Assembly: GCF_037095755.1 (NCBI RefSeq) | Contig: NZ_JBAWKJ010000001.1 | Span: forward strand, 2,297,001-2,361,000 | Reading direction: 5' to 3' | DNA: 64,000 nt | Source of the DNA: Sphingopyxis sp. CCNWLW2 | GTDB lineage: Bacteria > Pseudomonadota > Alphaproteobacteria > Sphingomonadales > Sphingomonadaceae | Shown: positions 1 to 64,000 of the stretch, one piece after another | Position numbering within the stretch: position 1 is the stretch's first letter | How the letters are laid out: each line of letters starts with the position of its first letter | Position numbers and translations under genes: made by a program | Notes under the pieces: generated by a model | Seen by the model: only the letters and a program-made list of their open reading frames with translations | Databases searched by the model: none | What the model was told of the DNA's origin: nothing

Positions 1-1
1 C

Positions 2-1591
2 GACCTTCGCGAAAGCGATCTGCTGGCATTCGAAATCGCCATCGAGGATGGCAAACCGGCATCGGTGATGACGGGCTACAACCGGATCAACGGCGATTAT
101 GCCGGTGAGCATGCCGTGCTGATCAACGACATTCTCAAGGGCGACTGGAACTATCCGGGCTGGGTCATGTCCGACTGGGGGGCTGTCCATTCGACCGAAA
201 AATCTGTCCTGGCAGGCTTGGACCAGGAATCGGGTATCGAACTCGACTCGGTGCTCAACGGCGCCATCTTCTTCACCGACCGGCTGAAGGACGCCGTGTC
301 CGAGGGTCGCGTGCCCGAGGTTCGGCTCGACGATATGGTCGCGCGCATCCTTGGCGCAATGATCGGGGTTGGCGCTTTCGACGTTCCTGTACCGGCCACG
401 CCGCAGCCTTCGCCCGTCGCAGCGAATGGTGCGGTTGCCCAACGCGTAGCCGAAACGGGCTCGGTCCTGCTCCGCAACGAAGGCCATATCCTGCCGCTCT
501 CGGGCGATGTGGCGAGCATCGCCGTGATCGGCGGGAACGCCGACGTCGGCGTGCCATCGGGCGGCGGATCGTCGCAGGTGCGCTCGATCGGCGGCGCGCC
601 GATCGAGCGATCGCTCGATTCAGGCGATGGCGCCTGGTTCTGCCGCGAAACCTATCACGCGTCGTCACCGCTTGGCGCGCTTCGCGAACGACTGCCGGCG
701 GCCGACATCCGCTTCGACAATGGCGCCGATGCGCAGGCGGCGGCGGCATTGGCATCCGAATGCGACGTGGCGATCATCTTTGCCACCCAGTGGCAGACCG
801 AGGCCGTGGATGCGCTCACGCTCGCGCTCCCCGACGAGCAGGATGCGTTGATCGAGGCCGTGGCGACCGCAAATTCAAAAACAATCATCGTCCTCGAAAC
901 CGGCGGCCCCGTATTGATGCCCTGGCTCGAGAGGGTGCCCGCCATTCTCGAGGCCTGGTACCCAGGCCAGCGCGGCGGTGAAGCCATTGCGCGGCTGCTG
1001 CTCGGCGACGTCAATCCGTCGGGACGGCTTCCGATCACCTTTCCTGCGACGGACGATCAGGCGCCCAGGCCCCAACCGGCCGGCCTCGCCGAGCTTCGCG
1101 CCCGGGACGCGGCGGTGGCGGCGGGCGACAAAAGCGCTCGTATCGCGCCCTTCGAAGCCGAATATGTCGAGGGTGCGAATGTCGGATATCGTTGGTTCGA
1201 GCAAGCGGGCCGGCCGCCCCTGTTTCCGTTCGGCTTCGGCCTCAGCTACACAAGCTTCGAGCATGCAAATCTGGCGATCGAGCACGGCGACAGGCCGCAG
1301 GTTCTTCTCGATATCGCGAACACCGGCCCGCGCAGCGGTGCCGACGTGCCGCAGATCTACGTGCGGGCGGCCGATCGGAACGGCGTCGAGACCTGGCGGC
1401 TGGCCGGATTTGCGCGGGTAGAGCTTGCTCCGGGCGAATGCCGGCGCGTGGCGATCGACCTCGAGCCGCGCGCTTATGGGAATTGGGACGATGTGGCCGG
1501 AAAATGGCGGAGGACCTCGGCCAGCCTGCCTCTAGCGGTCGGCCGCTCGGCGACCGATTTCACGCTGCGCGGCAGCCTTCCTCCGAACTGA
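2..1591 (+). CDS. GH3 beta-glucosidase, 5' end outside window
   Basis: The frame is open from base 2, so only the last 529 residues are seen; the start and any signal peptide lie to the left. The visible part begins in the GH3 TIM barrel (YNRINGDYAGEH), carries the nucleophile motif GWVMSDWGAVHS, and continues through the alpha/beta sandwich domain to a fibronectin-III-like C-terminus (ADVPQIYVRA... ELAPGECRRV). GH3 enzymes of this layout release terminal beta-glucosyl or related units from oligosaccharides, probably in the periplasm. Its place beside GH106 and GH5 enzymes suggests trimming of a rhamnose- and glucose-containing glycan or glycoside. The exact substrate cannot be read from the sequence. 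Confidence 0.92.
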   Translation, partial: DLRESDLLAFEIAIEDGKPASVMTGYNRINGDYAGEHAVLINDILKGDWNYPGWVMSDWGAVHSTEKSVLAGLDQESGIELDSVLNGAIFFTDRLKDAVSEGRVPEVRLDDMVARILGAMIGVGAFDVPVPATPQPSPVAANGAVAQRVAETGSVLLRNEGHILPLSGDVASIAVIGGNADVGVPSGGGSSQVRSIGGAPIERSLDSGDGAWFCRETYHASSPLGALRERLPAADIRFDNGADAQAAAALASECDVAIIFATQWQTEAVDALTLALPDEQDALIEAVATANSKTIIVLETGGPVLMPWLERVPAILEAWYPGQRGGEAIARLLLGDVNPSGRLPITFPATDDQAPRPQPAGLAELRARDAAVAAGDKSARIAPFEAEYVEGANVGYRWFEQAGRPPLFPFGFGLSYTSFEHANLAIEHGDRPQVLLDIANTGPRSGADVPQIYVRAADRNGVETWRLAGFARVELAPGECRRVAIDLEPRAYGNWDDVAGKWRRTSASLPLAVGRSATDFTLRGSLPPN

Positions 1592-1610
1592 CGCTGCATC
1601 TGGCGCATGA

Positions 1611-1645
1611 AAAAGCCGCCCGGTTCTGCAAACCGGGCGGCTTTC
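1611..1645. terminator. Rho-independent terminator, probably bidirectional
   Basis: A perfect 14-bp stem (AAAGCCGCCCGGTT, 1612-1625, against 1631-1644) has a 5-nt loop. A run of A precedes it and a run of T follows, so it can work on both strands. It lies between the convergent GH3 gene and the small secreted protein gene. Confidence 0.85.
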
Positions 1646-1670
1646 TAATGTTGGGTGCGGCTCTGTCGGC

Positions 1671-2003
1671 TTATTTGACATCCTTGAGCGCTGTGTCGAG
1701 CTCGACGAGTTTGTCCTCGGGGAGGGCGCCTGTCGCCTCTGAAATCTGCTTTGCGCTCATGCCTTTGATCATTTCCCAGGCCGGATGCTTGTCGAGGTCG
1801 GGGAAGACCTTCAGCGTGGCTTCCTTGGCCGCCGGGTTGGCCATCAGATTCTCGAGCGTGGTTTCGCGCGAGAAGGGCTGTGTTGCGGCAGTCGCCGCAG
1901 GAGCTGCCGCAACGGGCACCGCAGCGGCTTCGGTTTTGGCGGGTTCGGCGAAGGCCGGCGTGCTCGCGAGGAGCAGCGCGGCGGCGGCGATTTTCAGTTT
2001 CAT
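1671..2003 (-). CDS. Small secreted helical protein of unknown function
   Basis: This is a 110-residue protein with a clear signal peptide (MKLKIAAAALLLASTPAFA) and an Ala/Pro-rich linker. A roughly 65-residue C-terminal part (TTLENLMANPAAKEATLKVFPDL...) looks helical. I chose the Met at 2003 because it begins the signal peptide and has an AGGAAGAGG ribosome-binding site; the longer frame to 2078 would run into the operator at 2069-2091. Similar short helical segments are found attached to glycosidases and esterases in sphingomonads (from memory), but no function is established. The operator upstream implies co-regulation with the rhamnose genes. Confidence 0.75.
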   Translation of the reverse strand: MKLKIAAAALLLASTPAFAEPAKTEAAAVPVAAAPAATAATQPFSRETTLENLMANPAAKEATLKVFPDLDKHPAWEMIKGMSAKQISEATGALPEDKLVELDTALKDVK

Positions 2004-2068
2004 ATCCTCTTCCTTCAACTGGCCGCAATCAAGGGGCGCGGTTGCACGAAGATTGCCGCAGAGGATGC

Positions 2069-2091
2069 TTACAGTCAATCCTGATTGTTAG
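2069..2091. promoter_or_regulatory. Rhamnose-regulon operator, site A
   Basis: This imperfect palindrome (TTACAGTCA-atcc-TGATTGTTAG) is 66 bp from the start codon of the small secreted protein. It is the best match to the motif shared by sites at 3005, 7611, 8860, 12838, 18944 and 52665. The binding protein is inferred to be one of the two TetR regulators. Confidence 0.7.
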
Positions 2092-2129
2092 TCCAAGCGG
2101 CGAGCTGAAACCTCGTCCCGATGGGGTGA

Positions 2130-2789
2130 CTATTTCTTCGCCGCCTTGTTGCCGCGCAGAAGGCCGGCTTCCATGCCCGCACGCAGCAAGTCCTGAAAAA
2201 GCTGCATCGGCTCGCGGCCCTTGCCGGCGGGTGCAATCACCTGCGAAATTGCAAGCCCTCGCGCCACGCCCACGATGAGTTGCAGAAGCGGTATCGAAAC
2301 GCCGGCGGGAAACTCACTTTCGAGAGCGGAGATCGCGGCCTTGTCGATCTTTGCCTGAACCGGCTTCAGCTTTTTTGCGAGCACGGTGTCGCTTCGCGAT
2401 CCCTGGAAAATCTCGAGCACGGCGACGCCCTCGGGCCGGCTCTGCAATTTCCAGACCGCCATCGGATAGGCCATGAGCCGCTCGCGCGGATCGTCCAGCC
2501 CTTTTAGCAACTTGCCATATTGTTTGACCTCATCCGCGAACACGGCCTCGACCACGAAAGTCATCAGATCGGCCTTGGACGGGAATTGATGCAGCATGGC
2601 GCCGCGACTGACACCGGCTTCTTCGGCGACAAGGATCGTCGTCGTCGTGCCATAACCATGTTCGAAAAGACATTTTACCGCCGCGTCGAGAAGGACCTGG
2701 CGCGTTGCCGCGCTGCGTTCGGCCTGGGTTTTCCGGCGCTGCTTTGCCGGCGGTGCTTCGGGTACCGCCGCGGCTGATTTTGTTGCCAT
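2130..2789 (-). CDS. TetR-family transcriptional regulator 1
   Basis: This 219-residue protein has an N-terminal TetR helix-turn-helix (residues about 25-70: ATRQVLLDAAVKCLFEHGYGTTTT, then GVSRGAMLHQFPSKADL) and a C-terminal ligand/dimer domain. The start at 2789 has a GGAGA motif upstream; the 22-residue extension to 2855 looks non-coding. It is a clear paralogue of the TetR protein at 17827-18495; shared blocks are GVSRGAMLHQFPSKADLM, EIFQGSRSD and ARGLA...VIAPAG. The two bracket the rhamnose genes. The ligand is unknown; a rhamnose-pathway intermediate is a reasonable guess. Confidence 0.9.
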   Translation of the reverse strand: MATKSAAAVPEAPPAKQRRKTQAERSAATRQVLLDAAVKCLFEHGYGTTTTILVAEEAGVSRGAMLHQFPSKADLMTFVVEAVFADEVKQYGKLLKGLDDPRERLMAYPMAVWKLQSRPEGVAVLEIFQGSRSDTVLAKKLKPVQAKIDKAAISALESEFPAGVSIPLLQLIVGVARGLAISQVIAPAGKGREPMQLFQDLLRAGMEAGLLRGNKAAKK

Positions 2790-2843
2790 CAGAGAATAGT
2801 CTCCAGAAACTGCTTGGGCTGAGCGAATGATAATGGTGCAGGG

Positions 2844-2862
2844 TTGAACGATCATCGCTCAA
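2844..2862. promoter_or_regulatory. Palindrome upstream of TetR gene 1
   Basis: A 19-bp near-perfect palindrome (TTGAACGAT-c-ATCGCTCAA, one mismatch) lies 55 bp upstream of the TetR start at 2789. It differs from the rhamnose-regulon motif. It could be an autoregulatory site, but that is inferred from position only. Confidence 0.35.
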
Positions 2863-3004
2863 GTTTCAAGCGAAGTTCCTTCGCCTTCGCGGCTTTTCGT
2901 CCGGTCTCAAACGCACTTTGTCTGTCGTGGAACGGCGGATTTAAGCGCGTTGTCGGGGATTGCGGCGGCAAAGGGAAGGGTAGAGCTTCCAGCCCGAAAG
3001 GATT

Positions 3005-3027
3005 TTAAAAGCGAAACTGACTGTTTT
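3005..3027. promoter_or_regulatory. Rhamnose-regulon operator, site B (weak left half)
   Basis: The right half-site TGACTGTTTT is intact and the left half (TTAAAAGCG) is degenerate, but the spacing equals that of the other sites. It ends 63 bp before the start of the hydrolase gene at 3090, the same distance as at sites A, C and F. Confidence 0.5.
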
Positions 3028-3089
3028 GTCTTGAACACCGGGCCGGGCCTGTGCGACGCCGTCGTCGCAACCCAAGTCGAGAGGTCGTC

Positions 3090-4013
3090 ATGAAGTTCAG
3101 GAAGACAGTCCGCCGTATGATTGCCGGAGCCGCCCTGGCCTCGTTGGCGGCTACGGCCGCGCCCTGCGCAGCACAGCTCAAGGATCAGGTCGCGCCTCCC
3201 GCCATGGCAGGCGAGATCGACCTAGAGGCTGCGGTCCCCGCGGGTGGCGCGGCCAGCGAAAACTGGGCGCAGATGAGGGACGCTTACCTCGTCCACAATG
3301 TTTCGAAGCCCACACTCACGCCCTTCTTTCCCCCCGCAGGCAAGGGAAATGGCACGGCCGTCGTCATCGCGCCCGGTGGCGGCTTCATGATGCTGTCAAT
3401 GTCCAGCGAGGGCTGGGACGTCGCACGCTGGCTTGCGTCGCAAGGCGTCACCGCCTTTGTCCTCAAATATAGGCTGACCCCGACACCGCCCGACCTTCCC
3501 GGCACCATGACCGCGATGCGGCAGAAGCTGTTCAGCGGCGACGACGCGGCGCGAGCCGAAGTGTTCGCACAGGGTACTCGCCTCGCGACCGATGACGCAA
3601 AGCAAGCCTTGCGCCTGGTCCGCGCCAATGCCTCCAAATGGAAGATCGATCCGGGCAAGATCGGCTTCATGGGCTTCTCCGCCGGGGCGATGACGACGCT
3701 TGCCCTGGTCCGCGAAAGCGACCCGGCGACCATGCCGGCGTTCGTGGCGCCCATCTATGGCCCGCTTTCGGCACCAACCGCGCCGCTGCCTACCCAGTTG
3801 CCGCCCCTATGGACTTCGATGGCCGCGGACGATCCGATCTTCGGCAAGGATGATCTCGGTCTTGTCTCCGCCTGGAAGGCGACCGGCGCGACCGTGGAAC
3901 TTCATCTCTATGCCAGGGGCGGTCATGGCTATGGCTATGCTGGCGTTCCCGGGACGACGACGGTGCACTGGCCCGAGCAGTTTCTGGCCTGGCTCCGATC
4001 GAACGGCTTCTAG
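3090..4013 (+). CDS. Secreted alpha/beta hydrolase (esterase)
   Basis: This 307-residue protein has a signal peptide (KFRKTVRRMIAGAALASLA...CAAQ), an oxyanion-hole segment APGGGFMML, the nucleophile elbow GFSAG with Ser197, a probable acid in AADDPIF and a catalytic His in GGHGYGYAG. This is the dienelactone-hydrolase-like esterase fold common among carbohydrate esterases. The start at 3090 follows GAGAGG and begins the signal peptide; the frame opens earlier at 3051 with an implausible Arg-rich stretch. Its place between the small secreted protein and GH106, with operator B upstream, suggests it removes acyl groups from a rhamnose-containing substrate in the periplasm. That substrate is inferred. 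Confidence 0.85.
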   Translation: MKFRKTVRRMIAGAALASLAATAAPCAAQLKDQVAPPAMAGEIDLEAAVPAGGAASENWAQMRDAYLVHNVSKPTLTPFFPPAGKGNGTAVVIAPGGGFMMLSMSSEGWDVARWLASQGVTAFVLKYRLTPTPPDLPGTMTAMRQKLFSGDDAARAEVFAQGTRLATDDAKQALRLVRANASKWKIDPGKIGFMGFSAGAMTTLALVRESDPATMPAFVAPIYGPLSAPTAPLPTQLPPLWTSMAADDPIFGKDDLGLVSAWKATGATVELHLYARGGHGYGYAGVPGTTTVHWPEQFLAWLRSNGF

Positions 4014-4159
4014 ACCGGCGGGCGAGGGCCCGGCGCCGGATGGCGACGATCGCCGGGCGCGACCCGCGCCGCCAGTGCGCCGGGCCTCTCTCGACATGTG
4101 CCGATCGTCGTTCCGGCCCACCCGAGGGTGCGTGAACGGGAGAAGAGCCCTTGTTCGGT

Positions 4160-7100
4160 CTATTTCGCCCGCCCATGGCCTTCCGTCGCCGATATCGTCA
4201 CGGGGCCGATAAGACCCGACGGCCGGAGCGGGGCGTCGGGCTTGTAGGTCGGGATTGCGACGAAGGTGGTCTTCTTCGCTTCGGGCTGGGCATCGCCGAT
4301 CAGGCGATTGACCCAGAGATTGGCGACCTTGATCTCAAGCCTGTTGTCGCCCGTCCGCACGGCGTTGCCGATGTCGATGCGGAACGGCGCATGCCACACA
4401 GTGCCGACCCTTGTGCCATTGACGCTCACTTCGGCAAGATCGCCGACCGATCCCAGATCGAGCCACAGCGGCTGACCGTGCCGGGCGCCGGCCGGCAGGC
4501 GGAAAGATTTCGAATAGACGGCCTCGCCGGAGAAATAGCGGACCGCCGGATCCTCCTGCTCGCTGAGCGAGGCGAGGCGCGGCAGGTCGACCGAGGCCGG
4601 CGCGCCGCGGCCGGGCTGAAAATGGACTGTCCAGCCGCCATCGAGCGTCAACAGGTCGCGCAGCTTTGGCGCGGCTAGAGCGCGCTCTGACGCCGCCGCG
4701 GGCTTGCGAAAAAGGACGAACAGGCTGTCCTCGCCCCTGAGCTCGAGGGGAACGGTGGTCACGCCGCCTTCTTGCCGATAGGAGGCCGGCGCCGAACCGC
4801 CGGTGTCGGCGCGCAGGATTTCGGGCGCCTTCCCCGTGACGCGAAACCGCGCCTCGAGTGACTTTGCGTGCTTCGACCGGTTGAGAATGAAATAGAGGTC
4901 GCCGTCGGGAAGCTGCCGGTGAACAAACATCATGTCCTTTCCAGCGTCCGCCCCTCCAAAATCGACGTCGGGCAAGACGCCGGTCCGGGCGAGCGCCTGC
5001 TCGACGTCATTGTCCGCGAGGATGCGGCCCTTTCCGAGGCGCGTTTCGGCGCCGCCAGCCCATAGTCGCCTGACCGCAGCCGTCACCTCGGCAGGATTGT
5101 CCGCGAGACTGGGGCTCGCCTCGGGCGCCTTGCCGACGATCGTCGCGCCGGCTTCGGCGAGCGCCGTGAGCCGGTGCAGCGCGGGAAGCGTCATCTTGCG
5201 GCTGCTGCCGCCAAGATAGAGGGCGCGGTACGTCGCGCCCGACGGGGCGACAAGCCTGCCTTCGCTGTCGACGGTCAGCCCTTCCATGAGGCCGTCGGCG
5301 TTGACGAAGTCCCACGCGTAACGGACGGGCGTGTCCAAGAGCGGTGCATAAGCCGTGAGCGCCGTGATCGGCGCCTCTTCGCCATAGAAATAGGCAACGT
5401 CGGCGACGTTACGCCCCTGCTGCAGGAGGAAGCTGTTGCGCGCGATATAATCGACCCACGGCTTGGCCATCTCGGCCCAGCTTTCGTGGCGGTTGAAGAA
5501 TTGCCCGAAGATCATGAGCGACAGGCCCGGCTTCTTGTCGTCGAGCGGCTGATGCACGGAGGTATGAATGACCGGGCGATTGATGCCGTGTGCGAACTCG
5601 AGGTCGATCACCCGGCGCAGATCCTTGGGCGCTGCGGCCCAGGGCGCAAGCGCCGACGTCATTGATTCGGCCGCGACGATATTCTTCCCGTAGAAATGGC
5701 CAACCGAACTTGCGCCTTTCATATCGCCGAGCAGCGTCGGGCGGACGCCATTCTCATCGCTCCAGACCCACAGGGCTGCCATGGGTATGTCGGTGTGACG
5801 TCGCAGCGCCATATCGTCGCCCAGCACCGGTCGCCTGTCCTCGATCGCCTCGCCATAAAGCGTAAGCCCATATTCGCGAGCGATGCGCGCGACAGTCGCA
5901 TAATGCTCGCTGGCATGGAGCTCGGCGAGTGTGCGCCGGTAATCATAGAGGAAGCGATCGCTTTCAGCGCGCGTCCCGATGACCAGCCCCGCGAGCGTCG
6001 GCAGCCACGGTGTCGGATCATAGCCGCGCAGCCGCTTGAAATGCTCGACCATGCGCGGTGTCCAGTTGAACGTGCCGACTTCGCTGCTGTCGGTGAGCAA
6101 CGCCCGGACGCCGCGCGAGCCAAGGAGGTCGCTGCCCGCGGCATCCTTGTACATCTCGAGATAGTGACGCAGATAACGCTCGACGGCGGCGCCGTCGAGT
6201 TTGTCGACTTCGAGGCCGGTGGCCTCGGGCGGCGCGGGATGGTTGGTCTTTCCGGTCAGCGTCCAGCCGAGCCGGACGATGCGCCAATTGCCCTTCGGGG
6301 CGACCCAGTCGAGGGTGCCGTCGGGTTTCAGACGGCCGGTCAGGTTCACGACCGAAGCGGCGGACACACCGGCTTCTTCGGGTGAGGTCGTCGTCGCGAG
6401 GGCATAATAGTCGTTGGTCAGCGAATAGCCGGCCTTGCTCTCGAAGCGGTCAATGACCGACTCGCCCGACAGGCGGAACTCGGCGACCTTGACCGGCGAG
6501 GGGCCCTTGATCGCGCCGAGGCCAGCCGGAACGATTGCGCCTGGCGCAGGCGCGCCGAGCGAAGGTCCGCTCTTCCCCGAATAGGCTCCGAAGACGATCC
6601 GATATTCGCTGGCCCGAACCGGCGCGAAGGCAACCGTGGTCGGGACGTTCGACATCTCGAAGTTCGCAAGCGGCTTCCATGTGTTGCCAACCCGCGCTTC
6701 GAGGACCGGCGTGAAGCGGGGGCCGCCACCCAACGCCGTGACGTCGCGCATGAACAAGGTCGCCGAGCGGAGCTCGGCAGGTTTGTCATAGCTGTAAACG
6801 AGCGATGGCGGCGCGCTCTCGGTGCCGGAGCCAAGATCCAGCGTCTTGACGAGATCGCCATCGGCGAGGAGCGCGGCGTCGACCGGCTGGCTCGCGCCGT
6901 CGCGGACCATTGCCTTGGCCGGGGAAGGCGGGGCAATCAGCGGCAACGCGAACAGCGCGACGTCGCTATATAATTGTGGAAGCGCCTTCGTGCCTTGCTC
7001 GAGCCCGAGAACGTCGCCTTCGACGAGCGTCTGGAAGGGGCCCGTCGCCCCCGGAGGCTGGGGGATCTTGCCGGCGAAGCGCTTCCCGCCGACGATATCG

Positions 7101-7546
7101 ACATGCGAGAAACTGAGCTTTTTGATGCCGTCCTCGGGTTTTACCCACGGACCGCCGGTCTCCGACCAGCCCGGCGAAGCCGCGATCGCGAGCTCGAGGC
7201 CGGCAGCGTCGGCGCGATCCGCGGCGAAACGAAAGGCCTTCTTCCACTCGGGGGTCATATAGACGAGCCGTTTTTCAACGACCTGCGGGGTCATCAGGCT
7301 CGCATCGAAATTCTGGAGGCCGCCGATCCCAACGCGGCGCATCCACTCGATGTCCTTGGCGATGCCCTCCTCGGTGATGTTGCCGTTCATCCAGTGCCAC
7401 CAAACGCGCGGGCGGGCGCTCTGGGGTGGGTCACGGAATTCCGACATCAGCGGATCGCTGTCGGCCTGGCCAAACGCCGGCACCGGTCCGGTCACGGCGA
7501 GGGCGAGCGCCATCGTACCGGATTTCAACAGCATCTTGCTCATCAT
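4160..7546 (-). CDS. GH106 alpha-L-rhamnosidase
   Basis: This 1128-residue secreted enzyme has a signal peptide (KMLLKSGTMALALAVTGPVPAFG). The GH106 signature PRVWWHWMNGNITEEGI opens the catalytic region, with acidic motifs LLTDSSEVGTFNW (about residue 485) and YGEAIED (about 560) in the barrel. A C-terminal beta-sandwich (LWLDLGSVGDLAEVSVNGTRVGTVWHAPF) resembles galactose-binding-like domains. The family hydrolyses terminal alpha-L-rhamnosyl residues, and the length fits characterised sphingomonad members of about 1140 residues. The start at 7546 was chosen for its GGAAGGGA ribosome-binding site and signal peptide. Operator C is 65 bp upstream. Free rhamnose would feed the kinase/aldolase pathway encoded nearby. 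Confidence 0.93.
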   Translation of the reverse strand: MMSKMLLKSGTMALALAVTGPVPAFGQADSDPLMSEFRDPPQSARPRVWWHWMNGNITEEGIAKDIEWMRRVGIGGLQNFDASLMTPQVVEKRLVYMTPEWKKAFRFAADRADAAGLELAIAASPGWSETGGPWVKPEDGIKKLSFSHVDIVGGKRFAGKIPQPPGATGPFQTLVEGDVLGLEQGTKALPQLYSDVALFALPLIAPPSPAKAMVRDGASQPVDAALLADGDLVKTLDLGSGTESAPPSLVYSYDKPAELRSATLFMRDVTALGGGPRFTPVLEARVGNTWKPLANFEMSNVPTTVAFAPVRASEYRIVFGAYSGKSGPSLGAPAPGAIVPAGLGAIKGPSPVKVAEFRLSGESVIDRFESKAGYSLTNDYYALATTTSPEEAGVSAASVVNLTGRLKPDGTLDWVAPKGNWRIVRLGWTLTGKTNHPAPPEATGLEVDKLDGAAVERYLRHYLEMYKDAAGSDLLGSRGVRALLTDSSEVGTFNWTPRMVEHFKRLRGYDPTPWLPTLAGLVIGTRAESDRFLYDYRRTLAELHASEHYATVARIAREYGLTLYGEAIEDRRPVLGDDMALRRHTDIPMAALWVWSDENGVRPTLLGDMKGASSVGHFYGKNIVAAESMTSALAPWAAAPKDLRRVIDLEFAHGINRPVIHTSVHQPLDDKKPGLSLMIFGQFFNRHESWAEMAKPWVDYIARNSFLLQQGRNVADVAYFYGEEAPITALTAYAPLLDTPVRYAWDFVNADGLMEGLTVDSEGRLVAPSGATYRALYLGGSSRKMTLPALHRLTALAEAGATIVGKAPEASPSLADNPAEVTAAVRRLWAGGAETRLGKGRILADNDVEQALARTGVLPDVDFGGADAGKDMMFVHRQLPDGDLYFILNRSKHAKSLEARFRVTGKAPEILRADTGGSAPASYRQEGGVTTVPLELRGEDSLFVLFRKPAAASERALAAPKLRDLLTLDGGWTVHFQPGRGAPASVDLPRLASLSEQEDPAVRYFSGEAVYSKSFRLPAGARHGQPLWLDLGSVGDLAEVSVNGTRVGTVWHAPFRIDIGNAVRTGDNRLEIKVANLWVNRLIGDAQPEAKKTTFVAIPTYKPDAPLRPSGLIGPVTISATEGHGRAK

Positions 7547-7610
7547 GCCTTCATCGCTCCCTTCCGCCCGGTATCCACCGGCGTTCGGGGTCACCATAAA
7601 GGACGTCAAC

Positions 7611-7633
7611 TAGCAGTCAATAATGCTTGTAAG
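7611..7633. promoter_or_regulatory. Rhamnose-regulon operator, site C
   Basis: The sequence TAGCAGTCA-ataa-TGCTTGTAAG has the motif's exact spacing. It sits 65 bp upstream of the GH106 start codon, between that gene and the end of the hydrolase gene 7664-8764. Its right half is nearly identical to that of site G at 52665. Confidence 0.65.
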
Positions 7634-7663
7634 TTTCAATCGTTCGAAAGCCTGCTCCGCCTT

Positions 7664-8764
7664 TCAGTTTTGAGGCCTCGCGACCGGCGCCTGGATGTCG
7701 AGCGTGCGCTCGCGGATGAAGGCGATCGCCCGGTCCATATTCTCGCGGCCCTGCTTCGTATCGAGGCGCGCGGTATAGCCATGATCGAGCCGCGCTTCGT
7801 CTTCCTCATAATAGGTGAAGACATGGTCGATCTTCTGCTCGCGCAATTTTGCGGCCATCGCCTTGGCGTGCATGGGGAAAGTGTCGGGCTGGTTGCCGTC
7901 GGTGATATAGGTCGCCGGGTAACCGGGACCAACGTTCGGAACGATATCCATCTGCTTCGCTTGCCGGCTGGTCTCGAGATCTTTCGTTCCGAGATACGCC
8001 CACATCATGGCGTTCATCCGCCAGCCGAAGCCCGACACCTTGAGCGGAGCGGAGAAGACGACGAGAGCCTTGACGTCGGGCCGCGCGATCGACGGCCGGA
8101 CTCCGACCGCCTTCGCATAGTCCGGGTTCGACAGGAGCAGGCCATATTGCGCGGTCATCTGGGCTCCGGCGCTGCCTCCCATGATCACGACATTTTTCAT
8201 GTCGAGGCCCAGGCGGTCGGCATCGCCCGACAGGTACCGGATCGCCTCGTCGAGCTGGCGCAAGGGAACCGGATATCGATAGGCGGGCGCGAAGGCATAA
8301 TCGATGCTGACGACATTGAAGCCGGCTTTCACCATCGCGTCGATGCCGGTGCCCGCCGGATTGGCTGTGCCGGCCGCCAGCGGATCGCCCTCGACCTTGT
8401 CGCCCATGAAGAAGCCGCCGCCATGAATGTAGATCACGGTCGGCCGCGGCGTACGGTCCGCCGAGGGATACCAGATGTCGAGAAAGCTGTTCGGGTAGCG
8501 CGTTCCATAGCGGAGATTGCTGCGGACGCGCACGCCATCGGCGCGCACCGTTTCTGCAGCCGGGGTACGAGGGTCGAACGAATTGGCCGGATAGCCCCAT
8601 TGCGAATAGAGATAGGACTGAAGCAACTTGACCGTCCCGTCCTGGCTGTTCACGATGACGAGCCCGGCGACGACCAGACCGGCAAGGAGCGCAAGGAGGC
8701 CGAGCAGCGTCCATTTAACGACGCGGCGCAACCGGGATTTCGGACGGGCTTGATCCATGACCAT
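7664..8764 (-). CDS. Membrane-anchored alpha/beta hydrolase
   Basis: This 366-residue protein has an N-terminal basic stretch and one hydrophobic segment (WTLLGLLALLAGLVVAGLVI), so it is probably anchored with the enzyme in the periplasm. It has the hormone-sensitive-lipase-type oxyanion motif HGGGFFMG, the nucleophile GGSAG near residue 195, and a candidate His in RLDHGYTARLD. The start at 8764 has GGAG nine bases upstream; other in-frame Met codons at 8779 and 8758 are possible. Operator H lies about 96 bp upstream, so it is probably transcribed separately from the MFS operon. A role in deacylating sugar substrates is inferred. Confidence 0.82.
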   Translation of the reverse strand: MVMDQARPKSRLRRVVKWTLLGLLALLAGLVVAGLVIVNSQDGTVKLLQSYLYSQWGYPANSFDPRTPAAETVRADGVRVRSNLRYGTRYPNSFLDIWYPSADRTPRPTVIYIHGGGFFMGDKVEGDPLAAGTANPAGTGIDAMVKAGFNVVSIDYAFAPAYRYPVPLRQLDEAIRYLSGDADRLGLDMKNVVIMGGSAGAQMTAQYGLLLSNPDYAKAVGVRPSIARPDVKALVVFSAPLKVSGFGWRMNAMMWAYLGTKDLETSRQAKQMDIVPNVGPGYPATYITDGNQPDTFPMHAKAMAAKLREQKIDHVFTYYEEDEARLDHGYTARLDTKQGRENMDRAIAFIRERTLDIQAPVARPQN

Positions 8765-8859
8765 GTTCTGCGGCTCCATGAAATTATGACGGGAAGGTTG
8801 CGATTGTCGCTGGTTCGAGCCCGGCCCGCCGGTCGGAAGCTTCGCAACGCGACTTATCC

Positions 8860-8882
8860 AAAACAATCAGATCTGACCATAA
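8860..8882. promoter_or_regulatory. Rhamnose-regulon operator, site H
   Basis: Read on the plus strand it is AACAATCA-gatc-TGACCATAA, the motif in the inverse orientation with matching spacing. It is about 96 bp upstream of the hydrolase start at 8764 and beyond the end of the MFS gene. Confidence 0.55.
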
Positions 8883-8996
8883 AAATCCGGCGTCCGGCTG
8901 ACGCTTTATAGTCATAGTCACAGTCGGCACGCGGTTCGAAGGGTCGCATTCGAACCGCGTGCCGACACCCCATCAGGGGGAGGATGGATTTCAAGT

Positions 8997-10262
8997 TCAT
9001 GCCGACTGGCGCTCGCGTTCGAGCTGCTCGAGCGACTTGCCCTCGTTGCGCGGTGCCCAGAGGGCGCCGATCAGACCGCTCACCACGAGGAAGCCAGTGA
9101 GAATCCACGCGAGGTTGGTGAACCCCGTCGCGGCAAGTGCCGGGACGAAAAAGCTGAAGAAGCCGAGGCAGATGCGCACGATCGCGAAGCAAAGCCCCTG
9201 CGCCGTCGCGCGGAGTTCGGTCGGGAACATCTCCGAACTCCAGAGCTGGAAGAAGCTCTGCGCGCCGAAGCCGCCACCGAACTGCAGCAGGAAGACGTGA
9301 AGCAGCGCGATGCCGATCCCCAGCGGAAACACCGCGAGCAGCGCCATGCCGACGATCTGGATCAGCGCCGAGACGATGAAGAGGGTGCGCTGGTTGACCT
9401 TGTCCGACAGGCGCATGAACACGAAATAGATCGAGCCCATCCCGATCGCGAAGCTCAGCGCCTGGATTGCGACGCTGCCCGCCTGATCCGCCACATCCAG
9501 CGTCTGCAGGATATAAGGGAAGAAGAAACCGTTCGTTCCCGCCCAGAGGTTCCAGAAGCCGTACATGCCGACGAGGCCGAGAATCGATCCGAGATAGGGC
9601 TGCCTGAAAAGGGTCGATACCGGCAGGGGCGGCTTTTCGCTCTTCTGCGTTTCCTCCCAGCGCCGGCTCTCGCGCATCTTGCGGCGGAGCAGCATCAGAC
9701 CGAGCGCGATGATCATCAGATGCGCGAAGACGATGCGCGCACCCAATATGCCAAGGTCGGTGAGCGCAAGGCTCATCAGCAGCACGACGACCGGTCCGAG
9801 ATACCAAAGGACCTGCGCGACGCCGCTATGCTTTCCGCGCCGCTTGTCGGGCGCTCCCTCGGCGATGAGCGACCAGCTGGCCGGGATGTCGGCGCCGACC
9901 GCGAGGCCGACGATCAGGAAGCCGGTGACGATCATCCACGGCGCCACCGCGAAGACGAGCAGGCCCATGCCAAGCGCATAAACGAGCATGTCCCACTGGT
10001 AGATCCGCTTGCGGCCGAGCTTGTCGCAGAGCCAGCCGCCGACCAGTGCGCCGACACCGGCGCCGATCGCATTGGGTCCGAAAGCGGCGATGAGACCTAC
10101 GAAATCGTTCGAGAGATTGTAGAATTCCTTCCACAGCGCGAGTGCCGCGGCGCCCGCGACGATCGACCCCGCGTCGATATAATTGGCGAGACCGGCGAGG
10201 ATCGTGTTCCTCCAATTGTCGGTCTGGGGCTGTTCGCCCACCAAGGCCTGGCTGCTGCTCAT
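8997..10262 (-). CDS. MFS sugar permease (rhamnose transport likely)
   Basis: This 421-residue major-facilitator protein has about 12 hydrophobic segments. Sugar-porter-like features include [14 protein letters not shown] between the second and third helices and [11 protein letters not shown] in the cytoplasmic loop. The start at 10262 is supported by an ATGA overlap with the stop of the upstream dehydrogenase gene and a GGGAAGGGA ribosome-binding site; another Met lies two codons earlier. It is the last gene of the kinase-dehydrogenase-permease operon, which argues for inner-membrane uptake of L-rhamnose or a rhamnoside. Specificity cannot be read directly. Confidence 0.85.
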
Positions 10263-11413
10263 CGGCATTCCCTTCCCACTAATATGTCTTGGTTGATGTC
10301 TTTGATGGTCCGTGCGCCGGTCAGCGCCATGGCGACCCGCATTTCGGCTTCGATCAGCTGCAGCATGCGCGTGACCCCGGCCTCACCGCCGGCCGCGAGT
10401 GCATAGGCCCACGCCCGGCCGAGGAGCACGCCCTTCGCGCCGAGCGCGAGCATCCGCACGACGTCGAGGCCCGAGCGCACGCCCCCGTCGGCGAGGATGG
10501 TCAGGCGGTCGCCCACGGCATCGGCGATCGGAGGCAGCGCCCGCGCGGTCGACAGCACGCCGTCGAGTTGGCGCCCGCCATGGTTCGACACGACGATGCC
10601 GTCGGCGCCGAGTTCGGCCGCCTCGCGCGCGTCCTCGGGGTCGAGCAGCCCCTTGATGATCAGCGGGCCTCTCCATTCGGACCGGATGAAATCGAGATCG
10701 CGCCAATCGATCGACGGGTCGAAATTGTTCCGCATCCAGGCGAAGAAATCCTCGATGCCGGTCTTGCCGCTGAGAACCGGTGCGACATTGCCGAGCGCGT
10801 GCGGCCGGCCGCGAACGCCGACATCCCATGCCCAGCGCGGACGCGCCATGGCCTGGAGCGTACGCCGCGCGGCGCCGGCGAGGCCCGGGGCACCCGCGAG
10901 ACCGGTGCGATAGTCGCGGTAACGCGAGCCGGGAACGGGCATGTCGACGGTGAAGACCAGCGCCGAGCAGCCCGCGGCGGCGGCTTGGGCGAGAAGGTCG
11001 CGCATGAAGGCGCGGTCGCGAATCATGTAGAGCTGGAACCAGAAGGGCGCGCTTGTCGCGCGCGCGACCTCGCCGATGTCGCATGCCGAGACGGTCGAAA
11101 GGGTAAAGGGGATACCCGCCGCATTGGCCGCGCGCACGGCCTGGCATTCGCCGCGGCGGGCGTTGAGGCCGGCGAGGCCGATCGGGGCAAGTGCCATCGG
11201 CAGCGCGAGCGTCTGCCCGAACAGTTCGGTCGAAAGATCGAGGTTCGAGACGTCGCGTAACACGCGCTGCCGCAGCGCGATGGCCGAGAGATCCTCGACA
11301 TTTCGGCGCAAGGTGACCTCGGCGTAGGAGCCGCCATCGATATATTCGAAGAGGAAGCGTGGCAGTCGTCGCCGCGCCGCCGCGCGGAAATCGGCGACGC
11401 TCGCCGGCATCAT
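10259..11413 (-). CDS. lldD: FMN-dependent L-lactate dehydrogenase
   Basis: This 384-residue alpha-hydroxy-acid oxidising enzyme begins [23 protein letters not shown], has FQLYMIRDR in the barrel, the active-site segment [10 protein letters not shown] near residue 275, and the FMN-phosphate site [13 protein letters not shown]. The family oxidises L-lactate to pyruvate and passes electrons to the respiratory chain. Length is normal. It overlaps the kinase stop (ATGA) and the MFS start (ATGA), so the three genes are translationally coupled. Being in a rhamnose operon makes sense because the C-terminal half of RhaD should turn lactaldehyde into L-lactate. Another 2-hydroxy acid as substrate is possible. 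Confidence 0.88.
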
Positions 11414-12804
11414 GCGTAGGCTCCGACTTCGGCGCGCCAGCGGTCCGCATAGGCGGCGATGCCCGTCGCCAGCGGTGCGACCCGGACGAGCTGGCCTTGC
11501 GGCTCGAGATCGGGGGCGATCAGCCGGAGGGCGCCGAAGGACACGTCATTGTGGGCGTTCGCAGTATAGACGCGCATGTCCGGGCGGAGTGCAGCAAGCG
11601 CCTGGACGAACACATCGGCTTCGGCGAAGCGACCCTCGACGAGGAGGCGTCCGCGGCTTCCGATGAGCGAGAGCGAGGTGTCGGCGACAAGCGCTGCATA
11701 GAGGCACATGGCCGCCCGCCGCTCGTACCAGTCGTCGGGTTCGTCGAGCCAGCCGCCCCGCCCAGCCGGGAAGGGCCCGCATCCCGGCGCCAGGGTCGGC
11801 CGCATCATCGCCCCGCGCCGGATCACCTCAGATACTGCCGCGAGCAGCTTTGGCTGATCGGGCTTGATATCGACACGGCGGGTGTCGATCTCGATAACGC
11901 TTTCAATCTCGCGTCCGCCCATGAAACGCGCCGAGGGAACTGGCTTCCCAAAAGCGTCGACATTGACGAGGCAGTCGCGGCTTTCGCTGAGCTTCGTCGT
12001 GTCGACGGTCTCGGCGGTGATCCGCATCGCAACGAACCAGGTGCCAGTCGACAGGACCGTCGCTTCATTGTCGGCGATCTCGGGGAAGCCGCGTGCGGCA
12101 AGAAGCGCCGCGTTGGAATCATGCAGCCCGGCGAGCACCTTGACCCCGGCGGGAAGTCCCGTACGCGCAGCGATCTCGCTGCGTATCGGCCCCAGAACGG
12201 CGCTCGCGCTGGCCATCGGCGCGAAGCGCCTTGCCCAGCCCATGCGCTCGGCGAGCGGCGAGAAGCGGCCGCGAAGGGGATTCCAGAGGTCCGTATGGCA
12301 GCCGAGGCTCGTGACCTCGCTGGCCGCGCGCCCGGTCAGGAACCATGCCCAATATTGCGCCCATGGGAGCAGCGTCGCGCCGGCCATCACACGCGGGTAG
12401 AGCCGGTCCATCCAGTACAGCTGCGCCCCCATGTTAAGGCCATCGGGCAGGGCGGGCGACCCCGTGACGACAAAGGGATCGCGTTCGGCGCGATAGGCGG
12501 CGAGAATATGGTCCGGGACCGGCTGCTCATAGTCGAGCGGAAGAAAGATCGGCGACCCGCCATCTACCGCCACAACGCCTGCGCCATGGCCGACGGGAAC
12601 AATTGTGCCCACATCCTCGCCTGCATAGCGGGCGAGCGCTTCGATCAGCCAGGATTCGATTCCGTCGGAGTCGAGGCGTCGCACGCTGCCAAGCTCGCGC
12701 GGCGAAGCTGGACGAACCTGCCGGTCCAGCATGGCGCCTTCGGCCGACCAGAGGCTGACCTTGCTCAGCGTCTTGCCCAGGTCGATGACGATAATGGCGC
12801 TCAT
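11410..12804 (-). CDS. rhaK: FGGY-family carbohydrate kinase, probable rhamnulokinase
   Basis: This 464-residue kinase of the FGGY/hexokinase-actin fold opens with the ATP-binding segment [16 protein letters not shown]. It has a substrate-domain stretch [13 protein letters not shown] and the second-domain motifs [11 protein letters not shown] and STGTWFVAM. The inferred reaction is ATP-dependent phosphorylation of L-rhamnulose at C1. The start at 12804 faces the rhaD gene, and the 125-bp divergent gap contains operator D. It is first in a three-gene operon with lldD and the MFS permease. The rhamnulose assignment rests on context with rhaD and rhaI. Confidence 0.85.
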
Positions 12805-12837
12805 TATTGTTGCGATCCTCTCAATTTGCGAATCTAC

Positions 12838-12860
12838 TAACAGTCAGAGTTGATTGTTTC
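12838..12860. promoter_or_regulatory. Rhamnose-regulon operator, site D (divergent promoter)
   Basis: TAACAGTCA-gagt-TGATTGTTTC, a strong match to the motif, lies in the divergent gap between the kinase start (34 bp away) and rhaD (70 bp away). One bound regulator could control both catabolic operons. Confidence 0.68.
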
Positions 12861-12929
12861 TAGCTAAATTGTTAGACGCGCGTTGCAAGGCGGCGAACCG
12901 CCCCGATCAACCGCTTCCCGAGGATTGCC

Positions 12930-15041
12930 ATGAACGCCCCGACAAAGCTTGCCGCACCCGCCATTTCCTTCGCCGTGCCGACGAGTCGTTGGGACGATGA
13001 CGTGGCGGCAAGACTCGGCGAGGCAGAGCGGCTCCTCTACCGGTCCAATCTCCTCGGGTCCGATCTTACCGTGACCAATTTCGGCGGCGGCAACACCTCG
13101 GCAAAAATCGTGGGGGCTGATCCGCTCTCCGGCGCAGAGGTCGAAGTTCTGTGGGTGAAGGGTTCGGGCGGCGACATCGGATCGATGAAGCTCGACGGCT
13201 TCGCGACGCTTTACCAGGACAAGCTCCTGTCGCTCGAGGCGCATTATGGCGGCCCGGACGACGACGACAAAATGGTCGGCTACCTGCCCCACTGCACCTT
13301 CGATCTTAATGGGCGCACCGCGTCGATCGACACGCCACTCCATTCGCTCCTGCCCTTCGCGCATGTCGACCATGTCCATCCCGACGCGATCATCGCGCTC
13401 GCGGCGAGCTCGGGCGGCGAGGAAGCCACCAAGGCGATCTGGGGCGGCAAGATCGGCTGGCTGCCGTGGAAGCGACCCGGCTACACGCTTGGGGTGCAGC
13501 TGCGCGACTATGTGAAGGCGAACCCCGGGGTCGAAGGGGTCATGCTCGCCGGCCATGGTATCATCTGCTGGGCGGACAGCGCCAAGGCCTGCTACGAGCA
13601 TACCGTCCGGCTCATCGCCGACGCCGCGGCCTATCTCAACGAGCGGCTTGCCGTGCGTCCAGCCTTCGGCGGCGAGCGCGTCGCGCCGAATCCCGAGCGC
13701 GCCGCGATCGCGGCGGCGCTCATGCCGCGCCTGCGCGGGCTGATGACCGGCGCGCGCCGCAAGGTCGGCCACTATTCGGACGATGCCGAGGCGCTCGAGT
13801 TCGTCGGAAGCGTGGAATTCGAACGGCTGGCGGCGCTCGGCACCTCCTGTCCCGACCATTTCCTGCGTACCAAGATCGCGCCGCTGACGCTTGACCCGGC
13901 TCGCCTTGAAGACGAGGCCTATCTCGCGGGCCAGATCGAGGATTATCGCCAGCTTTACGCGGCCTATTATGAGCGCTGCAAGCGCGCCAACTCGCCTGCC
14001 ATGCGCGATCCCAACCCGGTCGTCGTGCTGGTGCCGGGCGTAGGCCGCATCACCTTTGCAGGCGACAAGACCACCGCGCGCCTCGCGGGCGAATTCTACG
14101 GTAACGCGATCAACGTGATGCGCGGCGCCGAGGCGATCGGCGACTATATCGCGCTCGACGAACAGGAAGCCTTCGACATCGAATATTGGCTTCTCGAGGA
14201 AGCGAAGCTCCAGCGCATGCCCGCGCCCAAGCCGCTCGTCGGCCGCATCGCGCTGGTCACCGGGGGCGCCGGCGGCATCGGCGCCGCGACCGCGGCGCGG
14301 CTGCTCCGCGAAGGGGCCTGCGTCCTGCTCGCCGACCGCGACGGCGCCGCCGTCGAAGAGGTTCGCGAGGGGTTTGCAAAGCAGTTCGGCCCGGATGTGG
14401 TTCGCGCGGCAGTGTGCGACGTCACCGACGAGGCGGAGGTGCAGGCCGCGTTCGACGCCTGCGCGCGCGAATTCGGCGGGCTCGACATCCTCGTCGCCAA
14501 CGCCGGCATCGCCTCCTCGGCACCGCTCGAGGAGACGACCACCGCCTTGTGGAAGAAGAATTACGACGTGCTTGCCGAGGGCTATTTTCTCACCAGCCGG
14601 TCGGCCTGGCCGCTTCTCAAACGCATGAAGGGGCAGGGCGGCGCGAGCGTCGTGTTCATCGGCTCGAAAAATGCTGTCGCTGCCGCGACCAATGCGAGCG
14701 CCTATGCCTCGGCCAAGGCGGCCGCCAATCATCTTGCGCGCTGCCTCGCGCTCGAAGGTGCGCCCGACGGCATCCGGGTCAATGTCGTGAACCCCGATGC
14801 AGTCATTCGCGGCTCGAAAATCTGGGACGGCGACTGGCGCCAGGAGCGCGCCGGCGCGCATGGCATCGGCGCCGGCCAGGAGCTCGAAGACCATTATCGT
14901 CAGCGCTCGCTGCTCAAGCGCGACGTGCTGCCCGAGGACATCGCCGAGGCGGTCCATTTTCTGGCGAGTGACGCATCGGCCAAGTCAACCGGCAACATGA
15001 TCAACGTCGACGCCGGCAACGCCCAGGCCTTCACCCGCTGA
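12930..15041 (+). CDS. rhaD: Bifunctional rhamnulose-1-phosphate aldolase / short-chain dehydrogenase
   Basis: This 703-residue fusion has an N-terminal class II aldolase domain (residues about 20-400) with metal-binding HVDHVHPD near 145 and a GHGIICW segment. The C-terminal short-chain dehydrogenase domain (about 435-700) has the nucleotide-binding TGGAGGIGAATA near 445 and the catalytic Tyr592/Lys596 pair (YASAK). Known relatives split rhamnulose-1-phosphate into DHAP and L-lactaldehyde, and the second domain oxidises lactaldehyde to lactate. It starts a plus-strand operon with rhaI 20 bp downstream, driven from the gap that holds operator D. The full length of both domains indicates an intact gene. 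Confidence 0.93.
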   Translation: MNAPTKLAAPAISFAVPTSRWDDDVAARLGEAERLLYRSNLLGSDLTVTNFGGGNTSAKIVGADPLSGAEVEVLWVKGSGGDIGSMKLDGFATLYQDKLLSLEAHYGGPDDDDKMVGYLPHCTFDLNGRTASIDTPLHSLLPFAHVDHVHPDAIIALAASSGGEEATKAIWGGKIGWLPWKRPGYTLGVQLRDYVKANPGVEGVMLAGHGIICWADSAKACYEHTVRLIADAAAYLNERLAVRPAFGGERVAPNPERAAIAAALMPRLRGLMTGARRKVGHYSDDAEALEFVGSVEFERLAALGTSCPDHFLRTKIAPLTLDPARLEDEAYLAGQIEDYRQLYAAYYERCKRANSPAMRDPNPVVVLVPGVGRITFAGDKTTARLAGEFYGNAINVMRGAEAIGDYIALDEQEAFDIEYWLLEEAKLQRMPAPKPLVGRIALVTGGAGGIGAATAARLLREGACVLLADRDGAAVEEVREGFAKQFGPDVVRAAVCDVTDEAEVQAAFDACAREFGGLDILVANAGIASSAPLEETTTALWKKNYDVLAEGYFLTSRSAWPLLKRMKGQGGASVVFIGSKNAVAAATNASAYASAKAAANHLARCLALEGAPDGIRVNVVNPDAVIRGSKIWDGDWRQERAGAHGIGAGQELEDHYRQRSLLKRDVLPEDIAEAVHFLASDASAKSTGNMINVDAGNAQAFTR

Positions 15042-15061
15042 CCCCGAACGAGGATATTGAG

Positions 15062-16351
15062 ATGAACATGCCGATTTCGGAGGAACTGATCGCCGAGGCC
15101 AATGTCCGCGAGATGGCGGCACTCGAAGATGAGTATGACGCACTCGGCCGCAAGCTCGAACGTCGCGGCATGGGCTTGGCCGCGATCAAGCGGCGGGTTT
15201 CCGAATTCTCGGTTGCCGTGCCCAGTTGGGGCGCTGGTCGCGGGGGCACCCGTTTCGCCAAATTTCCGATCCCGGGCGAGCCGACCAACATTCACGAAAA
15301 GCTTCAGGATTGCGCGGTCATCAACCAGCTCGGCCGTGCGACGCCGCGCGTCAGCCCGCATTTTCCCTGGGACCAGGTCAGTGATTATGGTGCGCTTCGC
15401 GAAGAAGCGGCAGCGCTTGGGCTCGGTTTCGATGCGGTAAACTCGAACACCTTCCAGGACCAGCCGGGGCAGCGGCACAGCTACAGCACCGGGTCGCTCG
15501 CATCGAGCGTCAAGGCGACGCGCGACCAGGCCATCGAGCATAATATCGAATGCATCGAGATCGGTGAGCAGCTGGGCTCGAAGGACCTCACCGTCTGGGT
15601 GGGCGACGGCACCAATTTTCCCGGCCAGCAGGATCTGGCGCGCAGTCTTGACCGCTACCTCGATTCGGCTGCCCAGATTTACAAGGCGCTGCCGGGCGAC
15701 TGGCGCATGCTGATCGAACACAAGATGTTCGAGCCAGCCTTCTATTCGACGGTGATTTCGGACTGGGGCAGCTCGATCCTCGCGGCGCAGGAACTCGGAC
15801 CCAAGGCTATGTGCCTCGTCGACCTCGGGCATCACGCGCCGAATGTGAACATCGAGCAGATCGTTGCGCGGCTCCATCGCTTCGGCAAGCTGGGCGGCTT
15901 TCACTTCAATGACAGCAAATATGGCGACGACGATCTCGATGCGGGGTCGATCAACCCCCACCAGCTTTTCCTCGTCTTCAACGAACTCGTCGAAGCCGAA
16001 CTCAACCCGCGCGGCGGCTTCCGTCCAGCCTATATGATCGACCAGTCGCACAATGTGACTGATCCGATCGAGAGCATGCTTTCGTCGGCCGAGACGATCA
16101 CCGCCTGTTACGCGAAGGCGCTGCTCGTCGATCGGTCGATGCTGCATATCGCGCAGGAAGTGAATGATCCGATGCTCGCCTTTCGCACCCTCCGGGCGGC
16201 CTATGATCTCGATGTAACACCGATCCTGGCTATGGCCCGTGTCGAGGCGGGCGGCGCAATCGACACGATAAAGACGTATCGCGCGAGCCATTGGCGAGCG
16301 CGCAAGGCGCAGGAACGCGAGCCCGTGGGCCTCGGTGCCGGGATCGTCTAG
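15062..16351 (+). CDS. rhaI: L-rhamnose isomerase, RhaI type
   Basis: This 429-residue TIM-barrel sugar isomerase resembles the rhizobial RhaI group (FPIPGEPTNIHEKLQDCAVI, HPHFPWDQVSD-like segments, then WVGDGTNFPGQ, LIEHKMFEPAFY, DLGHHAPN and FHFNDSKYGDDD). The last segments hold the metal ligands. It converts L-rhamnose to L-rhamnulose, the kinase substrate. A GAGGATATTGAG leader precedes the ATG, and the gene lies 20 bp after rhaD, so the two are co-transcribed. The N-terminus (MNMPISEELIAEANVREMAALEDEY) is typical of the family. Confidence 0.92.
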   Translation: MNMPISEELIAEANVREMAALEDEYDALGRKLERRGMGLAAIKRRVSEFSVAVPSWGAGRGGTRFAKFPIPGEPTNIHEKLQDCAVINQLGRATPRVSPHFPWDQVSDYGALREEAAALGLGFDAVNSNTFQDQPGQRHSYSTGSLASSVKATRDQAIEHNIECIEIGEQLGSKDLTVWVGDGTNFPGQQDLARSLDRYLDSAAQIYKALPGDWRMLIEHKMFEPAFYSTVISDWGSSILAAQELGPKAMCLVDLGHHAPNVNIEQIVARLHRFGKLGGFHFNDSKYGDDDLDAGSINPHQLFLVFNELVEAELNPRGGFRPAYMIDQSHNVTDPIESMLSSAETITACYAKALLVDRSMLHIAQEVNDPMLAFRTLRAAYDLDVTPILAMARVEAGGAIDTIKTYRASHWRARKAQEREPVGLGAGIV

Positions 16352-16407
16352 CTTGCGCTGATATACCAATATGATCGGCGGCAAGGCCGGAAAAGGAGGG
16401 GCGTGAG

Positions 16408-17742
16408 ATGACCGAGAGACGCATCGAAGAGGGCCCGCCGCCGGCGAGCGCGCTCAGCCGCCGATCGATCCTCTCGGTCGGCGCGTTGCTCGCGCTCGGC
16501 GCCTGCACGCCGCGCGGCGTTATGACCGCAAGTGTACCGCGCTTCGACTGGAGGCTGCATTCCGCCGCCGATGCAGGCATGGGCCAGGCGGGACTTGAAG
16601 CCGTTCGAGACGCGGTGCAGCAGCAGATCGACGCCGGCGTCATCAATGGCGCGGTGAGCGCAATCGCGCGTCGAGGCAAGCTCGTTTGGCATGAGGCGCA
16701 GGGGTTCAGCAATCCGGTCGCCAGGACGCCGATGCGCAAGGATGCGATCTTTCGCGTCATGTCGTCGAGCAAGCCGGTCACCGCCATCGCAATTCTCACG
16801 CTGGTCGATGAGGGCAAGCTGTCGCTTGACGACAAGGTCAGCAAATATATTCCGTCCTTCGCCAACCCGCGGGTCGCTATTGCGCCGCCGGGCAATGCCG
16901 ATCCCGCCAAAGTGAAGATCGTTCCGGCGACGCGCGAACTCGTTATTCGCGACCTTCTGACGCATACATCGGGGATCACCAGCGTCGGCGACAAGATGAT
17001 GCCGGGACCCGCTTCGCTCGTGAACAAGATCCAGCGACTGCCGGGCGACACGCTCGAATCCTACATTCCGCGCATCGGTCCGGCCGTGCTCCAGTTCCAG
17101 CCGGGGTCGAAATTTTCCTACTCGCCGCTCGATGCTCTCGATACCGCACTGTACATCGTGCAGCTCGTCTCGGGCCGGCCCGCCGACGTCTATATGCACG
17201 AGCGGATCTTCGCGCCGCTCGAGATGGTCGACACTTATTACAATGTGCCGGCCGCAAAGCAGTCACGCATCGTTGATATCTATGCGACCAGAGATGGCAC
17301 GTGGCAGACGGTCGACCATCTGCTGGGTCCCGGGCCTTATAAATATATCTCGGGCGGCGGCGGCATCTTCAGTACTGTCCATGATTTCATGAACTTCGAG
17401 CTCATGCTTCTCAATAAGGGGAGTTTCAACGGGCGACGCATCATCCGTCCAGAAGTGCATGCCCTCATGCACCAGAATGTCATTGGGACCCTTTTTGCCG
17501 ACTGGTTTCCGGCGTTGACGAAGGGCAATGGTTTCGGTCTGGCGGTGCGGATCGCCGAGACCCCCGAGAATTTGAACGGACGCAGCATCGGGGCCTATGG
17601 CTGGGGAGGCGCATATGGCACCGAAAGCTGGGTTGAACCCGCATTGGACCTAGCCGGTGTTTTCTTCATCCAGATGAATCCGCCGCCGGCAAGCGCATCG
17701 AATAATTTCGAAAAGGCCGTTCGCGCCGCCATCGTCGGCTGA
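16408..17742 (+). CDS. Serine beta-lactamase-fold hydrolase, probable lipoprotein
   Basis: This 444-residue protein starts with SRRSILSVGALLALGAC, a twin-arginine-like signal ending in a lipobox Cys. It carries the class C beta-lactamase/esterase fold: catalytic S119-S-S-K122, a Tyr motif FSYSPLDAL where YxN is usual, and a KTG-like GWGGAYGTE near the C-terminus. Such proteins in sugar loci are usually esterases, not antibiotic-resistance enzymes. It follows rhaI by 56 bp on the same strand and is probably in that operon. The replaced Asn in the Tyr motif also favours an esterase. The substrate is unknown. Confidence 0.85.
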   Translation: MTERRIEEGPPPASALSRRSILSVGALLALGACTPRGVMTASVPRFDWRLHSAADAGMGQAGLEAVRDAVQQQIDAGVINGAVSAIARRGKLVWHEAQGFSNPVARTPMRKDAIFRVMSSSKPVTAIAILTLVDEGKLSLDDKVSKYIPSFANPRVAIAPPGNADPAKVKIVPATRELVIRDLLTHTSGITSVGDKMMPGPASLVNKIQRLPGDTLESYIPRIGPAVLQFQPGSKFSYSPLDALDTALYIVQLVSGRPADVYMHERIFAPLEMVDTYYNVPAAKQSRIVDIYATRDGTWQTVDHLLGPGPYKYISGGGGIFSTVHDFMNFELMLLNKGSFNGRRIIRPEVHALMHQNVIGTLFADWFPALTKGNGFGLAVRIAETPENLNGRSIGAYGWGGAYGTESWVEPALDLAGVFFIQMNPPPASASNNFEKAVRAAIVG

Positions 17743-17826
17743 GCCGTACCAACCGAAGCCTGCCGCCGAAATCCATTCGGTCCATCGGCTTGAAGTCTGT
17801 CGTGCGGGTACAGCCGCAACGCACGC

Positions 17827-18495
17827 TTAGGCTCCGCCCGGCAGATCCTCATCCGGCCGCTGGTGCCCGGCGGCGGCTTCGAGCAGTTCGCGCAGAAGCA
17901 GGATGGCATCCTTCCCGGTCTCGCCGGCCGGCGCGATGACTTCGCCAAGTGCGAGTCCGCGCGCAGCGCCGACGATCAGTTGGAACATGGCGACCGACGG
18001 TTCGCGCTTGAATTCCTTGGTCAGGCTCGCAATCGCTATCGCGTCGATGCGCGCCTGTACGGGACTCAACTTCGCCGCGAGGGCATGATCGCTTCGTGAG
18101 CCCTGGAATATCTCCAGCATCGCGATTCCCGATGGTCGGCGCGTAGAGGCCCAAACGGCTTCGGGATACGCCAGAAGGCGCTGCCGTTTGTCGTTCGCTG
18201 CCTTGAGTTGTTCGCGATAATATTCGGCCTGCTCCTCAAAGATCGACTCGACCACAAAGATCATCAGGTCGGCCTTCGATGGAAACTGGTGCAGCATCGC
18301 GCCGCGGCTCACGCCTGCCATTTCGGCAATCAGGGTCGTGGTTGTCATGCCATAACCGTGCTGGGAGAGGCATTGAATGGCTGCGTCGCGGAGCAGCTGG
18401 CGCGTCCTGGCGCTGCGCGCTTTCTGAGATTTCCGATCCGGCAGGGATCGCAGCGCTGCCTCCGGCCGGTTCGCCTGCGATCGACCCGTCATCAT
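17827..18495 (-). CDS. TetR-family transcriptional regulator 2
   Basis: This 222-residue protein has the TetR DNA-binding helices near residues 30-75 (TRQLLRDAAIQCLSQHGYGMTTTTLIAEMAGVSRGAMLHQFPSKADLM), and its C-terminal domain is closely similar to TetR 1 at 2130-2789. It is convergent with the hydrolase gene and divergent from the TonB receptor. The first two codons are both ATG (18495 and 18492), and no strong ribosome-binding site distinguishes them. It is a candidate for the protein that binds the repeated operator, but which TetR binds which sites cannot be decided here. Confidence 0.9.
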   Translation of the reverse strand: MMTGRSQANRPEAALRSLPDRKSQKARSARTRQLLRDAAIQCLSQHGYGMTTTTLIAEMAGVSRGAMLHQFPSKADLMIFVVESIFEEQAEYYREQLKAANDKRQRLLAYPEAVWASTRRPSGIAMLEIFQGSRSDHALAAKLSPVQARIDAIAIASLTKEFKREPSVAMFQLIVGAARGLALGEVIAPAGETGKDAILLLRELLEAAAGHQRPDEDLPGGA

Positions 18496-18640
18496 CGACG
18501 CCCGAAAATGGAGGGATGCGTGCCGCGGTTCATCATTTCTCCCCGTTCGACGTTGGCGTCTCGCTCGCTGCCGTCAAGCGCCCCTTTCCGGATTGCAGGC
18601 GATCGGCTCGTCTCGCCCTTGACAGTGCAGGGATAAAAGA

Positions 18641-18662
18641 AAGCAGTCAAGATTGTTTAGTA
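18641..18662. promoter_or_regulatory. Variant operator-like site E
   Basis: Both half-sites of the rhamnose-regulon motif are present (AGCAGTCA and GATTGTTTAG), but the spacer is about four bases shorter than in the other sites. It is about 150 bp upstream of TetR 2. It could be an autoregulatory variant or chance. Confidence 0.35.
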
Positions 18663-18781
18663 AATTGAACAGCGTCGCCCCTGCGATATCACGCGAATCG
18701 CGGCGATCGACTCCCGGGGGCCGAGCGCCTCGCGGCCATGCCTCACCCGTGTGGCCCACGCCACGAACGTCTGTTTTTGCA

Positions 18782-18804
18782 CCCGCCACGCCTGGCGTGG
18801 CGGG
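18782..18804. repeat. Perfect 11-bp inverted repeat
   Basis: CCCGCCACGCC and GGCGTGGCGGG are separated by one T. It forms a strong hairpin or cruciform in the long gap between TetR 2 and the TonB receptor. There is no U-tract, so it is not a standard terminator; it may be a dispersed palindromic repeat. Confidence 0.55.
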
Positions 18805-18943
18805 CAGCGAAGACGAAGGGCAGGCCGGCCCATGAAATCATTCACAGAGGGCGGAAAGCCAAGGCCCTCGAGCTTGTGCGCGATGGCTATGATCGCCACC
18901 TCCGCGGCAGAAATGCCACACCCACAAGAAATTCATTGTCATC

Positions 18944-18966
18944 TTACGATCAGTATTGACTGTTTA
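18944..18966. promoter_or_regulatory. Rhamnose-regulon operator, site F
   Basis: TTACGATCA-gtat-TGACTGTTTA ends 65 bp before the TonB receptor start, the same offset as sites A and C. It is expected to control the receptor and the two glycosidase genes that follow. Confidence 0.65.
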
Positions 18967-19030
18967 TAAAAATTGGAGTTGAGAGGGTTGGGGTGCGAAA
19001 CAGCGCCCGGGCCCAATGGGGAGGATCATA

Positions 19031-21373
19031 ATGTCTCTGAGAAGTTCTTCGCGTATCGCGCAGGCGTCGCTCATCGCGCTCGCCGCGACTGCTTTCACAT
19101 GCACGGGGGCCCACGCCCAGACTGCTCAGCCCGCCTCGCCGCAGACCGGCGAAACGGTCGACGATGCTGCGATCGTGGTCACGGCCCAGAAGCGCGAAGA
19201 GCGGATCATCGACGTTCCGGTATCCGTGAACGCGGTCAGCAGCGAGCAGCTCGAGCGCCAGCGTATCTACAATGTCAGCGACCTTTCGCGCTCTGTCCCT
19301 TCGGTTTCTTCCAGCGGTGCCATCCGCGGCCTTTCTACCAACGGCGTGACCCGTTCCTCGGCGGGCGCGGTCGCCGTTCTCCTCGATGGCATCGATCTCG
19401 GCCCGCCCTCGGTTGGCGTGCCGCAGATCAGCAGTCTGTTTGACCTTGAGCGCGTCGAAGTGCTGAGCGGGCCGCAGGGAACGCTGTTTGGCACGACCGC
19501 TTCCGCAGGCGTGATAAACGTCGTCACCAAGGCGCCCGTGTTCAACAAATTCGAAGCCATTGGCCGGGTCGAAGTCGAAGATTTCGGGGCTCATCGCGAG
19601 CAGCTTACGCTAAACGTTCCGCTTGGCGAGGACCTTGCCTTTCGCGTGAGCGGCTTCAACACCAAAACGCGGGGGATCGTCCGGAACACGATTACCGGAG
19701 AGGAGCCGGAGAGCACGACGCGCGGCGTCCGCGGACGCTTGCGGTGGGAGCCGACCAGCAATCTCGAAATCAATCTGATCGGCGATTACAGCCTCAGCCG
19801 CGCCAACGCGCAGCGCGACATCGCATATGCCATCGCTCCGACCCCGGCCCTTCAGGCCAGACTCGCCGTTTGCGGAATCGTCGCCAGCCTGGACAATCGG
19901 GAAAACTGCTCGCTCGGCAATTCAACCATTCCCGGCCGAACCGAGAAGTTCGGTTTTTCGGGGCAGGTCGATCTCGGCCTCGGCGACCACACGCTTACCT
20001 CTATCACCGCGTACCGCCGGACCAAGCTTGGCGATCTGGATTATAACGGACCCGGCGGCGACAGCGACTTCCTGTCCGAGAATATTCTCGACACCAACCT
20101 GACGGCCGAGGACCTGCAGATATTCAGCCAGGAAATCCGCCTGACCTCGCCTTCGAACCAGCGGCTCGAATATCAGCTCGGTCTGTTCTATTTCAGCAAG
20201 AACCAGAAGGACTCGGTGATTCAGGCGGGTCTCCTGGGGCTTCCCCCGGCGATCCTGCCGCTTCTTGGCATCCCTCCTCTGACCGCGATCGGCCGTGTCA
20301 ACTTTCTCGACATCGATCAGCGCACCTATGCGGCGTTCGGGCAGGCCACGTTCCACGTTACCGACCAGTTCTCGCTCATTGCAGGCGCACGCTATACCCG
20401 TGACACGCTGTCCGACGTGTCGACTGCGCTGACTCCGCTGACGACACCGACGCTTGCCAGCTATGGATATGCGTTCAACCCCGCCTTCTACATTGCGCCC
20501 GTCGACGAGTCGGTGAAGGTCAATAATTTCTCGTGGAAGCTCGGCGCGCAATATGAGTGGTCGCCGAACTTGATGACCTATTTTACCGCGACGCGCGGCT
20601 ACAAGGGGCCGGCGGTCAACGATCAGACCGCACCGCCGATCGCCTTCCCGGTCATTCGTCCGGAAATTCCGATGAACTATGAGATCGGGCTCAAGGGCGG
20701 GTTCCTCGACAACCGAGTGTTCGTGACCCTGGCGCTCTTCCACAACAAGGTGAAGAATTTCCAGACCTCGGTCTATGTCCCGCCTTCGGGCGCGGGCGCG
20801 GGCAATTTCGCCCAGGGCAACGCACCGCACATTGTCAGCAAGGGCGTCGACTTCAACCTCACGGCGCGGCCGACCGATGAACTGACCCTCGTCGGTGGCG
20901 TGTTGTACAACCGCGCGACCTATTCCGATGATTTCGTGGTTGCGTGCAGTCCGGCCCAGACCCCCGGAGTGGGCGCATGCTCCGCCGCCGGCTTGACGTC
21001 TCCTGTCTCGCAACTGGCGAGTGTGCCGAAATGGCGTCTCTTGCTGAACGGCGAATATGCCAAGGAAGTCACGCCTGGCCTGACCATCTTCGGGCAAGCC
21101 GACGTGACCTATGAGAGCTCCCAGTTTGCGGGATCGACGCCCGATCCGGTGCTCGATATTTCGGGCAAGACCTTGCTCAACGCACGGTTTGGTGTGCGGA
21201 GTCCGGATCGTAGCTGGGGCGCTTCCGTGTTCGCGCGCAACCTGCTCGGGACGAATTACTCCCGGCTGACTTTCGACGCTCTCACCGGATTCAACGGGGG
21301 CGCGGGCCAGTCCTATTGGATCGCTCCAGCGCGCGGCGCGACCTATGGTGCGGCAATCGATTTCCGGTTCTGA
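19031..21373 (+). CDS. TonB-dependent outer-membrane receptor (glycan uptake)
   Basis: This 780-residue receptor has a signal peptide (SRIAQASLIALAATAFTCTGAHAQ), a TonB-box-like stretch (DDAAIVVTAQKREE), a plug domain (VLLDGIDLGPPSVG, RVEVLSGPQGTLFGTTASAGVINVVTK) and a C-terminal barrel ending in GAAIDFRF with a terminal aromatic residue. Length is standard. The start at 19031 begins the signal peptide and follows GGGGAGG. Unlike the receptor at 46502-49426 it lacks a signalling (STN) domain. Operator F upstream and glycosidase genes downstream point to import of rhamnose-containing oligosaccharides or glycosides. Confidence 0.93.
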   Translation: MSLRSSSRIAQASLIALAATAFTCTGAHAQTAQPASPQTGETVDDAAIVVTAQKREERIIDVPVSVNAVSSEQLERQRIYNVSDLSRSVPSVSSSGAIRGLSTNGVTRSSAGAVAVLLDGIDLGPPSVGVPQISSLFDLERVEVLSGPQGTLFGTTASAGVINVVTKAPVFNKFEAIGRVEVEDFGAHREQLTLNVPLGEDLAFRVSGFNTKTRGIVRNTITGEEPESTTRGVRGRLRWEPTSNLEINLIGDYSLSRANAQRDIAYAIAPTPALQARLAVCGIVASLDNRENCSLGNSTIPGRTEKFGFSGQVDLGLGDHTLTSITAYRRTKLGDLDYNGPGGDSDFLSENILDTNLTAEDLQIFSQEIRLTSPSNQRLEYQLGLFYFSKNQKDSVIQAGLLGLPPAILPLLGIPPLTAIGRVNFLDIDQRTYAAFGQATFHVTDQFSLIAGARYTRDTLSDVSTALTPLTTPTLASYGYAFNPAFYIAPVDESVKVNNFSWKLGAQYEWSPNLMTYFTATRGYKGPAVNDQTAPPIAFPVIRPEIPMNYEIGLKGGFLDNRVFVTLALFHNKVKNFQTSVYVPPSGAGAGNFAQGNAPHIVSKGVDFNLTARPTDELTLVGGVLYNRATYSDDFVVACSPAQTPGVGACSAAGLTSPVSQLASVPKWRLLLNGEYAKEVTPGLTIFGQADVTYESSQFAGSTPDPVLDISGKTLLNARFGVRSPDRSWGASVFARNLLGTNYSRLTFDALTGFNGGAGQSYWIAPARGATYGAAIDFRF

Positions 21374-21592
21374 CGAGACGGGGACGGCCGGCCTGGGCCG
21401 ATCCTCTGGCGAATTGCTACACGGCGGCCGGGTGCTGTTGACACGTGCCTGGCCGCCTTTTGGGCGAAAAAATACCATGTTTGGGAAGGTTAGGACATAG
21501 CGCGAGCAACGGTCCCCGGGTTTATCCATGCGTTCGGAGCACGCGTGCCAGGCCGCCGAACCGACCATCCGCGCCGTCTCAAAGGAGCAACG

Positions 21593-24592
21593 ATGAGCAG
21601 CCGGCTGTTAGGCTATGTATTGACCGCTGCCCTGAGCCAGTCGGCAGCTTCGGCGCAGGATGCGGCACCGGTAACGGAGGCCGCGGCTACCCTTGCGCTC
21701 AAGAAGACGCCGCCGATAAAGGTGAAGTCCGGGCCGCAGCCACAATTGCTGACCTCCTTTTCCTCTCCTGCGCCCGAGTTGCGGCCGCGCGTGCGCTACT
21801 GGGTTCCGCAAGCCGCGGTAACCGAGGCGGGGATTCGCCGCGATGTGCAGAGGCTGGCTTCGCAGGGCTTTGGGGGTATCGAACTGGTCTCGATGGACAT
21901 GCCGAAAGGCATTCCGGCGAGCTACGCATGGGGGACGCCGCGCTGGAACCACATGATGGCGGTCGCGGCGGACGAAGCGGCGCGGCATGGCCTCAGCTTC
22001 AGCGTTGCGAACGGCCCGTCCTGGCCGGTCGCGATGCCCGGTGTCGCATCGGCCGATCATCCGGCAAGCCTGTTCGAGCTGACTTACGGTGAGGTGCTGA
22101 TCGAGGCGGGATCGCGTTACCAGGGGAAGGTGCCCGCCGGGAAAGTCAGCCATGCCGAGGGAACACCGAAGGTCGTCGCGCTGCTTGCCTATCCTGTGAC
22201 GGGCGATCGCACGCTCGATATGACGCGCGCTATTGATCTGACCGGCGCAGCGACCGGGGGAGGGGAGGCGGTCAGCTTCACGCCGCCGACACGCGATGAA
22301 CGGTGGATGTTGCTCGCCTTTTGGGGCCAGCCCGCAACCCAGAAAGTCGGCTCACTCTACGTCATCGATCATTTCGCAAGCGAAGGCGCGCGCGCGAGCG
22401 GCGATTATTGGAAGGGCATTTTCTCCGCCGGGCTGAAGCGCGGCGCGATCGACGACATTTTCAACGACTCGCTCGAATATAAGGTGTCGATGGACTGGAC
22501 GCGCGGCTTGCCCGCGACCTTCCGGGCGCAGCATGGATACGACCTCGCGCCCTATCTGCCGTTCATCGGCTTCAGGAACAGCTATCCCAAGAATGACATT
22601 CCGGGCTTTGCCAGCGTCGATCCGATCCGCGCCGCCCAGGTGAACCAGGACTATCTCGACACGCTGTCGGCCCTGCACATCGAGCATCATCTGGCGCCGC
22701 TGCAGGCGATGGCGGAGCAGCACGGCGCAAACATCCGCTATCAGGTCGCCTACAATAAACCGATCGGCATCGAGACCGCTGCCGCCGCGGTCGGTACCCC
22801 TGAAACCGAAGCCCTGGGGCGCGGTGCAATCGATGGAATGCGCCAGATGGCCGCCGCCGTTCACCTGCTTGGCAAGCCCGAATTTTCGGTCGAGAGCGCC
22901 GCGGAGTTCGGTAATGGCTATGGCCAGAGCCTGCGCGATATCCTCTGGTGGTCGAAACGTGCCTGGGCGGCCGGCGTTAACGGCGAGACGCTGCACGGCG
23001 CTGGTTATGACGGCGGCTATGACGGGCCGGGCAATGTGGAAGGGTTTCTGCCCGGCGTCGAATGGCCCGGCTTTCACCCGTTCGGCGGCAAGGCCACCAA
23101 CATGTGGAACCGTGAGGCGTCAGCGCTCTTCGCGCGCACGCTGACGCAGTATCTTGCGCGCGGCAACGCCTTGTTGCGTCGGCGCGCCAAGGTCGATGTC
23201 GCAATCTTCCGCGCGGGACTCGATGTGTTCAACGATCCCGACGTCGGCAAAGGGGATGGCCAGGCGTTGTATCCGGATAGCGGGTTACTCGCCGACGGCG
23301 GCTTCAGCTATGACTTCGTATCGCCTGCCTTGCTGGCGTTGCCGCAAAGCGAGGCGGGAGACCAGTCGATAGCGCCCGCAGGCCCCGGCTATCGCGCGTT
23401 GCTGGTGCCCGATGCGAAAATGATATCGCTGGCGGATTTGACCCGCTTCGAGAGGCTCGCCGCACGCGGCGTGCGGATCCTGTTTATCGGCGAGCTGCCA
23501 GAGCATGGCCGCTCCTATGCGGCCGTGCTGCGCGGCGAGACCGACGAGCGCATCGCCGCCGCGGTCGCGCGGCTGCTCAGCATGAAGGGCGTCGCCCATG
23601 TGGGCACTTATGATGTCGTTCCCCGCAAGTTGCACGAGATGGGCGTGCGGGCCGACGCGGAGGCGATGAGCGGTTCGGGCGTGCTGGCGCAGCATCGTGT
23701 CGATGGGCCGAACGACATCTATTATCTTTACAATTATAACCAGATTTCGAGCAAGGATGCCGGTACCGTCATCAATCGCTCACCCGACCGGACAAGCTAT
23801 CCCGCGCTGGACCCCGCAAAGCTGACCGGCAAGACGGTGCGGTTCTCGCTTGCGGGCACGGGCAGGCCCTACCTCCTCAACGCCTGGTCGGGCACGATCA
23901 CGCCGATCCCGGCCTATAGCGTCCGGCCTGGGAGGATCGAGTTGACGCTCTCCTTCGACAAGGATGAAGCCCTTTTCGTCGGGCTGCTGGACGACCGCAC
24001 GGTCCGCGCGCAAGGGCTCAACCCTCGCCCGGGCCATCTGGAAGCCGACCAGGCCGCGAACGCGGAATTATTCTACAGGGCTGGCATCCTCGGCCGCCGG
24101 ACCATATCGACGAGTCAGGCGATCACCGGCTGGCAGCTCAGCTTTGCCGGGGTGGCGAAGCCGGCCACCGGCGTGTCCAGCTTTCTCCAGTCACAACGCC
24201 GCGACGTCGGCCCGTTGACCATCGGCGATGAATTGGCGCCGCTCCGCCTGCTCGCGCCCGAGCTGCGCGATCTGGCGGGGACCGCCACCTATCGCGCGCG
24301 CGTTTCGCTTCCCTCCTTTGAGCGCGCCAAGAGCGGCTATTTGCTCGACCTCGGCACCGTCGAAGGTCCGTATCAGGTGATGGTGAACGGGCGAATGATC
24401 GAGGGAGCGGATCAGCTGGATCCGGTGCTCGACGTCAGCGCCTACCTCAAACGGGGCTCCAACGCGATCGAGGTCCGCGTGGCGACGACGCTTTGCGGCA
24501 GCGTTCGCTGCGACCCGGTGCGCGACGAGGGCTTGCTGGGACATGATGGGCGGGTGCTGCTGCGCCATTACATCTTCCAGCCGGTGCCTTGA
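21593..24592 (+). CDS. GH106-like glycoside hydrolase (second rhamnosidase-type enzyme)
   Basis: This 999-residue secreted protein has a signal peptide (SRLLGYVLTAALSQSAASAQ). The start at 21593 follows AAAGGAGC. The region ELRPRVRYWVPQAAVTEAGIRRDVQRLASQGFGGIELV aligns with the GH106 opening of the enzyme at 4160-7546 (PRVWWHWMNGNITEEGI), and both end in a galactose-binding-like beta-sandwich (LLDLGTVEGPYQVMVNGRMI). Overall similarity is low, so the linkage it cleaves may differ. It lies 219 bp after the TonB receptor and 90 bp before the GH5 gene on the same strand. An alpha-L-rhamnosidase function is likely but less certain than for the first GH106. Confidence 0.75.
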   Translation: MSSRLLGYVLTAALSQSAASAQDAAPVTEAAATLALKKTPPIKVKSGPQPQLLTSFSSPAPELRPRVRYWVPQAAVTEAGIRRDVQRLASQGFGGIELVSMDMPKGIPASYAWGTPRWNHMMAVAADEAARHGLSFSVANGPSWPVAMPGVASADHPASLFELTYGEVLIEAGSRYQGKVPAGKVSHAEGTPKVVALLAYPVTGDRTLDMTRAIDLTGAATGGGEAVSFTPPTRDERWMLLAFWGQPATQKVGSLYVIDHFASEGARASGDYWKGIFSAGLKRGAIDDIFNDSLEYKVSMDWTRGLPATFRAQHGYDLAPYLPFIGFRNSYPKNDIPGFASVDPIRAAQVNQDYLDTLSALHIEHHLAPLQAMAEQHGANIRYQVAYNKPIGIETAAAAVGTPETEALGRGAIDGMRQMAAAVHLLGKPEFSVESAAEFGNGYGQSLRDILWWSKRAWAAGVNGETLHGAGYDGGYDGPGNVEGFLPGVEWPGFHPFGGKATNMWNREASALFARTLTQYLARGNALLRRRAKVDVAIFRAGLDVFNDPDVGKGDGQALYPDSGLLADGGFSYDFVSPALLALPQSEAGDQSIAPAGPGYRALLVPDAKMISLADLTRFERLAARGVRILFIGELPEHGRSYAAVLRGETDERIAAAVARLLSMKGVAHVGTYDVVPRKLHEMGVRADAEAMSGSGVLAQHRVDGPNDIYYLYNYNQISSKDAGTVINRSPDRTSYPALDPAKLTGKTVRFSLAGTGRPYLLNAWSGTITPIPAYSVRPGRIELTLSFDKDEALFVGLLDDRTVRAQGLNPRPGHLEADQAANAELFYRAGILGRRTISTSQAITGWQLSFAGVAKPATGVSSFLQSQRRDVGPLTIGDELAPLRLLAPELRDLAGTATYRARVSLPSFERAKSGYLLDLGTVEGPYQVMVNGRMIEGADQLDPVLDVSAYLKRGSNAIEVRVATTLCGSVRCDPVRDEGLLGHDGRVLLRHYIFQPVP

Positions 24593-24682
24593 ACCATCCG
24601 GAGCGCCTCGGCCTCGTCGGAGATATTTGTGCAACATCATTGTCGGCTCGGACCCGGCGAAATCAGGTCAAAGGATCAGAAT

Positions 24683-26443
24683 ATGGCGTGGAACCGTTTG
24701 GCAATGGCGGTCTTGGCAACCTCGATGCTGGCGACCGCCGCACCGGTAGCGGCCGAAGGCTTTTACCACCGTGACGGCAAAAAAATCGTCGATGGCGAGG
24801 GACGGCCGGTGTTGCTGCGCGGCGTGGGCCTTGGCGGCTGGATGCTGCAGGAGGGCTATATGTTCGGGCTGGGTAAGCTCGAGAAAGGCCAGCAGCACGT
24901 CATTCGCCGCGAGATTACCAAGTTGGTCGGCGAACAGCAGGCCGCGCGCTTCTACAAGGCGTGGCTCGACAATTACATCACCAAGGCGGACATCGACGCG
25001 ATGGCGCGCTGGGGGTTCAACTCGGTCCGCCTGCCGCTCCACTACAATCTCCTGACGCTGCCTTCCGAGGAGGAACCCGTCGCCGGCCAGGATAGCTGGC
25101 ACGAGGACGGGTTCGCGCGGATCGACCAATTGCTGGAATGGACCCGCGCCAACGACATGGTGCTGATTCTCGACCTCCACGCCGCCCCGGGCGGCCAGGG
25201 TAACGACCTGCCCATCAGCGATCGCGATCCGACCAAGCCGTCGCTGTGGGAAAGCGCAGAGAACCGCCGCAAGACGGTCGCACTTTGGAAGAAGCTGGCG
25301 GAGCGCTATGCGAACGAGCCGGGGATCGCCGCCTACGACCTGCTCAACGAGCCCAATTGGGATTTTGATGGGCCGAAGGCCGGCAACGGCTGTCTGTCGC
25401 GGCAGAACAAGGCGCTGTGGGACTTTTATCGCGAAGTCATCGCGGCGATCCGCTCGGTCGATCGCAACCATATGATCATTATCGAGGGCAATTGCTGGGG
25501 CAGCAGTTATCATGGTCTGACCGAGCCGCTCGACCCCAATTCGGCGCTGAGCTTCCATAGATATTGGACGCGCAACGACCCTGGGGCGATCGCCTGGAAC
25601 AAGGGTTTCAGTGACAGGCTGGGGCTGCCGCTGTGGCTGGGCGAGACGGGTGAGAATTCCAACGTCTGGTACCGGGACGCGATTGCGCTCGTCGAGGGGG
25701 AAGGGATCGGCTGGGCCTGGTGGCCGCTCAAGAAGATCGGCTATAATAACCCGCTGCAGGTGAAGGCCAATCCGGGCTGGAATGCGCTGGTCGCCTATTG
25801 GCTGGGCCAGGGGCCCAAGCCGAGCGCGAAGGCCGCGACCGAGGCCCTGATGCGGCTGGCGACGCACGATGTGCGCTACGAGAATAACATCCAGCGTCCG
25901 GACGTGATCGATGCGATGTTCCGTCAGCCGCACACGACCGCCACGATCCCCTTCAAGGCCAATCGAATAGGCCGCGAGGGCGCGCGGATCGCGGCGGTGG
26001 ACTTCGACCTTGGGCGGCCGGGCTATGCCTATCGGGACCGCGAGGACGCCAATTATTTTGCGTCGGTCGGTGGCGGCAAGAAGGTGGTCTGGAATTCGGG
26101 TTCTATCTATCGCAATGACGGCGTCGACATTACGCAAGACGCGGGCGGCGCCCCTTATGTCACCAGCTTCCAGACCGATGAGTGGATGGCCTACACGCTC
26201 GATGCCGAGCGCGCGGGCGAACACACGTTGAAGGTGCGCGCGCGCGGCGGCAAGGGCGGGGTCGTGACCATTTCGGTGAACGGCCGGCCGGTGTCGCGCG
26301 CGTCCCTGCCGGCAGGGACGGCATGGGTCGACCTGCAATTCGGCACCGTTGGCCTCCTGCGAGGGCGCAACCGCGTCGTGCTGGCCGCCGAACAATGCGA
26401 CGATTGCGAGATCGACAGCCTGGCTTTTATGCGATCGCGGTGA
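24683..26443 (+). CDS. GH5-type glycosidase with C-terminal carbohydrate-binding-like domain
   Basis: This 586-residue secreted protein has a signal peptide (AWNRLAMAVLATSMLATAAPVAA), preceded by AAAGGATC at the chosen start 24683. The catalytic domain (residues about 25-390) shows GH5/clan A motifs: RGVGLGGWMLQEGY, FNSVRLPLHYNLL, the acid/base in YDLLNEPN and the nucleophile in LPLWLGETGEN. The last 150 residues (SIYRNDGVDITQDAGGA then EWMAYTLDAERAGEHTLKVRARG) resemble a CBM6-type jelly roll. GH5 enzymes cleave beta-linked glucans or related glycans; here it could open the backbone or remove a beta-glucosyl unit. Subfamily and substrate are not resolved. Confidence 0.88.
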   Translation: MAWNRLAMAVLATSMLATAAPVAAEGFYHRDGKKIVDGEGRPVLLRGVGLGGWMLQEGYMFGLGKLEKGQQHVIRREITKLVGEQQAARFYKAWLDNYITKADIDAMARWGFNSVRLPLHYNLLTLPSEEEPVAGQDSWHEDGFARIDQLLEWTRANDMVLILDLHAAPGGQGNDLPISDRDPTKPSLWESAENRRKTVALWKKLAERYANEPGIAAYDLLNEPNWDFDGPKAGNGCLSRQNKALWDFYREVIAAIRSVDRNHMIIIEGNCWGSSYHGLTEPLDPNSALSFHRYWTRNDPGAIAWNKGFSDRLGLPLWLGETGENSNVWYRDAIALVEGEGIGWAWWPLKKIGYNNPLQVKANPGWNALVAYWLGQGPKPSAKAATEALMRLATHDVRYENNIQRPDVIDAMFRQPHTTATIPFKANRIGREGARIAAVDFDLGRPGYAYRDREDANYFASVGGGKKVVWNSGSIYRNDGVDITQDAGGAPYVTSFQTDEWMAYTLDAERAGEHTLKVRARGGKGGVVTISVNGRPVSRASLPAGTAWVDLQFGTVGLLRGRNRVVLAAEQCDDCEIDSLAFMRSR

Positions 26444-26520
26444 CGCTCACCGAGGGCGGTCGTGACTAGCGGGCAAAGGCGATTTTCGGAACCGCCATCC
26501 TGAAAGGCGGAGCCTGGCCT

Positions 26521-26557
26521 CCCGCGCAGCGCTGGCGTCCGCCAGTGGGAACGCGGG
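26521..26557. repeat. Nested inverted repeat before the ParB-like gene
   Basis: Outer arms CCCGCG/CGCGGG enclose CTGGCG-tc-CGCCAG. With the hairpin at 26599-26620 it makes the 256-bp gap between the glycosidase and ParB-like genes strongly structured. It may mark the left end or a control region of the mobile module. Confidence 0.45.
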
Positions 26558-26598
26558 TCGAAGCGGCCCGCGGGGCGGTCCCGTGGCGGGCTTCCGCA

Positions 26599-26620
26599 TG
26601 ATCCGGCTCTGGCCGGATCA
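26599..26620. repeat. 8-bp inverted repeat upstream of the ParB-like gene
   Basis: TGATCCGG and CCGGATCA are separated by CTCTGG, 80 bp upstream of the ParB-like start. It could be a protein-binding site such as a parS-like or autoregulatory operator; nothing else supports this. Confidence 0.4.
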
Positions 26621-26699
26621 GAGTTAGAGCAGGTCGCGGCTTCGCGACGGGTCAAGGGCCGAGAGAGAGTCTCGCGGCGGTCCGTCACGGAGAAGCACC

Positions 26700-28829
26700 A
26701 TGGGCAAAACCGCCCCGAAAATCACGCTCAGTCCGTCGCGCGACATCCCGTTCGACCGGCTCTTTCTCTCCCAGTCCAACGTCCGCCGGATCAAGGCGGG
26801 CGTGTCGGTCGATGCGCTCGCCGACGATATCGCCCGGCGAACCCTGCTCCAGAGCCTCAACGTGCGGCCCGAATGCGACGCTTCGGGGCAGGAAACGGGC
26901 CGGTACGAGGTACCGGCCGGCGGGCGGCGCTATCGCGCGCTCGAGCTGCTGGTGAAGCGGGGGCGTCTCGCGAAGGATGCGCCGATCCCCTGCGTCGTGC
27001 GAGCGGCGGATAATGACATCCTTGCCGAGGACGACAGCTACGCCGAGAACGCGATGCGCGAACAGCTGCATCCGCTCGATCAGTTCCGCGCGATGCAGGC
27101 GATGGTCGAGAAGGGTGACGAGGTCGAGGCGATCGCCGCGCACCATTTCACGACTCCCGCAGTCGTGCGCCAGCGGCTGAAGCTCGCCGCAGTGTCGCCC
27201 GCGCTCCACGACATCTATGCCGAGGACGGCATGACGCTCGACCAGCTCATGGCCTTCACCATTTGTGACGACCATGCACGGCAGGAAGAGGTCTGGGCTC
27301 AGCTCGACCATAGCTTCACCAGGTCGGCGTCCTTCATCCGGCAGAAGCTGACCGAGAACAGCGTCCGGGTGGCGGACAAGCGGACGGTGTTTGTCGGCGT
27401 CAATGCCTATGTCGCGGCCGGCGGCGGCGTCGCGCGCGATCTGTTCGAGGCGGATGGCGGGGGCTGGCTCACCGATCCGGCGCTGCTCGACCGGCTCGTC
27501 GACGAGAAACTAAGGGCCGAAGGCCAACGCATTCGTGCCGAGGGCTGGAAGTGGATCACGACCTCGATCGACCTGCCGTGGAACGCCACCGCAGGTCTGC
27601 GCGCGATTGCGGGCGACGAGATCGCGATGACCGACGAGGAGGAAGCGCGCGCCGCCGCGCTCGAAGCCGAAGGCGATGCGCTGAGCGAACAATGGGCGGA
27701 GGAGCCTGAGGTCCCGGCCGAGGTCATCGCGCGGCTCGATGCGATCGATGCCGAACTCGGCGCGCTCGTCGATCGCCCGCGCCACTACGCGCCGGGCGAG
27801 CAGGCGATCGCTGGCGCGTTCGTGTCGATCGACAGCGACGGCAGCGTTCGGGTCGAGCGCGGTTTTGTGAAGCCCGAGGACGAGCCGGTGGACGATGGCG
27901 CCGCGGAGTCCGGGATGACGGAGGCCGGCGGCGCGGACGCCAAGGCCGGCGATGCGGGGCGGGGCGAGGACGCCGGGCCCGCACCTGCATCCGACGCGGT
28001 GCCCAATGGCGGGGAGGAAGAAGGAGAGGGGATCAAACCGCTTCCCGACCGACTTGTCTCCGACCTCAGCTGCTGGCGCACGCTCGCCCTGCAGGACGCC
28101 TTCGCGCAGAACCCCGGCATCGCGTTCGCTGCGGTTCTGCACGCGCTGGCCTTGGCCTGCTTCTACCGCTTCAGCCATGAATCCTGCCTCCAGCTGTCGG
28201 CCAATTATGTCTATTTCAGCAATGCCCCTGCGGCCCTGCGCGATTGTGCGCCGGCGCAGGCGATCGACGCGCGCGGCGACGCATGGAAGGAGCGTTTGCC
28301 CGCGAAGGACGACGGGCTTTGGGACTTCCTTCTCGCACTGGACGACGCCGAGCGGATGGATCTTTTCGCGCACTGCGCGTCGGTATGCGTCAACGCGCAA
28401 GCCGAGATCGTTCCCAAATATGACAATGGCCGCATCTCGAAGCACGGCGTCGCGCGCCGCATCGAGCACAGCCATGTCCTCGCGCGCGCGGTCGGGCTCG
28501 ATGTCGTCGAGGCAGGCTGGCGCCCGACGGTCGCGGGCTATTTCGGCAGCGTGACCAAGCCGCGGATCCTCGCCGATGTCGCCGAGGCGCGCGGCGAGCA
28601 GTTCGCCCAGATGATCGATCATCTGAAGAAAGCCGACATGGCGCGCGAGGCCGAACGGTTGCTCGAGGAGAGCGACTGGCTTCCCGAGCCGCTGCGCACG
28701 CCGAGCCTGGAGGGCGAGGTGACGCAGGACGAGGCGGCGAGCGCGGACGAACTGCCCGCCTTCCTCGCCGCAGAGGGTCCCGAGGGCGAGTCCGGCGAGG
28801 AGGGAGATCTGCCCGTGGCCGCCGAATAG
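26700..28829 (+). CDS. ParB/Spo0J-like nuclease-fold protein of a mobile element
   Basis: This 709-residue protein has an N-terminal ParB-type domain: DIPFDRLFLSQSNVRR, then PAGGRRYRALELL, AENAMREQLHPLDQFRAM, and a helix-turn-helix region (VEAIAAHHFTTPAVVRQRLKLAAVS). A long acidic/Ala-rich middle (about 380-450) and an unassigned C-terminal domain follow. It is far longer than chromosomal ParB (about 300 residues) and matches the large ParB-like proteins of plasmids and integrative elements in alphaproteobacteria. A GGAGA site precedes the ATG. No ParA partner is visible, so a partition role is doubtful; a regulatory or DNA-processing role is equally possible. Confidence 0.82.
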   Translation: MGKTAPKITLSPSRDIPFDRLFLSQSNVRRIKAGVSVDALADDIARRTLLQSLNVRPECDASGQETGRYEVPAGGRRYRALELLVKRGRLAKDAPIPCVVRAADNDILAEDDSYAENAMREQLHPLDQFRAMQAMVEKGDEVEAIAAHHFTTPAVVRQRLKLAAVSPALHDIYAEDGMTLDQLMAFTICDDHARQEEVWAQLDHSFTRSASFIRQKLTENSVRVADKRTVFVGVNAYVAAGGGVARDLFEADGGGWLTDPALLDRLVDEKLRAEGQRIRAEGWKWITTSIDLPWNATAGLRAIAGDEIAMTDEEEARAAALEAEGDALSEQWAEEPEVPAEVIARLDAIDAELGALVDRPRHYAPGEQAIAGAFVSIDSDGSVRVERGFVKPEDEPVDDGAAESGMTEAGGADAKAGDAGRGEDAGPAPASDAVPNGGEEEGEGIKPLPDRLVSDLSCWRTLALQDAFAQNPGIAFAAVLHALALACFYRFSHESCLQLSANYVYFSNAPAALRDCAPAQAIDARGDAWKERLPAKDDGLWDFLLALDDAERMDLFAHCASVCVNAQAEIVPKYDNGRISKHGVARRIEHSHVLARAVGLDVVEAGWRPTVAGYFGSVTKPRILADVAEARGEQFAQMIDHLKKADMAREAERLLEESDWLPEPLRTPSLEGEVTQDEAASADELPAFLAAEGPEGESGEEGDLPVAAE

Positions 28830-28859
28830 GCGGCCGTCCCAGGTACCCGGCACACCCCT

Positions 28860-28890
28860 GGCCCGGCAGCAATGCCGGGCCCTTTCATTT
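28860..28890 (+). terminator. Stem-loop terminator after the ParB-like gene
   Basis: A 9-bp stem (GGCCCGGCA/TGCCGGGCC) with a GCAA tetraloop is followed by CTTTCATTT. It lies just past the ParB-like stop codon. The T-tract is interrupted, so partial read-through is possible. Confidence 0.65.
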
Positions 28891-28965
28891 CCCGGAGAAT
28901 TCTCATGAGTCCGAAAAACTTGCGGCCCGCTCTTGCCTGGCTTCCCTCGAATGAGGGAGGCTGTC

Positions 28966-29472
28966 ATGGCTGATCGCGTTCCCGCATCGATCCTGATCGG
29001 CGGTGAAATCTCGTCGGCGGTCTTCGCCGAGCTGATCCGCATCATCGCCTTCGAGGGCCTGTCGCCCGAATGGGGCGGCGAGCCCTTCGACGTCGCAAGC
29101 CGTGTCGTGGGCGAGCCGCTTGCGCTGTTCGACGAGAGCTGCGCCTGGGGTAAGATCGACAATCTCGAGGCCTTCTGCGTCGCACATGGACTGCCGTTCG
29201 TCCGATGGTCGGGGAGTTACCCCGGCGAATGGTCGCCCGAACGGCTCATCTTCCGGGGCACCGGCACTGTCGACAGCTATATGATCGATGAAAGCGACCG
29301 GGTTCTGATCGATCGCCGCGTTCTGAGCGACCTCGGCTCGATCGAGGCCGCGCTTGCCTATTTTGAAGCTGCGGAATTCGAGGTGCCGCCGCTGGTCGTC
29401 GAAGGCGATCCTCCGCTCGCGCCGACGACGATGGAAAGCGCGGCCGCGCCGGGGGAGGCGGGCCATGGCTGA
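28966..29472 (+). CDS. Conserved mobile-element protein, function unknown (A)
   Basis: This 168-residue protein begins ADRVPASILIGGEISSAVFAELIRII. It has the segment WSGSYPGEWSPERLIFRGTG and ends in an acidic Pro/Ala tail. No catalytic motif is recognised. The start at 28966 was chosen for GAGGGAGG just upstream. It overlaps the next gene by 8 bp. The pair looks like small conserved proteins carried with ParB-like and methylase/helicase genes on alphaproteobacterial plasmids. Confidence 0.7.
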   Translation: MADRVPASILIGGEISSAVFAELIRIIAFEGLSPEWGGEPFDVASRVVGEPLALFDESCAWGKIDNLEAFCVAHGLPFVRWSGSYPGEWSPERLIFRGTGTVDSYMIDESDRVLIDRRVLSDLGSIEAALAYFEAAEFEVPPLVVEGDPPLAPTTMESAAAPGEAGHG

Positions 29473-29968
29473 CTATTTCTCGCAGACCGTGATCCGGCCC
29501 GACATTCCGCGAACCGCGATGACCGATCTCGAATGGCGTGTCCTCCGCGACATGTTCGAACATGAAGAGGTGGGCGAGGATATCTATTTCTTCGCCAGTC
29601 ACGGCCCCAATGATCTCGTTTTCATCGAGATCGCCGAGGCCGGGCAGCTCCTTGAGGAGAGCATGTGCGTCGCGAGCAGCGTCGCCGATCTCGTCCGCCA
29701 GGAAATCCGTACCTGCGATGCCGATGCGGACGAGCTTGAACTCGACATGTCGGTGATCGGCTTCGAGGGCATTTTCCAGGACATCATCCGCCGCTCGGCG
29801 CTCGATTATGTCGAGGTCGAGGCGGCCTGGACTTGTTCGAAGATGCGGCCTGACGGGTTCGGCGGGGCGGCGACCCTGATCACCGCCGAGGATATCGAAT
29901 CCGTGTCAACCGCAGGCTTTCTCGAAGAGGCGGTCGCACGGGTTGTTGGACCGGCCCGTCCCGACTGA
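29465..29968 (+). CDS. Conserved mobile-element protein, function unknown (B)
   Basis: This 167-residue acidic protein begins ADYFSQTVIRPDIPRTAMTDLEWRVL. It overlaps the previous stop, implying coupled translation; GGAGGCGGGCC precedes the ATG at 29465. A low-pI helical fold with many Asp/Glu residues could suggest an anti-restriction or DNA-mimic role, but no motif proves this. A stem-loop follows the gene. Confidence 0.7.
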   Translation: MADYFSQTVIRPDIPRTAMTDLEWRVLRDMFEHEEVGEDIYFFASHGPNDLVFIEIAEAGQLLEESMCVASSVADLVRQEIRTCDADADELELDMSVIGFEGIFQDIIRRSALDYVEVEAAWTCSKMRPDGFGGAATLITAEDIESVSTAGFLEEAVARVVGPARPD

Positions 29969-29995
29969 TCGCCCGATCATCCTGCGATCAACTCC

Positions 29996-30033
29996 GCGAA
30001 AGTCCGACCGATTGCGCCGGGCTTTCGCATTTT
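29996..30033 (+). terminator. Stem-loop with T-rich tail
   Basis: GCGAAAG pairs with CTTTCGC and the stem extends inward by four more pairs (one G-U), with an 11-nt loop, followed by ATTTTC. It lies between two small genes of the module. Confidence 0.55.
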
Positions 30034-30056
30034 CAGCGTCCGAAAAGGAGGGTCAT

Positions 30057-30668
30057 ATGCCTGCGATCATCGAGACGACCGTGTTTCAGATCGACGAATT
30101 ATCCGACGCGGCGAAGGAAAGGGCTCGCGGCTGGTACCGCGAAGCGGGCTTCGCCTATGACTGGTATGATTTCGTCTACGACGACTTTGAACGCGTCTGC
30201 GAGATAATGGGGATTGAACTTCACACCGTGCCGGTTCGCCTCGTTGGCGGCGGGAGTCGGCGAAAACCCTGCATCTGGTTCTCGGGGTTCTGGAGCCAGG
30301 GGGACGGTGCCTGCTTCGAAGGCGATTATCGTTATGGCAAAGGGGCGTCGCCGGCGATCCGCCGTTTCGCGCCTCGCGATGTCGAGCTTCATCGCATCGC
30401 CGATGCCCTTGGCGCGATCCAGCGACGCAATTTCTATCAGCTGAGCGCTCGCATCACGCATCGAGGGCGCTACCATCACGAAAATAGCATGGCGATCTCT
30501 GTCGAACGCGACAGCCCGGTCGTCCAGGATATGACGGCGGACGCCGAAGAGGATGTGAGCGAGGCTCTCCGCGACCTGGCACGCTGGCTCTATGGCCGGC
30601 TCGACGACGAGTTTGAGCATCTAACCTCGGACGATGCCGTCGACGAGATGATCCGCGTCAATGGGTGA
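30057..30668 (+). CDS. Conserved mobile-element protein, C-terminus lost by a 20-bp duplication
   Basis: This 203-residue protein has the recognisable features ELSDAAKERARGWYRE, DWYDFVYDDFERVCEIMGI, SGFWSQGDGACFEGDYRYG and RRNFYQLSARITHRGRYHH. It belongs to a family frequent on plasmids and phages, sometimes labelled as an antitoxin but with no established activity. AAAAGGAGGG lies before the ATG. The gene stops inside a 20-bp tandem duplication. Removing one copy would let the frame read on after MIRVNG through YRFTEDGIRFG to a stop at about 30721. The truncation loses only 11 residues, so function may survive. Confidence 0.78.
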   Translation: MPAIIETTVFQIDELSDAAKERARGWYREAGFAYDWYDFVYDDFERVCEIMGIELHTVPVRLVGGGSRRKPCIWFSGFWSQGDGACFEGDYRYGKGASPAIRRFAPRDVELHRIADALGAIQRRNFYQLSARITHRGRYHHENSMAISVERDSPVVQDMTADAEEDVSEALRDLARWLYGRLDDEFEHLTSDDAVDEMIRVNG

Positions 30669-30686
30669 TGATCCGCGTCAATGGGT
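30647..30686. repeat. 20-bp tandem duplication at a gene end
   Basis: The 20-base unit starting GATGATCCGCG and ending AATGGGT occurs twice without spacer (30647-30666 and 30667-30686). It introduces an early stop in the preceding gene. It is a typical slippage-type duplication and looks recent because the copies are identical. Confidence 0.95.
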
Positions 30687-30814
30687 ATCGCTTCACCGAG
30701 GACGGCATTCGCTTCGGGTGAGAGGGAGAGGCGGGGCCAGGAAGGGGAACGGCCCGGATCGAAGAGAGAGCAGCGGGCGGTTCATTCCAGTTCCGCTCTC
30801 CCAAGGATTCAGCC

Positions 30815-33800
30815 ATGCGAATGACTTTCCCCGATGCGGTGCGCGCCGCCGCCGCGAGCCCTGTTCCGAACCCGGTGACGCCAGCCTCCCGGCGCCTGCT
30901 CGATGCCGCCGAGGCCCTGCAGCCGTTGCTCGAGTCGGGCCAGCCCTTCTCCCCCGCCGAGCTGCGCGCGGTGATGACGACCGCCTTTGGCGCGAGCGAC
31001 GCCGCCGGGGCGTGGGACTGGAAGGCTGCCTATGACGCGTGCGAGGCGGCGCAGATCCTGCTCCTTCGTCGCTATGGCCGCGCGCTCGCGGCGCGCGGCA
31101 GCTCGCCGCAAAGCCAGCTCGCGACATGGGAGCGGCTGGCCGCGCGCATTCCAACGCAAACGCGGCGCTCGGAAGAAAGTCAGTCCTTCCAGCAATTCTC
31201 GACGCCCTTGCCGCTGGCCTTTGTCGCGGCGCATGCGGCATCGATCCATGCCGGCGACTGCGTCCTCGAGCCGTCCGCGGGTACGGGCATGCTCGCCATT
31301 CACGCCGAGCTGGTCGGGGCGCGGCTTGCGCTCAATGAAATGGCGGAAGCGCGCTCCGACCTTCTCGGTCTCCTCTTTCCGGGCGTCCCGGTCAGCCGGC
31401 ACGATGGGGCATCGATCGACGACCGGCTCGACGATGCGATCGACCCCGAGGTCATCCTCATGAATCCGCCCTTTTCCGCGACGGCGCACGTCGATCGGCC
31501 GATGCGCGGCACCGCGCTTCGCCACGTCGCGTCCGCGCTCGCGCGCCTGCGCGAAGGCGGACGGCTGGTTGCCATCGTCGGCGCCAATTGCGCGCCCGAG
31601 GCGGCGGCCTTTCGTGACGGCTACGTCCGGCTTCAGGAGCGGGCGACGATAAAATTCTCCGCAGCGATTGCCGGCAAAGTCTACGCCAAGCATGGCACAA
31701 CGACGGCAACGCGTCTGCTCGTGATCGACAAGGTGCCGGCGGCCGATCCATCCCTGCTGCCGGGGAGCCATGGAGAGGCCCCCGACCTCGCGACGCTCCT
31801 TGCCTGGGTGACCAGCCATGTCCCGCCTCGGCCAGCCCCGCCGCCCCCTGCGCCAACAGCGGCGATGCCATTCATCCGTGGCGCGGCCGCTTCTCGGGGG
31901 CCTTTTGGCAGCGGAGACGCGCGTCCGGAGGCGACCGCGCGCATTGCTGCGGGCGAGCTGGTCCATGAGACGATCGACTGGTCTCCGCCCGTGGGCCAGC
32001 TCGGCGAGGCGATCTACGAGCCCTATGCGCTCCAGTCCTTGCGGATTGCCGGGGCGCTTCCGCACCCCACTGCGCTCGTCCAGTCGGCGGCGATGGCGTC
32101 GGTCGCGCCGCCGCGCCCGTCCTATCGGCCGCATCTTCCCGAGAATCTCGTCAGCGACGCGATCCTGTCCGACGCGCAGCTGGAATCGGTCATCTACGCC
32201 GGCGAAGCGCATGCCGGCCATTTGTCGGGCGCCTGGACCGTCGATGAGACCGCGGACGTCGTGAGCGCGGCGAGCGACGACAATGAGACGGCGGTCCGCT
32301 TCCGGCGCGGCTGGTTCCTCGGCGACGGCACCGGCACGGGCAAAGGCCGGCAGGTCGCGGGGATCATCCTCGACAACTGGCTGAAGGGCCGGCGCCGTGC
32401 GCTCTGGATCTCGAAATCGGACAAGCTGCTCGAGGATGCGCAGCGCGACTGGTCGGCGCTTGGGCAGGAGCGCCTGCTCGTGACGCCGCTCTCGCGCTTC
32501 CGCCAGGGCACGCCGGTCCGACTTGCCGAGGGCGTGTTGTTCACCACCTATGCGACGCTTCGCTCGCAGGGCCGCGAAGGCAAGGCGAGCCGCATCGAGC
32601 AGATCGCCGCATGGCTGGGCCGCGACTTCGACGGGGTGATCATCTTCGACGAGGCGCACGCCATGGCCAATGCGGCGGGCGGCAAGGGCGGGCGCGGCGA
32701 CCAGAAGCCGTCGCAGCAGGGCCGTGCCGGCCTCCGGTTGCAGCACGCTTTGCCGCAAGCGCGCGTCGTTTATGTGTCTGCCACCGGCGCGACGACGGTG
32801 CAGAATCTCGCCTATGCGCAGCGGCTCGGCCTCTGGGGCGGAAGCGACTTTCCGTTCGCGTCGCGGAGCGAATTCGTCGCCGCGATCGAGGAGGGCGGCG
32901 TCGCGGCGATGGAGGTTCTGGCGCGCGATTTGAAAGCGCTCGGCCTTTACGCGTCGCGCTCGCTGTCGTTCGACGGGGTCGAATATGAGCTGCTCGAACA
33001 TCGACTGACCGACGAGCAGCGGCGCATCTACGACAGCTATGCCGGGGCCTTCCAGGTCATCCACAACAATCTCGCCGCCGCGATGGAGGCGGCCGGGGTG
33101 ACGAGCGCCGAACATGGCACGCTCAACGCGCAGGCGAAATCGGCGGCGCGATCAGCGTTCGAAAGCACCAAGCAGCGCTTCTTCAACCATCTCATCACCG
33201 CGATGCAGACCCCAAGCTGCATCGCGAGCATCGCGCGCGATATCGAGGCGGGGCATGCGGCGGTGGTCCAGATCGTCTCGACCGGCGAGGCGCTGCAGGA
33301 GCGCCGGCTCGCCGAGATCCCGGTGGAGGATTGGGGCGACGTCTCGGTCGACATCACCCCGCGCGAATATGTGCTCGATTATCTCGCGCACGGCTTCCCG
33401 GTGCAATTGTTCGAACCGTGCGCCGACGGCGAGGGCAACCTTGCTTCACGTCCCGCCTATGACAAGGGAGGCAACCCGATCGTCAGCCGCGAGGCCTGCC
33501 GGCGCCGCGACGCGATGATCGAGAAGCTCGCCGCGCTGCCGCCGGTGCCAGGCGCACTCGACCAGATCGTCCAGCATTTCGGGACCGAGCAGGTCGCTGA
33601 GGTCACGGGGCGGTCGCGCCGCATCGTCCCGCGGACGGGGGAGGGCGGCGATGTGCGCTTCGCGGTCGAGAATCGGCCCGTCAGCGCGAACATCGGCGAG
33701 ACGCACGCCTTCATGGACGACGAGAAGCGCATCCTCGTCTTCTCGGAGGCCGGCGGCACGGGCCGTTCCTATCATGCCGATCTTGGCGCGAAGAACCAGC

Positions 33801-35167
33801 GGCGGCGCATCCATTATCTGCTCGAGGCGGGGTGGAAGGCCGATGCCGCCATCCAGGGTTTCGGGCGGACCAACCGCACGAACCAGAAGCAGCCGCCGAT
33901 GTTCCGTCCTGTGTCGACAGACGTGAAGGCGCAGAAGCGCTTCATCTCGACCATCGCGCGGCGGCTCGATTCGATGGGAGCCATCACGCGCGGCCAGCGC
34001 CAGACAGGCGGGCAGAATATGTTCCGTCCCGAAGATAATCTCGAATCCTTCTATGCGCGCGATGCGCTTCGCCAGCTCTATGTGCTGATTGTGAACGCCA
34101 AGATCGAAGGCTGCTCGCTGCTGACCTTTGAAAGCGCGACCGGCCTATCGCTGCTCGACGTCGACGGATGTCTGCGCGAGGAACTGCCGCCGATCACCAC
34201 CTTTCTCAATCGCATGCTGGCGCTGACGATCGATCTCCAGAACATCCTGTTCGAGGCCTTCGAGGGGCTGCTGGTGAACCGCATCGAGGCGGCGGTCGCG
34301 GCGGGCACCTATGAGATCGGCCTCGAAACGCTGCGCGCCGAAAGCTTTTCCGTGAAAGCGCGGCAGACGATCTACACCCATCCCGGGACAGGCGCCGCGA
34401 CGCAGCTTCTGACGATCGAACGCAAGGAGCGGGTGCTGCCGCTTGCGCTCGACGATGCACTGGCGCTGGTTCGCGAGCGCGGCGGCGAATTGCTCGTCAA
34501 CCAGCGTTCGCAGCGCGCGGCGGTGAAGCTCGGGGCGCGGAGCGTCATCGATGACGATGGCGCGGTCCACCGGCGCGTGCGCCTGCATCGACCGCTGGAG
34601 GCCAGCCACATGCTGCTCGCCGACTTCGTCATGAGCCATTGGCAGCCCGCCGACCGCGATCTGTTCGCCAATATCTGGAAGGCCGAGCTGGCCGGCATTC
34701 CCGATTATGAAACCTCGACCCTGCACATGGTGTCGGGTCTGCTGCTCCCGATCTGGCAGCGACTGCCCAAGGAATCATCGCGGGTCTACCGGCTCCAGAG
34801 TGATGACGGCGAGCGGATCATCGGGCGCAAGGTCTCGGCGGGCTGGGTCGCGTCGGTTATCCAGGACGGGCCGTGCGATCTGCCAGCGGACGAGGCGTGG
34901 CAGCTCCTCCAGCAGGGAGAGGCGGTTCTGCACCTCGCCGAGGGCCAGATGCTCCGCCGCGTTCGCGCGATGAACGACTGGCGCATCGAGCTGACCGGGT
35001 TCAACGATCTCGGGGTCGACCGGCTGAAGGCTTTTGGCTTGATTTCGGAGATCGTCTCATGGAAATTGAAGCTCTACGTGCCGGCAGGGGCTGCTGGCGC
35101 CGATGTGTTCGCGCGGCTGCTGGATCGGTTTCCGATTCAGCGGGTCGCCGACCGCAAGGCCGCCTGA
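30815..35167 (+). CDS. Methyltransferase-helicase fusion, strawberry-notch type
   Basis: This 1450-residue protein has an N-terminal adenine-specific DNA methyltransferase fold: SFQQFSTPLPLAF, VLEPSAGTGMLAIHA and the catalytic motif N217-P-P-F220. A superfamily 2 helicase of the strawberry-notch type follows, with Walker A GDGTGTGKGRQ (Lys510), D612-E-A-H, and the helicase C-terminal segment GFGRTNRTNQKQPP. The start is supported by AAGGA upstream. Such giant proteins are typical of large plasmids, integrative elements and phages, and may modify or protect the element's own DNA. The gene is intact. The next gene starts 12 bp later, so the two are probably co-transcribed. Confidence 0.88.
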   Translation: MRMTFPDAVRAAAASPVPNPVTPASRRLLDAAEALQPLLESGQPFSPAELRAVMTTAFGASDAAGAWDWKAAYDACEAAQILLLRRYGRALAARGSSPQSQLATWERLAARIPTQTRRSEESQSFQQFSTPLPLAFVAAHAASIHAGDCVLEPSAGTGMLAIHAELVGARLALNEMAEARSDLLGLLFPGVPVSRHDGASIDDRLDDAIDPEVILMNPPFSATAHVDRPMRGTALRHVASALARLREGGRLVAIVGANCAPEAAAFRDGYVRLQERATIKFSAAIAGKVYAKHGTTTATRLLVIDKVPAADPSLLPGSHGEAPDLATLLAWVTSHVPPRPAPPPPAPTAAMPFIRGAAASRGPFGSGDARPEATARIAAGELVHETIDWSPPVGQLGEAIYEPYALQSLRIAGALPHPTALVQSAAMASVAPPRPSYRPHLPENLVSDAILSDAQLESVIYAGEAHAGHLSGAWTVDETADVVSAASDDNETAVRFRRGWFLGDGTGTGKGRQVAGIILDNWLKGRRRALWISKSDKLLEDAQRDWSALGQERLLVTPLSRFRQGTPVRLAEGVLFTTYATLRSQGREGKASRIEQIAAWLGRDFDGVIIFDEAHAMANAAGGKGGRGDQKPSQQGRAGLRLQHALPQARVVYVSATGATTVQNLAYAQRLGLWGGSDFPFASRSEFVAAIEEGGVAAMEVLARDLKALGLYASRSLSFDGVEYELLEHRLTDEQRRIYDSYAGAFQVIHNNLAAAMEAAGVTSAEHGTLNAQAKSAARSAFESTKQRFFNHLITAMQTPSCIASIARDIEAGHAAVVQIVSTGEALQERRLAEIPVEDWGDVSVDITPREYVLDYLAHGFPVQLFEPCADGEGNLASRPAYDKGGNPIVSREACRRRDAMIEKLAALPPVPGALDQIVQHFGTEQVAEVTGRSRRIVPRTGEGGDVRFAVENRPVSANIGETHAFMDDEKRILVFSEAGGTGRSYHADLGAKNQRRRIHYLLEAGWKADAAIQGFGRTNRTNQKQPPMFRPVSTDVKAQKRFISTIARRLDSMGAITRGQRQTGGQNMFRPEDNLESFYARDALRQLYVLIVNAKIEGCSLLTFESATGLSLLDVDGCLREELPPITTFLNRMLALTIDLQNILFEAFEGLLVNRIEAAVAAGTYEIGLETLRAESFSVKARQTIYTHPGTGAATQLLTIERKERVLPLALDDALALVRERGGELLVNQRSQRAAVKLGARSVIDDDGAVHRRVRLHRPLEASHMLLADFVMSHWQPADRDLFANIWKAELAGIPDYETSTLHMVSGLLLPIWQRLPKESSRVYRLQSDDGERIIGRKVSAGWVASVIQDGPCDLPADEAWQLLQQGEAVLHLAEGQMLRRVRAMNDWRIELTGFNDLGVDRLKAFGLISEIVSWKLKLYVPAGAAGADVFARLLDRFPIQRVADRKAA

Positions 35168-35178
35168 AGGAGCCCCGC

Positions 35179-36222
35179 ATGACCAGTCCCGCCGCCGATA
35201 TCGCGCGCCGCCTCGCTGAAAACGCCGAGGCGGTGTGCCGCCGTTATCTGTCCAACGGCCGCCGCGAAGGCCATTACTGGATGGTCGGCAACGTCCGTAA
35301 TGAACCGGGCCGCAGTCTCTATGTGCGGCTGGAAGGCCATGGCGACGGCGGCGGCGCGGCCGGCAAATGGACCGATGCTGCGAGCGGCGATCATGGCGAC
35401 CTCCTCGACATCATTTCGGCGTCATGCGGCCACGCGTCCTTCCGCGACACGATCGGGGAAGCGCGGCGGTTTCTCAGCCTTCCGCCGCCGTCCGAGGCGC
35501 CCCGGAATCCGACGACACCGAAGGCCTCGACGGGAACGCCCGAGGCTGCGCGCAGGCTGTGGGCGGCCTCGAAGCCATTGGCGGGAAGCCTTGCACAGAT
35601 CTATCTTGCAAGGCGATCGATCGACCATGTCTCCGCGGCCGATCCGCTCCGGTTTCATGCCCATTGCTTCTATCGCGCCTCGCGCGACGATCCGCCGGGC
35701 GGGCCGGCGGCCTGGCCGGCGATGATCGCGGCGGCGACCGATTTGGCGGGCACGGTGACCGCGGTGCATCGGACCTGGCTCGACCCGAAGACGAACACCA
35801 AGGCCCCGGTCGCCTATCCGCGCCGCGCGATGGGGCGGCTTCTGGGCCACGGTGTCCGCTTCGGCCGAGCGGGATCGGTGATGGCGGCCGGCGAGGGCAT
35901 CGAGACAATCCTTTCGTTGCGACAGGTGCTGCCCGCGCTTCCCATGATCGCAGGCCTGTCGGGCGCGCATCTCGCGGCGCTCCTGTTTCCGGAAGTGTTG
36001 AAGCGGCTTTATGTCGCGCAGGACGACGATCCCGCGGGCGCGGCGGCGCTGGCAACGCTTCGCGTGCGGGCGTCCGAGGCCCGCGTCGAGGTCGTCGCCC
36101 TCCGACCCGGCCGTGACGATTTCAATGCCGACTTGAGGCGGATCGGAGCGGGCGGGCTCGCTCGAACCCTCGCGTCGCAGCTCGGCGCGGCCGATCGCCA
36201 GCAGTTTCTTCGAGGGGCTTGA
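35179..36222 (+). CDS. Toprim-domain protein, primase-like
   Basis: This 347-residue protein starts at 35179 (GAAGGAG upstream). The N-terminal part contains HYWMVGNVRNEPGRSLYVRL and GKWTDAASGDHGDLLDI, as in plasmid primase-like proteins. The C-terminal toprim domain has GEGIET (Glu239) and the acidic LYVAQDDDPAG. Toprim proteins make or cut nucleic-acid strands; here it may act as an accessory primase for element replication or transfer. It follows the helicase gene by 12 bp. No CHC2 zinc finger of the DnaG type is visible. Confidence 0.82.
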   Translation: MTSPAADIARRLAENAEAVCRRYLSNGRREGHYWMVGNVRNEPGRSLYVRLEGHGDGGGAAGKWTDAASGDHGDLLDIISASCGHASFRDTIGEARRFLSLPPPSEAPRNPTTPKASTGTPEAARRLWAASKPLAGSLAQIYLARRSIDHVSAADPLRFHAHCFYRASRDDPPGGPAAWPAMIAAATDLAGTVTAVHRTWLDPKTNTKAPVAYPRRAMGRLLGHGVRFGRAGSVMAAGEGIETILSLRQVLPALPMIAGLSGAHLAALLFPEVLKRLYVAQDDDPAGAAALATLRVRASEARVEVVALRPGRDDFNADLRRIGAGGLARTLASQLGAADRQQFLRGA

Positions 36223-36534
36223 GGCGGGCTGGAAAGCGGGAGGGTCAGGCGGGCGGCTTCGCTCGCTCCTGATAACCGTCCTGCGGGGCCGCGCCGCGGC
36301 CTTCGGGGGAGGGCGACTGCGGCAGGCGGTGCGGGACAGCAATGGCTGCCGTGCGGCTATTTTCCGCCGGGGCCTGCGGCCCCTTTGCATCGCGAAGCAA
36401 AATAGCCTTCGTGCGCCATCCTCCGCTCGCGCTCCGGTCGCGGCGGGACGCCGCGATGCGGTCCCGTACCGCCTGCCGCAAGGGGTCGCCGCGAAGGCCG
36501 CGCGGGGCGCGGCTGCGACAGACGGAGACCGACG
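36223..36534. other. Non-coding GC-rich gap with large folded structure
   Basis: These 312 bases carry no convincing gene. They are occupied by the nested inverted repeat listed for 36283-36517, which ends 18 bp before the DUF2493 start. Confidence 0.65.
36283..36517. repeat. Large nested inverted repeat, candidate origin or structured RNA
   Basis: Two imperfectly complementary arms (36283-36337 and 36461-36517) share a 19-bp core with one mismatch: GCGGCAGGCGGTGCGGGAC at 36319 against 36461-36479. They also share outer blocks GGCGAC and GCGGCCTTCG. The 123-bp middle has its own hairpin: GCTATTTT (36356) pairs with AAAATAGC (36399) around GGGGCC-tgc-GGCCCC. No gene is convincing here. Position between the primase-like and DUF2493 genes fits a replication or transfer origin, or a structured leader RNA. 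Confidence 0.6.
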
Positions 36535-37470
36535 ATGCACGACCTGAGCGAAGCCACCCACCCGGCATCCGCCGAACCTGGAACCACCGCCTATCTGCTC
36601 CAGGAAATGCAGTTGTTCGGTCACCGGCCCTACGAAGACGAACCCGATCCGCGGCCGCTTCCCGACGCGCGTCTCACTGGCGGCGCGATCGCCGACATGT
36701 TCGATGCGCTGGCAGGCTGTATCGCCGAGACCCGGATCGAACCCGATCTCGATGACCTCCTCTGGAACCTGGTCAACATCTTCCACCGTGCCGGTGAACG
36801 CGTCGAAAGATCCCTCGACGACAACGAGCAGCTCCAGCGCCGCCTCCAGCGCGAACAGGATGGCAGCGAAATCCGCTCGGTCGAGCTCGAGCGGGCAACC
36901 CGCGAGGGCATCTCGTTGATCGAACGCCGCGACGCTATGGAGTTTTTCCGCGAAGCGGCGGCCGAGCAGTTCCGGCTGCTCCTCCGCAAGGCCTGGGCTC
37001 CGCGCACAGGGTCGCGAATCCAGCATCGTGCGATGACGGCATCGCTGATCGACAGCCGCGATTTCCTCGACGCCCGGCTCCGGCAAAAGGCAACGGCTCT
37101 GCTTCCCGTCGGCACGCGGATTGCCTTCACTGGCGGCAGCGATTGCAGCGACCATGCGGCCATCTGGGAGGCTCTCGACAAGGCGAAGGCCCGCTACGCC
37201 GACATGATCCTCCTCCACGGCGCCACGCCGACCGGCGCCGAACGCGCCGCGGCTTGCTGGGCCGACAGCCGCGGCGTGGCGCAAGTCGCCTTCCGTCCGG
37301 ACTGGAATCGCCACGGCAAAGCGGCGCCCTTCAAGCGCAACGACCGGATGCTCGAGGCGCTCCCGGTCGGCCTCATCATCTTCCCGGGCACCGGCATCCA
37401 GGACAATCTCGCCGACAAGGCTGCGAAGATCGGCATTCCGCTCTGGGACTTCCGAAAAGGGTCGGGCTGA
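36535..37470 (+). CDS. DUF2493 (SLOG-like) mobile-element protein
   Basis: This 311-residue protein ends in a Rossmann-like DUF2493 domain: RIAFTGGSDCSDHAAIWEAL, ILLHGATPTGAERAAACWA, VAFRPDWNRHGKAAPFKRND and VGLIIFPGTGIQDNLADKA. The SLOG superfamily binds nucleotides or sugar-phosphate ligands, and this branch is common on alphaproteobacterial plasmids beside ParB-like and toprim genes. The N-terminal 170 residues are helical and unassigned. It closes the mobile module; the structured repeat lies directly upstream. Confidence 0.85.
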   Translation: MHDLSEATHPASAEPGTTAYLLQEMQLFGHRPYEDEPDPRPLPDARLTGGAIADMFDALAGCIAETRIEPDLDDLLWNLVNIFHRAGERVERSLDDNEQLQRRLQREQDGSEIRSVELERATREGISLIERRDAMEFFREAAAEQFRLLLRKAWAPRTGSRIQHRAMTASLIDSRDFLDARLRQKATALLPVGTRIAFTGGSDCSDHAAIWEALDKAKARYADMILLHGATPTGAERAAACWADSRGVAQVAFRPDWNRHGKAAPFKRNDRMLEALPVGLIIFPGTGIQDNLADKAAKIGIPLWDFRKGSG

Positions 37471-37523
37471 AGCGCCGAGATTGGGCGACTCCGGGAAATG
37501 TCCTCAATCTGGTTCTATCTCTC

Positions 37524-37544
37524 GAATATAATTGAAATATATTC
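37524..37544. promoter_or_regulatory. AT-rich inverted repeat upstream of LuxR gene
   Basis: GAATATA and TATATTC are separated by 7 bases in an AT-rich stretch about 50 bp before the luxR start. It could overlap the promoter or an operator. Support is positional only. Confidence 0.35.
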
Positions 37545-37591
37545 CGAACTTGCACATTTTCCCGCCCTCCTGATCACTCGGACCAGTGGTG

Positions 37592-38446
37592 ATGTCTTCG
37601 CCTTCCGGCGCCCAATTGAGGGGCGCGGCCGGTCGGCGTTTGACGGAGGCAATGCCGGATGCTTCGGCTTGGCGACGATCGCCGGCGCTGCCATGGTTGA
37701 ATATGTTGCCACTCGGCGCTGCGCATGCGCTCGCGATCGACGTCATGACGGTGAAGGACGAGGCGGCGCTTGCCGACCTTTTTCATGAGGTCTGCGCCAG
37801 CCTCGGCTGTCGCTTCTTCGCACTCAGCCACCATGTCGATTTCCTGGCAGACCCGCAGCGCGGGATACGGATCCACAATTATCCCGAAGAATGGGCATGC
37901 TGGTTCGACGCGCAGGGGCTCGGCTTGACCGATCCGATCCACCGGGCAAGCCAGCGGACGTCCGCCCCCTTTCTGTGGAACCAGGCGCCTTTATGGGCGC
38001 CGCCGCGCCCCGGAGATGAAAGCGTACTCGCGGAGGCCCGGCGTCATGGCATTGCTGATGGGCTCACCATTCCCGCTCACCTGCCCGGCGATGCCCATGG
38101 ATCGGTGTCCTTCGCGTGGCGCGAGGGTGGGCCCGATCTGGGCGACTTGCCGCTCGCCGGGATGATCGGGCCCTTCGCCTTCGAGGCGGCCCGTCAGATC
38201 GCCGGCCGGGTGCCCGAGGCCAACCGGCCGAAGCTGACCGACCGGCAGCGTGACTGTCTCCTCTGGATTGCGCGCGGCAAATCGGACTGGGTGACCTCGA
38301 GGTTGCTCAATCTGAGCCAGGATACGGTTGCCGAGCATGTCAAAAACGCGCGGGGACGCTATGATGCTCCGACGAGGATGGCGCTCATGATCCGCGCGTT
38401 ATGGGATGGCACGATAACTTTCGGCGAAATCGCCAACAATCGATGA
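37592..38446 (+). CDS. LuxR-family quorum-sensing regulator
   Basis: This protein of about 284 residues has an N-terminal autoinducer-binding domain (HNYPEEWACWFDAQGLGLTDPIH, typical of acyl-homoserine-lactone receptors) and a C-terminal GerE-type helix-turn-helix (KLTDRQRDCLLWIARGKSDWVTSRLLNLSQDTVAEHVKNA). The ATG at 37592 is the first in frame; GTG codons just before it and an ATG at 37652 are alternatives. The companion luxI lies 1.2 kb downstream, separated by a minus-strand gene. It should sense the signal made by that synthase and may also affect the lasso-peptide genes, which is an inference from adjacency. Confidence 0.88.
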   Translation: MSSPSGAQLRGAAGRRLTEAMPDASAWRRSPALPWLNMLPLGAAHALAIDVMTVKDEAALADLFHEVCASLGCRFFALSHHVDFLADPQRGIRIHNYPEEWACWFDAQGLGLTDPIHRASQRTSAPFLWNQAPLWAPPRPGDESVLAEARRHGIADGLTIPAHLPGDAHGSVSFAWREGGPDLGDLPLAGMIGPFAFEAARQIAGRVPEANRPKLTDRQRDCLLWIARGKSDWVTSRLLNLSQDTVAEHVKNARGRYDAPTRMALMIRALWDGTITFGEIANNR

Positions 38447-38508
38447 AGTGCGACATGGTTTTCACTCGCTGTTCTAGGGAACTCACGGTGTCGGCGCAGC
38501 CTGCGAGC

Positions 38509-39540
38509 TTATGCGGGGTGTCCGTCGGCAGGAGGCGAGGGGATATCGGGCGGTTCGACAGGAACGCTCTCCAACGCGTCCGCTCTGCCTCGGAGCCAGA
38601 TTCTGGCCTGATCTTCGAACCGCGCCGCATCAACGCGCATGCACAGCAGGCATTTCCCGACTTCATACCCGCTGCCGCATAGGACATCGCTGCGGCAGGA
38701 ACCTTCAGCGCATGGCTCGCGAAGAACGTCATAAACGACGGCACAGACCGGACAGAACAACTGGTCGCTGTCCGGAGTGGTAAGCTGTGCGAAGCGAGAG
38801 GGATCCTTCCAGTCCTTCTCGTCGGTCGAGCAACTCAGGCAGATATAGGAACGGCGCCGTTTGTCGTAACCAAAATGCCGGCGCACCATTGCTGGCGGCA
38901 GCACCTTGGCAACAATTGCAAAGCTGGCGAGCAGGCCTGCCTCGGCTCCTTGGCCATGCGCGATCGCGACCGGGTCATTGAGTGCGGCATCCATCAGGTA
39001 GCGCGCCCAGCGGTGTTGGGGGAACAGGCTCTCGACCGTCTCGAGGACACCGACAAATATGCCTGTCGCGTCGGCGGCCACGCCGCGGCCGCCCAGATGA
39101 ACAATCTTGTTCCGGCTTCGCCGCGCCTCGTCGAACTTTCGGATGAAGTCGGGCGGCAGTGTTTGATTGCAGACCGTGTCGTGGACCCGAATAAGGTCAC
39201 TCGCGTCGATCGTGCGAAAGTCGTTGAACTCGATCTCGCCATTCGGCCCAGGTCGCGGCCATGACCTCGGATCACCGGCAAGAAGAATGTAAGGGCTGAT
39301 TGCCGCGATGTTTGCCTTGAGGCCCAGCTCCTGCGCCTGATGGACCCAGACATGTGCATGCCTGAGCGCGGGCTGTTGTGCGGCATGATAGTCGGCAAGG
39401 GCGCTGCCGTCGGTGTCCCATATCTCGATCTCCGAGTCTTCAAGCAGCGCAAAGGTAGCGACGGCCGCTTCCCACGCCATGACGAGCAGCTCGATGGCCG
39501 AACTGCGCAGCTCCTCCGCCGTTGGGATGTTCCTGATCAT
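38509..39540 (-). CDS. Protein with HEPN-like motif and Cys-rich C-terminus, unknown
   Basis: This 343-residue protein is not assigned to a known family by me. The middle contains RRSRNKIVHLGG, where R-N-x3-H matches the HEPN ribonuclease motif. The last 110 residues hold paired cysteines (CLSC, CPVC, CAEGSC, KCLLC) that look like one or two zinc ribbons. The start at 39540 gives a sensible N-terminus (MIRNIPTAEELRSSAIELL), but its ribosome-binding site is weak. It sits between luxR and luxI on the opposite strand and is divergent from luxI. A stress or defence RNase is possible; the HEPN call is an inference from one motif. Confidence 0.65.
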   Translation of the reverse strand: MIRNIPTAEELRSSAIELLVMAWEAAVATFALLEDSEIEIWDTDGSALADYHAAQQPALRHAHVWVHQAQELGLKANIAAISPYILLAGDPRSWPRPGPNGEIEFNDFRTIDASDLIRVHDTVCNQTLPPDFIRKFDEARRSRNKIVHLGGRGVAADATGIFVGVLETVESLFPQHRWARYLMDAALNDPVAIAHGQGAEAGLLASFAIVAKVLPPAMVRRHFGYDKRRRSYICLSCSTDEKDWKDPSRFAQLTTPDSDQLFCPVCAVVYDVLREPCAEGSCRSDVLCGSGYEVGKCLLCMRVDAARFEDQARIWLRGRADALESVPVEPPDIPSPPADGHPA

Positions 39541-39627
39541 GCACCATCCATAGCGAGTTCCCGTCCGACGAACACCCGGCGACACCCCCCAATTCTGGTA
39601 TGGCGAGGTGGCCGCTTACGCTTCAAT

Positions 39628-39660
39628 TGGACTGTCTCTATTTTCACGGGAGACAGTCCA
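39628..39660 (+). promoter_or_regulatory. Hairpin covering the luxI ribosome-binding site and start
   Basis: TGGACTGTCTC (39628-39638) is perfectly complementary to GAGACAGTCCA (39650-39660), with an 11-nt loop. The 3' arm contains part of the GGGAGA ribosome-binding site and the A of the ATG. In mRNA it would block translation unless melted or bound. It might also act as a DNA operator (lux-box-like palindrome), though the arms are longer and wider apart than usual. Confidence 0.65.
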
Positions 39661-40277
39661 TGCTTCACGTTGTCGATTACACCAACCGGGTGCGCCTGCA
39701 CGCCGTCCTCCGCTCCATGTTCGCAGCACGCAAGAAGGTCTTCATCGATCTTCTGAAATGGGATGTGCCGGCGCTCGCCGGCGAATTCGAGGTCGATCAT
39801 TTCGACACCCCGCAGGCGACCTATCTCGTCGTCGCTGACGAAAACGATAGCCATCTCGCATCGGCCCGGCTGCTCGAGACCACCGAGCCCGGCATTCTCG
39901 ATGGCCTGTTCGCGCATCTCGCAGACGAGCCCCTGCCGCGCGGCGATGATGTCTTCGAAATCACACGCTTCTGCCTTTCGCCCGACGCGGGCGCGCGGAG
40001 GCGGCGCGAAGCACGCAACACTTTGCTCATAGGCCTCGCCGAATATGCGATCGCCAACGACATTCGCACCTACACCGGGGTCGCCGAGCGGTCCTGGTTC
40101 CGCCAGGTCCAGTCCTTCGGCTGGGCATGCCGGGCGCTCGGAGCGCCGCGCGGCGAGGGCGATCGTGCGCTCGTCGCCCTTAGAATCGATATCGACGACA
40201 CGACCCTCGCGGGCATGGCGGCCGCGGGAATCTCTTCGTCGGCCGCGATCGGCAGCGCGCCCGCGCGCGCGGCCTGA
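39660..40277 (+). CDS. LuxI-type acyl-homoserine-lactone synthase
   Basis: This 205-residue autoinducer synthase has the family segments ARKKVFIDLLKWDVP, EFEVDHFDTPQATYLVVAD, ASARLLETTEPGIL and DVFEITRFCLSP. These contain the conserved Arg, Phe, Trp, Asp and Glu/Arg positions of LuxI enzymes. It makes an N-acyl-homoserine lactone from S-adenosylmethionine and acyl-ACP in the cytoplasm. The start at 39660 follows GGGAGA; the frame extends to 39600 without homology. It is followed 14 bp later by phyH, the arrangement commonly reported in Sphingomonadaceae. The acyl chain length cannot be predicted. Confidence 0.9.
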   Translation: MLHVVDYTNRVRLHAVLRSMFAARKKVFIDLLKWDVPALAGEFEVDHFDTPQATYLVVADENDSHLASARLLETTEPGILDGLFAHLADEPLPRGDDVFEITRFCLSPDAGARRRREARNTLLIGLAEYAIANDIRTYTGVAERSWFRQVQSFGWACRALGAPRGEGDRALVALRIDIDDTTLAGMAAAGISSSAAIGSAPARAA

Positions 40278-40291
40278 AGGGGGGAACGATC

Positions 40292-41188
40292 ATGCTGACC
40301 GAAACCATGATACCCTGCCAGTCGGCGGCGCAAGCCGAGCTGAGGGAGCAGGGGTTCACGATTGTCCGAGGGGCAATTCCGGCGACCGACATCGCCGCGC
40401 TCGAACGCGACCTGGCGCCGCGCTTTGACGCGACCCCTTTTTGCGAAGGCGGCTTTTACGGCGAGCGCACCAAGCGCTTCGGCCGCCTGCTACTGCGCTC
40501 GCCGCGCGCGACCGACCTCGTGATGCATCCCACCATTCTCGCCATGGCGGAGGCGGTCCTGCTCCCATGGTGCGACCGGATCCAGCTCAACCTCACCCAG
40601 GCGATCGAAATCCACCCGGGTGCGCTCGCGCAATATCCGCACCGCGACCAAAGTATGTGGCAGGGGACCATCGGCGAGACCGAATATCTCGTCAACGTCA
40701 TGTGGCCGCTCACGCCGTTCACCGCAGATAATGGCGCAACGCTGATCTGGCCGCGCAGCCATGGTCTCGAGGCGCTCGTCGAGGAGCCGCCCGAACCGGC
40801 GGTGGTGGCGGAAGCGGAACCCGGCGATGCGATCATCTTTCTCGGATCGACGCTTCACGGCGCCGGCGCGAACCGGAGCGCAGAGGTGCGGCGCGGCATC
40901 ATCGTCAGTTACAGCCTCGGCTGGCTCAAACCCTATGAGAATCAACATTTGGCCTATCCGCCCTATGTCGCCTGCGATTTTCCGCCCGAGCTCGCCGCGC
41001 TCGCCGGCTATGCCCAGCACCGCCCGAACCTCGGCAATTTCGAGGGCCAATGCCCTTCGATCCTGCTCACAGGCTATCCCGAGGAACCGCTTTCCGCAAT
41101 CGATGCGCTCCGCCCGGATCAGGCCGCGTTGCTCGCCGAGCATGTCGCCGCGCAGCGCGCTTCGCTTGACGAAGTACGCGCGCCATGA
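40292..41188 (+). CDS. Phytanoyl-CoA dioxygenase (PhyH) family protein
   Basis: This 298-residue Fe(II)/2-oxoglutarate dioxygenase has the iron-binding HRD (QYPHRDQSMW), a distal His in STLHGAGANRS and a probable 2-oxoglutarate Arg in EVRRGIIVSYS. GGGGGG-rich sequence precedes the ATG. Its constant position next to luxI in sphingomonads suggests a link to the signal molecule or its precursors, but no such reaction is proven to my knowledge. Its stop overlaps the GntR start (ATGA), so it is co-transcribed with luxI and the regulator. Confidence 0.85.
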   Translation: MLTETMIPCQSAAQAELREQGFTIVRGAIPATDIAALERDLAPRFDATPFCEGGFYGERTKRFGRLLLRSPRATDLVMHPTILAMAEAVLLPWCDRIQLNLTQAIEIHPGALAQYPHRDQSMWQGTIGETEYLVNVMWPLTPFTADNGATLIWPRSHGLEALVEEPPEPAVVAEAEPGDAIIFLGSTLHGAGANRSAEVRRGIIVSYSLGWLKPYENQHLAYPPYVACDFPPELAALAGYAQHRPNLGNFEGQCPSILLTGYPEEPLSAIDALRPDQAALLAEHVAAQRASLDEVRAP

Positions 41189-41808
41189 GCCCCGGCGCCA
41201 CCATGGAACGGGTCTATATCGACCTCAAGGTCCGGCTCATGACCGGCGCCTATCCGCCGGGCACACGGCTCGACCCCCGGCAGATCGCGCGGACGCTCGA
41301 CGCCAGCGCCACGCCGGTGCGCGATGCGCTCCACCGCTTGTCCGGCGAGCGCATCGTCGATGCCTGGCACCAGGAGGGCTTTCGCCAGCCGCTGCTCGCC
41401 GAGGCCGACCTCGCCGAACTCTATGACTGGGGCGGCATGCTCCTCGCGCTCGCGCTCAAGGGGCGAAGCCCGTCGCCAAACCTCCGGGCGGGCCTCAGCG
41501 AATTGCAAGCGATAGAGCCCTATCCAGAGGCGCTCGATTCGCTGTTCGGGGTGATCGCAGTGGGAAGCGCAAATCGCGAACTTCGCTACGCGATCGTCAA
41601 CTTCATCGAGCGAAGCCGCGCTTTTCGGCCCGCTGAGATGCGGATCGACCCCGCCTCGCGCACGGTGCTCGCCGCGATGGAGGAGGACTATCGGTTCGGG
41701 CGATGGACCGGATTGCGCAGCAAAATCACCAGCTTCCATCGCCGCCGGATGCGGCAGGCGGGGCGGATCGCGGCCGCCATTCGGCCGCGCAGCGACCCTC
41801 TTCGATAA
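41185..41808 (+). CDS. GntR-family transcriptional regulator
   Basis: This 207-residue protein has a winged-helix GntR domain in its first 75 residues (VYIDLKVRLMTGAYPPGTRLDPRQIARTLDASATPVRDALHRLSGERIV) and a helical C-terminal domain shorter than the usual FCD domain. It is coupled to phyH by an ATGA overlap; an alternative start is the Met seven codons in. It lies 97 bp upstream of the lasso precursor gene and could control that promoter or tie it to the quorum-sensing operon. Its ligand is unknown. Confidence 0.85.
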   Translation: MSPGATMERVYIDLKVRLMTGAYPPGTRLDPRQIARTLDASATPVRDALHRLSGERIVDAWHQEGFRQPLLAEADLAELYDWGGMLLALALKGRSPSPNLRAGLSELQAIEPYPEALDSLFGVIAVGSANRELRYAIVNFIERSRAFRPAEMRIDPASRTVLAAMEEDYRFGRWTGLRSKITSFHRRRMRQAGRIAAAIRPRSDPLR

Positions 41809-41905
41809 CATTCGGGCTATAGCAGAAGTATAAAATTCCTATTCTAAATCAGGGGCGTAGCTTTGTGGTTGCCGCAATCCCGCGGCATCAACCAAGGAGG
41901 GTCCC

Positions 41906-42043
41906 ATGGACCGGAACAGCATCGCCGAAGAAGGCATCGAAGAACTCGGAATCGCCAGCGTCGAGACGCGCGGCGAGGAATTCCCGGTGCCGGAAATCGG
42001 CGGCCATGACCTGAAACTCGGCGGCGGCATTTCCGCTGACTGA
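41906..42043 (+). CDS. Lasso peptide precursor (45 residues)
   Basis: This short gene has a strong AAGGAGGG ribosome-binding site at the usual distance. The leader (22 residues, beginning MDRNSIAEEGIEELG) ends in IASVETR, matching the conserved leader end of sphingomonad and caulobacter lasso precursors with Thr at the penultimate position. Cleavage before Gly gives a 23-residue core that starts GEEFPVPEIGGH and ends GGGISAD. Gly1 can form the macrolactam with Glu8, the only acidic residue at positions 7-9, giving an 8-residue ring. The tail end resembles astexin-2 and sphingopyxin I. The peptidase and cyclase genes follow directly. I do not recognise this core as a described peptide. Confidence 0.9.
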   Translation: MDRNSIAEEGIEELGIASVETRGEEFPVPEIGGHDLKLGGGISAD

Positions 42044-42053
42044 CAGGCGAAGG

Positions 42054-42081
42054 GGCACGGCCGCCTCGGCGCGGCCGTGCC
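42054..42081 (+). promoter_or_regulatory. Stem-loop between lasso precursor and processing genes
   Basis: A perfect 11-bp stem (GGCACGGCCGC/GCGGCCGTGCC) with a 6-nt loop lies 10 bp after the precursor stop. There is no T-tract. Hairpins here are known in related lasso clusters and are thought to raise the level of precursor mRNA relative to the enzymes, by attenuation or 3'-end protection. Confidence 0.75.
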
Positions 42082-42089
42082 TAGCGTCG

Positions 42090-42770
42090 ATGAACCATCA
42101 CCTTGCACCGGATATGAGCTTTTGCTTCATTGGCGCTGGCGCGGTCATGCTGGACCTCAAGGCTGACCGCTACTACCGGCTCGATCGCCGCCATTCGGCT
42201 GCGCTGCGAGCGATGGCCGGCGGCGAGTGCAATGCGCATCTGGACGCGCGTGCGTCCCTCGTCGCCAAGGGGCTCATTCGGCCGGGCGACGGACCGGCTG
42301 CGACGCCGGTTAGCGCGCCACGCGTCACCGCGAGTGTCATTGAGCGTCGGCTTTCCTGGCGACCCGAGACACAGAATTGTTCGATATCGCCCTTGGAGCT
42401 TTTCGCGCTCCGCTTCATGGCCGGGCAGGTACTTGGGCGGCTGGGACTATTTCGGACCGCGAGATATTATCGGGGGCGGCGGGATCGCTGCCACGAGCAG
42501 CAAGGCGGTTTGCAACGCAGCCAGGATCGCGCCGCTGCACTAGCCGCCTGCTTTGCCGACCAGCGGCGCTTTTTCCCCGCAAAGCGGCGCTGCGTGCCGG
42601 ACTCGCTCGCTCTTGCCGCAATCCTGTGGCGGCGAGGGTGCGCTGCGGAGGTGTTTTTCGGTGTGCGGCTGGACCCGTTTGCCGCCCATTGCTGGGTCCA
42701 GCACGGGGCGCTCTTGCTCTCGGATCCGCTCGACAGTGTGGCCGAGTTCACACCGGTTTTTCAATTATGA
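42090..42770 (+). CDS. Lasso peptide B protein: recognition domain plus leader peptidase
   Basis: This 226-residue protein has an N-terminal PqqD-like leader-recognition domain (about residues 1-80: CFIGAGAVMLDLKADRYYRLDRRHSAALRA). The C-terminal transglutaminase-like cysteine protease has Cys168 (RRCVPDSLALAAIL), His200 (FAAHCWVQ) and Asp212 (LLSDPLD). It binds the leader and cuts it before Gly1 of the core. Single-chain B proteins of this size are the rule in proteobacterial lasso clusters. It overlaps the cyclase gene by an ATGA junction. Confidence 0.92.
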   Translation: MNHHLAPDMSFCFIGAGAVMLDLKADRYYRLDRRHSAALRAMAGGECNAHLDARASLVAKGLIRPGDGPAATPVSAPRVTASVIERRLSWRPETQNCSISPLELFALRFMAGQVLGRLGLFRTARYYRGRRDRCHEQQGGLQRSQDRAAALAACFADQRRFFPAKRRCVPDSLALAAILWRRGCAAEVFFGVRLDPFAAHCWVQHGALLLSDPLDSVAEFTPVFQL

Positions 42771-44464
42771 GTATCCATGTTGTCCTCGTGCAAAGGCCCG
42801 ACGCGCTGGAGCCTCTACCGCCGTCCGTGGCCCGACTGGGCATGCTGGGGACCATGCAGATTCTGGGGGCTCCCGACACACCCATTCTTGCGCGCGACGG
42901 CCTCATTTTGCTGGGCTGGGCATTCCACCGCGACAGTCTGAGGCCGCTCAAGCACCTCGACGAGGGAGCCGCCGCACGAATCACGGAGGAGGGGCATCCA
43001 TGGGTATACCGGCATCTCTGGGGCAACTTCTTTCTAGTCTGGCATGACCGCCATGGCGTTCCCAGGCTGCTGCGTTCGCCTCCCGCCGGGCAGGCGATCT
43101 ACTATGAGGCGGGAACGGGCGCTCAATCCGAACCCGGCGATATTATCGCCTTCACGGATCTCGGTCTGGCTCGTGCGCTTGGCCTTCGACCACTTCGGCC
43201 TGATCCCGCCGCGCTCGATTCTCACATCCGCTTCCCGTTGATGCGCGGCCCGCACACCGGAATTGCGGGAATGAGGGAGCTGCTTCCGGGAGAGGCGATC
43301 GACCTCAAGACACGCACGCTTTTGCCCGGAGCGTGGACGCCATGGTCGCAAGTTCCAGGTTCGCCTCGCCGCATTATGCCGGCAGAGCTCAGGGCATGTG
43401 TGGAGGGCGTGGTCGGCAGCTGGGCAGACCGCTTCGCGCGAATCCAGCTCGAATTGTCGGGCGGTCTCGACAGCTCGATCGTCGCGGCGTGCCTTCAGGA
43501 TCGCATGGCGTCGTGGCGCGCCGTCAATCTCGCAACGCCTGGAATACCGGGCGACGAGCGGGATTACGCGCGCGCCTCCGCAGCACACGTCGGGACGTCG
43601 CTAGCCGAGATCGTGATGCCCGACGAGGAGACGGACCCGCTCGCGCCCATTCCCATTCCTCGCGCGCGTCCCGGTGGATTCGGGCTGCTCGGGTCCAGCG
43701 ACGAGGCTCTGCTTGCCGCCGCCCGAGATTTCGGCGCCGACGCCATTTTCACCGGTGTCGGGGGCGATAACGTCTTCGGATACATTCGGAAGGCGGGGCC
43801 AGTGGCGGATGCGCTGCGGTTCGCTGGCTTCGGCGCGGCATGGCGAGCAGCGAGCGATTTGGCGACAATGACGGGCGATAGCGTATGGCGTGCGCTGAGG
43901 TTGGCACTCTTGCAGCTGGTGCGGGCGCCGCGGCTGTGGCCCCGCGATCCCACCTTGCTGACGACGAGATATGATCGCGATGCCCCGGACCATCCCTGGC
44001 TCACGATACCGCCGGGCATCGCACCGGGGCAGTTCGGATATGGCCGGGCGCTGATGCCGATCCAGTTGTTTGTCGATGGCTATGATCGGTCGTTCGCGAT
44101 GCCAATGATTGCACCACTGCTTTCCCAGCCGATCGTGGAGCTGGGGCTGCAGGGCGCAAGTTGGGATTGGTGCGCCGGCGGCCACGACCGGGCTCTTGCC
44201 CGGTCGGCTTTTGCGGATCGCCTGGCTCCGATGGTGCGCGATCGACGAACAAAGGGCCGTGTCGAATCTCTTTTCGTCACCACCTACAACCGCCGACGCG
44301 GATCAATCCGGGAATTTCTCCTCGATGGCTATCTCGCGAGTGCGGGCATCATCGATCGTGATGCCGTCGATGCAGCGCTGAAGCCACCCGCCGACGCGCT
44401 CGACGCCGTCTATATCCGCCTCCTGCAGATTACCGACGTCGAGCGCTGGATCCGTTCTCTCTGA
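42767..44464 (+). CDS. Lasso macrolactam synthetase (asparagine synthase-like)
   Basis: This 565-residue enzyme is homologous to class B asparagine synthetase. The PP-loop for ATP is S231-GGLDSS, and a downstream GVGGDNVFGY segment belongs to the synthetase domain. The N-terminal glutaminase-like region lacks the Cys at position 2, as expected for lasso cyclases that do not use glutamine. It adenylates the ring-forming side chain (inferred Glu8) and joins it to the Gly1 amine. The start at 42767 overlaps the peptidase stop. No ABC exporter gene follows, which is usual for isopeptidase-class clusters. Confidence 0.92.
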   Translation: MSIHVVLVQRPDALEPLPPSVARLGMLGTMQILGAPDTPILARDGLILLGWAFHRDSLRPLKHLDEGAAARITEEGHPWVYRHLWGNFFLVWHDRHGVPRLLRSPPAGQAIYYEAGTGAQSEPGDIIAFTDLGLARALGLRPLRPDPAALDSHIRFPLMRGPHTGIAGMRELLPGEAIDLKTRTLLPGAWTPWSQVPGSPRRIMPAELRACVEGVVGSWADRFARIQLELSGGLDSSIVAACLQDRMASWRAVNLATPGIPGDERDYARASAAHVGTSLAEIVMPDEETDPLAPIPIPRARPGGFGLLGSSDEALLAAARDFGADAIFTGVGGDNVFGYIRKAGPVADALRFAGFGAAWRAASDLATMTGDSVWRALRLALLQLVRAPRLWPRDPTLLTTRYDRDAPDHPWLTIPPGIAPGQFGYGRALMPIQLFVDGYDRSFAMPMIAPLLSQPIVELGLQGASWDWCAGGHDRALARSAFADRLAPMVRDRRTKGRVESLFVTTYNRRRGSIREFLLDGYLASAGIIDRDAVDAALKPPADALDAVYIRLLQITDVERWIRSL

Positions 44465-44510
44465 GCCCACACGGGGACCAGGCAAGGAGCATACGGACCG
44501 CGAGAGATGG

Positions 44511-46508
44511 TTATGAAGCAATATGCTTCTGCGCGGCCCGATAGCCTCGCCAGCGGCGGTATTGATCGGCCTTGGCGGGATCGGGGTCCTCCTCGCCCTT
44601 AAGCCAGAAGCGGTACCAGTCCAGATTGCGACGGTAGACGGCGAGTTTGTGAACTGGCTGCTTCTTGATGTGCGGCTCGTCGGCAAAAGCATAGAAATCA
44701 ACCGCCTTGCCCGCACGCTTCATGCGCGTGTGAAGCTCCGCGACATGACGAGCCTCGACCTCGGGGAGTTGCATGAGCAACGGCGTGTCGATGGACGCGA
44801 CGTCATACACGGCCGAGAGGTCGCGCCATTGTTGCGGGTCGCTGTCGGGGTCACCGATTTTCCAATAGTCCTTCAGCATCTCGGCAAAGCCACGATCCGG
44901 GAGGGCGTTCGCCCAGAAATAGGACGGCGTCATCTGGCTCGACGCGATCGTTGCGGCGGCAAATCGGTTCGACTTTCGTATCGCGAAGAGCGTGACTTCC
45001 GAGCCGAAGCTCAAACCGCCTATGCCGACGCGCGCCGGGTCGATGATGCCCTTTCGGGCAAGCTGATCGAGAGCTGTCTCGATGTCCGAAAGAGCCAGCC
45101 GGTAACTTTCTCCCGTGCCGGCCTCCTTTTCCGCCCGCACCCGGTCCATGCACAAGACTGCAATGCCATGTTCCACGAGCGGCAGTATCGGGATCTCGTC
45201 GCCGACGCCGCCCTTCAGAAAGCCCGAGCAACGATAATATTGGACGACGAGCGGGAGCGGCACCGTCGTGTTGGATGGGCGCAACAATATGCCGGTTACA
45301 CCGCGCTCCCATGCCAGCGGGGTTGCGTGAGCTTCTATTCGTGCTCGCAGCTCCGCGTTCGGCTCGGCAAGACGCTTGCGCTGACCGTCGTAACCCAGCC
45401 GGGCAATATGTGGCGGTGCGACCGGTCCCGCATCCGCGCAGAACAGGGCCTCGGCACCGATGGCGCATCGCGGCATGTGGGCCGATGACCGGGTCGCGCC
45501 ATCGGTGATGATAGCGGCGCGCGCGCTCGAGGAGCCGACGCGCCAGAGCCACACCGTCTCGCGCGCGCTACCGGTCCGCTCGAAGAGGAGGAGCTCGTCG
45601 CGTCCCGGGCGCCATGCCAGCGCCGTCACTTGTGAACTCCGGCATATTGGTGCGGTGCAATCGATCCGTTGCCCACTGGTGCGCATCACATGAACACCGG
45701 CAACGCCCGGCGCTGCGAGTTTCGCGGTGCTTCCGTCTTCGGCGGTGACGGACGCGCCCTGTGCCGGCGCGGATTTTGCGAAGACCTGCGGCGCACCCTC
45801 GTTCGAAGACGGCGCACCATCTGGTTCGACGACGATCTCTCGTTGGGGTGTGTCGTACAATATACGCTCTCGGCCGAACCAGGCCGAGGGCAGTCGCTGC
45901 ATGATGCGCTTGCCGCCCTCGATCGTCCCGCCCGCGACCGGCTCCATGAGATCGAGATGACGATCCACAAGAGCGCCATTCTCATAGGCGTCGCGCTCGG
46001 CCTGCGCGATCTGTGATCTTGTAGCGCCGACCGAGTAGCGAACGGCGCGCCCGTCCGTCGAAACCTCGAAACCCAGAATGTCGGCCGCATCGACGATCTC
46101 GCGCCGGGCGGGCGAGCCGTTACGCCAGTGCCAGATCGCGACGCCCTCGCGGTCAAGAGCGCGAAACCGCAACCCCAGCGAATCTTTGTCCCAGATCGGC
46201 AGTTGCTCCAACAGCGTTCCCGCGCCACCATGCTGGGCCATGCCACTACCGATCCGGATCGCAGGCGTTTTGCCGCCGACGTCGACTACGAACCAGTCGA
46301 GCATTGTTTCATTTTTCTCAATCGACGGACGACTGACGCGGTACGCTAGTTTCTGGCCGTCAGGCGAGAGGCTGACGCCGCTGATATCCGCAACCTCGAC
46401 CAGGTCCTGGGTGGACACTGGACGTCGTTGGCGCGGCGGAGCGATCCTGTCGGGAGGTATCGAGGGGGTCGCCATCGCGGCCGCGGCAAGCAGCCAAGCC
46501 GTTACCAC
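44511..46508 (-). CDS. Lasso peptide isopeptidase (AtxE2-like, prolyl-oligopeptidase fold)
   Basis: This 665-residue protein has a short hydrophobic N-terminus, an N-terminal beta-propeller and a C-terminal alpha/beta hydrolase domain. The nucleophile is Ser500 (GGLSFGSE), and His613 lies in FADEPHIKK. Glu583 in LPEVEARH is the likely third triad member: known AtxE2 uses a Glu in this place, and the Ser-Glu spacing of 83 agrees with what I recall for it. The enzyme opens the ring isopeptide of its cognate lasso peptide, linearising it. A GTG start at 46508 overlaps the receptor stop; Met at 46475 is the alternative. It faces the biosynthetic genes, convergent with the cyclase. Confidence 0.9.
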   Translation of the reverse strand: MVTAWLLAAAAMATPSIPPDRIAPPRQRRPVSTQDLVEVADISGVSLSPDGQKLAYRVSRPSIEKNETMLDWFVVDVGGKTPAIRIGSGMAQHGGAGTLLEQLPIWDKDSLGLRFRALDREGVAIWHWRNGSPARREIVDAADILGFEVSTDGRAVRYSVGATRSQIAQAERDAYENGALVDRHLDLMEPVAGGTIEGGKRIMQRLPSAWFGRERILYDTPQREIVVEPDGAPSSNEGAPQVFAKSAPAQGASVTAEDGSTAKLAAPGVAGVHVMRTSGQRIDCTAPICRSSQVTALAWRPGRDELLLFERTGSARETVWLWRVGSSSARAAIITDGATRSSAHMPRCAIGAEALFCADAGPVAPPHIARLGYDGQRKRLAEPNAELRARIEAHATPLAWERGVTGILLRPSNTTVPLPLVVQYYRCSGFLKGGVGDEIPILPLVEHGIAVLCMDRVRAEKEAGTGESYRLALSDIETALDQLARKGIIDPARVGIGGLSFGSEVTLFAIRKSNRFAAATIASSQMTPSYFWANALPDRGFAEMLKDYWKIGDPDSDPQQWRDLSAVYDVASIDTPLLMQLPEVEARHVAELHTRMKRAGKAVDFYAFADEPHIKKQPVHKLAVYRRNLDWYRFWLKGEEDPDPAKADQYRRWRGYRAAQKHIAS

Positions 46509-49426
46509 GACACAACCGCCTGCAGCGAAAGCATACGCCCGACTGCACTCGCTTGCTCCGGATCATATCCGAATACCGAATTGCTGCTGACGAAGCGCGC
46601 ATAGGGCGGATCGCGGTCAAAAACATTGGTGATGCCCGCCGTCAGGCGGAGCGCGCGTCCTGGCCCAACCTCGGAGATGCGCACGCCGAGCTGGATGTCG
46701 AATGTGGTCCAGCTCTTCACCTTCTCGGCGGGGGTGACTGTTAGATTGCGATAAGCGGCGACATGATTGACCGCGACGCCGCCATCGAAGGCGCCAAGAT
46801 TGACGCCTACCCGGCCCCGGAGGCGTAGTTTGACCGGATTGCCAAGTGTCCCGAGGACATTGATCGCCGGGGCCCGGTCCGTGATCTGGCTTCTGAAGCC
46901 GAGCATCCGCGTCCCACCGACGGTGAAGCTCAGGCTGCCATCGGGAAGAGCCCGGGTGTAGCTTGCGTCGAAATCCAGACCGCTGACCTTTGCGCGCGAC
47001 AGGTTGAGCGTGCGTCCATCGATGATCGCGGCAATGTCGGCCTGTGTCACACCGAGCGGGTTGGAAAAGCTTGGACTCGAGAAATAGGCAGCGATCTCGG
47101 CGGCGTCGGGAGCGTCGTCGACAATGCCGCCATAGATATCCCGGCGAACCAGGAAGTTCTGAACATCGGCGGAAGCGCTCGCGATCCGGTCGCGGTAGCT
47201 GATGTCGAACCATGTCGCGCTCAGTTTCGTGCCGGGCGCGAATGCGGGCTCGATGTCGACGCCGGCGGTCCAGCTCGTTGCCTTTTCCGGCCCGAGGTCA
47301 GGCCGGAATCCGAACAGCCCCAGCACAACCGACTGGCCCGTGGGCGAGTTTGGATCGGGCAATCGCAGCGGTTGGTAGAGTGCGTTGGCGGACCCGACGA
47401 GCTCGGTGAAATAAGGAGCGCGGAAGGACCGGCCATAGGAGGCGCGGAAGGACAGGCCGCCAAGCGGCGTCCAGCGTAGGCCGAATTTGGGGTTGGCCGT
47501 GTCTCCGACGTCGGAATAATCTTCATACCGCGCCGCAGCCGAAAGCATGAGCGCGCCGGGGAGTGCACTGCCTGCGTCGAAGACCGGTATCGCGACTTCC
47601 CCATAGATCGATTTGACGATGCGTTTGTCGGGAAGCCCCGGGATGGGGGAAGAGACCGGCATGTCCGATGTGACATCGACGAACGCCTGGTAGCGCAAGC
47701 GATCACGTCGGTATTCTGCGCCGATCGCGGCTTTGACCTGGCCGGCGGGAAGATCGAAGATCGGGCCATCGGCACGGACGGCCGAAGATAGCACCTCGTA
47801 GCGAACGTTCCGGCACTGTCCGCCCCGCAGGCTGTCGATGAGATTGCGGTCATTGACCAGGCCGTCACCGAAAACGTTGATCGCGGACGCGGGGCTCGTG
47901 GCCGCGAGCGCGCGCGACAGCTTGAGGCGGTTGACGACATTAACGCCTTCGTCGCGTTCGCGCTGCAAGCCATAGCCGCCGGACAATTCGACGGACCATG
48001 GGCCGAGCGTGGCGCGCCCGCCGAAGCTGAGATTGAAGGCGCGCGCGACGCCCTTGGTGCCTTCCGGGCCAAATTCGGCCGACGGATCATAATAGACCGT
48101 GATGGGCTGGCCCGTGCCGATGGGATCGACATAATAGGGGTTCGCGCTGGTAACGCGGAGCGGCTGCGGCCCAAACAGCCGCCGCCGAACTTCAAAATGT
48201 CGCTCGGCGAAAAGGGCGCGAGCGAAGATGTTGATGTTATCGGATAGGTCCTGCTCGAGGGCGGCGTAGAGGCTGACTGTCTCTTGCTCCGGAAGAATGT
48301 CGATGTTTCGCCTCGCGTCGCCGCGATTGAAGCCCGGAACGAGGAGTTGCGCGGGCGTGAGCGCGGTCCCGTCCTGTCCCCGCGGGATCGCGAAGACCTG
48401 CCCGTTGGCCGCCACGATCGTGCCGGGATTGTTGTAGTTCGAGCGGAGGTCCGGGCCGCCGAAAGGTCTGAGATCCTCGGTCGCGAACGCTCGCTTCGAA
48501 GAGCCGAGGTTATTGCGCCGGTAATATTCGCCCGCCACCGTCAGATGTCCGCCCTTCCAGCCGAAACCGGCGATCTGGCTCGCCTGCACTTCGCCGAAAT
48601 CGCCGTCCGCCGTGCCAAGCCGCAGGCGGCTCTCCAGACCTTCGAAGTTGTTCCGGAAGCGGATGTTGACGACGCCCGCGATCGCATCGGATCCATAGAT
48701 GGCCGAGGCTCCGTCGGTGAGAATCTCGATGCGTTCGATCGCGACGGACGGGACGAGCGAGAGATCGGTGAATGCGCCGGCGCCGCCTCCGAGGGCGGGA
48801 CGTGCCCCATCGAACAGGGTCAGCGTCGACCCGCTGCCGAGACCGCGCAGGTTGATCCCGGAACCGAAGCCGAGATTGGTGCCCGCGTTTCCCCGCGCGG
48901 TCGAGCCCGTGACGGCTTCGGTAGGACCGCCGGAAAAATTCTGCGGGATGGTCTGGATGAAATCGGCAAGGGTGGTTCGCCCGCTTTGCTCGAGCGCCTC
49001 GCGGTCGACGATGGTAACCGGCGAGCCGACCGGACCTGTGCCCCGAATGCGGGTCCCCGTCACCACGATCGCCTCACTTGCCGTCTCAGTCGATCCCTCC
49101 GCGTCCGCAACGACGTTTCCCTCCCGGATCACGAGCGCGCCATCGACGACCTCGGCGATCAGGCCGGTGCCGGAAAGCAGGCGGGTGAGGGCGGCGTCGG
49201 GGGAGAGGCGGCCCCGGACGCTGCCGCTGCGCTTACCTTCGGTCAGGCTGCCCGAGAAGACGACCTCGCGGCCCGATATCTCGGAATATTCGCGCAGCGC
49301 GTCGCCGAGGCGCTGGGGCGCGATGTCGTAGCTGCGCTGTTCGGTCATCGCATGCGCCGTCGGCGCATAAAGTGCGGTCGGCGCCGCGGTCGTGGCCAGC
49401 ATGGCGGCCAGATATTTCATTCGCAT
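46502..49426 (-). CDS. TonB-dependent receptor with N-terminal signalling domain
   Basis: This 974-residue receptor has a signal peptide (RMKYLAAMLATTAAPTALYAPTAHA), then a secretin/STN signalling domain (RSYDIAPQRLGDALREYSEISGREVVFSGSL), a TonB box region (EAIVVTGTRIRGTG), a plug with Asn/Gly-rich loops and a barrel. The STN domain, together with the FecR and ECF sigma genes just upstream, forms a cell-surface signalling system. It probably imports or senses the lasso peptide and induces itself and the isopeptidase. The start at 49426 follows GGGAGGGT. It overlaps the isopeptidase start by 7 bp. Confidence 0.92.
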   Translation of the reverse strand: MRMKYLAAMLATTAAPTALYAPTAHAMTEQRSYDIAPQRLGDALREYSEISGREVVFSGSLTEGKRSGSVRGRLSPDAALTRLLSGTGLIAEVVDGALVIREGNVVADAEGSTETASEAIVVTGTRIRGTGPVGSPVTIVDREALEQSGRTTLADFIQTIPQNFSGGPTEAVTGSTARGNAGTNLGFGSGINLRGLGSGSTLTLFDGARPALGGGAGAFTDLSLVPSVAIERIEILTDGASAIYGSDAIAGVVNIRFRNNFEGLESRLRLGTADGDFGEVQASQIAGFGWKGGHLTVAGEYYRRNNLGSSKRAFATEDLRPFGGPDLRSNYNNPGTIVAANGQVFAIPRGQDGTALTPAQLLVPGFNRGDARRNIDILPEQETVSLYAALEQDLSDNINIFARALFAERHFEVRRRLFGPQPLRVTSANPYYVDPIGTGQPITVYYDPSAEFGPEGTKGVARAFNLSFGGRATLGPWSVELSGGYGLQRERDEGVNVVNRLKLSRALAATSPASAINVFGDGLVNDRNLIDSLRGGQCRNVRYEVLSSAVRADGPIFDLPAGQVKAAIGAEYRRDRLRYQAFVDVTSDMPVSSPIPGLPDKRIVKSIYGEVAIPVFDAGSALPGALMLSAAARYEDYSDVGDTANPKFGLRWTPLGGLSFRASYGRSFRAPYFTELVGSANALYQPLRLPDPNSPTGQSVVLGLFGFRPDLGPEKATSWTAGVDIEPAFAPGTKLSATWFDISYRDRIASASADVQNFLVRRDIYGGIVDDAPDAAEIAAYFSSPSFSNPLGVTQADIAAIIDGRTLNLSRAKVSGLDFDASYTRALPDGSLSFTVGGTRMLGFRSQITDRAPAINVLGTLGNPVKLRLRGRVGVNLGAFDGGVAVNHVAAYRNLTVTPAEKVKSWTTFDIQLGVRISEVGPGRALRLTAGITNVFDRDPPYARFVSSNSVFGYDPEQASAVGRMLSLQAVVSW

Positions 49427-49508
49427 TCTTACCCTCCCGGTCGCGGCCGTGATGGCCGTCCGGGAGTGCAAAATGCCGGAGTTGGAAATTCTCCCCGGCG
49501 ATCGCCGA

Positions 49509-50417
49509 TTATTTTTTGGCGAGGATGATTTCGTCGGGACGTTCGTCGACCGTCAGGCCGAACGCTGCGCCAAGCTTGCGGGCGAGGGCGCCGCTGTCGG
49601 CGAGGTCGAAGCGGCCGGAAACGGGCACGGAGGCAAGCGCCGGGTCGGCGAGGCGGACCGGCCTCGCGTTCACCTTGTTCGCGCTGTCGAGCACCGAGCC
49701 GAGCGGAAGATTGTCGGCTGCGAGCAGGTTGGTCGGGACAGGGGACAGCATCATGCCCGCCATTTTCGGACCCTCTGCCGGAACCTCGGCGCTCTGACCG
49801 GGCGCGAGCCGGAGCGCGGTTCCGCCGCCGCTCGATCGCACTTCGACCAGGCCCCTGATCAGGCGAATGCGCGGGGCGCCTTTCCGCATGTCGACCTCGA
49901 AGACCGTGCCGAGCGCGGTCGTTTCCGACCGGCCCGCGATAACCGTGAACGGGCGCGCCGGGTCATGGGCGACCTCGAAACGCGCCGCTCCGCCGGTAAG
50001 GACGATGACGCGCCTTCCGGTGGTGAACTGCGTTTCGATCTGCGCGCCGTCGAGCAAGAGAACCTTGCTGCCGTCGGGAAGCTGTCGTTCCCCCGCCGCA
50101 TCCGATGCCGCGGCAATCTGTGTCCCGTCCTCGCGAGACTGGATATAGAGCCCGCCGCCGACCACCAATATCAGGCCAGCCGCTGTAGCGAGCCCCCAAC
50201 GCTGACCGCTGCGCCGCTTATCCTTCGGCCGTGCCATCGCCTCGACTCGCGCGCGCGACATGCCCGACCCGATGGCATAAGCCTCGGCCGAGCGGGCATA
50301 GGCCGCCTCATTCCCAGGCTTGCGCCGCCATGCGTCAAACGCCTCGCGATGCGCTTCGGCATCGGGTCCATGCATGCGGGCGGCCCAGTCGTCCGCCTCC
50401 TGCTGTTGCCGCGTCAC
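49509..50417 (-). CDS. fecR: FecR-type anti-sigma regulator
   Basis: This 302-residue protein has a cytoplasmic N-terminal domain (DDWAARMHGPDAEAHREAFDAWRRKPGNEAAYAR, the DUF4880-type start), one membrane segment (GLATAAGLILVVGGGLYI) and a periplasmic FecR domain (DGSKVLLLDGAQIETQFTTGRRVIVLTGGAARFEVAHDPARPFTV). It passes the receptor signal across the inner membrane to the sigma factor. Its start overlaps the sigma stop (ATGA), and the receptor gene follows after 82 bp. Confidence 0.93.
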   Translation of the reverse strand: MTRQQQEADDWAARMHGPDAEAHREAFDAWRRKPGNEAAYARSAEAYAIGSGMSRARVEAMARPKDKRRSGQRWGLATAAGLILVVGGGLYIQSREDGTQIAAASDAAGERQLPDGSKVLLLDGAQIETQFTTGRRVIVLTGGAARFEVAHDPARPFTVIAGRSETTALGTVFEVDMRKGAPRIRLIRGLVEVRSSGGGTALRLAPGQSAEVPAEGPKMAGMMLSPVPTNLLAADNLPLGSVLDSANKVNARPVRLADPALASVPVSGRFDLADSGALARKLGAAFGLTVDERPDEIILAKK

Positions 50418-50992
50418 CGCTGCGTGTCTCGTGCCTTGCGGATTGCGGTAACGGCCTTGCTGATGAGCTTTTCCACGCGCTTCACACCTATGCCTTTGAT
50501 TCGAGCAATTTCAGCATAACTGAGATTTTCGACGCGGTGCATAAGGAATACATCCCGTGTGGTTGGATCTACGCGGGCCAGGGCCTCTTCGGCGCGCCGG
50601 AGCATATCGCGCGCTTCGAGCACATGGTGCGGATCGGGACCGGCGACGTCATGCTCGTCGAAGCTGTGGTGCGCCGCGTGCTGGCGGCGCGCGCCGGTGC
50701 GTGCCCTTTCTTTCAGGAGGGTGCGCGCGGTCTGCGCGAGATAGGCGCCGGGCTTGTCGCCGATGCTGAAATAGCCTTTCGCGGAGATGAAACGGCGAAT
50801 GCTTTCCTGGACGAGGTCGGCAACATCCTGCGGATGTGCGTTGCGGCGGAAGAAGCCCGCGAGGCGAGGGCGCTGCTCGGCGAGGATCGCCTCGGTTCGG
50901 GCGTGGCGTTGAAACCCGTCCCAATCGTCGGGCGGCAGCGGATCGGCGGCATTGTGGCCGCGTCTGCCTTCATGTTCGTCGTCATAGTCCAT
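50414..50992 (-). CDS. ECF sigma factor of the lasso receptor system
   Basis: This 192-residue protein has region 2 (RPRLAGFFRRNAHPQDVADLVQESIRRFI) and region 4 (ARVDPTTRDVFLMHRVENLSYAEIARIKGIGVKRVEKLISKAVTAI), the FecI pattern. The start at 50992 (MDYDDEHEGRRG) was chosen because the frame upstream to 51136 is low-complexity; GGAAGG is present upstream. It heads the minus-strand operon sigma-fecR-receptor-isopeptidase and should recruit polymerase to the receptor promoter. Confidence 0.9.
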   Translation of the reverse strand: MDYDDEHEGRRGHNAADPLPPDDWDGFQRHARTEAILAEQRPRLAGFFRRNAHPQDVADLVQESIRRFISAKGYFSIGDKPGAYLAQTARTLLKERARTGARRQHAAHHSFDEHDVAGPDPHHVLEARDMLRRAEEALARVDPTTRDVFLMHRVENLSYAEIARIKGIGVKRVEKLISKAVTAIRKARDTQR

Positions 50993-51276
50993 GCGCCGCG
51001 CCTTCCCGTCCGGGCAAGGAGGGCGCGAAGCCGGGTGTTGAGTCTCGCTTGACGACGAGGCCGCAACCTTTGGCCCGAAGGCTTGGACATGCGTCACGGC
51101 CACCCGGCAGGGATGGCGCAAATCTATCAGCGTCAAGCGGGCGTCTCAATTCCCGGCATCGTGCTTCTCACACCCGATGCGGGAGGAAGCATAGCCTGCC
51201 GCTACGGCAGGGCAAGAGTCTGACAGGAGATTGGTCCAGATTGAATCTTGTTGTCGACTGCCCGACGGGCTCGCGG

Positions 51277-52497
51277 TCAGCTTGGCGGTGGCGCGCTGGC
51301 GCTCGCAGGCATTTCTTTGGCAAGGAATTGCAGCGTCGCCTGCCGCGCGATCGCGTTGCCGACGCCGATGAGATCGAAGCCATGTTCCCCATAGGGAATA
51401 TGGATGGACCGGGTTTCGATGCCCGCGCGGCGCGACGCAGCCTCATAGGCCGTCATGCTCGCGGCCGGCACCAGATGGTCATTCTCGGAAATGAACAGGA
51501 TGGTGGGCGGCGCGTTTGGCCCGAGATGGGTGGCAGCCGCGGTCGCTGCGTAGCGATCAGGGAATTGCCTAGGTGATCCGCCGGTATATTGTTCCGCCAT
51601 CCTGCGGACGCCCGCACCGCTGGGAACATAATCATTATTCCACACGGCGGCGATATCGGCGGCGGGATAGATGGCACTCACCGCACGAACCTTCGGAACC
51701 TCGCCGCCGCAGCTCGAGACGAGCTTGCCCGCTCCTGCGAGATTGCCGGCATTGAGCACGAGGTTGCCGCCAGCCGATTCGCCGAACAGCGCGATGCGCG
51801 AGACATCGCCGCTCCACGCTGCGCCATTCTTGCTGGTCCAGACGAGCGCGCAGCCGATCTGTCCATGCACCTCGTTCCACATGTGCCGCTTTTCACTCGA
51901 CAGGCTGTAGTCGATCGACAGCGCGAGCCAGCCGCGGTCGGCGAACCAGCGCATGTCCGCGCCTCTGTCGATCGAATTACCGCTATTCCAGCCGCCACCA
52001 TGGACATAGATTACGATCGGCCAGCCTCCCCGGGGCGCTTCGCCTTTAGGGCGCCACGCATGGATGTTGAGATCCTCGCCGAACGCGCGCGTGTAGACGC
52101 GCGTCGCATCGGGCGGCGAGGAGGAAAGGACGCCGCCGACACCGAAAGGGGCACCGACCCCGAGCCGCACATCGTTCGCCGAGGCGAGAAGGAAGAGACG
52201 GACGATCACGATCAGCGCGCCGACCGCGGCGATCGCCGCGAGACTGGGAAGTAAATTGCGTGTGCGTCCGCGCGCGCTGGCGCGCGCGGCAAGCCCTGCC
52301 GCAACCGCTGCGACCGCCACCCAGGCGGGGATGACCGAAAGCGCGGCCGACCCGAACAGGCCGACATAGGGGATCGAGGGAATGAAGGCGCCGAGCGTCA
52401 GCGCCGCAGCGGCGAGGATCATAATGCCGGACAGCAAAAGCAGGGCGCGGCGGCCCCATGTTTTCAGCGAGCCTTTCGCTGGTGCTGCTTCGGTCAT
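51277..52497 (-). CDS. Membrane alpha/beta hydrolase with three N-terminal helices
   Basis: This 406-residue protein starts with three hydrophobic segments in residues 15-105, followed by a hormone-sensitive-lipase-type hydrolase: HGGGWNSG, nucleophile GESAGG, acid in ISENDHLVP and His in YGEHGFD. The active site should face the periplasm. It is divergent from the TolB-like gene, and operator G lies in the 282-bp gap 168 bp upstream of its start, so it may belong to the rhamnose regulon as a third esterase of that set. The substrate is unknown. Confidence 0.82.
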   Translation of the reverse strand: MTEAAPAKGSLKTWGRRALLLLSGIMILAAAALTLGAFIPSIPYVGLFGSAALSVIPAWVAVAAVAAGLAARASARGRTRNLLPSLAAIAAVGALIVIVRLFLLASANDVRLGVGAPFGVGGVLSSSPPDATRVYTRAFGEDLNIHAWRPKGEAPRGGWPIVIYVHGGGWNSGNSIDRGADMRWFADRGWLALSIDYSLSSEKRHMWNEVHGQIGCALVWTSKNGAAWSGDVSRIALFGESAGGNLVLNAGNLAGAGKLVSSCGGEVPKVRAVSAIYPAADIAAVWNNDYVPSGAGVRRMAEQYTGGSPRQFPDRYAATAAATHLGPNAPPTILFISENDHLVPAASMTAYEAASRRAGIETRSIHIPYGEHGFDLIGVGNAIARQATLQFLAKEMPASASAPPPS

Positions 52498-52664
52498 GTC
52501 CGCTCCCCCTTATCCGTCTTCAGGCGCTTGGCACCCGTTGCTGTCGTCCAGCGGAACCGGACGTCGCGCGCCGTTTCCTTGCACCCTTTCCAGTTACGGT
52601 CAACATGGACTGAATCCTCTGGCCCCGGAGATGCCGGTCGGCAAGCGCTGGAATGCTGTTGAAG

Positions 52665-52687
52665 TTGTAGTCAGCATTGCTTGTAAC
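52665..52687. promoter_or_regulatory. Rhamnose-regulon operator, distant site G
   Basis: TTGTAGTCA-gcat-TGCTTGTAAC keeps the motif's spacing and nearly repeats the right half of site C. It lies 93 bp before the TolB-like gene, in the divergent gap with the membrane hydrolase, more than 33 kb from the rhamnose genes. Confidence 0.6.
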
Positions 52688-52779
52688 ATGCCTTGGTTCT
52701 TTCTATGGTCGGTGGAACAACATGCGCGGCCGAGGCAGATAATTGCTTCAAAAGTTGCCTAAAATGGGAGATCGCAGAC

Positions 52780-54696
52780 ATGACGCACCGGGCCGCAATC
52801 TTTAATTGCAGTGCCACTGCCGCGCTGGCGCTCGCCGTCGCTGCCGCCGGCCCTGCGTCGCTCTCGCATGCGGCAGGGGGCGAAGAGGCGCCGCCGCCCT
52901 TCATTCCCATCGAGCATGTCTATCTCCCGCTTCCCGAAGGCATGCAGCCGCTGTGGCCCACCTTTGCCGCCGGCGGGACCGACATCCTGTTCCAGGAGGG
53001 CGGGAAGGGCGGCCTCTGGATCATCGGCGTCGACGGCTCGGGCCTCAAATGCATCACCTGCGATATCCCGGATGCGCCAAAGGTGCGAGGCGGCGGCTTT
53101 GCGCATGCCTTCCCGGACGGCAAGCGCATCCTCTATACCGACGGCGTCGCGGCAGCCTCCGATCTTCCGGCGCGGCCCAACGGCTGGGTAATCGAATGCG
53201 ACATATCGATCCGCGCTTGCCCGTCGCCGCGCTTCCTGCCGATCGACATGAGTGGCGATCGCGGCAAGGCTGCGCTTGCACAGCGCCGCACCTTCCATCT
53301 CTCGCCCGACGGCCAGCTCATCGGATGGATGAACGTGCGCTCCGACGCAACGGTGATGGTGGTTGCGCGTCTCGAGCGGCAGCAGGACAAATATGTCGCC
53401 GCCGAACCCCGCGCCGTCAATCCCGCAGGGCCGCGATCGGACACGGACGATGACGCCGACCGCTGGGAAAATCTGTCGCAGCTCTACGAGCTGAAGAGCT
53501 TCACTCCCGACGGCCGTGCGATCATTGCCGTCGGTACGCCGCAGGGTAATGTCGACATCCTGCGGGTCGAGCTTGCTGACGGGCACACCACGCGCCTCAC
53601 GGCCCATAGCGACTGGGACGAGGACAGTTCCTTCTCGCCCGACCAGAAGCTGCTTGTGGTCAATGGCTGGCGCAGTCAGCACCGGCTCGACGCGCTTGCC
53701 TGGATCCCCGAGATCCGGGGCTTTACCGGGCTCATGACCGGCGCCGCGATCGCGCCCTATTATGTATCGACCTGGGAGGGCTTTCAGTGCGATCTTTCGC
53801 CCTGGCTCCTCGCCGCGCGGGGCGATGAGGGAGGGCGCCTGCTCGGCCAGCCGCTCGACGTATATGGCAAACCCGGCTTCAGCGCCGCGAACAATCTCCA
53901 CGGCCAGCGTGTCTGGAGCCCGGACAGCCGGATGGTCATCCTCCAGGAACGTACACGCACCCGTGGTATCTTCTCGCCCAACCGCATCGCCATCGCGCGG
54001 CTCGACCGCGAGCCCGGCAAGCCGGTCGTGCCGGTCGCGTCTAGCGTCGGAGACTGGGCAGTGCCTGCGGGCCTCTACGAGGGGCCGCACGCGCGCGACC
54101 GCACCGCTGAGGTCAAGGGTCGCGGGGGCGGCACTGCCACGGTCGAATATAGGGGAACGCTCGGCGGCGGCGCGGCCTCGACCTCGGTCCGCTTCGACCG
54201 CTTTACCGATGACGGCCTGACGTTCATCTCCGGCACCATGTCCGGCGCTGCGGGCGTGAAGGGAGAGGGCGAGCGGCGCGCCTGGCGTCTGCTCGCCGAC
54301 GTCGAGGTGACAGGCCGTCACACCGGGCGTCTCGATATGGATCTGACCATCGACAATGGCGCAAAGCCGCTTCCGCACATGACCGGCCGGCTGACGGCCA
54401 GCTATGACGGTAAGGCGGCGCCGCCGCTTCCCGAACTCGGCCCCTGTTATGATCGCCAGCCTGTCGCGGCGCCCTTGCGTCTGCGGCTCGCGCCCGTCGG
54501 CAAGACTTATGTCGCGACCGTTACCGCCGACGTGTCGGGCGACGTGCGACCCGTGAAGGGGGCGCTGGTCCGTATCGGGGCCACGACGGTCCGCACGGAT
54601 GCTGCGGGCAAGGCAAAGTTGCCCGCTGGCGCGCGGGGTGAAGCCCGGGCCAGCGCTGGGGACACATTTCTTCCCGCGACGGCGGAGCTTCGCTGA
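52780..54696 (+). CDS. Secreted TolB-like beta-propeller protein
   Basis: This 638-residue protein has a signal peptide (HRAAIFNCSATAALALAVAAAGPASLSHAA) and repeated PD40/TolB-type blades (FAHAFPDGKRILYTD, FHLSPDGQLIGWMNV, KSFTPDGRAIIAVG, SSFSPDQKLLVVNG, RVWSPDSRMVILQ). An unassigned beta-rich C-terminus follows. The start at 52780 begins the signal peptide and follows GGGAG. No enzymatic motif is seen. Related secreted propellers accompany glycan or polyphenol loci. Operator G suggests joint control with the rhamnose genes; the job itself is unknown. Confidence 0.75.
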   Translation: MTHRAAIFNCSATAALALAVAAAGPASLSHAAGGEEAPPPFIPIEHVYLPLPEGMQPLWPTFAAGGTDILFQEGGKGGLWIIGVDGSGLKCITCDIPDAPKVRGGGFAHAFPDGKRILYTDGVAAASDLPARPNGWVIECDISIRACPSPRFLPIDMSGDRGKAALAQRRTFHLSPDGQLIGWMNVRSDATVMVVARLERQQDKYVAAEPRAVNPAGPRSDTDDDADRWENLSQLYELKSFTPDGRAIIAVGTPQGNVDILRVELADGHTTRLTAHSDWDEDSSFSPDQKLLVVNGWRSQHRLDALAWIPEIRGFTGLMTGAAIAPYYVSTWEGFQCDLSPWLLAARGDEGGRLLGQPLDVYGKPGFSAANNLHGQRVWSPDSRMVILQERTRTRGIFSPNRIAIARLDREPGKPVVPVASSVGDWAVPAGLYEGPHARDRTAEVKGRGGGTATVEYRGTLGGGAASTSVRFDRFTDDGLTFISGTMSGAAGVKGEGERRAWRLLADVEVTGRHTGRLDMDLTIDNGAKPLPHMTGRLTASYDGKAAPPLPELGPCYDRQPVAAPLRLRLAPVGKTYVATVTADVSGDVRPVKGALVRIGATTVRTDAAGKAKLPAGARGEARASAGDTFLPATAELR

Positions 54697-55159
54697 GCCG
54701 GTTGGTGCTGCATCTTGTAACGGATCCCGAAAACCCGTGAGCTGAAAACCTCGCTATGCGGGTATTTGGGCCAAACGGTTTCTTGGCGGCTTCGCGCCTC
54801 GATTCGGTCGTTGCACTGTTCTCCGGAGTTGCTTCAAAGCTGCCATTTGCGTCTGTGCGAAACTCCAGGTCCCGGTTGAAAATTCGGCAAAGGCGCGAGA
54901 TGTGCGGCTTTGCTCATGCTACCAAGTTTTGAGTGCGGCGCGATGGTTTTCGGCTCAGCGAGACTTCCCTTGGTCGGCTGATGGTGCCTCCGAAGGAGAA
55001 TGTACCGATGATCGAGATGCTGAGTAGGGATCGCTTCGCTCAGGCACTCAAGAGTAGCTGTCGAACCCAGCTTGGCTTCTACGTCCGGCTATCTATTTAT
55101 AACGGTCGGTAGCTCTTCTTCTCACCACAACAGAACTCACGCTCCATAAAGGAAAACAC
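54697..55159. other. Intergenic region at the left border of the accessory stretch
   Basis: Apart from the possible 34-residue frame at 55008, no gene is seen in these 463 bases. A loose inverted repeat (CCCGAAAACCCG at 54726 against CGGGTATTTGGG at 54759) may end transcription of the TolB-like gene. No integrase remnant or attachment repeat could be recognised. Confidence 0.5.
55008..55112 (+). CDS. Possible 34-residue small protein
   Basis: An ATG at 55008 has a good AAGGAGA ribosome-binding site 8 bases upstream and opens a 34-codon frame (beginning MIEMLSRDRFAQALKS). No similarity is recognised. It lies in the otherwise empty gap before the HNH gene. The signal is the ribosome-binding site only, so it may be chance. 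Confidence 0.25.
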   Translation: MIEMLSRDRFAQALKSSCRTQLGFYVRLSIYNGR

Positions 55160-56179
55160 ATGGCGTCCGAGGATCGCTTCAAACAGGCTGTGGTCGCCAC
55201 ACTGGCAAAACGCGCAGCGAACATCTGTTCGAATCCCGATTGCCAAGCGATCACCAGCGGTCCTTCAAACGAACCCTCCAAGGCGGTCAATGTTGGCGAG
55301 GCGGCGCATATCTACGGCGCTAATCTAGGCTCGGCACGCCATGATCCGGATATGGCGTCGGCGGATCGGGCTTCGATTACTAATGCCATCTGGTTATGCG
55401 GAAATTGCCACAAGCTCGTTGACGACGATCCTAACAGATATCCGGCCGGCCTGCTCTTTGAATGGCAGCGGGCACATGAGCGCCACGTTTCCAGAGAGAT
55501 CGGTAAGGTCGGCGCAGCGCTACGGCGGCGATATGAAGTGCGGCATTTGGAAGAATTCGGGAAACTGAGCTATCTCGCCGAGCGCCTGATCCTCGAAAAG
55601 AATGCGCAATGGGAATATCAGCTCATCGGTGAAGTCCTGCGTTTTGAGATGGCGCCCGTGTTGCAACGTTGGGACGCCTTGCGCCGCGGGCTTTATGTGA
55701 AACCTAAGACCCATATCTCGCTCCGCGAAATGGGGCCATGGTTTGCCAACCGAATGAGCGAGGCACGCAAGATTAGTGCCGCCTTTTGCCAGCTCACGAA
55801 CCACGAGTTCGAACGGGCTTGGGGAGCGCCTGGCGTCCCGGGCGACGATGCGTTGATCGTTGCGACCTGCCGGCTGTTTGCTGAAATGTGCACGAGCGCG
55901 CTGATATGGGAAGAGCAGGTCCGATTTGTCTCGACACACGAGGAATTCGTTCCGGTAGTCGACCTGCTTCCTGGTGTCATCGGCAGTGTGATTGATGAGG
56001 CAGCGAAGCTTCCGAAATTCATGGCCGAGACCTTCGGCAGCGGGACGGCCTCAGGCGTACACACGCTCGACCTAGTTTTAACCTTGCGTGACGGGTGGGG
56101 CGACGAGGTTGGGGCGGCGATGGACCGCGCGTCGACGAAAATCATCGCTGGCGTGGAGGCCGGAGAAATAGTCTATTAG
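55160..56179 (+). CDS. HNH-nuclease-like protein with unassigned C-terminal domain
   Basis: This 339-residue protein has an N-terminal HNH domain (residues about 15-110): zinc Cys23 and Cys28 in CSNPDC, catalytic-type His50 in GEAAHIYGA, and Cys80/Cys83 in WLCGNCHKLVDDD, followed by FEWQRAHERHV. The same HNH type occurs as the nuclease effector of CBASS Cap5 and other defence proteins. The C-terminal 220 residues are not recognised and lack an obvious SAVED domain. A GGAAAA site precedes the ATG. It stands alone, so a single-gene defence or restriction-like nuclease is a fair inference. Confidence 0.75.
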   Translation: MASEDRFKQAVVATLAKRAANICSNPDCQAITSGPSNEPSKAVNVGEAAHIYGANLGSARHDPDMASADRASITNAIWLCGNCHKLVDDDPNRYPAGLLFEWQRAHERHVSREIGKVGAALRRRYEVRHLEEFGKLSYLAERLILEKNAQWEYQLIGEVLRFEMAPVLQRWDALRRGLYVKPKTHISLREMGPWFANRMSEARKISAAFCQLTNHEFERAWGAPGVPGDDALIVATCRLFAEMCTSALIWEEQVRFVSTHEEFVPVVDLLPGVIGSVIDEAAKLPKFMAETFGSGTASGVHTLDLVLTLRDGWGDEVGAAMDRASTKIIAGVEAGEIVY

Positions 56180-56296
56180 GGGACCACGCAGGCTGAATGT
56201 TTGGCGCGCCGGTCTTGGCCAGCGGGTTCGTCGGCGAAGAGCCGTAGGACCGCCCGGCTGCCGTGCAAGATTGGCTGGACGTTCATTTTTCATCCT

Positions 56297-56953
56297 CTAC
56301 GACTGAATGGAGTCCGGTGCCGCAGCCACCCACGGTGGCTCAGGCGATGTGTCATTAACCGGCTTGGTTTGAATCGCCGTCCAGAAGAGACTGACTGCAT
56401 CCGCATACTCTTGAAGGCGTTCGTCACCGATCGAAAGTTCGTCGGCACACTCAACAACAGCAGGGCCACTCAGATCCGTCGGAAGATTACGCCAGAGACT
56501 GGGCGCTAGCTCGAACAGTTTTACGGCGGACGGACCGTCGCCATGGCGTACTACGTTCCCCACCAGCGCCGCTTCCTTCATCACCGAGCCGCCGGGAATG
56601 TCGTCGAGCCTTACGCCGCGAATTGCTTGCAGATGAGTATCGAGGGTTTCGAGCGGTGATCGCTTGATCGCCACGGCGAGATTATCATTCCCATTCTTTT
56701 CGGCAGCGCATTGGCGCAGCCAGCGGCGGAACCCACTTTCCCACAACGACTGGATTGCGAGCGCCAAATGATTGTTGAGCATAGAAAGCGCGAGCAGGAC
56801 CCGCAAATTATGGGAACCGAAAGCCTCCTCGCTGATCAGCTTTTCTGCAATCGCGTTGCTAGCATGGTTGAGTATAAACTCATGAAAATAGGCAAACTCG
56901 AGCGAATAGCGGTTCGCCTCAAGATCGGCTTGCATCGCTTCCCAATTATCCAT
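56297..56953 (-). CDS. Hypothetical helical protein
   Basis: This 218-residue protein is not recognised. It is predicted mostly helical (EFAYFHEFILNHASNAIAEKLI, RVLLALSMLNNHLALAIQSLWESGFRRWL) and has a GNVVRHGDGPSAVKLFE segment of the RHGDG type seen in other unassigned bacterial proteins. AGGA lies about 12 bases upstream of the ATG. It is convergent with the HNH gene. No neighbour suggests a function. Confidence 0.6.
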   Translation of the reverse strand: MDNWEAMQADLEANRYSLEFAYFHEFILNHASNAIAEKLISEEAFGSHNLRVLLALSMLNNHLALAIQSLWESGFRRWLRQCAAEKNGNDNLAVAIKRSPLETLDTHLQAIRGVRLDDIPGGSVMKEAALVGNVVRHGDGPSAVKLFELAPSLWRNLPTDLSGPAVVECADELSIGDERLQEYADAVSLFWTAIQTKPVNDTSPEPPWVAAAPDSIQS

Positions 56954-57209
56954 CCGCTGCCGCTTTCCTGTCGGTCGTGAGCTGAGTCGGCAGAGAGTAG
57001 GTCCCGCCGACGTAAAGTGTAAGCGATCAAGTGCTAGCTTTGAAGCTAGCGGATCCGAGGCGACAAGAACTGCCTGTTAAGAAGTGCCTACACTGACTGT
57101 TGATAGGTCGAGGGTCACGGCGCTGTCGGCGCGTTTCCGGAAATCACATTGTGCGCTTGCCGATTGATCGTATCGGCACTAATTCCGCCAAAAATAGGGG
57201 GATAAAATT

Positions 57210-58175
57210 GTGGTTTATACTCGGAATGCACGAGACGTATTGTTTTTCGATATGCACATAGAACGTCGAGCAAAACACGCTCCATTCCCCTCGATGAATC
57301 GCATCGCTGACCTGTTGGTCGCGGCAGCGGCGGATGACAATTTTCCGCTCAAGGAATTCGAAAAGGGCGAAGTCACGTATATCATCAAAAAGGCGGTAAA
57401 GGACGAAAGTGATCACACCCTTTCGATCTTGCTGGAGTCGGCTGATAAGAACGCGCCGAACACGCGGTACGTAAACCATGCAGCCAAAACCAAGCGCGAT
57501 TTCGATAAGCAGAAGGATGAAGGAGGCGGTCACAGTGCGCATATCGTAATTTCGCTTACCAGCGAAAAGTCGGGTGATAACGTGTATGTCTGCCTCATGG
57601 AAAAAGCACCGAGCTTCCCAGAGCACCGCGTCAAATCGGTCCTAAACGCAGCCATTCGCGTTAAGTGTAAGGAAGAAAACCACTTTCTGTACACGAGGCC
57701 GGGCGGGTCGAAAAAGGAGATCGCATACGTCCCTCACCTGGAGTTCAAGGGCCATCTTTCAGACGCGCTGCAGTCTGATTTGGAGGCCGGCGTGATTAAT
57801 AGCCTTACGCTGATCGAACCTGACACTGCGAAGCCATTAGGTCAGAGCAAGTTTTTCTCCGGCGTGGAGAAACAAATGAAAGTAAAAATGGTGCGGAAGC
57901 CAGGTACGGGCAATGTGCTTTCGGCAATAAAAGCAGCAGCGAAATCTCAGTCGAGCGACTACTCGCGGATTAGGATTAGCTTTAAACCCGAAGACGGGGG
58001 CCAGTCGACGCACGTCGACCTAAGCACCGATACGGGGCAATTGGTCAGTGATGGCTATATAAAAACTAGGCATTTTGGTGGCATCACGCCATCGATCAAA
58101 ACTACCGCGGTTGACGATTTCGTTGCGCATCTCGTGAGCCGGATGAAGAGTGACTTGTTCAAGGAACGGTCTTGA
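57210..58175 (+). CDS. Unknown soluble protein coupled to a membrane protein
   Basis: This 321-residue protein starts with GTG at 57210 behind a GGGGG ribosome-binding site; an ATG at 57252 (MHIERRAKHAPFPS) is the alternative. No signal peptide or membrane segment is seen. It is rich in Lys, Asp and Ser, has segments VPHLEFKGHLSDALQSDLEAGVI and RIRISFKPEDGGQSTHVDLSTDTG, and no motif I can name. Its stop overlaps the TTG start of the next gene, so the two products probably act together. The size pair (about 320 soluble, about 200 membrane) recalls two-gene defence systems such as Kiwa, with gene order reversed; homology is not claimed. Confidence 0.65.
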   Translation: MVYTRNARDVLFFDMHIERRAKHAPFPSMNRIADLLVAAAADDNFPLKEFEKGEVTYIIKKAVKDESDHTLSILLESADKNAPNTRYVNHAAKTKRDFDKQKDEGGGHSAHIVISLTSEKSGDNVYVCLMEKAPSFPEHRVKSVLNAAIRVKCKEENHFLYTRPGGSKKEIAYVPHLEFKGHLSDALQSDLEAGVINSLTLIEPDTAKPLGQSKFFSGVEKQMKVKMVRKPGTGNVLSAIKAAAKSQSSDYSRIRISFKPEDGGQSTHVDLSTDTGQLVSDGYIKTRHFGGITPSIKTTAVDDFVAHLVSRMKSDLFKERS

Positions 58176-58771
58176 GTATAGTTTATCAGCTAACGCGTCC
58201 GTTCGCTTATCTCACGGTTGAAGGCCCCAGTTTAGGGGTGTATCGACTGTGGGGTCCGCTTTGTCTTGGCGCGACTACTGCGACGGTAGTGTGGCTCCTG
58301 CCCGTCGGCATAAATGCGGTCGGCAGCGATTCTTTTTCTTCTTTTTTGGTGCAACTTTTTGCGACGTTGCCCGGGTTTTATATCGCGGCTCTGGCTGCGA
58401 TAGTGGCATTTCAAGGTGGTGATCTGGACAAAGACATGCCAGGTACGACGGCAGTTATAACAGCGAACAACGACACTTCGCGGGTAGAAATCACATTTCG
58501 CGTTTTTTTGTGTTACCTGTTTTCTTATCTAACCGCGCTATCTCTTGCGGGTTTTGGAATCTGCGTAATTGGCTCGCTATTAGTACCCAGCGTGGAAAGC
58601 CTCTTCTCCCGGTCGGTCGAGGCCCTTCAATGGGTCGAGCTTGGGTATGTGTTCATTCTGTCCGTTGTAACTTTTGGTGTGATCCTGTGTACGATCCAGG
58701 GGCTGTATTTTCTTGCCGAACGAGTTCACCAAACGCTTCTTGACGATCCTTCTGCTCCCCCCAGTCAGTAG
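58172..58771 (+). CDS. Four-helix membrane protein, partner of the upstream gene
   Basis: This 199-residue protein has about four hydrophobic segments (LCLGATTATVVWLLPVGI; FATLPGFYIAALAAIVAF; RVFLCYLFSYLTALSLAGF; LGYVFILSVVTFGVILC), so it should lie in the inner membrane. The TTG start at 58172 overlaps the previous stop (TTGA), with AAGGA upstream, which is strong evidence of translational coupling. No family is recognised. It could be the membrane effector of a two-gene system or a transport or sensing partner. Confidence 0.65.
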   Translation: MSIVYQLTRPFAYLTVEGPSLGVYRLWGPLCLGATTATVVWLLPVGINAVGSDSFSSFLVQLFATLPGFYIAALAAIVAFQGGDLDKDMPGTTAVITANNDTSRVEITFRVFLCYLFSYLTALSLAGFGICVIGSLLVPSVESLFSRSVEALQWVELGYVFILSVVTFGVILCTIQGLYFLAERVHQTLLDDPSAPPSQ

Positions 58772-58834
58772 CAAAATAGCGGCGGGTTGGTTATCGCGGT
58801 AGCCGGCTTAGGGATGGCGGTCGGGGAGACGGCG

Positions 58835-59365
58835 ATGCACGACTTTGCAAATTGGCTGCGGTCCAATGAATCATTGTCCGGGTGGGCCCAATTCTTGGGT
58901 GCCATGATAGCTCTGATAGTCACATATCGATTGGCAAGTCTGCCACATCGGTACAGGGACAGGCAGCTCGAAGCGTCTGCAAGCCGGCTATTGCTCAATG
59001 GCTACGAAGCACTTGAAAGCTTCCATCGGACGTCAGCCCATTTCCTTCCGCGCGCGATCAATCTCCGTGCTGCAGGTCTATCCATGATTGAGGTGGCAAG
59101 CGAGATCGACCGCTTCCCTCTATTTGAACTTCGCGACCAAGGCCCCCAATCCGTTGCGCGAAATCTCGTCGCCGTGGCCATGCTACTGAAACTTACAAAT
59201 TTGGTTCTCGAAGACCAAGCAGAAATGCTCGGCTTGGAGAGCGCGTCAGAACAAGACCGTGATCAAATTCGCGGTATCGTCGAAAATCAAATGAACCTGG
59301 TCAGGGATATTATACAGGGGAAGCCCTTGAAACGACCAGATTTTTCATTCGCGGCAAATGGATAA
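58835..59365 (+). CDS. Hypothetical single-pass membrane protein
   Basis: This 176-residue protein starts at 58835 behind GGGGAGA (an earlier in-frame ATG lies at 58814). It has one hydrophobic segment near the N-terminus (WAQFLGAMIALIVTYRLASL) and a helical, possibly cytoplasmic, remainder (RQLEASASRLLLNGYEALESF). It follows the coupled pair by 63 bp on the same strand and could be a third member of that operon. No family is recognised. Confidence 0.55.
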   Translation: MHDFANWLRSNESLSGWAQFLGAMIALIVTYRLASLPHRYRDRQLEASASRLLLNGYEALESFHRTSAHFLPRAINLRAAGLSMIEVASEIDRFPLFELRDQGPQSVARNLVAVAMLLKLTNLVLEDQAEMLGLESASEQDRDQIRGIVENQMNLVRDIIQGKPLKRPDFSFAANG

Positions 59366-59748
59366 AATGGCATCCAAACCTAGTCGGGTTGTCCGCAGTA
59401 TCAACTAGACTGCATGCCTCAATCTGACCATCGCCGTTGGTGTCGCAAAATCTGCAACGTCCGGTGCGGGGCGAAAAATTGGTGATTGGCCGCTTCGTCG
59501 TCCGCGCCTTGACGGCGTCGCCTCTTCTCGCTTTCGCTCCAGAGCAGACCGATTGAATCGGCCATCGGCCAGCTGCTGCTCGACGCTAAGAGGCGCGTAT
59601 TGGCCGTCCGCAATGTTGGCTCCGTCTCCGGGCGCTGCCGAGAGCATCGAACGATCATCCGCTGACAAAGCCTAAGCTTACATTTGCATTTTCAGTTGAC
59701 AAAATTTCATATTTGCCCAATCGTGCCTTTCAGCAAAGGGAGCCATTC
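59366..59748. other. Intergenic region without recognised features
   Basis: These 383 bases contain no gene with a credible ribosome-binding site. The minus-strand frames near 59405-59668 overlap one another and show no protein-like composition. Confidence 0.45.
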
Positions 59749-60345
59749 ATGACGCCTTGGGATCATCATCCATCGTTATCTCGTGACCGACTGATCGCCA
59801 TCGCCCAGATGATTGTACGCGGTCGCAATCTGGCGCTCGATCGCTACGATCCTGAGATTGGGTGCACGGGCTGGACCCTGGGTTGCGAAGCTTTTGCTTT
59901 CCAGAAGCACCAGATCATTCATGCGGCGGCATACGATGCCGATTGGCTCGAGATTCTCGATCCGAGCATGCAGTTCGTGTTTAGCATTGGCGGCGTTCCG
60001 GCGCGCTTCTATCGCGGCGAGCCCGAAGATCCCAATTCTCGCACGCTCAAGCAGACCTTCTCGGAACTTCAGCAGCTTAGCCTCTTCAGCGCAGAAGAAT
60101 TGATAAAGTTGACCACCGAACCATTGTATCGCTTCGCTGTCGAAACGGATTTCGACGGTTCGATTAGTGCGATCAGTTTCGTCATTCTGGGCGGGGAAAC
60201 GGCTGTTCTGACTTGGTCTATTCCGCTGGACGAATCGGTGACGGCGCTTGCATCACTCTGGACCGAGAAGGAAGAAGGCGTCGAGTTGCCCGCGCCGGTC
60301 GTTGGGCTTCCGGTGGAAAGAAAGAAGCGCGACGCTTCGGATTGA
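59749..60345 (+). CDS. Unknown protein upstream of an XRE-ImmA/IrrE gene
   Basis: This 198-residue acidic protein starts at 59749 behind AGGGAG. Segments include RYDPEIGCTGWTLGCEAFAFQKHQIIHAA and EDPNSRTLKQTFSELQQLSLFS. No known family is recognised. It lies 51 bp before the XRE-ImmA/IrrE gene on the same strand. Paired genes of this shape (small unknown protein plus HTH-Zn-peptidase) are known as toxin-antitoxin modules, for example RosmerTA, so this may be the partner or target of the peptidase. That link is an inference from layout. Confidence 0.6.
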   Translation: MTPWDHHPSLSRDRLIAIAQMIVRGRNLALDRYDPEIGCTGWTLGCEAFAFQKHQIIHAAAYDADWLEILDPSMQFVFSIGGVPARFYRGEPEDPNSRTLKQTFSELQQLSLFSAEELIKLTTEPLYRFAVETDFDGSISAISFVILGGETAVLTWSIPLDESVTALASLWTEKEEGVELPAPVVGLPVERKKRDASD

Positions 60346-60396
60346 TCAATTCAATAATTCAAGCCAGCACGAAAATAGTCGGCAGGCGGGGTCGAT

Positions 60397-61509
60397 ATGG
60401 AATCAAAGCCGAAAATCGCCGGCGAGCAGCTACGTCTAGCGCGTCTAGCGCATGGCTATTCGCTCGAAGAGGTGGGCGCGCTGATCGGGGCGACCCGTCA
60501 ATTCATCCATCAGCTCGAGACGGGCTCGCGGTCGGCATCCGAGGAAACGGTCGTGGCGCTAGCCGATGTCCTTGGCGTTACTCCCATTTTCTTATCCGAG
60601 CCGATTCCTTCCACGGTCCGGCCCGAGCAGTGCCATTTCAGGGGGCACATCACCCGGCCTGCCTCCGTGACGAGCCAGGTTCTGGCTCGCGGAACCCTCC
60701 TTGATCGCTTCGTGGCGGCGATGGAGCTCCATGTTGACCTGCCTGAAGTGTCTTTTCCTGACATGCCTGCAGTCAGTTCGGAGCAGATCGAGGTCGCCGC
60801 CGAAGAGGCGCGGCGTCACTGGGGTTTGGGCACGACGGCGCCCGTCACGAGTATGATGCGCGTTGTGGAGAACGCCGGCGCGATCGTGACCTATTTTGGG
60901 GACTTGTCGGATCGCGTCGATGCATTTTCCATGGATCGGCGACGTCCGATCATTGTGCGCAGCTCGTTGAAAGAAAGTCTCTGCCGCCAGCGCTTTGATT
61001 TTGCGCATGAGTGTGGGCATCTGATCATGCATCGCGGCCTTCAGACGGGAGATCGCGAGACCGAAGGGCAGGCCCATCGGTTTGCAAGCGCCTTCCTTTT
61101 TCCACGAGGCGCGTTCCTTCGCGAATTTCCTCGCAACAGCTCGATCAACTGGCGCGCACTTTACGATCTGAAGTTGCGCTGGAAGATGTCGGTGCGAGCT
61201 ATAGTGCGGCGCGCTTACGATCTTAAGGTCCTAAATCCGGCGCAATACAGGACGGCGAATATCCATTTAGTGAAGTCCGGCCAAGCGAAGATCGAGCGCT
61301 TTGACGATGATGGCAGTCTCCCCGTCGAACAGCCCGAGCTTCTGGTCTCCGCGGTCGATGTCCTTGATCGCGCTGTATTCGGCGGAGCAGCGGCGGTCGG
61401 TGAGGAGGTGGGGTTACAGCGTCCCATGCTCGAGCTGATCACCGGAACAGGGATATCGTCTCCCGATCAGCCCTTCGATAACGAAAACGTTGTCAGGCTG
61501 CGGCGCTAG
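60397..61509 (+). CDS. XRE-family regulator fused to ImmA/IrrE metallopeptidase
   Basis: This 370-residue protein has an XRE helix-turn-helix in the first 65 residues (GEQLRLARLAHGYSLEEVGALIGATRQFIHQLETGSRS). A central COG2856 zinc-peptidase domain has H204-E-C-G-H208 (RFDFAHECGHLIMH), and a downstream region follows (EGQAHRFASAFLFPRGAF) that probably supplies the third ligand. Such fusions act as regulators or antitoxins whose peptidase cuts a partner or repressor. The motif is complete, so activity is expected. It follows the 198-residue gene closely. Confidence 0.87.
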   Translation: MESKPKIAGEQLRLARLAHGYSLEEVGALIGATRQFIHQLETGSRSASEETVVALADVLGVTPIFLSEPIPSTVRPEQCHFRGHITRPASVTSQVLARGTLLDRFVAAMELHVDLPEVSFPDMPAVSSEQIEVAAEEARRHWGLGTTAPVTSMMRVVENAGAIVTYFGDLSDRVDAFSMDRRRPIIVRSSLKESLCRQRFDFAHECGHLIMHRGLQTGDRETEGQAHRFASAFLFPRGAFLREFPRNSSINWRALYDLKLRWKMSVRAIVRRAYDLKVLNPAQYRTANIHLVKSGQAKIERFDDDGSLPVEQPELLVSAVDVLDRAVFGGAAAVGEEVGLQRPMLELITGTGISSPDQPFDNENVVRLRR

Positions 61510-61673
61510 ACCAGTGATTGCTGGTTGCTCGGCGTTGTGTAATACTTGGGCATCTCACTTTGTCATCGCAGCACCGGGCTCAATCTCAGTTAGTCTGAAT
61601 CGACGTCCAAAACTTGACGGTCCGGAATCAGCCAGTTGCGATCAACAGCCCATCAGCCTTAATCGCGTTCCCA

Positions 61674-62651
61674 TTATAACTCGTCGGTATCGTAATTGGC
61701 CTGCGGATCGATTACCTCCCCTAAGATAATAAAGCGGTAGACGTCTCGAAGTCCGTTATGCAGCCAGTAGAAATCGTCGTGGCCTAATGGGGCAAATACG
61801 AACGTTCCAAAGCGGTTTAGGGGATGCATCGTCATGATGCGATCTTCATAGAATTCCTCGAAATATTTTAAGCCGCTCCTGTTCTCGCCAAATGCATCGT
61901 GAACAAAGTTCTGTGCATCGACGGCGCTCGGATTGGCGTTGCCCGCGGCCCGTAATGCATCAAAGATTATTGCTAGCGAGGCATCCAACGAAATCCAGAG
62001 AGGGTAATTCGCCTCCTCTCCAAACGAAGGATGCGTATATAACATCGACGACTTTAGCCACGTGGCCAACCCTCTGATCAGCAGGTGGTCCTGATCGTCG
62101 ATATTATCGAAAATGTTACGATGAACGTCGACAGGCAGAGGCCAATGAAAATGATTGTACTGGCAGGGAGGTAGCGGTGGACTCGCGCGGGGCCGTGAGT
62201 TGTCTTCTACCAGTTCACGACGGAGATGCGCTTCGATGTCGGCAACGTTGTCCGTTACATTTAGGGGGAGCCGGCTGTCGAGGCGAATCGAGGTTTCATT
62301 TGGATATTGGGCCATAAACCCGCGATCGACTCCGATCGCTAGAGCTAGCGAGGCCATCAAACGAGTTTCCTCGGGTGTCGGCTCATCGTGTTCAGTATAA
62401 TATGTATCCTCGTGCGCGTCCTGATCGAAGTGGCACGCCGTAAAGATTAGATCATCCCGAACTATATAGGCAGCATCGGGCATTAGAGAGGAGTGCGCCC
62501 AGTAGGTGCCGAGCGGCGACATTGGGCGTATTATGGTTCCGCTGCGAATACTGCGGTGCATCATCGGATGAGTGAGCGGCATTCGCGCAAGGTGTCCACT
62601 ACGCTCATAATTGTCACGCGGTATCGACAAGCAATTTACCGCAGATTCCAT
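61674..62651 (-). CDS. Hypothetical protein
   Basis: This protein of up to 325 residues is not recognised. The N-terminal 20-60 residues may be over-extended; no ribosome-binding site separates the candidate starts at 62651 and 62582. It is acidic with many aromatic residues (NHFHWPLPVDVHRNIFDNIDDQDHLLIRGLATWLKSS, FVFAPLGHDDFYWLHNGLRDVYRFI) and has no signal peptide. It is convergent with the XRE-ImmA/IrrE gene. Function unknown. Confidence 0.55.
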   Translation of the reverse strand: MESAVNCLSIPRDNYERSGHLARMPLTHPMMHRSIRSGTIIRPMSPLGTYWAHSSLMPDAAYIVRDDLIFTACHFDQDAHEDTYYTEHDEPTPEETRLMASLALAIGVDRGFMAQYPNETSIRLDSRLPLNVTDNVADIEAHLRRELVEDNSRPRASPPLPPCQYNHFHWPLPVDVHRNIFDNIDDQDHLLIRGLATWLKSSMLYTHPSFGEEANYPLWISLDASLAIIFDALRAAGNANPSAVDAQNFVHDAFGENRSGLKYFEEFYEDRIMTMHPLNRFGTFVFAPLGHDDFYWLHNGLRDVYRFIILGEVIDPQANYDTDEL

Positions 62652-62764
62652 AGGCTGTCACGCGTTTCATCTTCCAGACGGCGCCGGCAAAGGCCGCTTA
62701 CGCCATTCGCGTCTTGAAAGCCGCCAGGCCGCTACCGGCCATGAAGAGCCACGAGCGCAGCGAT

Positions 62765-63352
62765 TTACCGCCGTGCTGTCCAATACTCTCCCGGGCGTTC
62801 CGGCTCCGGAACGGCGGACGCCAAAATTCTATGGAACAGCTTGGACAATGTTTGACCCTCCGGATCGGCGCTAGTCAAAAGCCTTCGAATTTGCCAGCCA
62901 GTGGTTTCGACCCGCAAGTCGAAGCTGGTGCCGTCGACGCTGATTCCTCGCCCGCGCGCAGTGTCTTCCCCGGAGAGCACATCTGCCGTTGGCGCAAGAA
63001 TAGGAGCGATTTGAGTCGCGACAGCTTCATATTCGTCCGCGCGGATCGGTATTTCCCACCGTGCCTCGACGAGATACAAATTGCAGTCGCTGCGGCGAAG
63101 CAAACGGACAACGGTTAAAGTCCCCGGCCCCGCGTGGCGATCCTGGAACAACCGAATCACCCATGCTCGACCTGGATATTCGAGCGAGGGTGTCGCGCCG
63201 AATGTTACGACGTTGTCGAAGCCTTTGCTGGGCGGCGAGCCGGCAGCCTCAATCGCTGGCCCAAAGGGCTGTGGCTTACAATTGTCCGCAGCGGCTTGCG
63301 ATGGAGTACCTATTGCAACCGAAAGCCAGAGGGCGAGGAAAATGGGCCGCAT
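62765..63352 (-). CDS. Small secreted protein of unknown function
   Basis: This 195-residue protein has a signal peptide (RPIFLALWLSVAIGTPSQAAA) and two cysteines in the mature part (DNCKPQ and RSDCNLY) that could form a disulphide in the periplasm. No catalytic motif is seen. It lies alone upstream of, and divergent from, the sigma-factor gene at the right edge. Confidence 0.62.
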   Translation of the reverse strand: MRPIFLALWLSVAIGTPSQAAADNCKPQPFGPAIEAAGSPPSKGFDNVVTFGATPSLEYPGRAWVIRLFQDRHAGPGTLTVVRLLRRSDCNLYLVEARWEIPIRADEYEAVATQIAPILAPTADVLSGEDTARGRGISVDGTSFDLRVETTGWQIRRLLTSADPEGQTLSKLFHRILASAVPEPERPGEYWTARR

Positions 63353-63691
63353 ACTATACCTATCTCATTGAACACCCTGTATTTACAAGCACAAGACGGC
63401 ATTGGATGATGCGCCGACGTGGCTCTCGATTGCATGTCTGCTTTGGCAAATCCTTCGCCGAAAGCCGACCATCTCCAATCGGCCATAACTGATCGGATCG
63501 TGGGTATTCCGGGCTTGAAGTGACGAGGTATCACTTTTCGCTGCAAATCTGAGCGTTTTCGACATTGGCGCTTTCGACCAAGCCACCCAAATCGGTGGCA
63601 GATCGACACTCTCTTCTTATCGAGCTCAAACTCGAACTTGCATCTTCAACCGCGATTTGGTCCTCTCGCGCGCGAAGGAAATCGTTGGGCC
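63353..63691. other. Intergenic region before the last sigma-factor gene
   Basis: These 339 bases lie between divergent genes and contain no gene I can support; the short overlapping frames have no ribosome-binding sites. They should hold the promoters of both flanking genes. Confidence 0.45.
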
Positions 63692-64000
63692 ATGCGTTCG
63701 AAGCCGACATCGATGGATTATCGCGACACCACCGGTTCGGAGGGTGACGTCGAACGCGTCTATCGGTCCTACAAGGATCGGCTGCGCCGCTACGTTGCCG
63801 CAACTTTCGGTGCGGGGCCGCCTGATCCTGAAGACGTAGTCCAGGCGGCGTTCGAGAAGTTCGCGGGCCACGAAGACCGGGACGCGATCGCTAACCCTGA
63901 GGCCTTTCTGACAACGAGCGCGCGCAACTATGTCCTCGACCAGCGCCGGAGGCTCAAGGTTCGGGCCGATCATAGTGAAAATGAAAGAATATCAGGTGCG
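63692..64000 (+). CDS. ECF sigma factor, 3' end outside window
   Basis: The frame is open from the ATG at 63692 to the window edge, giving 103 residues. Visible are the start of region 2 (VERVYRSYKDRLRRYVAATF), the core segment PDPEDVVQAAFEKFAG and AFLTTSARNYVLDQRRRLKV, the FecI-like ECF pattern. AAGGAA precedes the ATG; Met at 63713 is the alternative start. By analogy with the operon at 50.9 kb a FecR gene and a TonB receptor may follow outside the window. Confidence 0.82.
   Translation, partial: MRSKPTSMDYRDTTGSEGDVERVYRSYKDRLRRYVAATFGAGPPDPEDVVQAAFEKFAGHEDRDAIANPEAFLTTSARNYVLDQRRRLKVRADHSENERISGA

Follow-up and report, generated by a model that had tools for sequence, protein, structure and literature searches.

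A predicted Glu8 lasso peptide of Sphingopyxis and the frequent linkage of its kind to AHL signaling genes

This study analyzed a stretch of DNA from Sphingopyxis sp. CCNWLW2 (64,000 nt; NZ_JBAWKJ010000001.1, positions 2,297,001 to 2,361,000, forward strand), hereafter called the window, and compared the lasso peptide locus that it carries with related loci. The results show frequent coupling of lasso peptides of this kind to AHL signaling genes within the genus, and often across the family as well; what was observed directly is the genes and the conservation of their physical linkage. On balance, and by a modest degree, we favor the reading that the locus specifies a class II-type lasso peptide of the isopeptidase-containing sphingomonad group, the production of which would be AHL-gated through LuxR and GntR and followed by re-uptake of the peptide.

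The precursor gene and its core

The lasso precursor gene A occupies positions 41906–42043 on the forward strand, and a Shine-Dalgarno-like AAGGAGG stands 5′ of its ATG. The translation comprises 45 aa, divided into a leader of 22 aa and a core of 23 aa (MDRNSIAEEGIEELGIASVETR / GEEFPVPEIGGHDLKLGGGISAD). The junction, ETR/GEEF, places Thr at position −2 and Gly at core position 1, and Glu8 is the only Asp or Glu at core positions 7, 8, or 9. The predicted product is a Gly1-Glu8 macrolactam with an 8-residue ring and a 15-residue tail, for which a monoisotopic mass of 2275.112 was calculated. The precursor scored 32.9 bits against the Pfam Subterisin model PF24178 (cut-off 27), which argues that the ORF is more than a chance occurrence; its score against the Benenodin family model NCBIfam NF033522 was 28.2 bits, below the cut-off of 33. 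These results bear out the initial annotation, which had placed a lasso precursor here and described a 23-residue core with Glu8 as the sole acid within ring range. The two following genes, B and C, gave lasso B2 and Asn-synthase family matches.

The same annotation had singled out the Gly1-Glu8 ring as a standout feature and had stated that ring closure in sphingomonad lasso peptides is mostly on Asp8 or Asp9. We took a census of 55 distinct Gly-starting cores from the window and its relatives, using the loci where the leader filter gave a precursor; it gave none in L096, L115, L131, and L132, and the L096 precursor, seen separately as L057, also carries Glu8. The general statement held for the family as a whole, in which 18 of the 55 cores had Glu8 (with Asp9 as a possible alternative in 3 of the 18) and the rest had Asp8, Asp9, or similar. 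It did not hold for the clade of the peptide itself, for which the census ruled out Glu8 as an unusual trait. Glu8 was present in each of the 16 distinct cores that came from fetched genus loci with the gene order of the window, and also in the subterisin-type core of L133. The genome of the window also contains a second complete lasso locus (G000, contig C3:772371–772499; L081), the core of which, GTEFPVPESIGRKLEPDAGISVD, again has Glu8; its gene order is that of the window, and it possesses its own LuxR, LuxI, PhyH, and GntR. In the protein database, 11 precursor homologues were found, with Thr(−2) and Glu8 in all 11 and Gly1 in 10, the exception being P0010 (on a 516-base contig), which has Arg at this place. 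Because Glu8 is kept in the homologues and in the genus cores of the same gene order, its prediction as the ring residue, and as the normal one in the clade of this peptide, is well supported at the level of sequence.

The core had further been described as unmatched to any described peptide. This stood as far as the literature and structures were concerned: the ring string GEEFPVPE gave no match in the texts of 5.39 million open-access papers, although supplementary genome-mining lists could contain the core, and no PDB chain matched the precursor. An identical precursor occurs in another species of the genus (G441; L040, the same place as L082). Gene A encodes a new core that belongs to a known and ordinary-looking kind of peptide, and the peptide alone would offer little beyond one further core sequence.

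Organization of the locus

Four genes upstream of gene A lie on its strand and point toward it. The LuxR-type AHL receptor and regulator (37586–38446) scored 95.9 bits against PF03472 (cut-off 23) and 32.5 bits against PF00196 (cut-off 23.5), with CviR, LasR, and SdiA as its closest solved relatives. The LuxI-type AHL synthase (39600–40277; PF00765, 87.5 bits, cut-off 24) has AHL synthases as its closest solved relatives, and both members of this LuxI/LuxR system, the synthase and the AHL-binding regulator, are intact in length. They are followed by a PhyH-type Fe(II)/2-oxoglutarate dioxygenase that partners LuxI (40292–41188; PF05721, 90.6 bits, cut-off 22) and by a GntR-type regulator directly 5′ of the precursor gene (41185–41808; PF00392, 48.2 bits, cut-off 27). 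This LuxR/LuxI/PhyH/GntR cassette, on which the initial annotation of gene A was silent, is the more informative feature.

A gap of approximately 1.15 kb, occupied by an unrelated ORF on the minus strand, divides LuxR from LuxI in the window, whereas the two genes lay within approximately 125 bp of each other in 34 of the 36 relatives measured. Local LuxR/LuxI autoregulation could thus be disturbed in the window. The ORF that fills the gap (38509–39585, minus strand) encodes 358 aa, has no Pfam or NCBIfam match, and looks like an insertion. The ORF starts of LuxR and LuxI are approximately 8–9 kb apart in L161 and L164. Beside the cassette, positions 30815–37470 contain genes for a Strawberry-notch-type helicase, a Toprim/DUF7146 protein, and a YspA-type SLOG protein; genes of these types are often found on mobile elements. 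Elsewhere in the window, two GH106 alpha-L-rhamnosidase-like genes, a GH5 cellulase-like gene, and a TonB receptor gene (4160–7609, minus strand, and 19016–26443, plus strand) are likely to constitute a polysaccharide-use locus, and an HTH gene with an M78 (IrrE-like) peptidase domain is located at 60397–61509 (plus strand).

Downstream of gene A on the forward strand, the B protein, a leader peptidase (42090–42770), scored 65.2 bits against PF13471 and 61.1 bits against NF033537 (cut-off 33). Its leader-binding PqqD-like match reached 15.9 bits, under the cut-off of 70, and the leader-binding domain is therefore unconfirmed. The C protein, an ATP-dependent macrolactam synthetase (42767–44464), overlaps B at ATGA, matched PF00733 at 68 bits (cut-off 21), and contains an SGGLDSS loop; it reached none of the NCBIfam lasso cyclase models at their cut-offs and gave no PDB sequence match at an E value of 0.001.

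The remaining genes are on the opposite strand. The AtxE2-type lasso isopeptidase (44511–46508; NF033523, 511.8 bits, cut-off 400) aligned along its length with AtxE2 (5txc; E value 5.1e-53), and the GxSxG and His regions are conserved between the two. Behind it stand a TonB-dependent receptor with an STN signaling domain (46502–49471; PF00593, PF07715, and PF07660), a FecR-type anti-sigma regulator (49509–50417; PF04773, 49.8 bits, cut-off 24), and an ECF sigma factor (50414–51136; PF08281, 47.1 bits, cut-off 25.7; TIGR02937, 61.5 bits, cut-off 42.9). No ABC transporter or exporter was found among the scanned cluster genes. An isopeptidase of the AtxE2 family, a GntR gene before the precursor, and a TonB receptor with sigma and anti-sigma genes after the isopeptidase together give the locus the makeup of an isopeptidase-type cluster. 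These features bear on the idea that the product is an antibacterial lasso peptide with a Glu8 ring and self-immunity, like microcin J25, which has a Gly1-Glu8 ring of the size predicted here. We consider this idea extremely improbable, in view of the presence of the isopeptidase and the lack of an ABC transporter among the scanned genes; moreover, according to the available passages of PMC9266682, the known isopeptidase-type peptides other than astexin-1 have no antimicrobial activity.

The DNA between GntR and gene A contains a candidate promoter/operator (41804–41842, forward strand) composed of two conserved AT-rich blocks, GATAACATTCGG at 41804–41815 and GTATAAAATTCCTAT at 41828–41842. 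The GTATAAAATTCCTAT block is conserved across genera in an alignment of 25 loci and occurs once in the window at up to 3 mismatches, with a chance mean of 0.13. The GATAACATTCGG block is not specific, with 7 window matches at up to 2 mismatches and a chance mean of 3.0. Just 5′ of the ribosome-binding site lies a dyad, TGCCGCAATCCCGCGGCA (41870–41887, forward strand). A perfect 5-bp stem 12–30 nt before the start codon was present in 37 of 55 distinct upstream regions, compared with 10% in shuffles and 16% in slid frames, and the stems vary while staying complementary (GCCGC/GCGGC, GCTGC/GCAGC, and GCGAC/GTCGC). The dyad is a candidate operator or a candidate 5′ hairpin of the mRNA. No structure emerged from consensus-structure folding of the 55 upstream regions, a probable reason being that differing geometries are combined in the alignment. 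Between A and B, a strong hairpin with a 12-bp stem was predicted at 42053–42082 on the forward strand (−32 kcal/mol and a z value of −3.76 for the 53 nt at 42040–42092).

No lux box of the form CTG-N10-CAG, a pattern that may not be that of sphingomonad LuxR proteins, was found upstream of A or LuxI (36001–42100), and the sole match to it in that interval is inside luxR. The GAATATA/TATATTC dyad that precedes LuxR in the window was not seen in the upstream stretches of relatives, read by eye. Rfam gave no matches at gathering thresholds in 34000–54000, and a promoter/terminator consensus scan remained at chance level.

Linkage of the cassette with lasso genes

We searched 80 genomes of the window's genus for C, LuxI, and PhyH. 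The C set comprised 130 of the 133 matches of at least 69 bits among the matches listed, the 3 omitted being second pieces of genes already counted (G401, G444, and G439), and Asn-synthase-like matches below 25 bits were left out of the distance count between C and LuxI. LuxI lay 1.7–3.1 kb upstream on the same strand for 53 of the 57 strongest C matches (at least 220 bits). Two of the four exceptions end at a contig end (G441 and G443/L160), with PhyH beginning at base 10 of the contig in G441; the other two (G440, contigs C17 and C88; L159 and L171) are complete lasso loci that include GntR, and no LuxR, LuxI, or PhyH label was seen in the 2.3 and 6.4 kb examined before GntR. Among the 73 weaker C matches (below 220 bits), 32 had a LuxI no more than 15 kb downstream on the opposite strand (mostly at approximately 8.2 kb), 6 had one upstream on the same strand, and 35 had none within 15 kb. 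Counted from the other side, for 91 of the 127 genus LuxI matches there was a C within 15 kb that had no nearer LuxI.

As a control, we sampled 149 genomes evenly from across the family. LuxI was present within 15 kb of 14 of the 20 isopeptidases above the cut-off, versus 0.27 expected under random placement. Isopeptidase scoring took in no more than 7 first-look candidates from each genome, and some isopeptidases may be missed. Setting aside the 4 isopeptidases that belong to the genome of the window or to one further genome of its genus left 10 of 16. Of the 62 LuxI matches above the cut-off in this sample, 14 are near such an isopeptidase, which places the majority of them elsewhere. Across 43 loci, LuxI distance correlated with isopeptidase distance (r = 0.71) and with C distance (r = 0.65), and none of 2000 permutations was as high, a correlation that is also expected from shared vertical descent alone.

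We then compared the neighborhoods of 60 fetched loci (L081–L140), the ORFs of which were labeled with profiles built from the window proteins; ten labels were scored (LuxR, LuxI, PhyH, GntR, B, C, isopeptidase, TonB-dependent receptor, FecR, and sigma). The cassette takes three arrangements, namely upstream of A (type 1, that of the window), upstream of sigma-FecR-receptor-isopeptidase (type 2), and divergent from sigma (type 3), and GntR shares the cassette with LuxI in all three. Among the close genus loci (L081–L100), all ten labels were present in 16 of 20, and the cassette always precedes B and C. The incomplete loci are L082 (contig end), L085 (without GntR, FecR, and sigma labels), L092 (cut), and L099 (without FecR and sigma labels). 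The genus loci of the second type (L101–L113) have the cassette upstream of sigma and carried all ten labels in 11 of 13, with PhyH missing in L101 and FecR in L106; in L112 and L113, a second LuxI stands before B. None of the 7 genus loci chosen for the absence of LuxI (L114–L120) carried all ten labels, and 5 of them had GntR. An order with C before B in two fetched loci was judged an artifact of sorting stop-to-stop ORFs by their starts, which may also explain the odd order in L104.

For the family, 20 loci, one per genus, were picked from the Subterisin matches of the family search rather than drawn at random, and 12 of them had all ten labels in the order of the window. Six of the other 8 have the cassette further out (G283, G313, G036, G128, G095, and G007; L161–L164, L166, and L167), divergent from sigma in 4 of the six, and the G007 locus is in fragments. 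G110 has a cassette on its own, at a distance of 22.6 kb from one isopeptidase and 36.2 kb from a second (L170), and the G331 locus is cut by a contig end. In L133, the cassette precedes the A-B-C genes of a subterisin-type core in the gene order of the window.

These arrangements allow the flow of signals to be considered in reverse, with the peptide as the first signal: after re-import through the TonB receptor, it would act through FecR and sigma to turn on the AHL cassette. The type 2 cassette, directly upstream of sigma-FecR-receptor-isopeptidase on the same strand, and the type 3 cassette, divergent from sigma, are consistent with such a flow. We nevertheless regard it as very unlikely, considering that the type 1 cassette, including that of the window, points the same way as A-B-C and lies at a great distance from sigma.

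The members of the cassette differ in their associations. With the 123 stronger PhyH matches used, PhyH was located within 2.5 kb of 118 of the 127 genus LuxI matches, and in the divergent LuxI clade (below 44% identity) the figure was 24 of 25. Ten divergent-clade loci (L141–L150; LuxI at 36%–42% identity) contain LuxR, LuxI, and PhyH but lack GntR, B, C, and isopeptidase; sigma, FecR, or receptor labels are present in some of them. They represent an AHL system that recurs in the genus with PhyH as a near-constant partner. Seven loci with a closer LuxI and no counted C (L151–L157) are mixed: L151 has the cassette with GntR and no lasso genes, L152 the cassette with B, and L155 the cassette followed by sigma and FecR up to the contig end; L154 is at a contig end, and L153, L156, and L157 have LuxI with fewer partners. 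The loci L141–L157 suggest that GntR belongs mainly to the lasso side of the cassette and PhyH to the LuxI side. GntR was labeled in 53 of 61 lasso loci versus none of the 10 divergent LuxI-PhyH loci, and of the four cassette members it is therefore the one linked most closely to the peptide genes.

The association of PhyH with LuxI also bears on the possibility that PhyH is a tailoring enzyme that would hydroxylate the lasso peptide, for example at a ring proline of FPVPE, with LuxI adjacent by chance. PhyH is a 2-oxoglutarate dioxygenase within the cluster, and its HxD and distal His regions align with those of natural-product tailoring enzymes. However, it tracks LuxI rather than the lasso genes, and the passages of Gan 2013 (PMC3704786) available to us place phyH beside luxI in 4 of 5 Novosphingobium pairs. 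Because PhyH follows LuxI where lasso genes are absent, we judge a role as peptide tailor to be unlikely in the extreme.

More serious is the proposal that this is an ordinary isopeptidase-type lasso peptide controlled by GntR and sigma/anti-sigma only, with LuxR-LuxI-PhyH as neighbors that have other targets. It is in keeping with the ten LuxI-PhyH loci that lack lasso genes, with the lasso loci that have GntR and no LuxI (L114, L118, L119, L159, and L171), and with the parts of PMC9266682 at hand, in which GntR, TonB, and sigma/anti-sigma are given as an almost constant context. A linkage kept in three arrangements and far above chance (14 of 20 versus 0.27), with GntR in the cassette of LuxI each time, argues against it, and we hold it to be rather unlikely.

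A proposed circuit and its relation to known systems

The reading that we favor, in which AHL gates the peptide, divides the locus into three putative modules: LuxR-LuxI-PhyH-GntR would provide a cell-density signal, A-B-C would make the peptide, and isopeptidase-TonB receptor-FecR-sigma would serve its uptake, sensing, and linearization. At high density, AHL made by LuxI would activate LuxR and raise expression of the cassette, including GntR. GntR would then act at the conserved AT-rich element before A to switch on A-B-C, a guess from position. B would cut behind Thr(−2)-Arg(−1) and so release the leader of 22 residues, whereas C would activate Glu8 and join it to Gly1; these enzyme steps are predicted from what is established for the two families. 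Once exported by some route, the peptide may be bound by the TonB receptor and, by signaling through STN, FecR, and sigma, raise its own receptor and isopeptidase, the latter of which would open the ring of the imported peptide.

Certain loci count against AHL gating. Within 15 kb, no LuxI was present for 35 of the 130 genus cyclase matches (all below 220 bits), for 4 of the 57 stronger ones, or for 6 of the 20 family isopeptidases. AHL control therefore cannot be universal. The full two-signal circuit, in which AHL made by the cassette switches on a knotted peptide that is re-imported, sensed through FecR-sigma, and untangled by the same population, is put forward tentatively, with slightly more doubt than confidence. 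If it is true, isopeptidase lasso peptides would be density-gated private signals or carriers, and lasso peptides would be a main output of AHL signaling in the genus. The linkage to an AHL synthase provides a testable lead on when these puzzling lasso peptides are made, and lasso clusters become a candidate target for many sphingomonad LuxI/LuxR pairs.

Among the matches listed from open-access full texts, no report of a link between lasso peptides and LuxI in sphingomonads was found. The term "lasso" is absent from the sphingomonad LuxI surveys PMC4288048 (Gan 2015) and PMC11024222, as are "GntR" and "TonB" from the text of PMC3704786. Conversely, "luxI," "LuxR," "quorum," and "homoserine" are absent from the text of the lasso review PMC9266682, and "quorum" and "homoserine" from the 2026 review PMC13352647. 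The luxI-phyH pairs described for Novosphingobium and other sphingomonads resemble the window in that luxI, phyH, and luxR adjoin (PMC3704786 and PMC4288048), and the available passages of the two papers make no mention of lasso genes beside the pairs.

Sphingopyxins I and II, together with the isopeptidase SpI, belong to isopeptidase-type clusters, as does the window peptide (PMC9266682, in the passages available). Three of the fetched loci, L103, L109, and L110, differ from the window in that their cores close on Asp8 or Asp9, unlike the window peptide, and the LuxRI cassette is on the other side, upstream of sigma. The L103 core is presumably that of sphingopyxin II, and we take those of L109 and L110 to be sphingopyxin I-like. 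The astexins of Asticcacaulis excentricus, with AtxE1/AtxE2, close on Asp9, and the window isopeptidase is homologous to AtxE2. Astexin clusters also share with the window the context of a TonB receptor and sigma/anti-sigma genes, according to parts of PMC9266682.

The window precursor passed the model for subterisin (Sphingomonas subterranea; PF24178), a peptide cited in passages of PMC11006600 and PMC9266682. Subterisin and the window peptide differ in their ring and tail sequences. The core of L133 starts with what we take to be the subterisin sequence, and this subterisin-type locus shares with the window the order LuxR-LuxI-PhyH-GntR-A-B-C / isopeptidase-receptor-FecR-sigma, together with Glu8.
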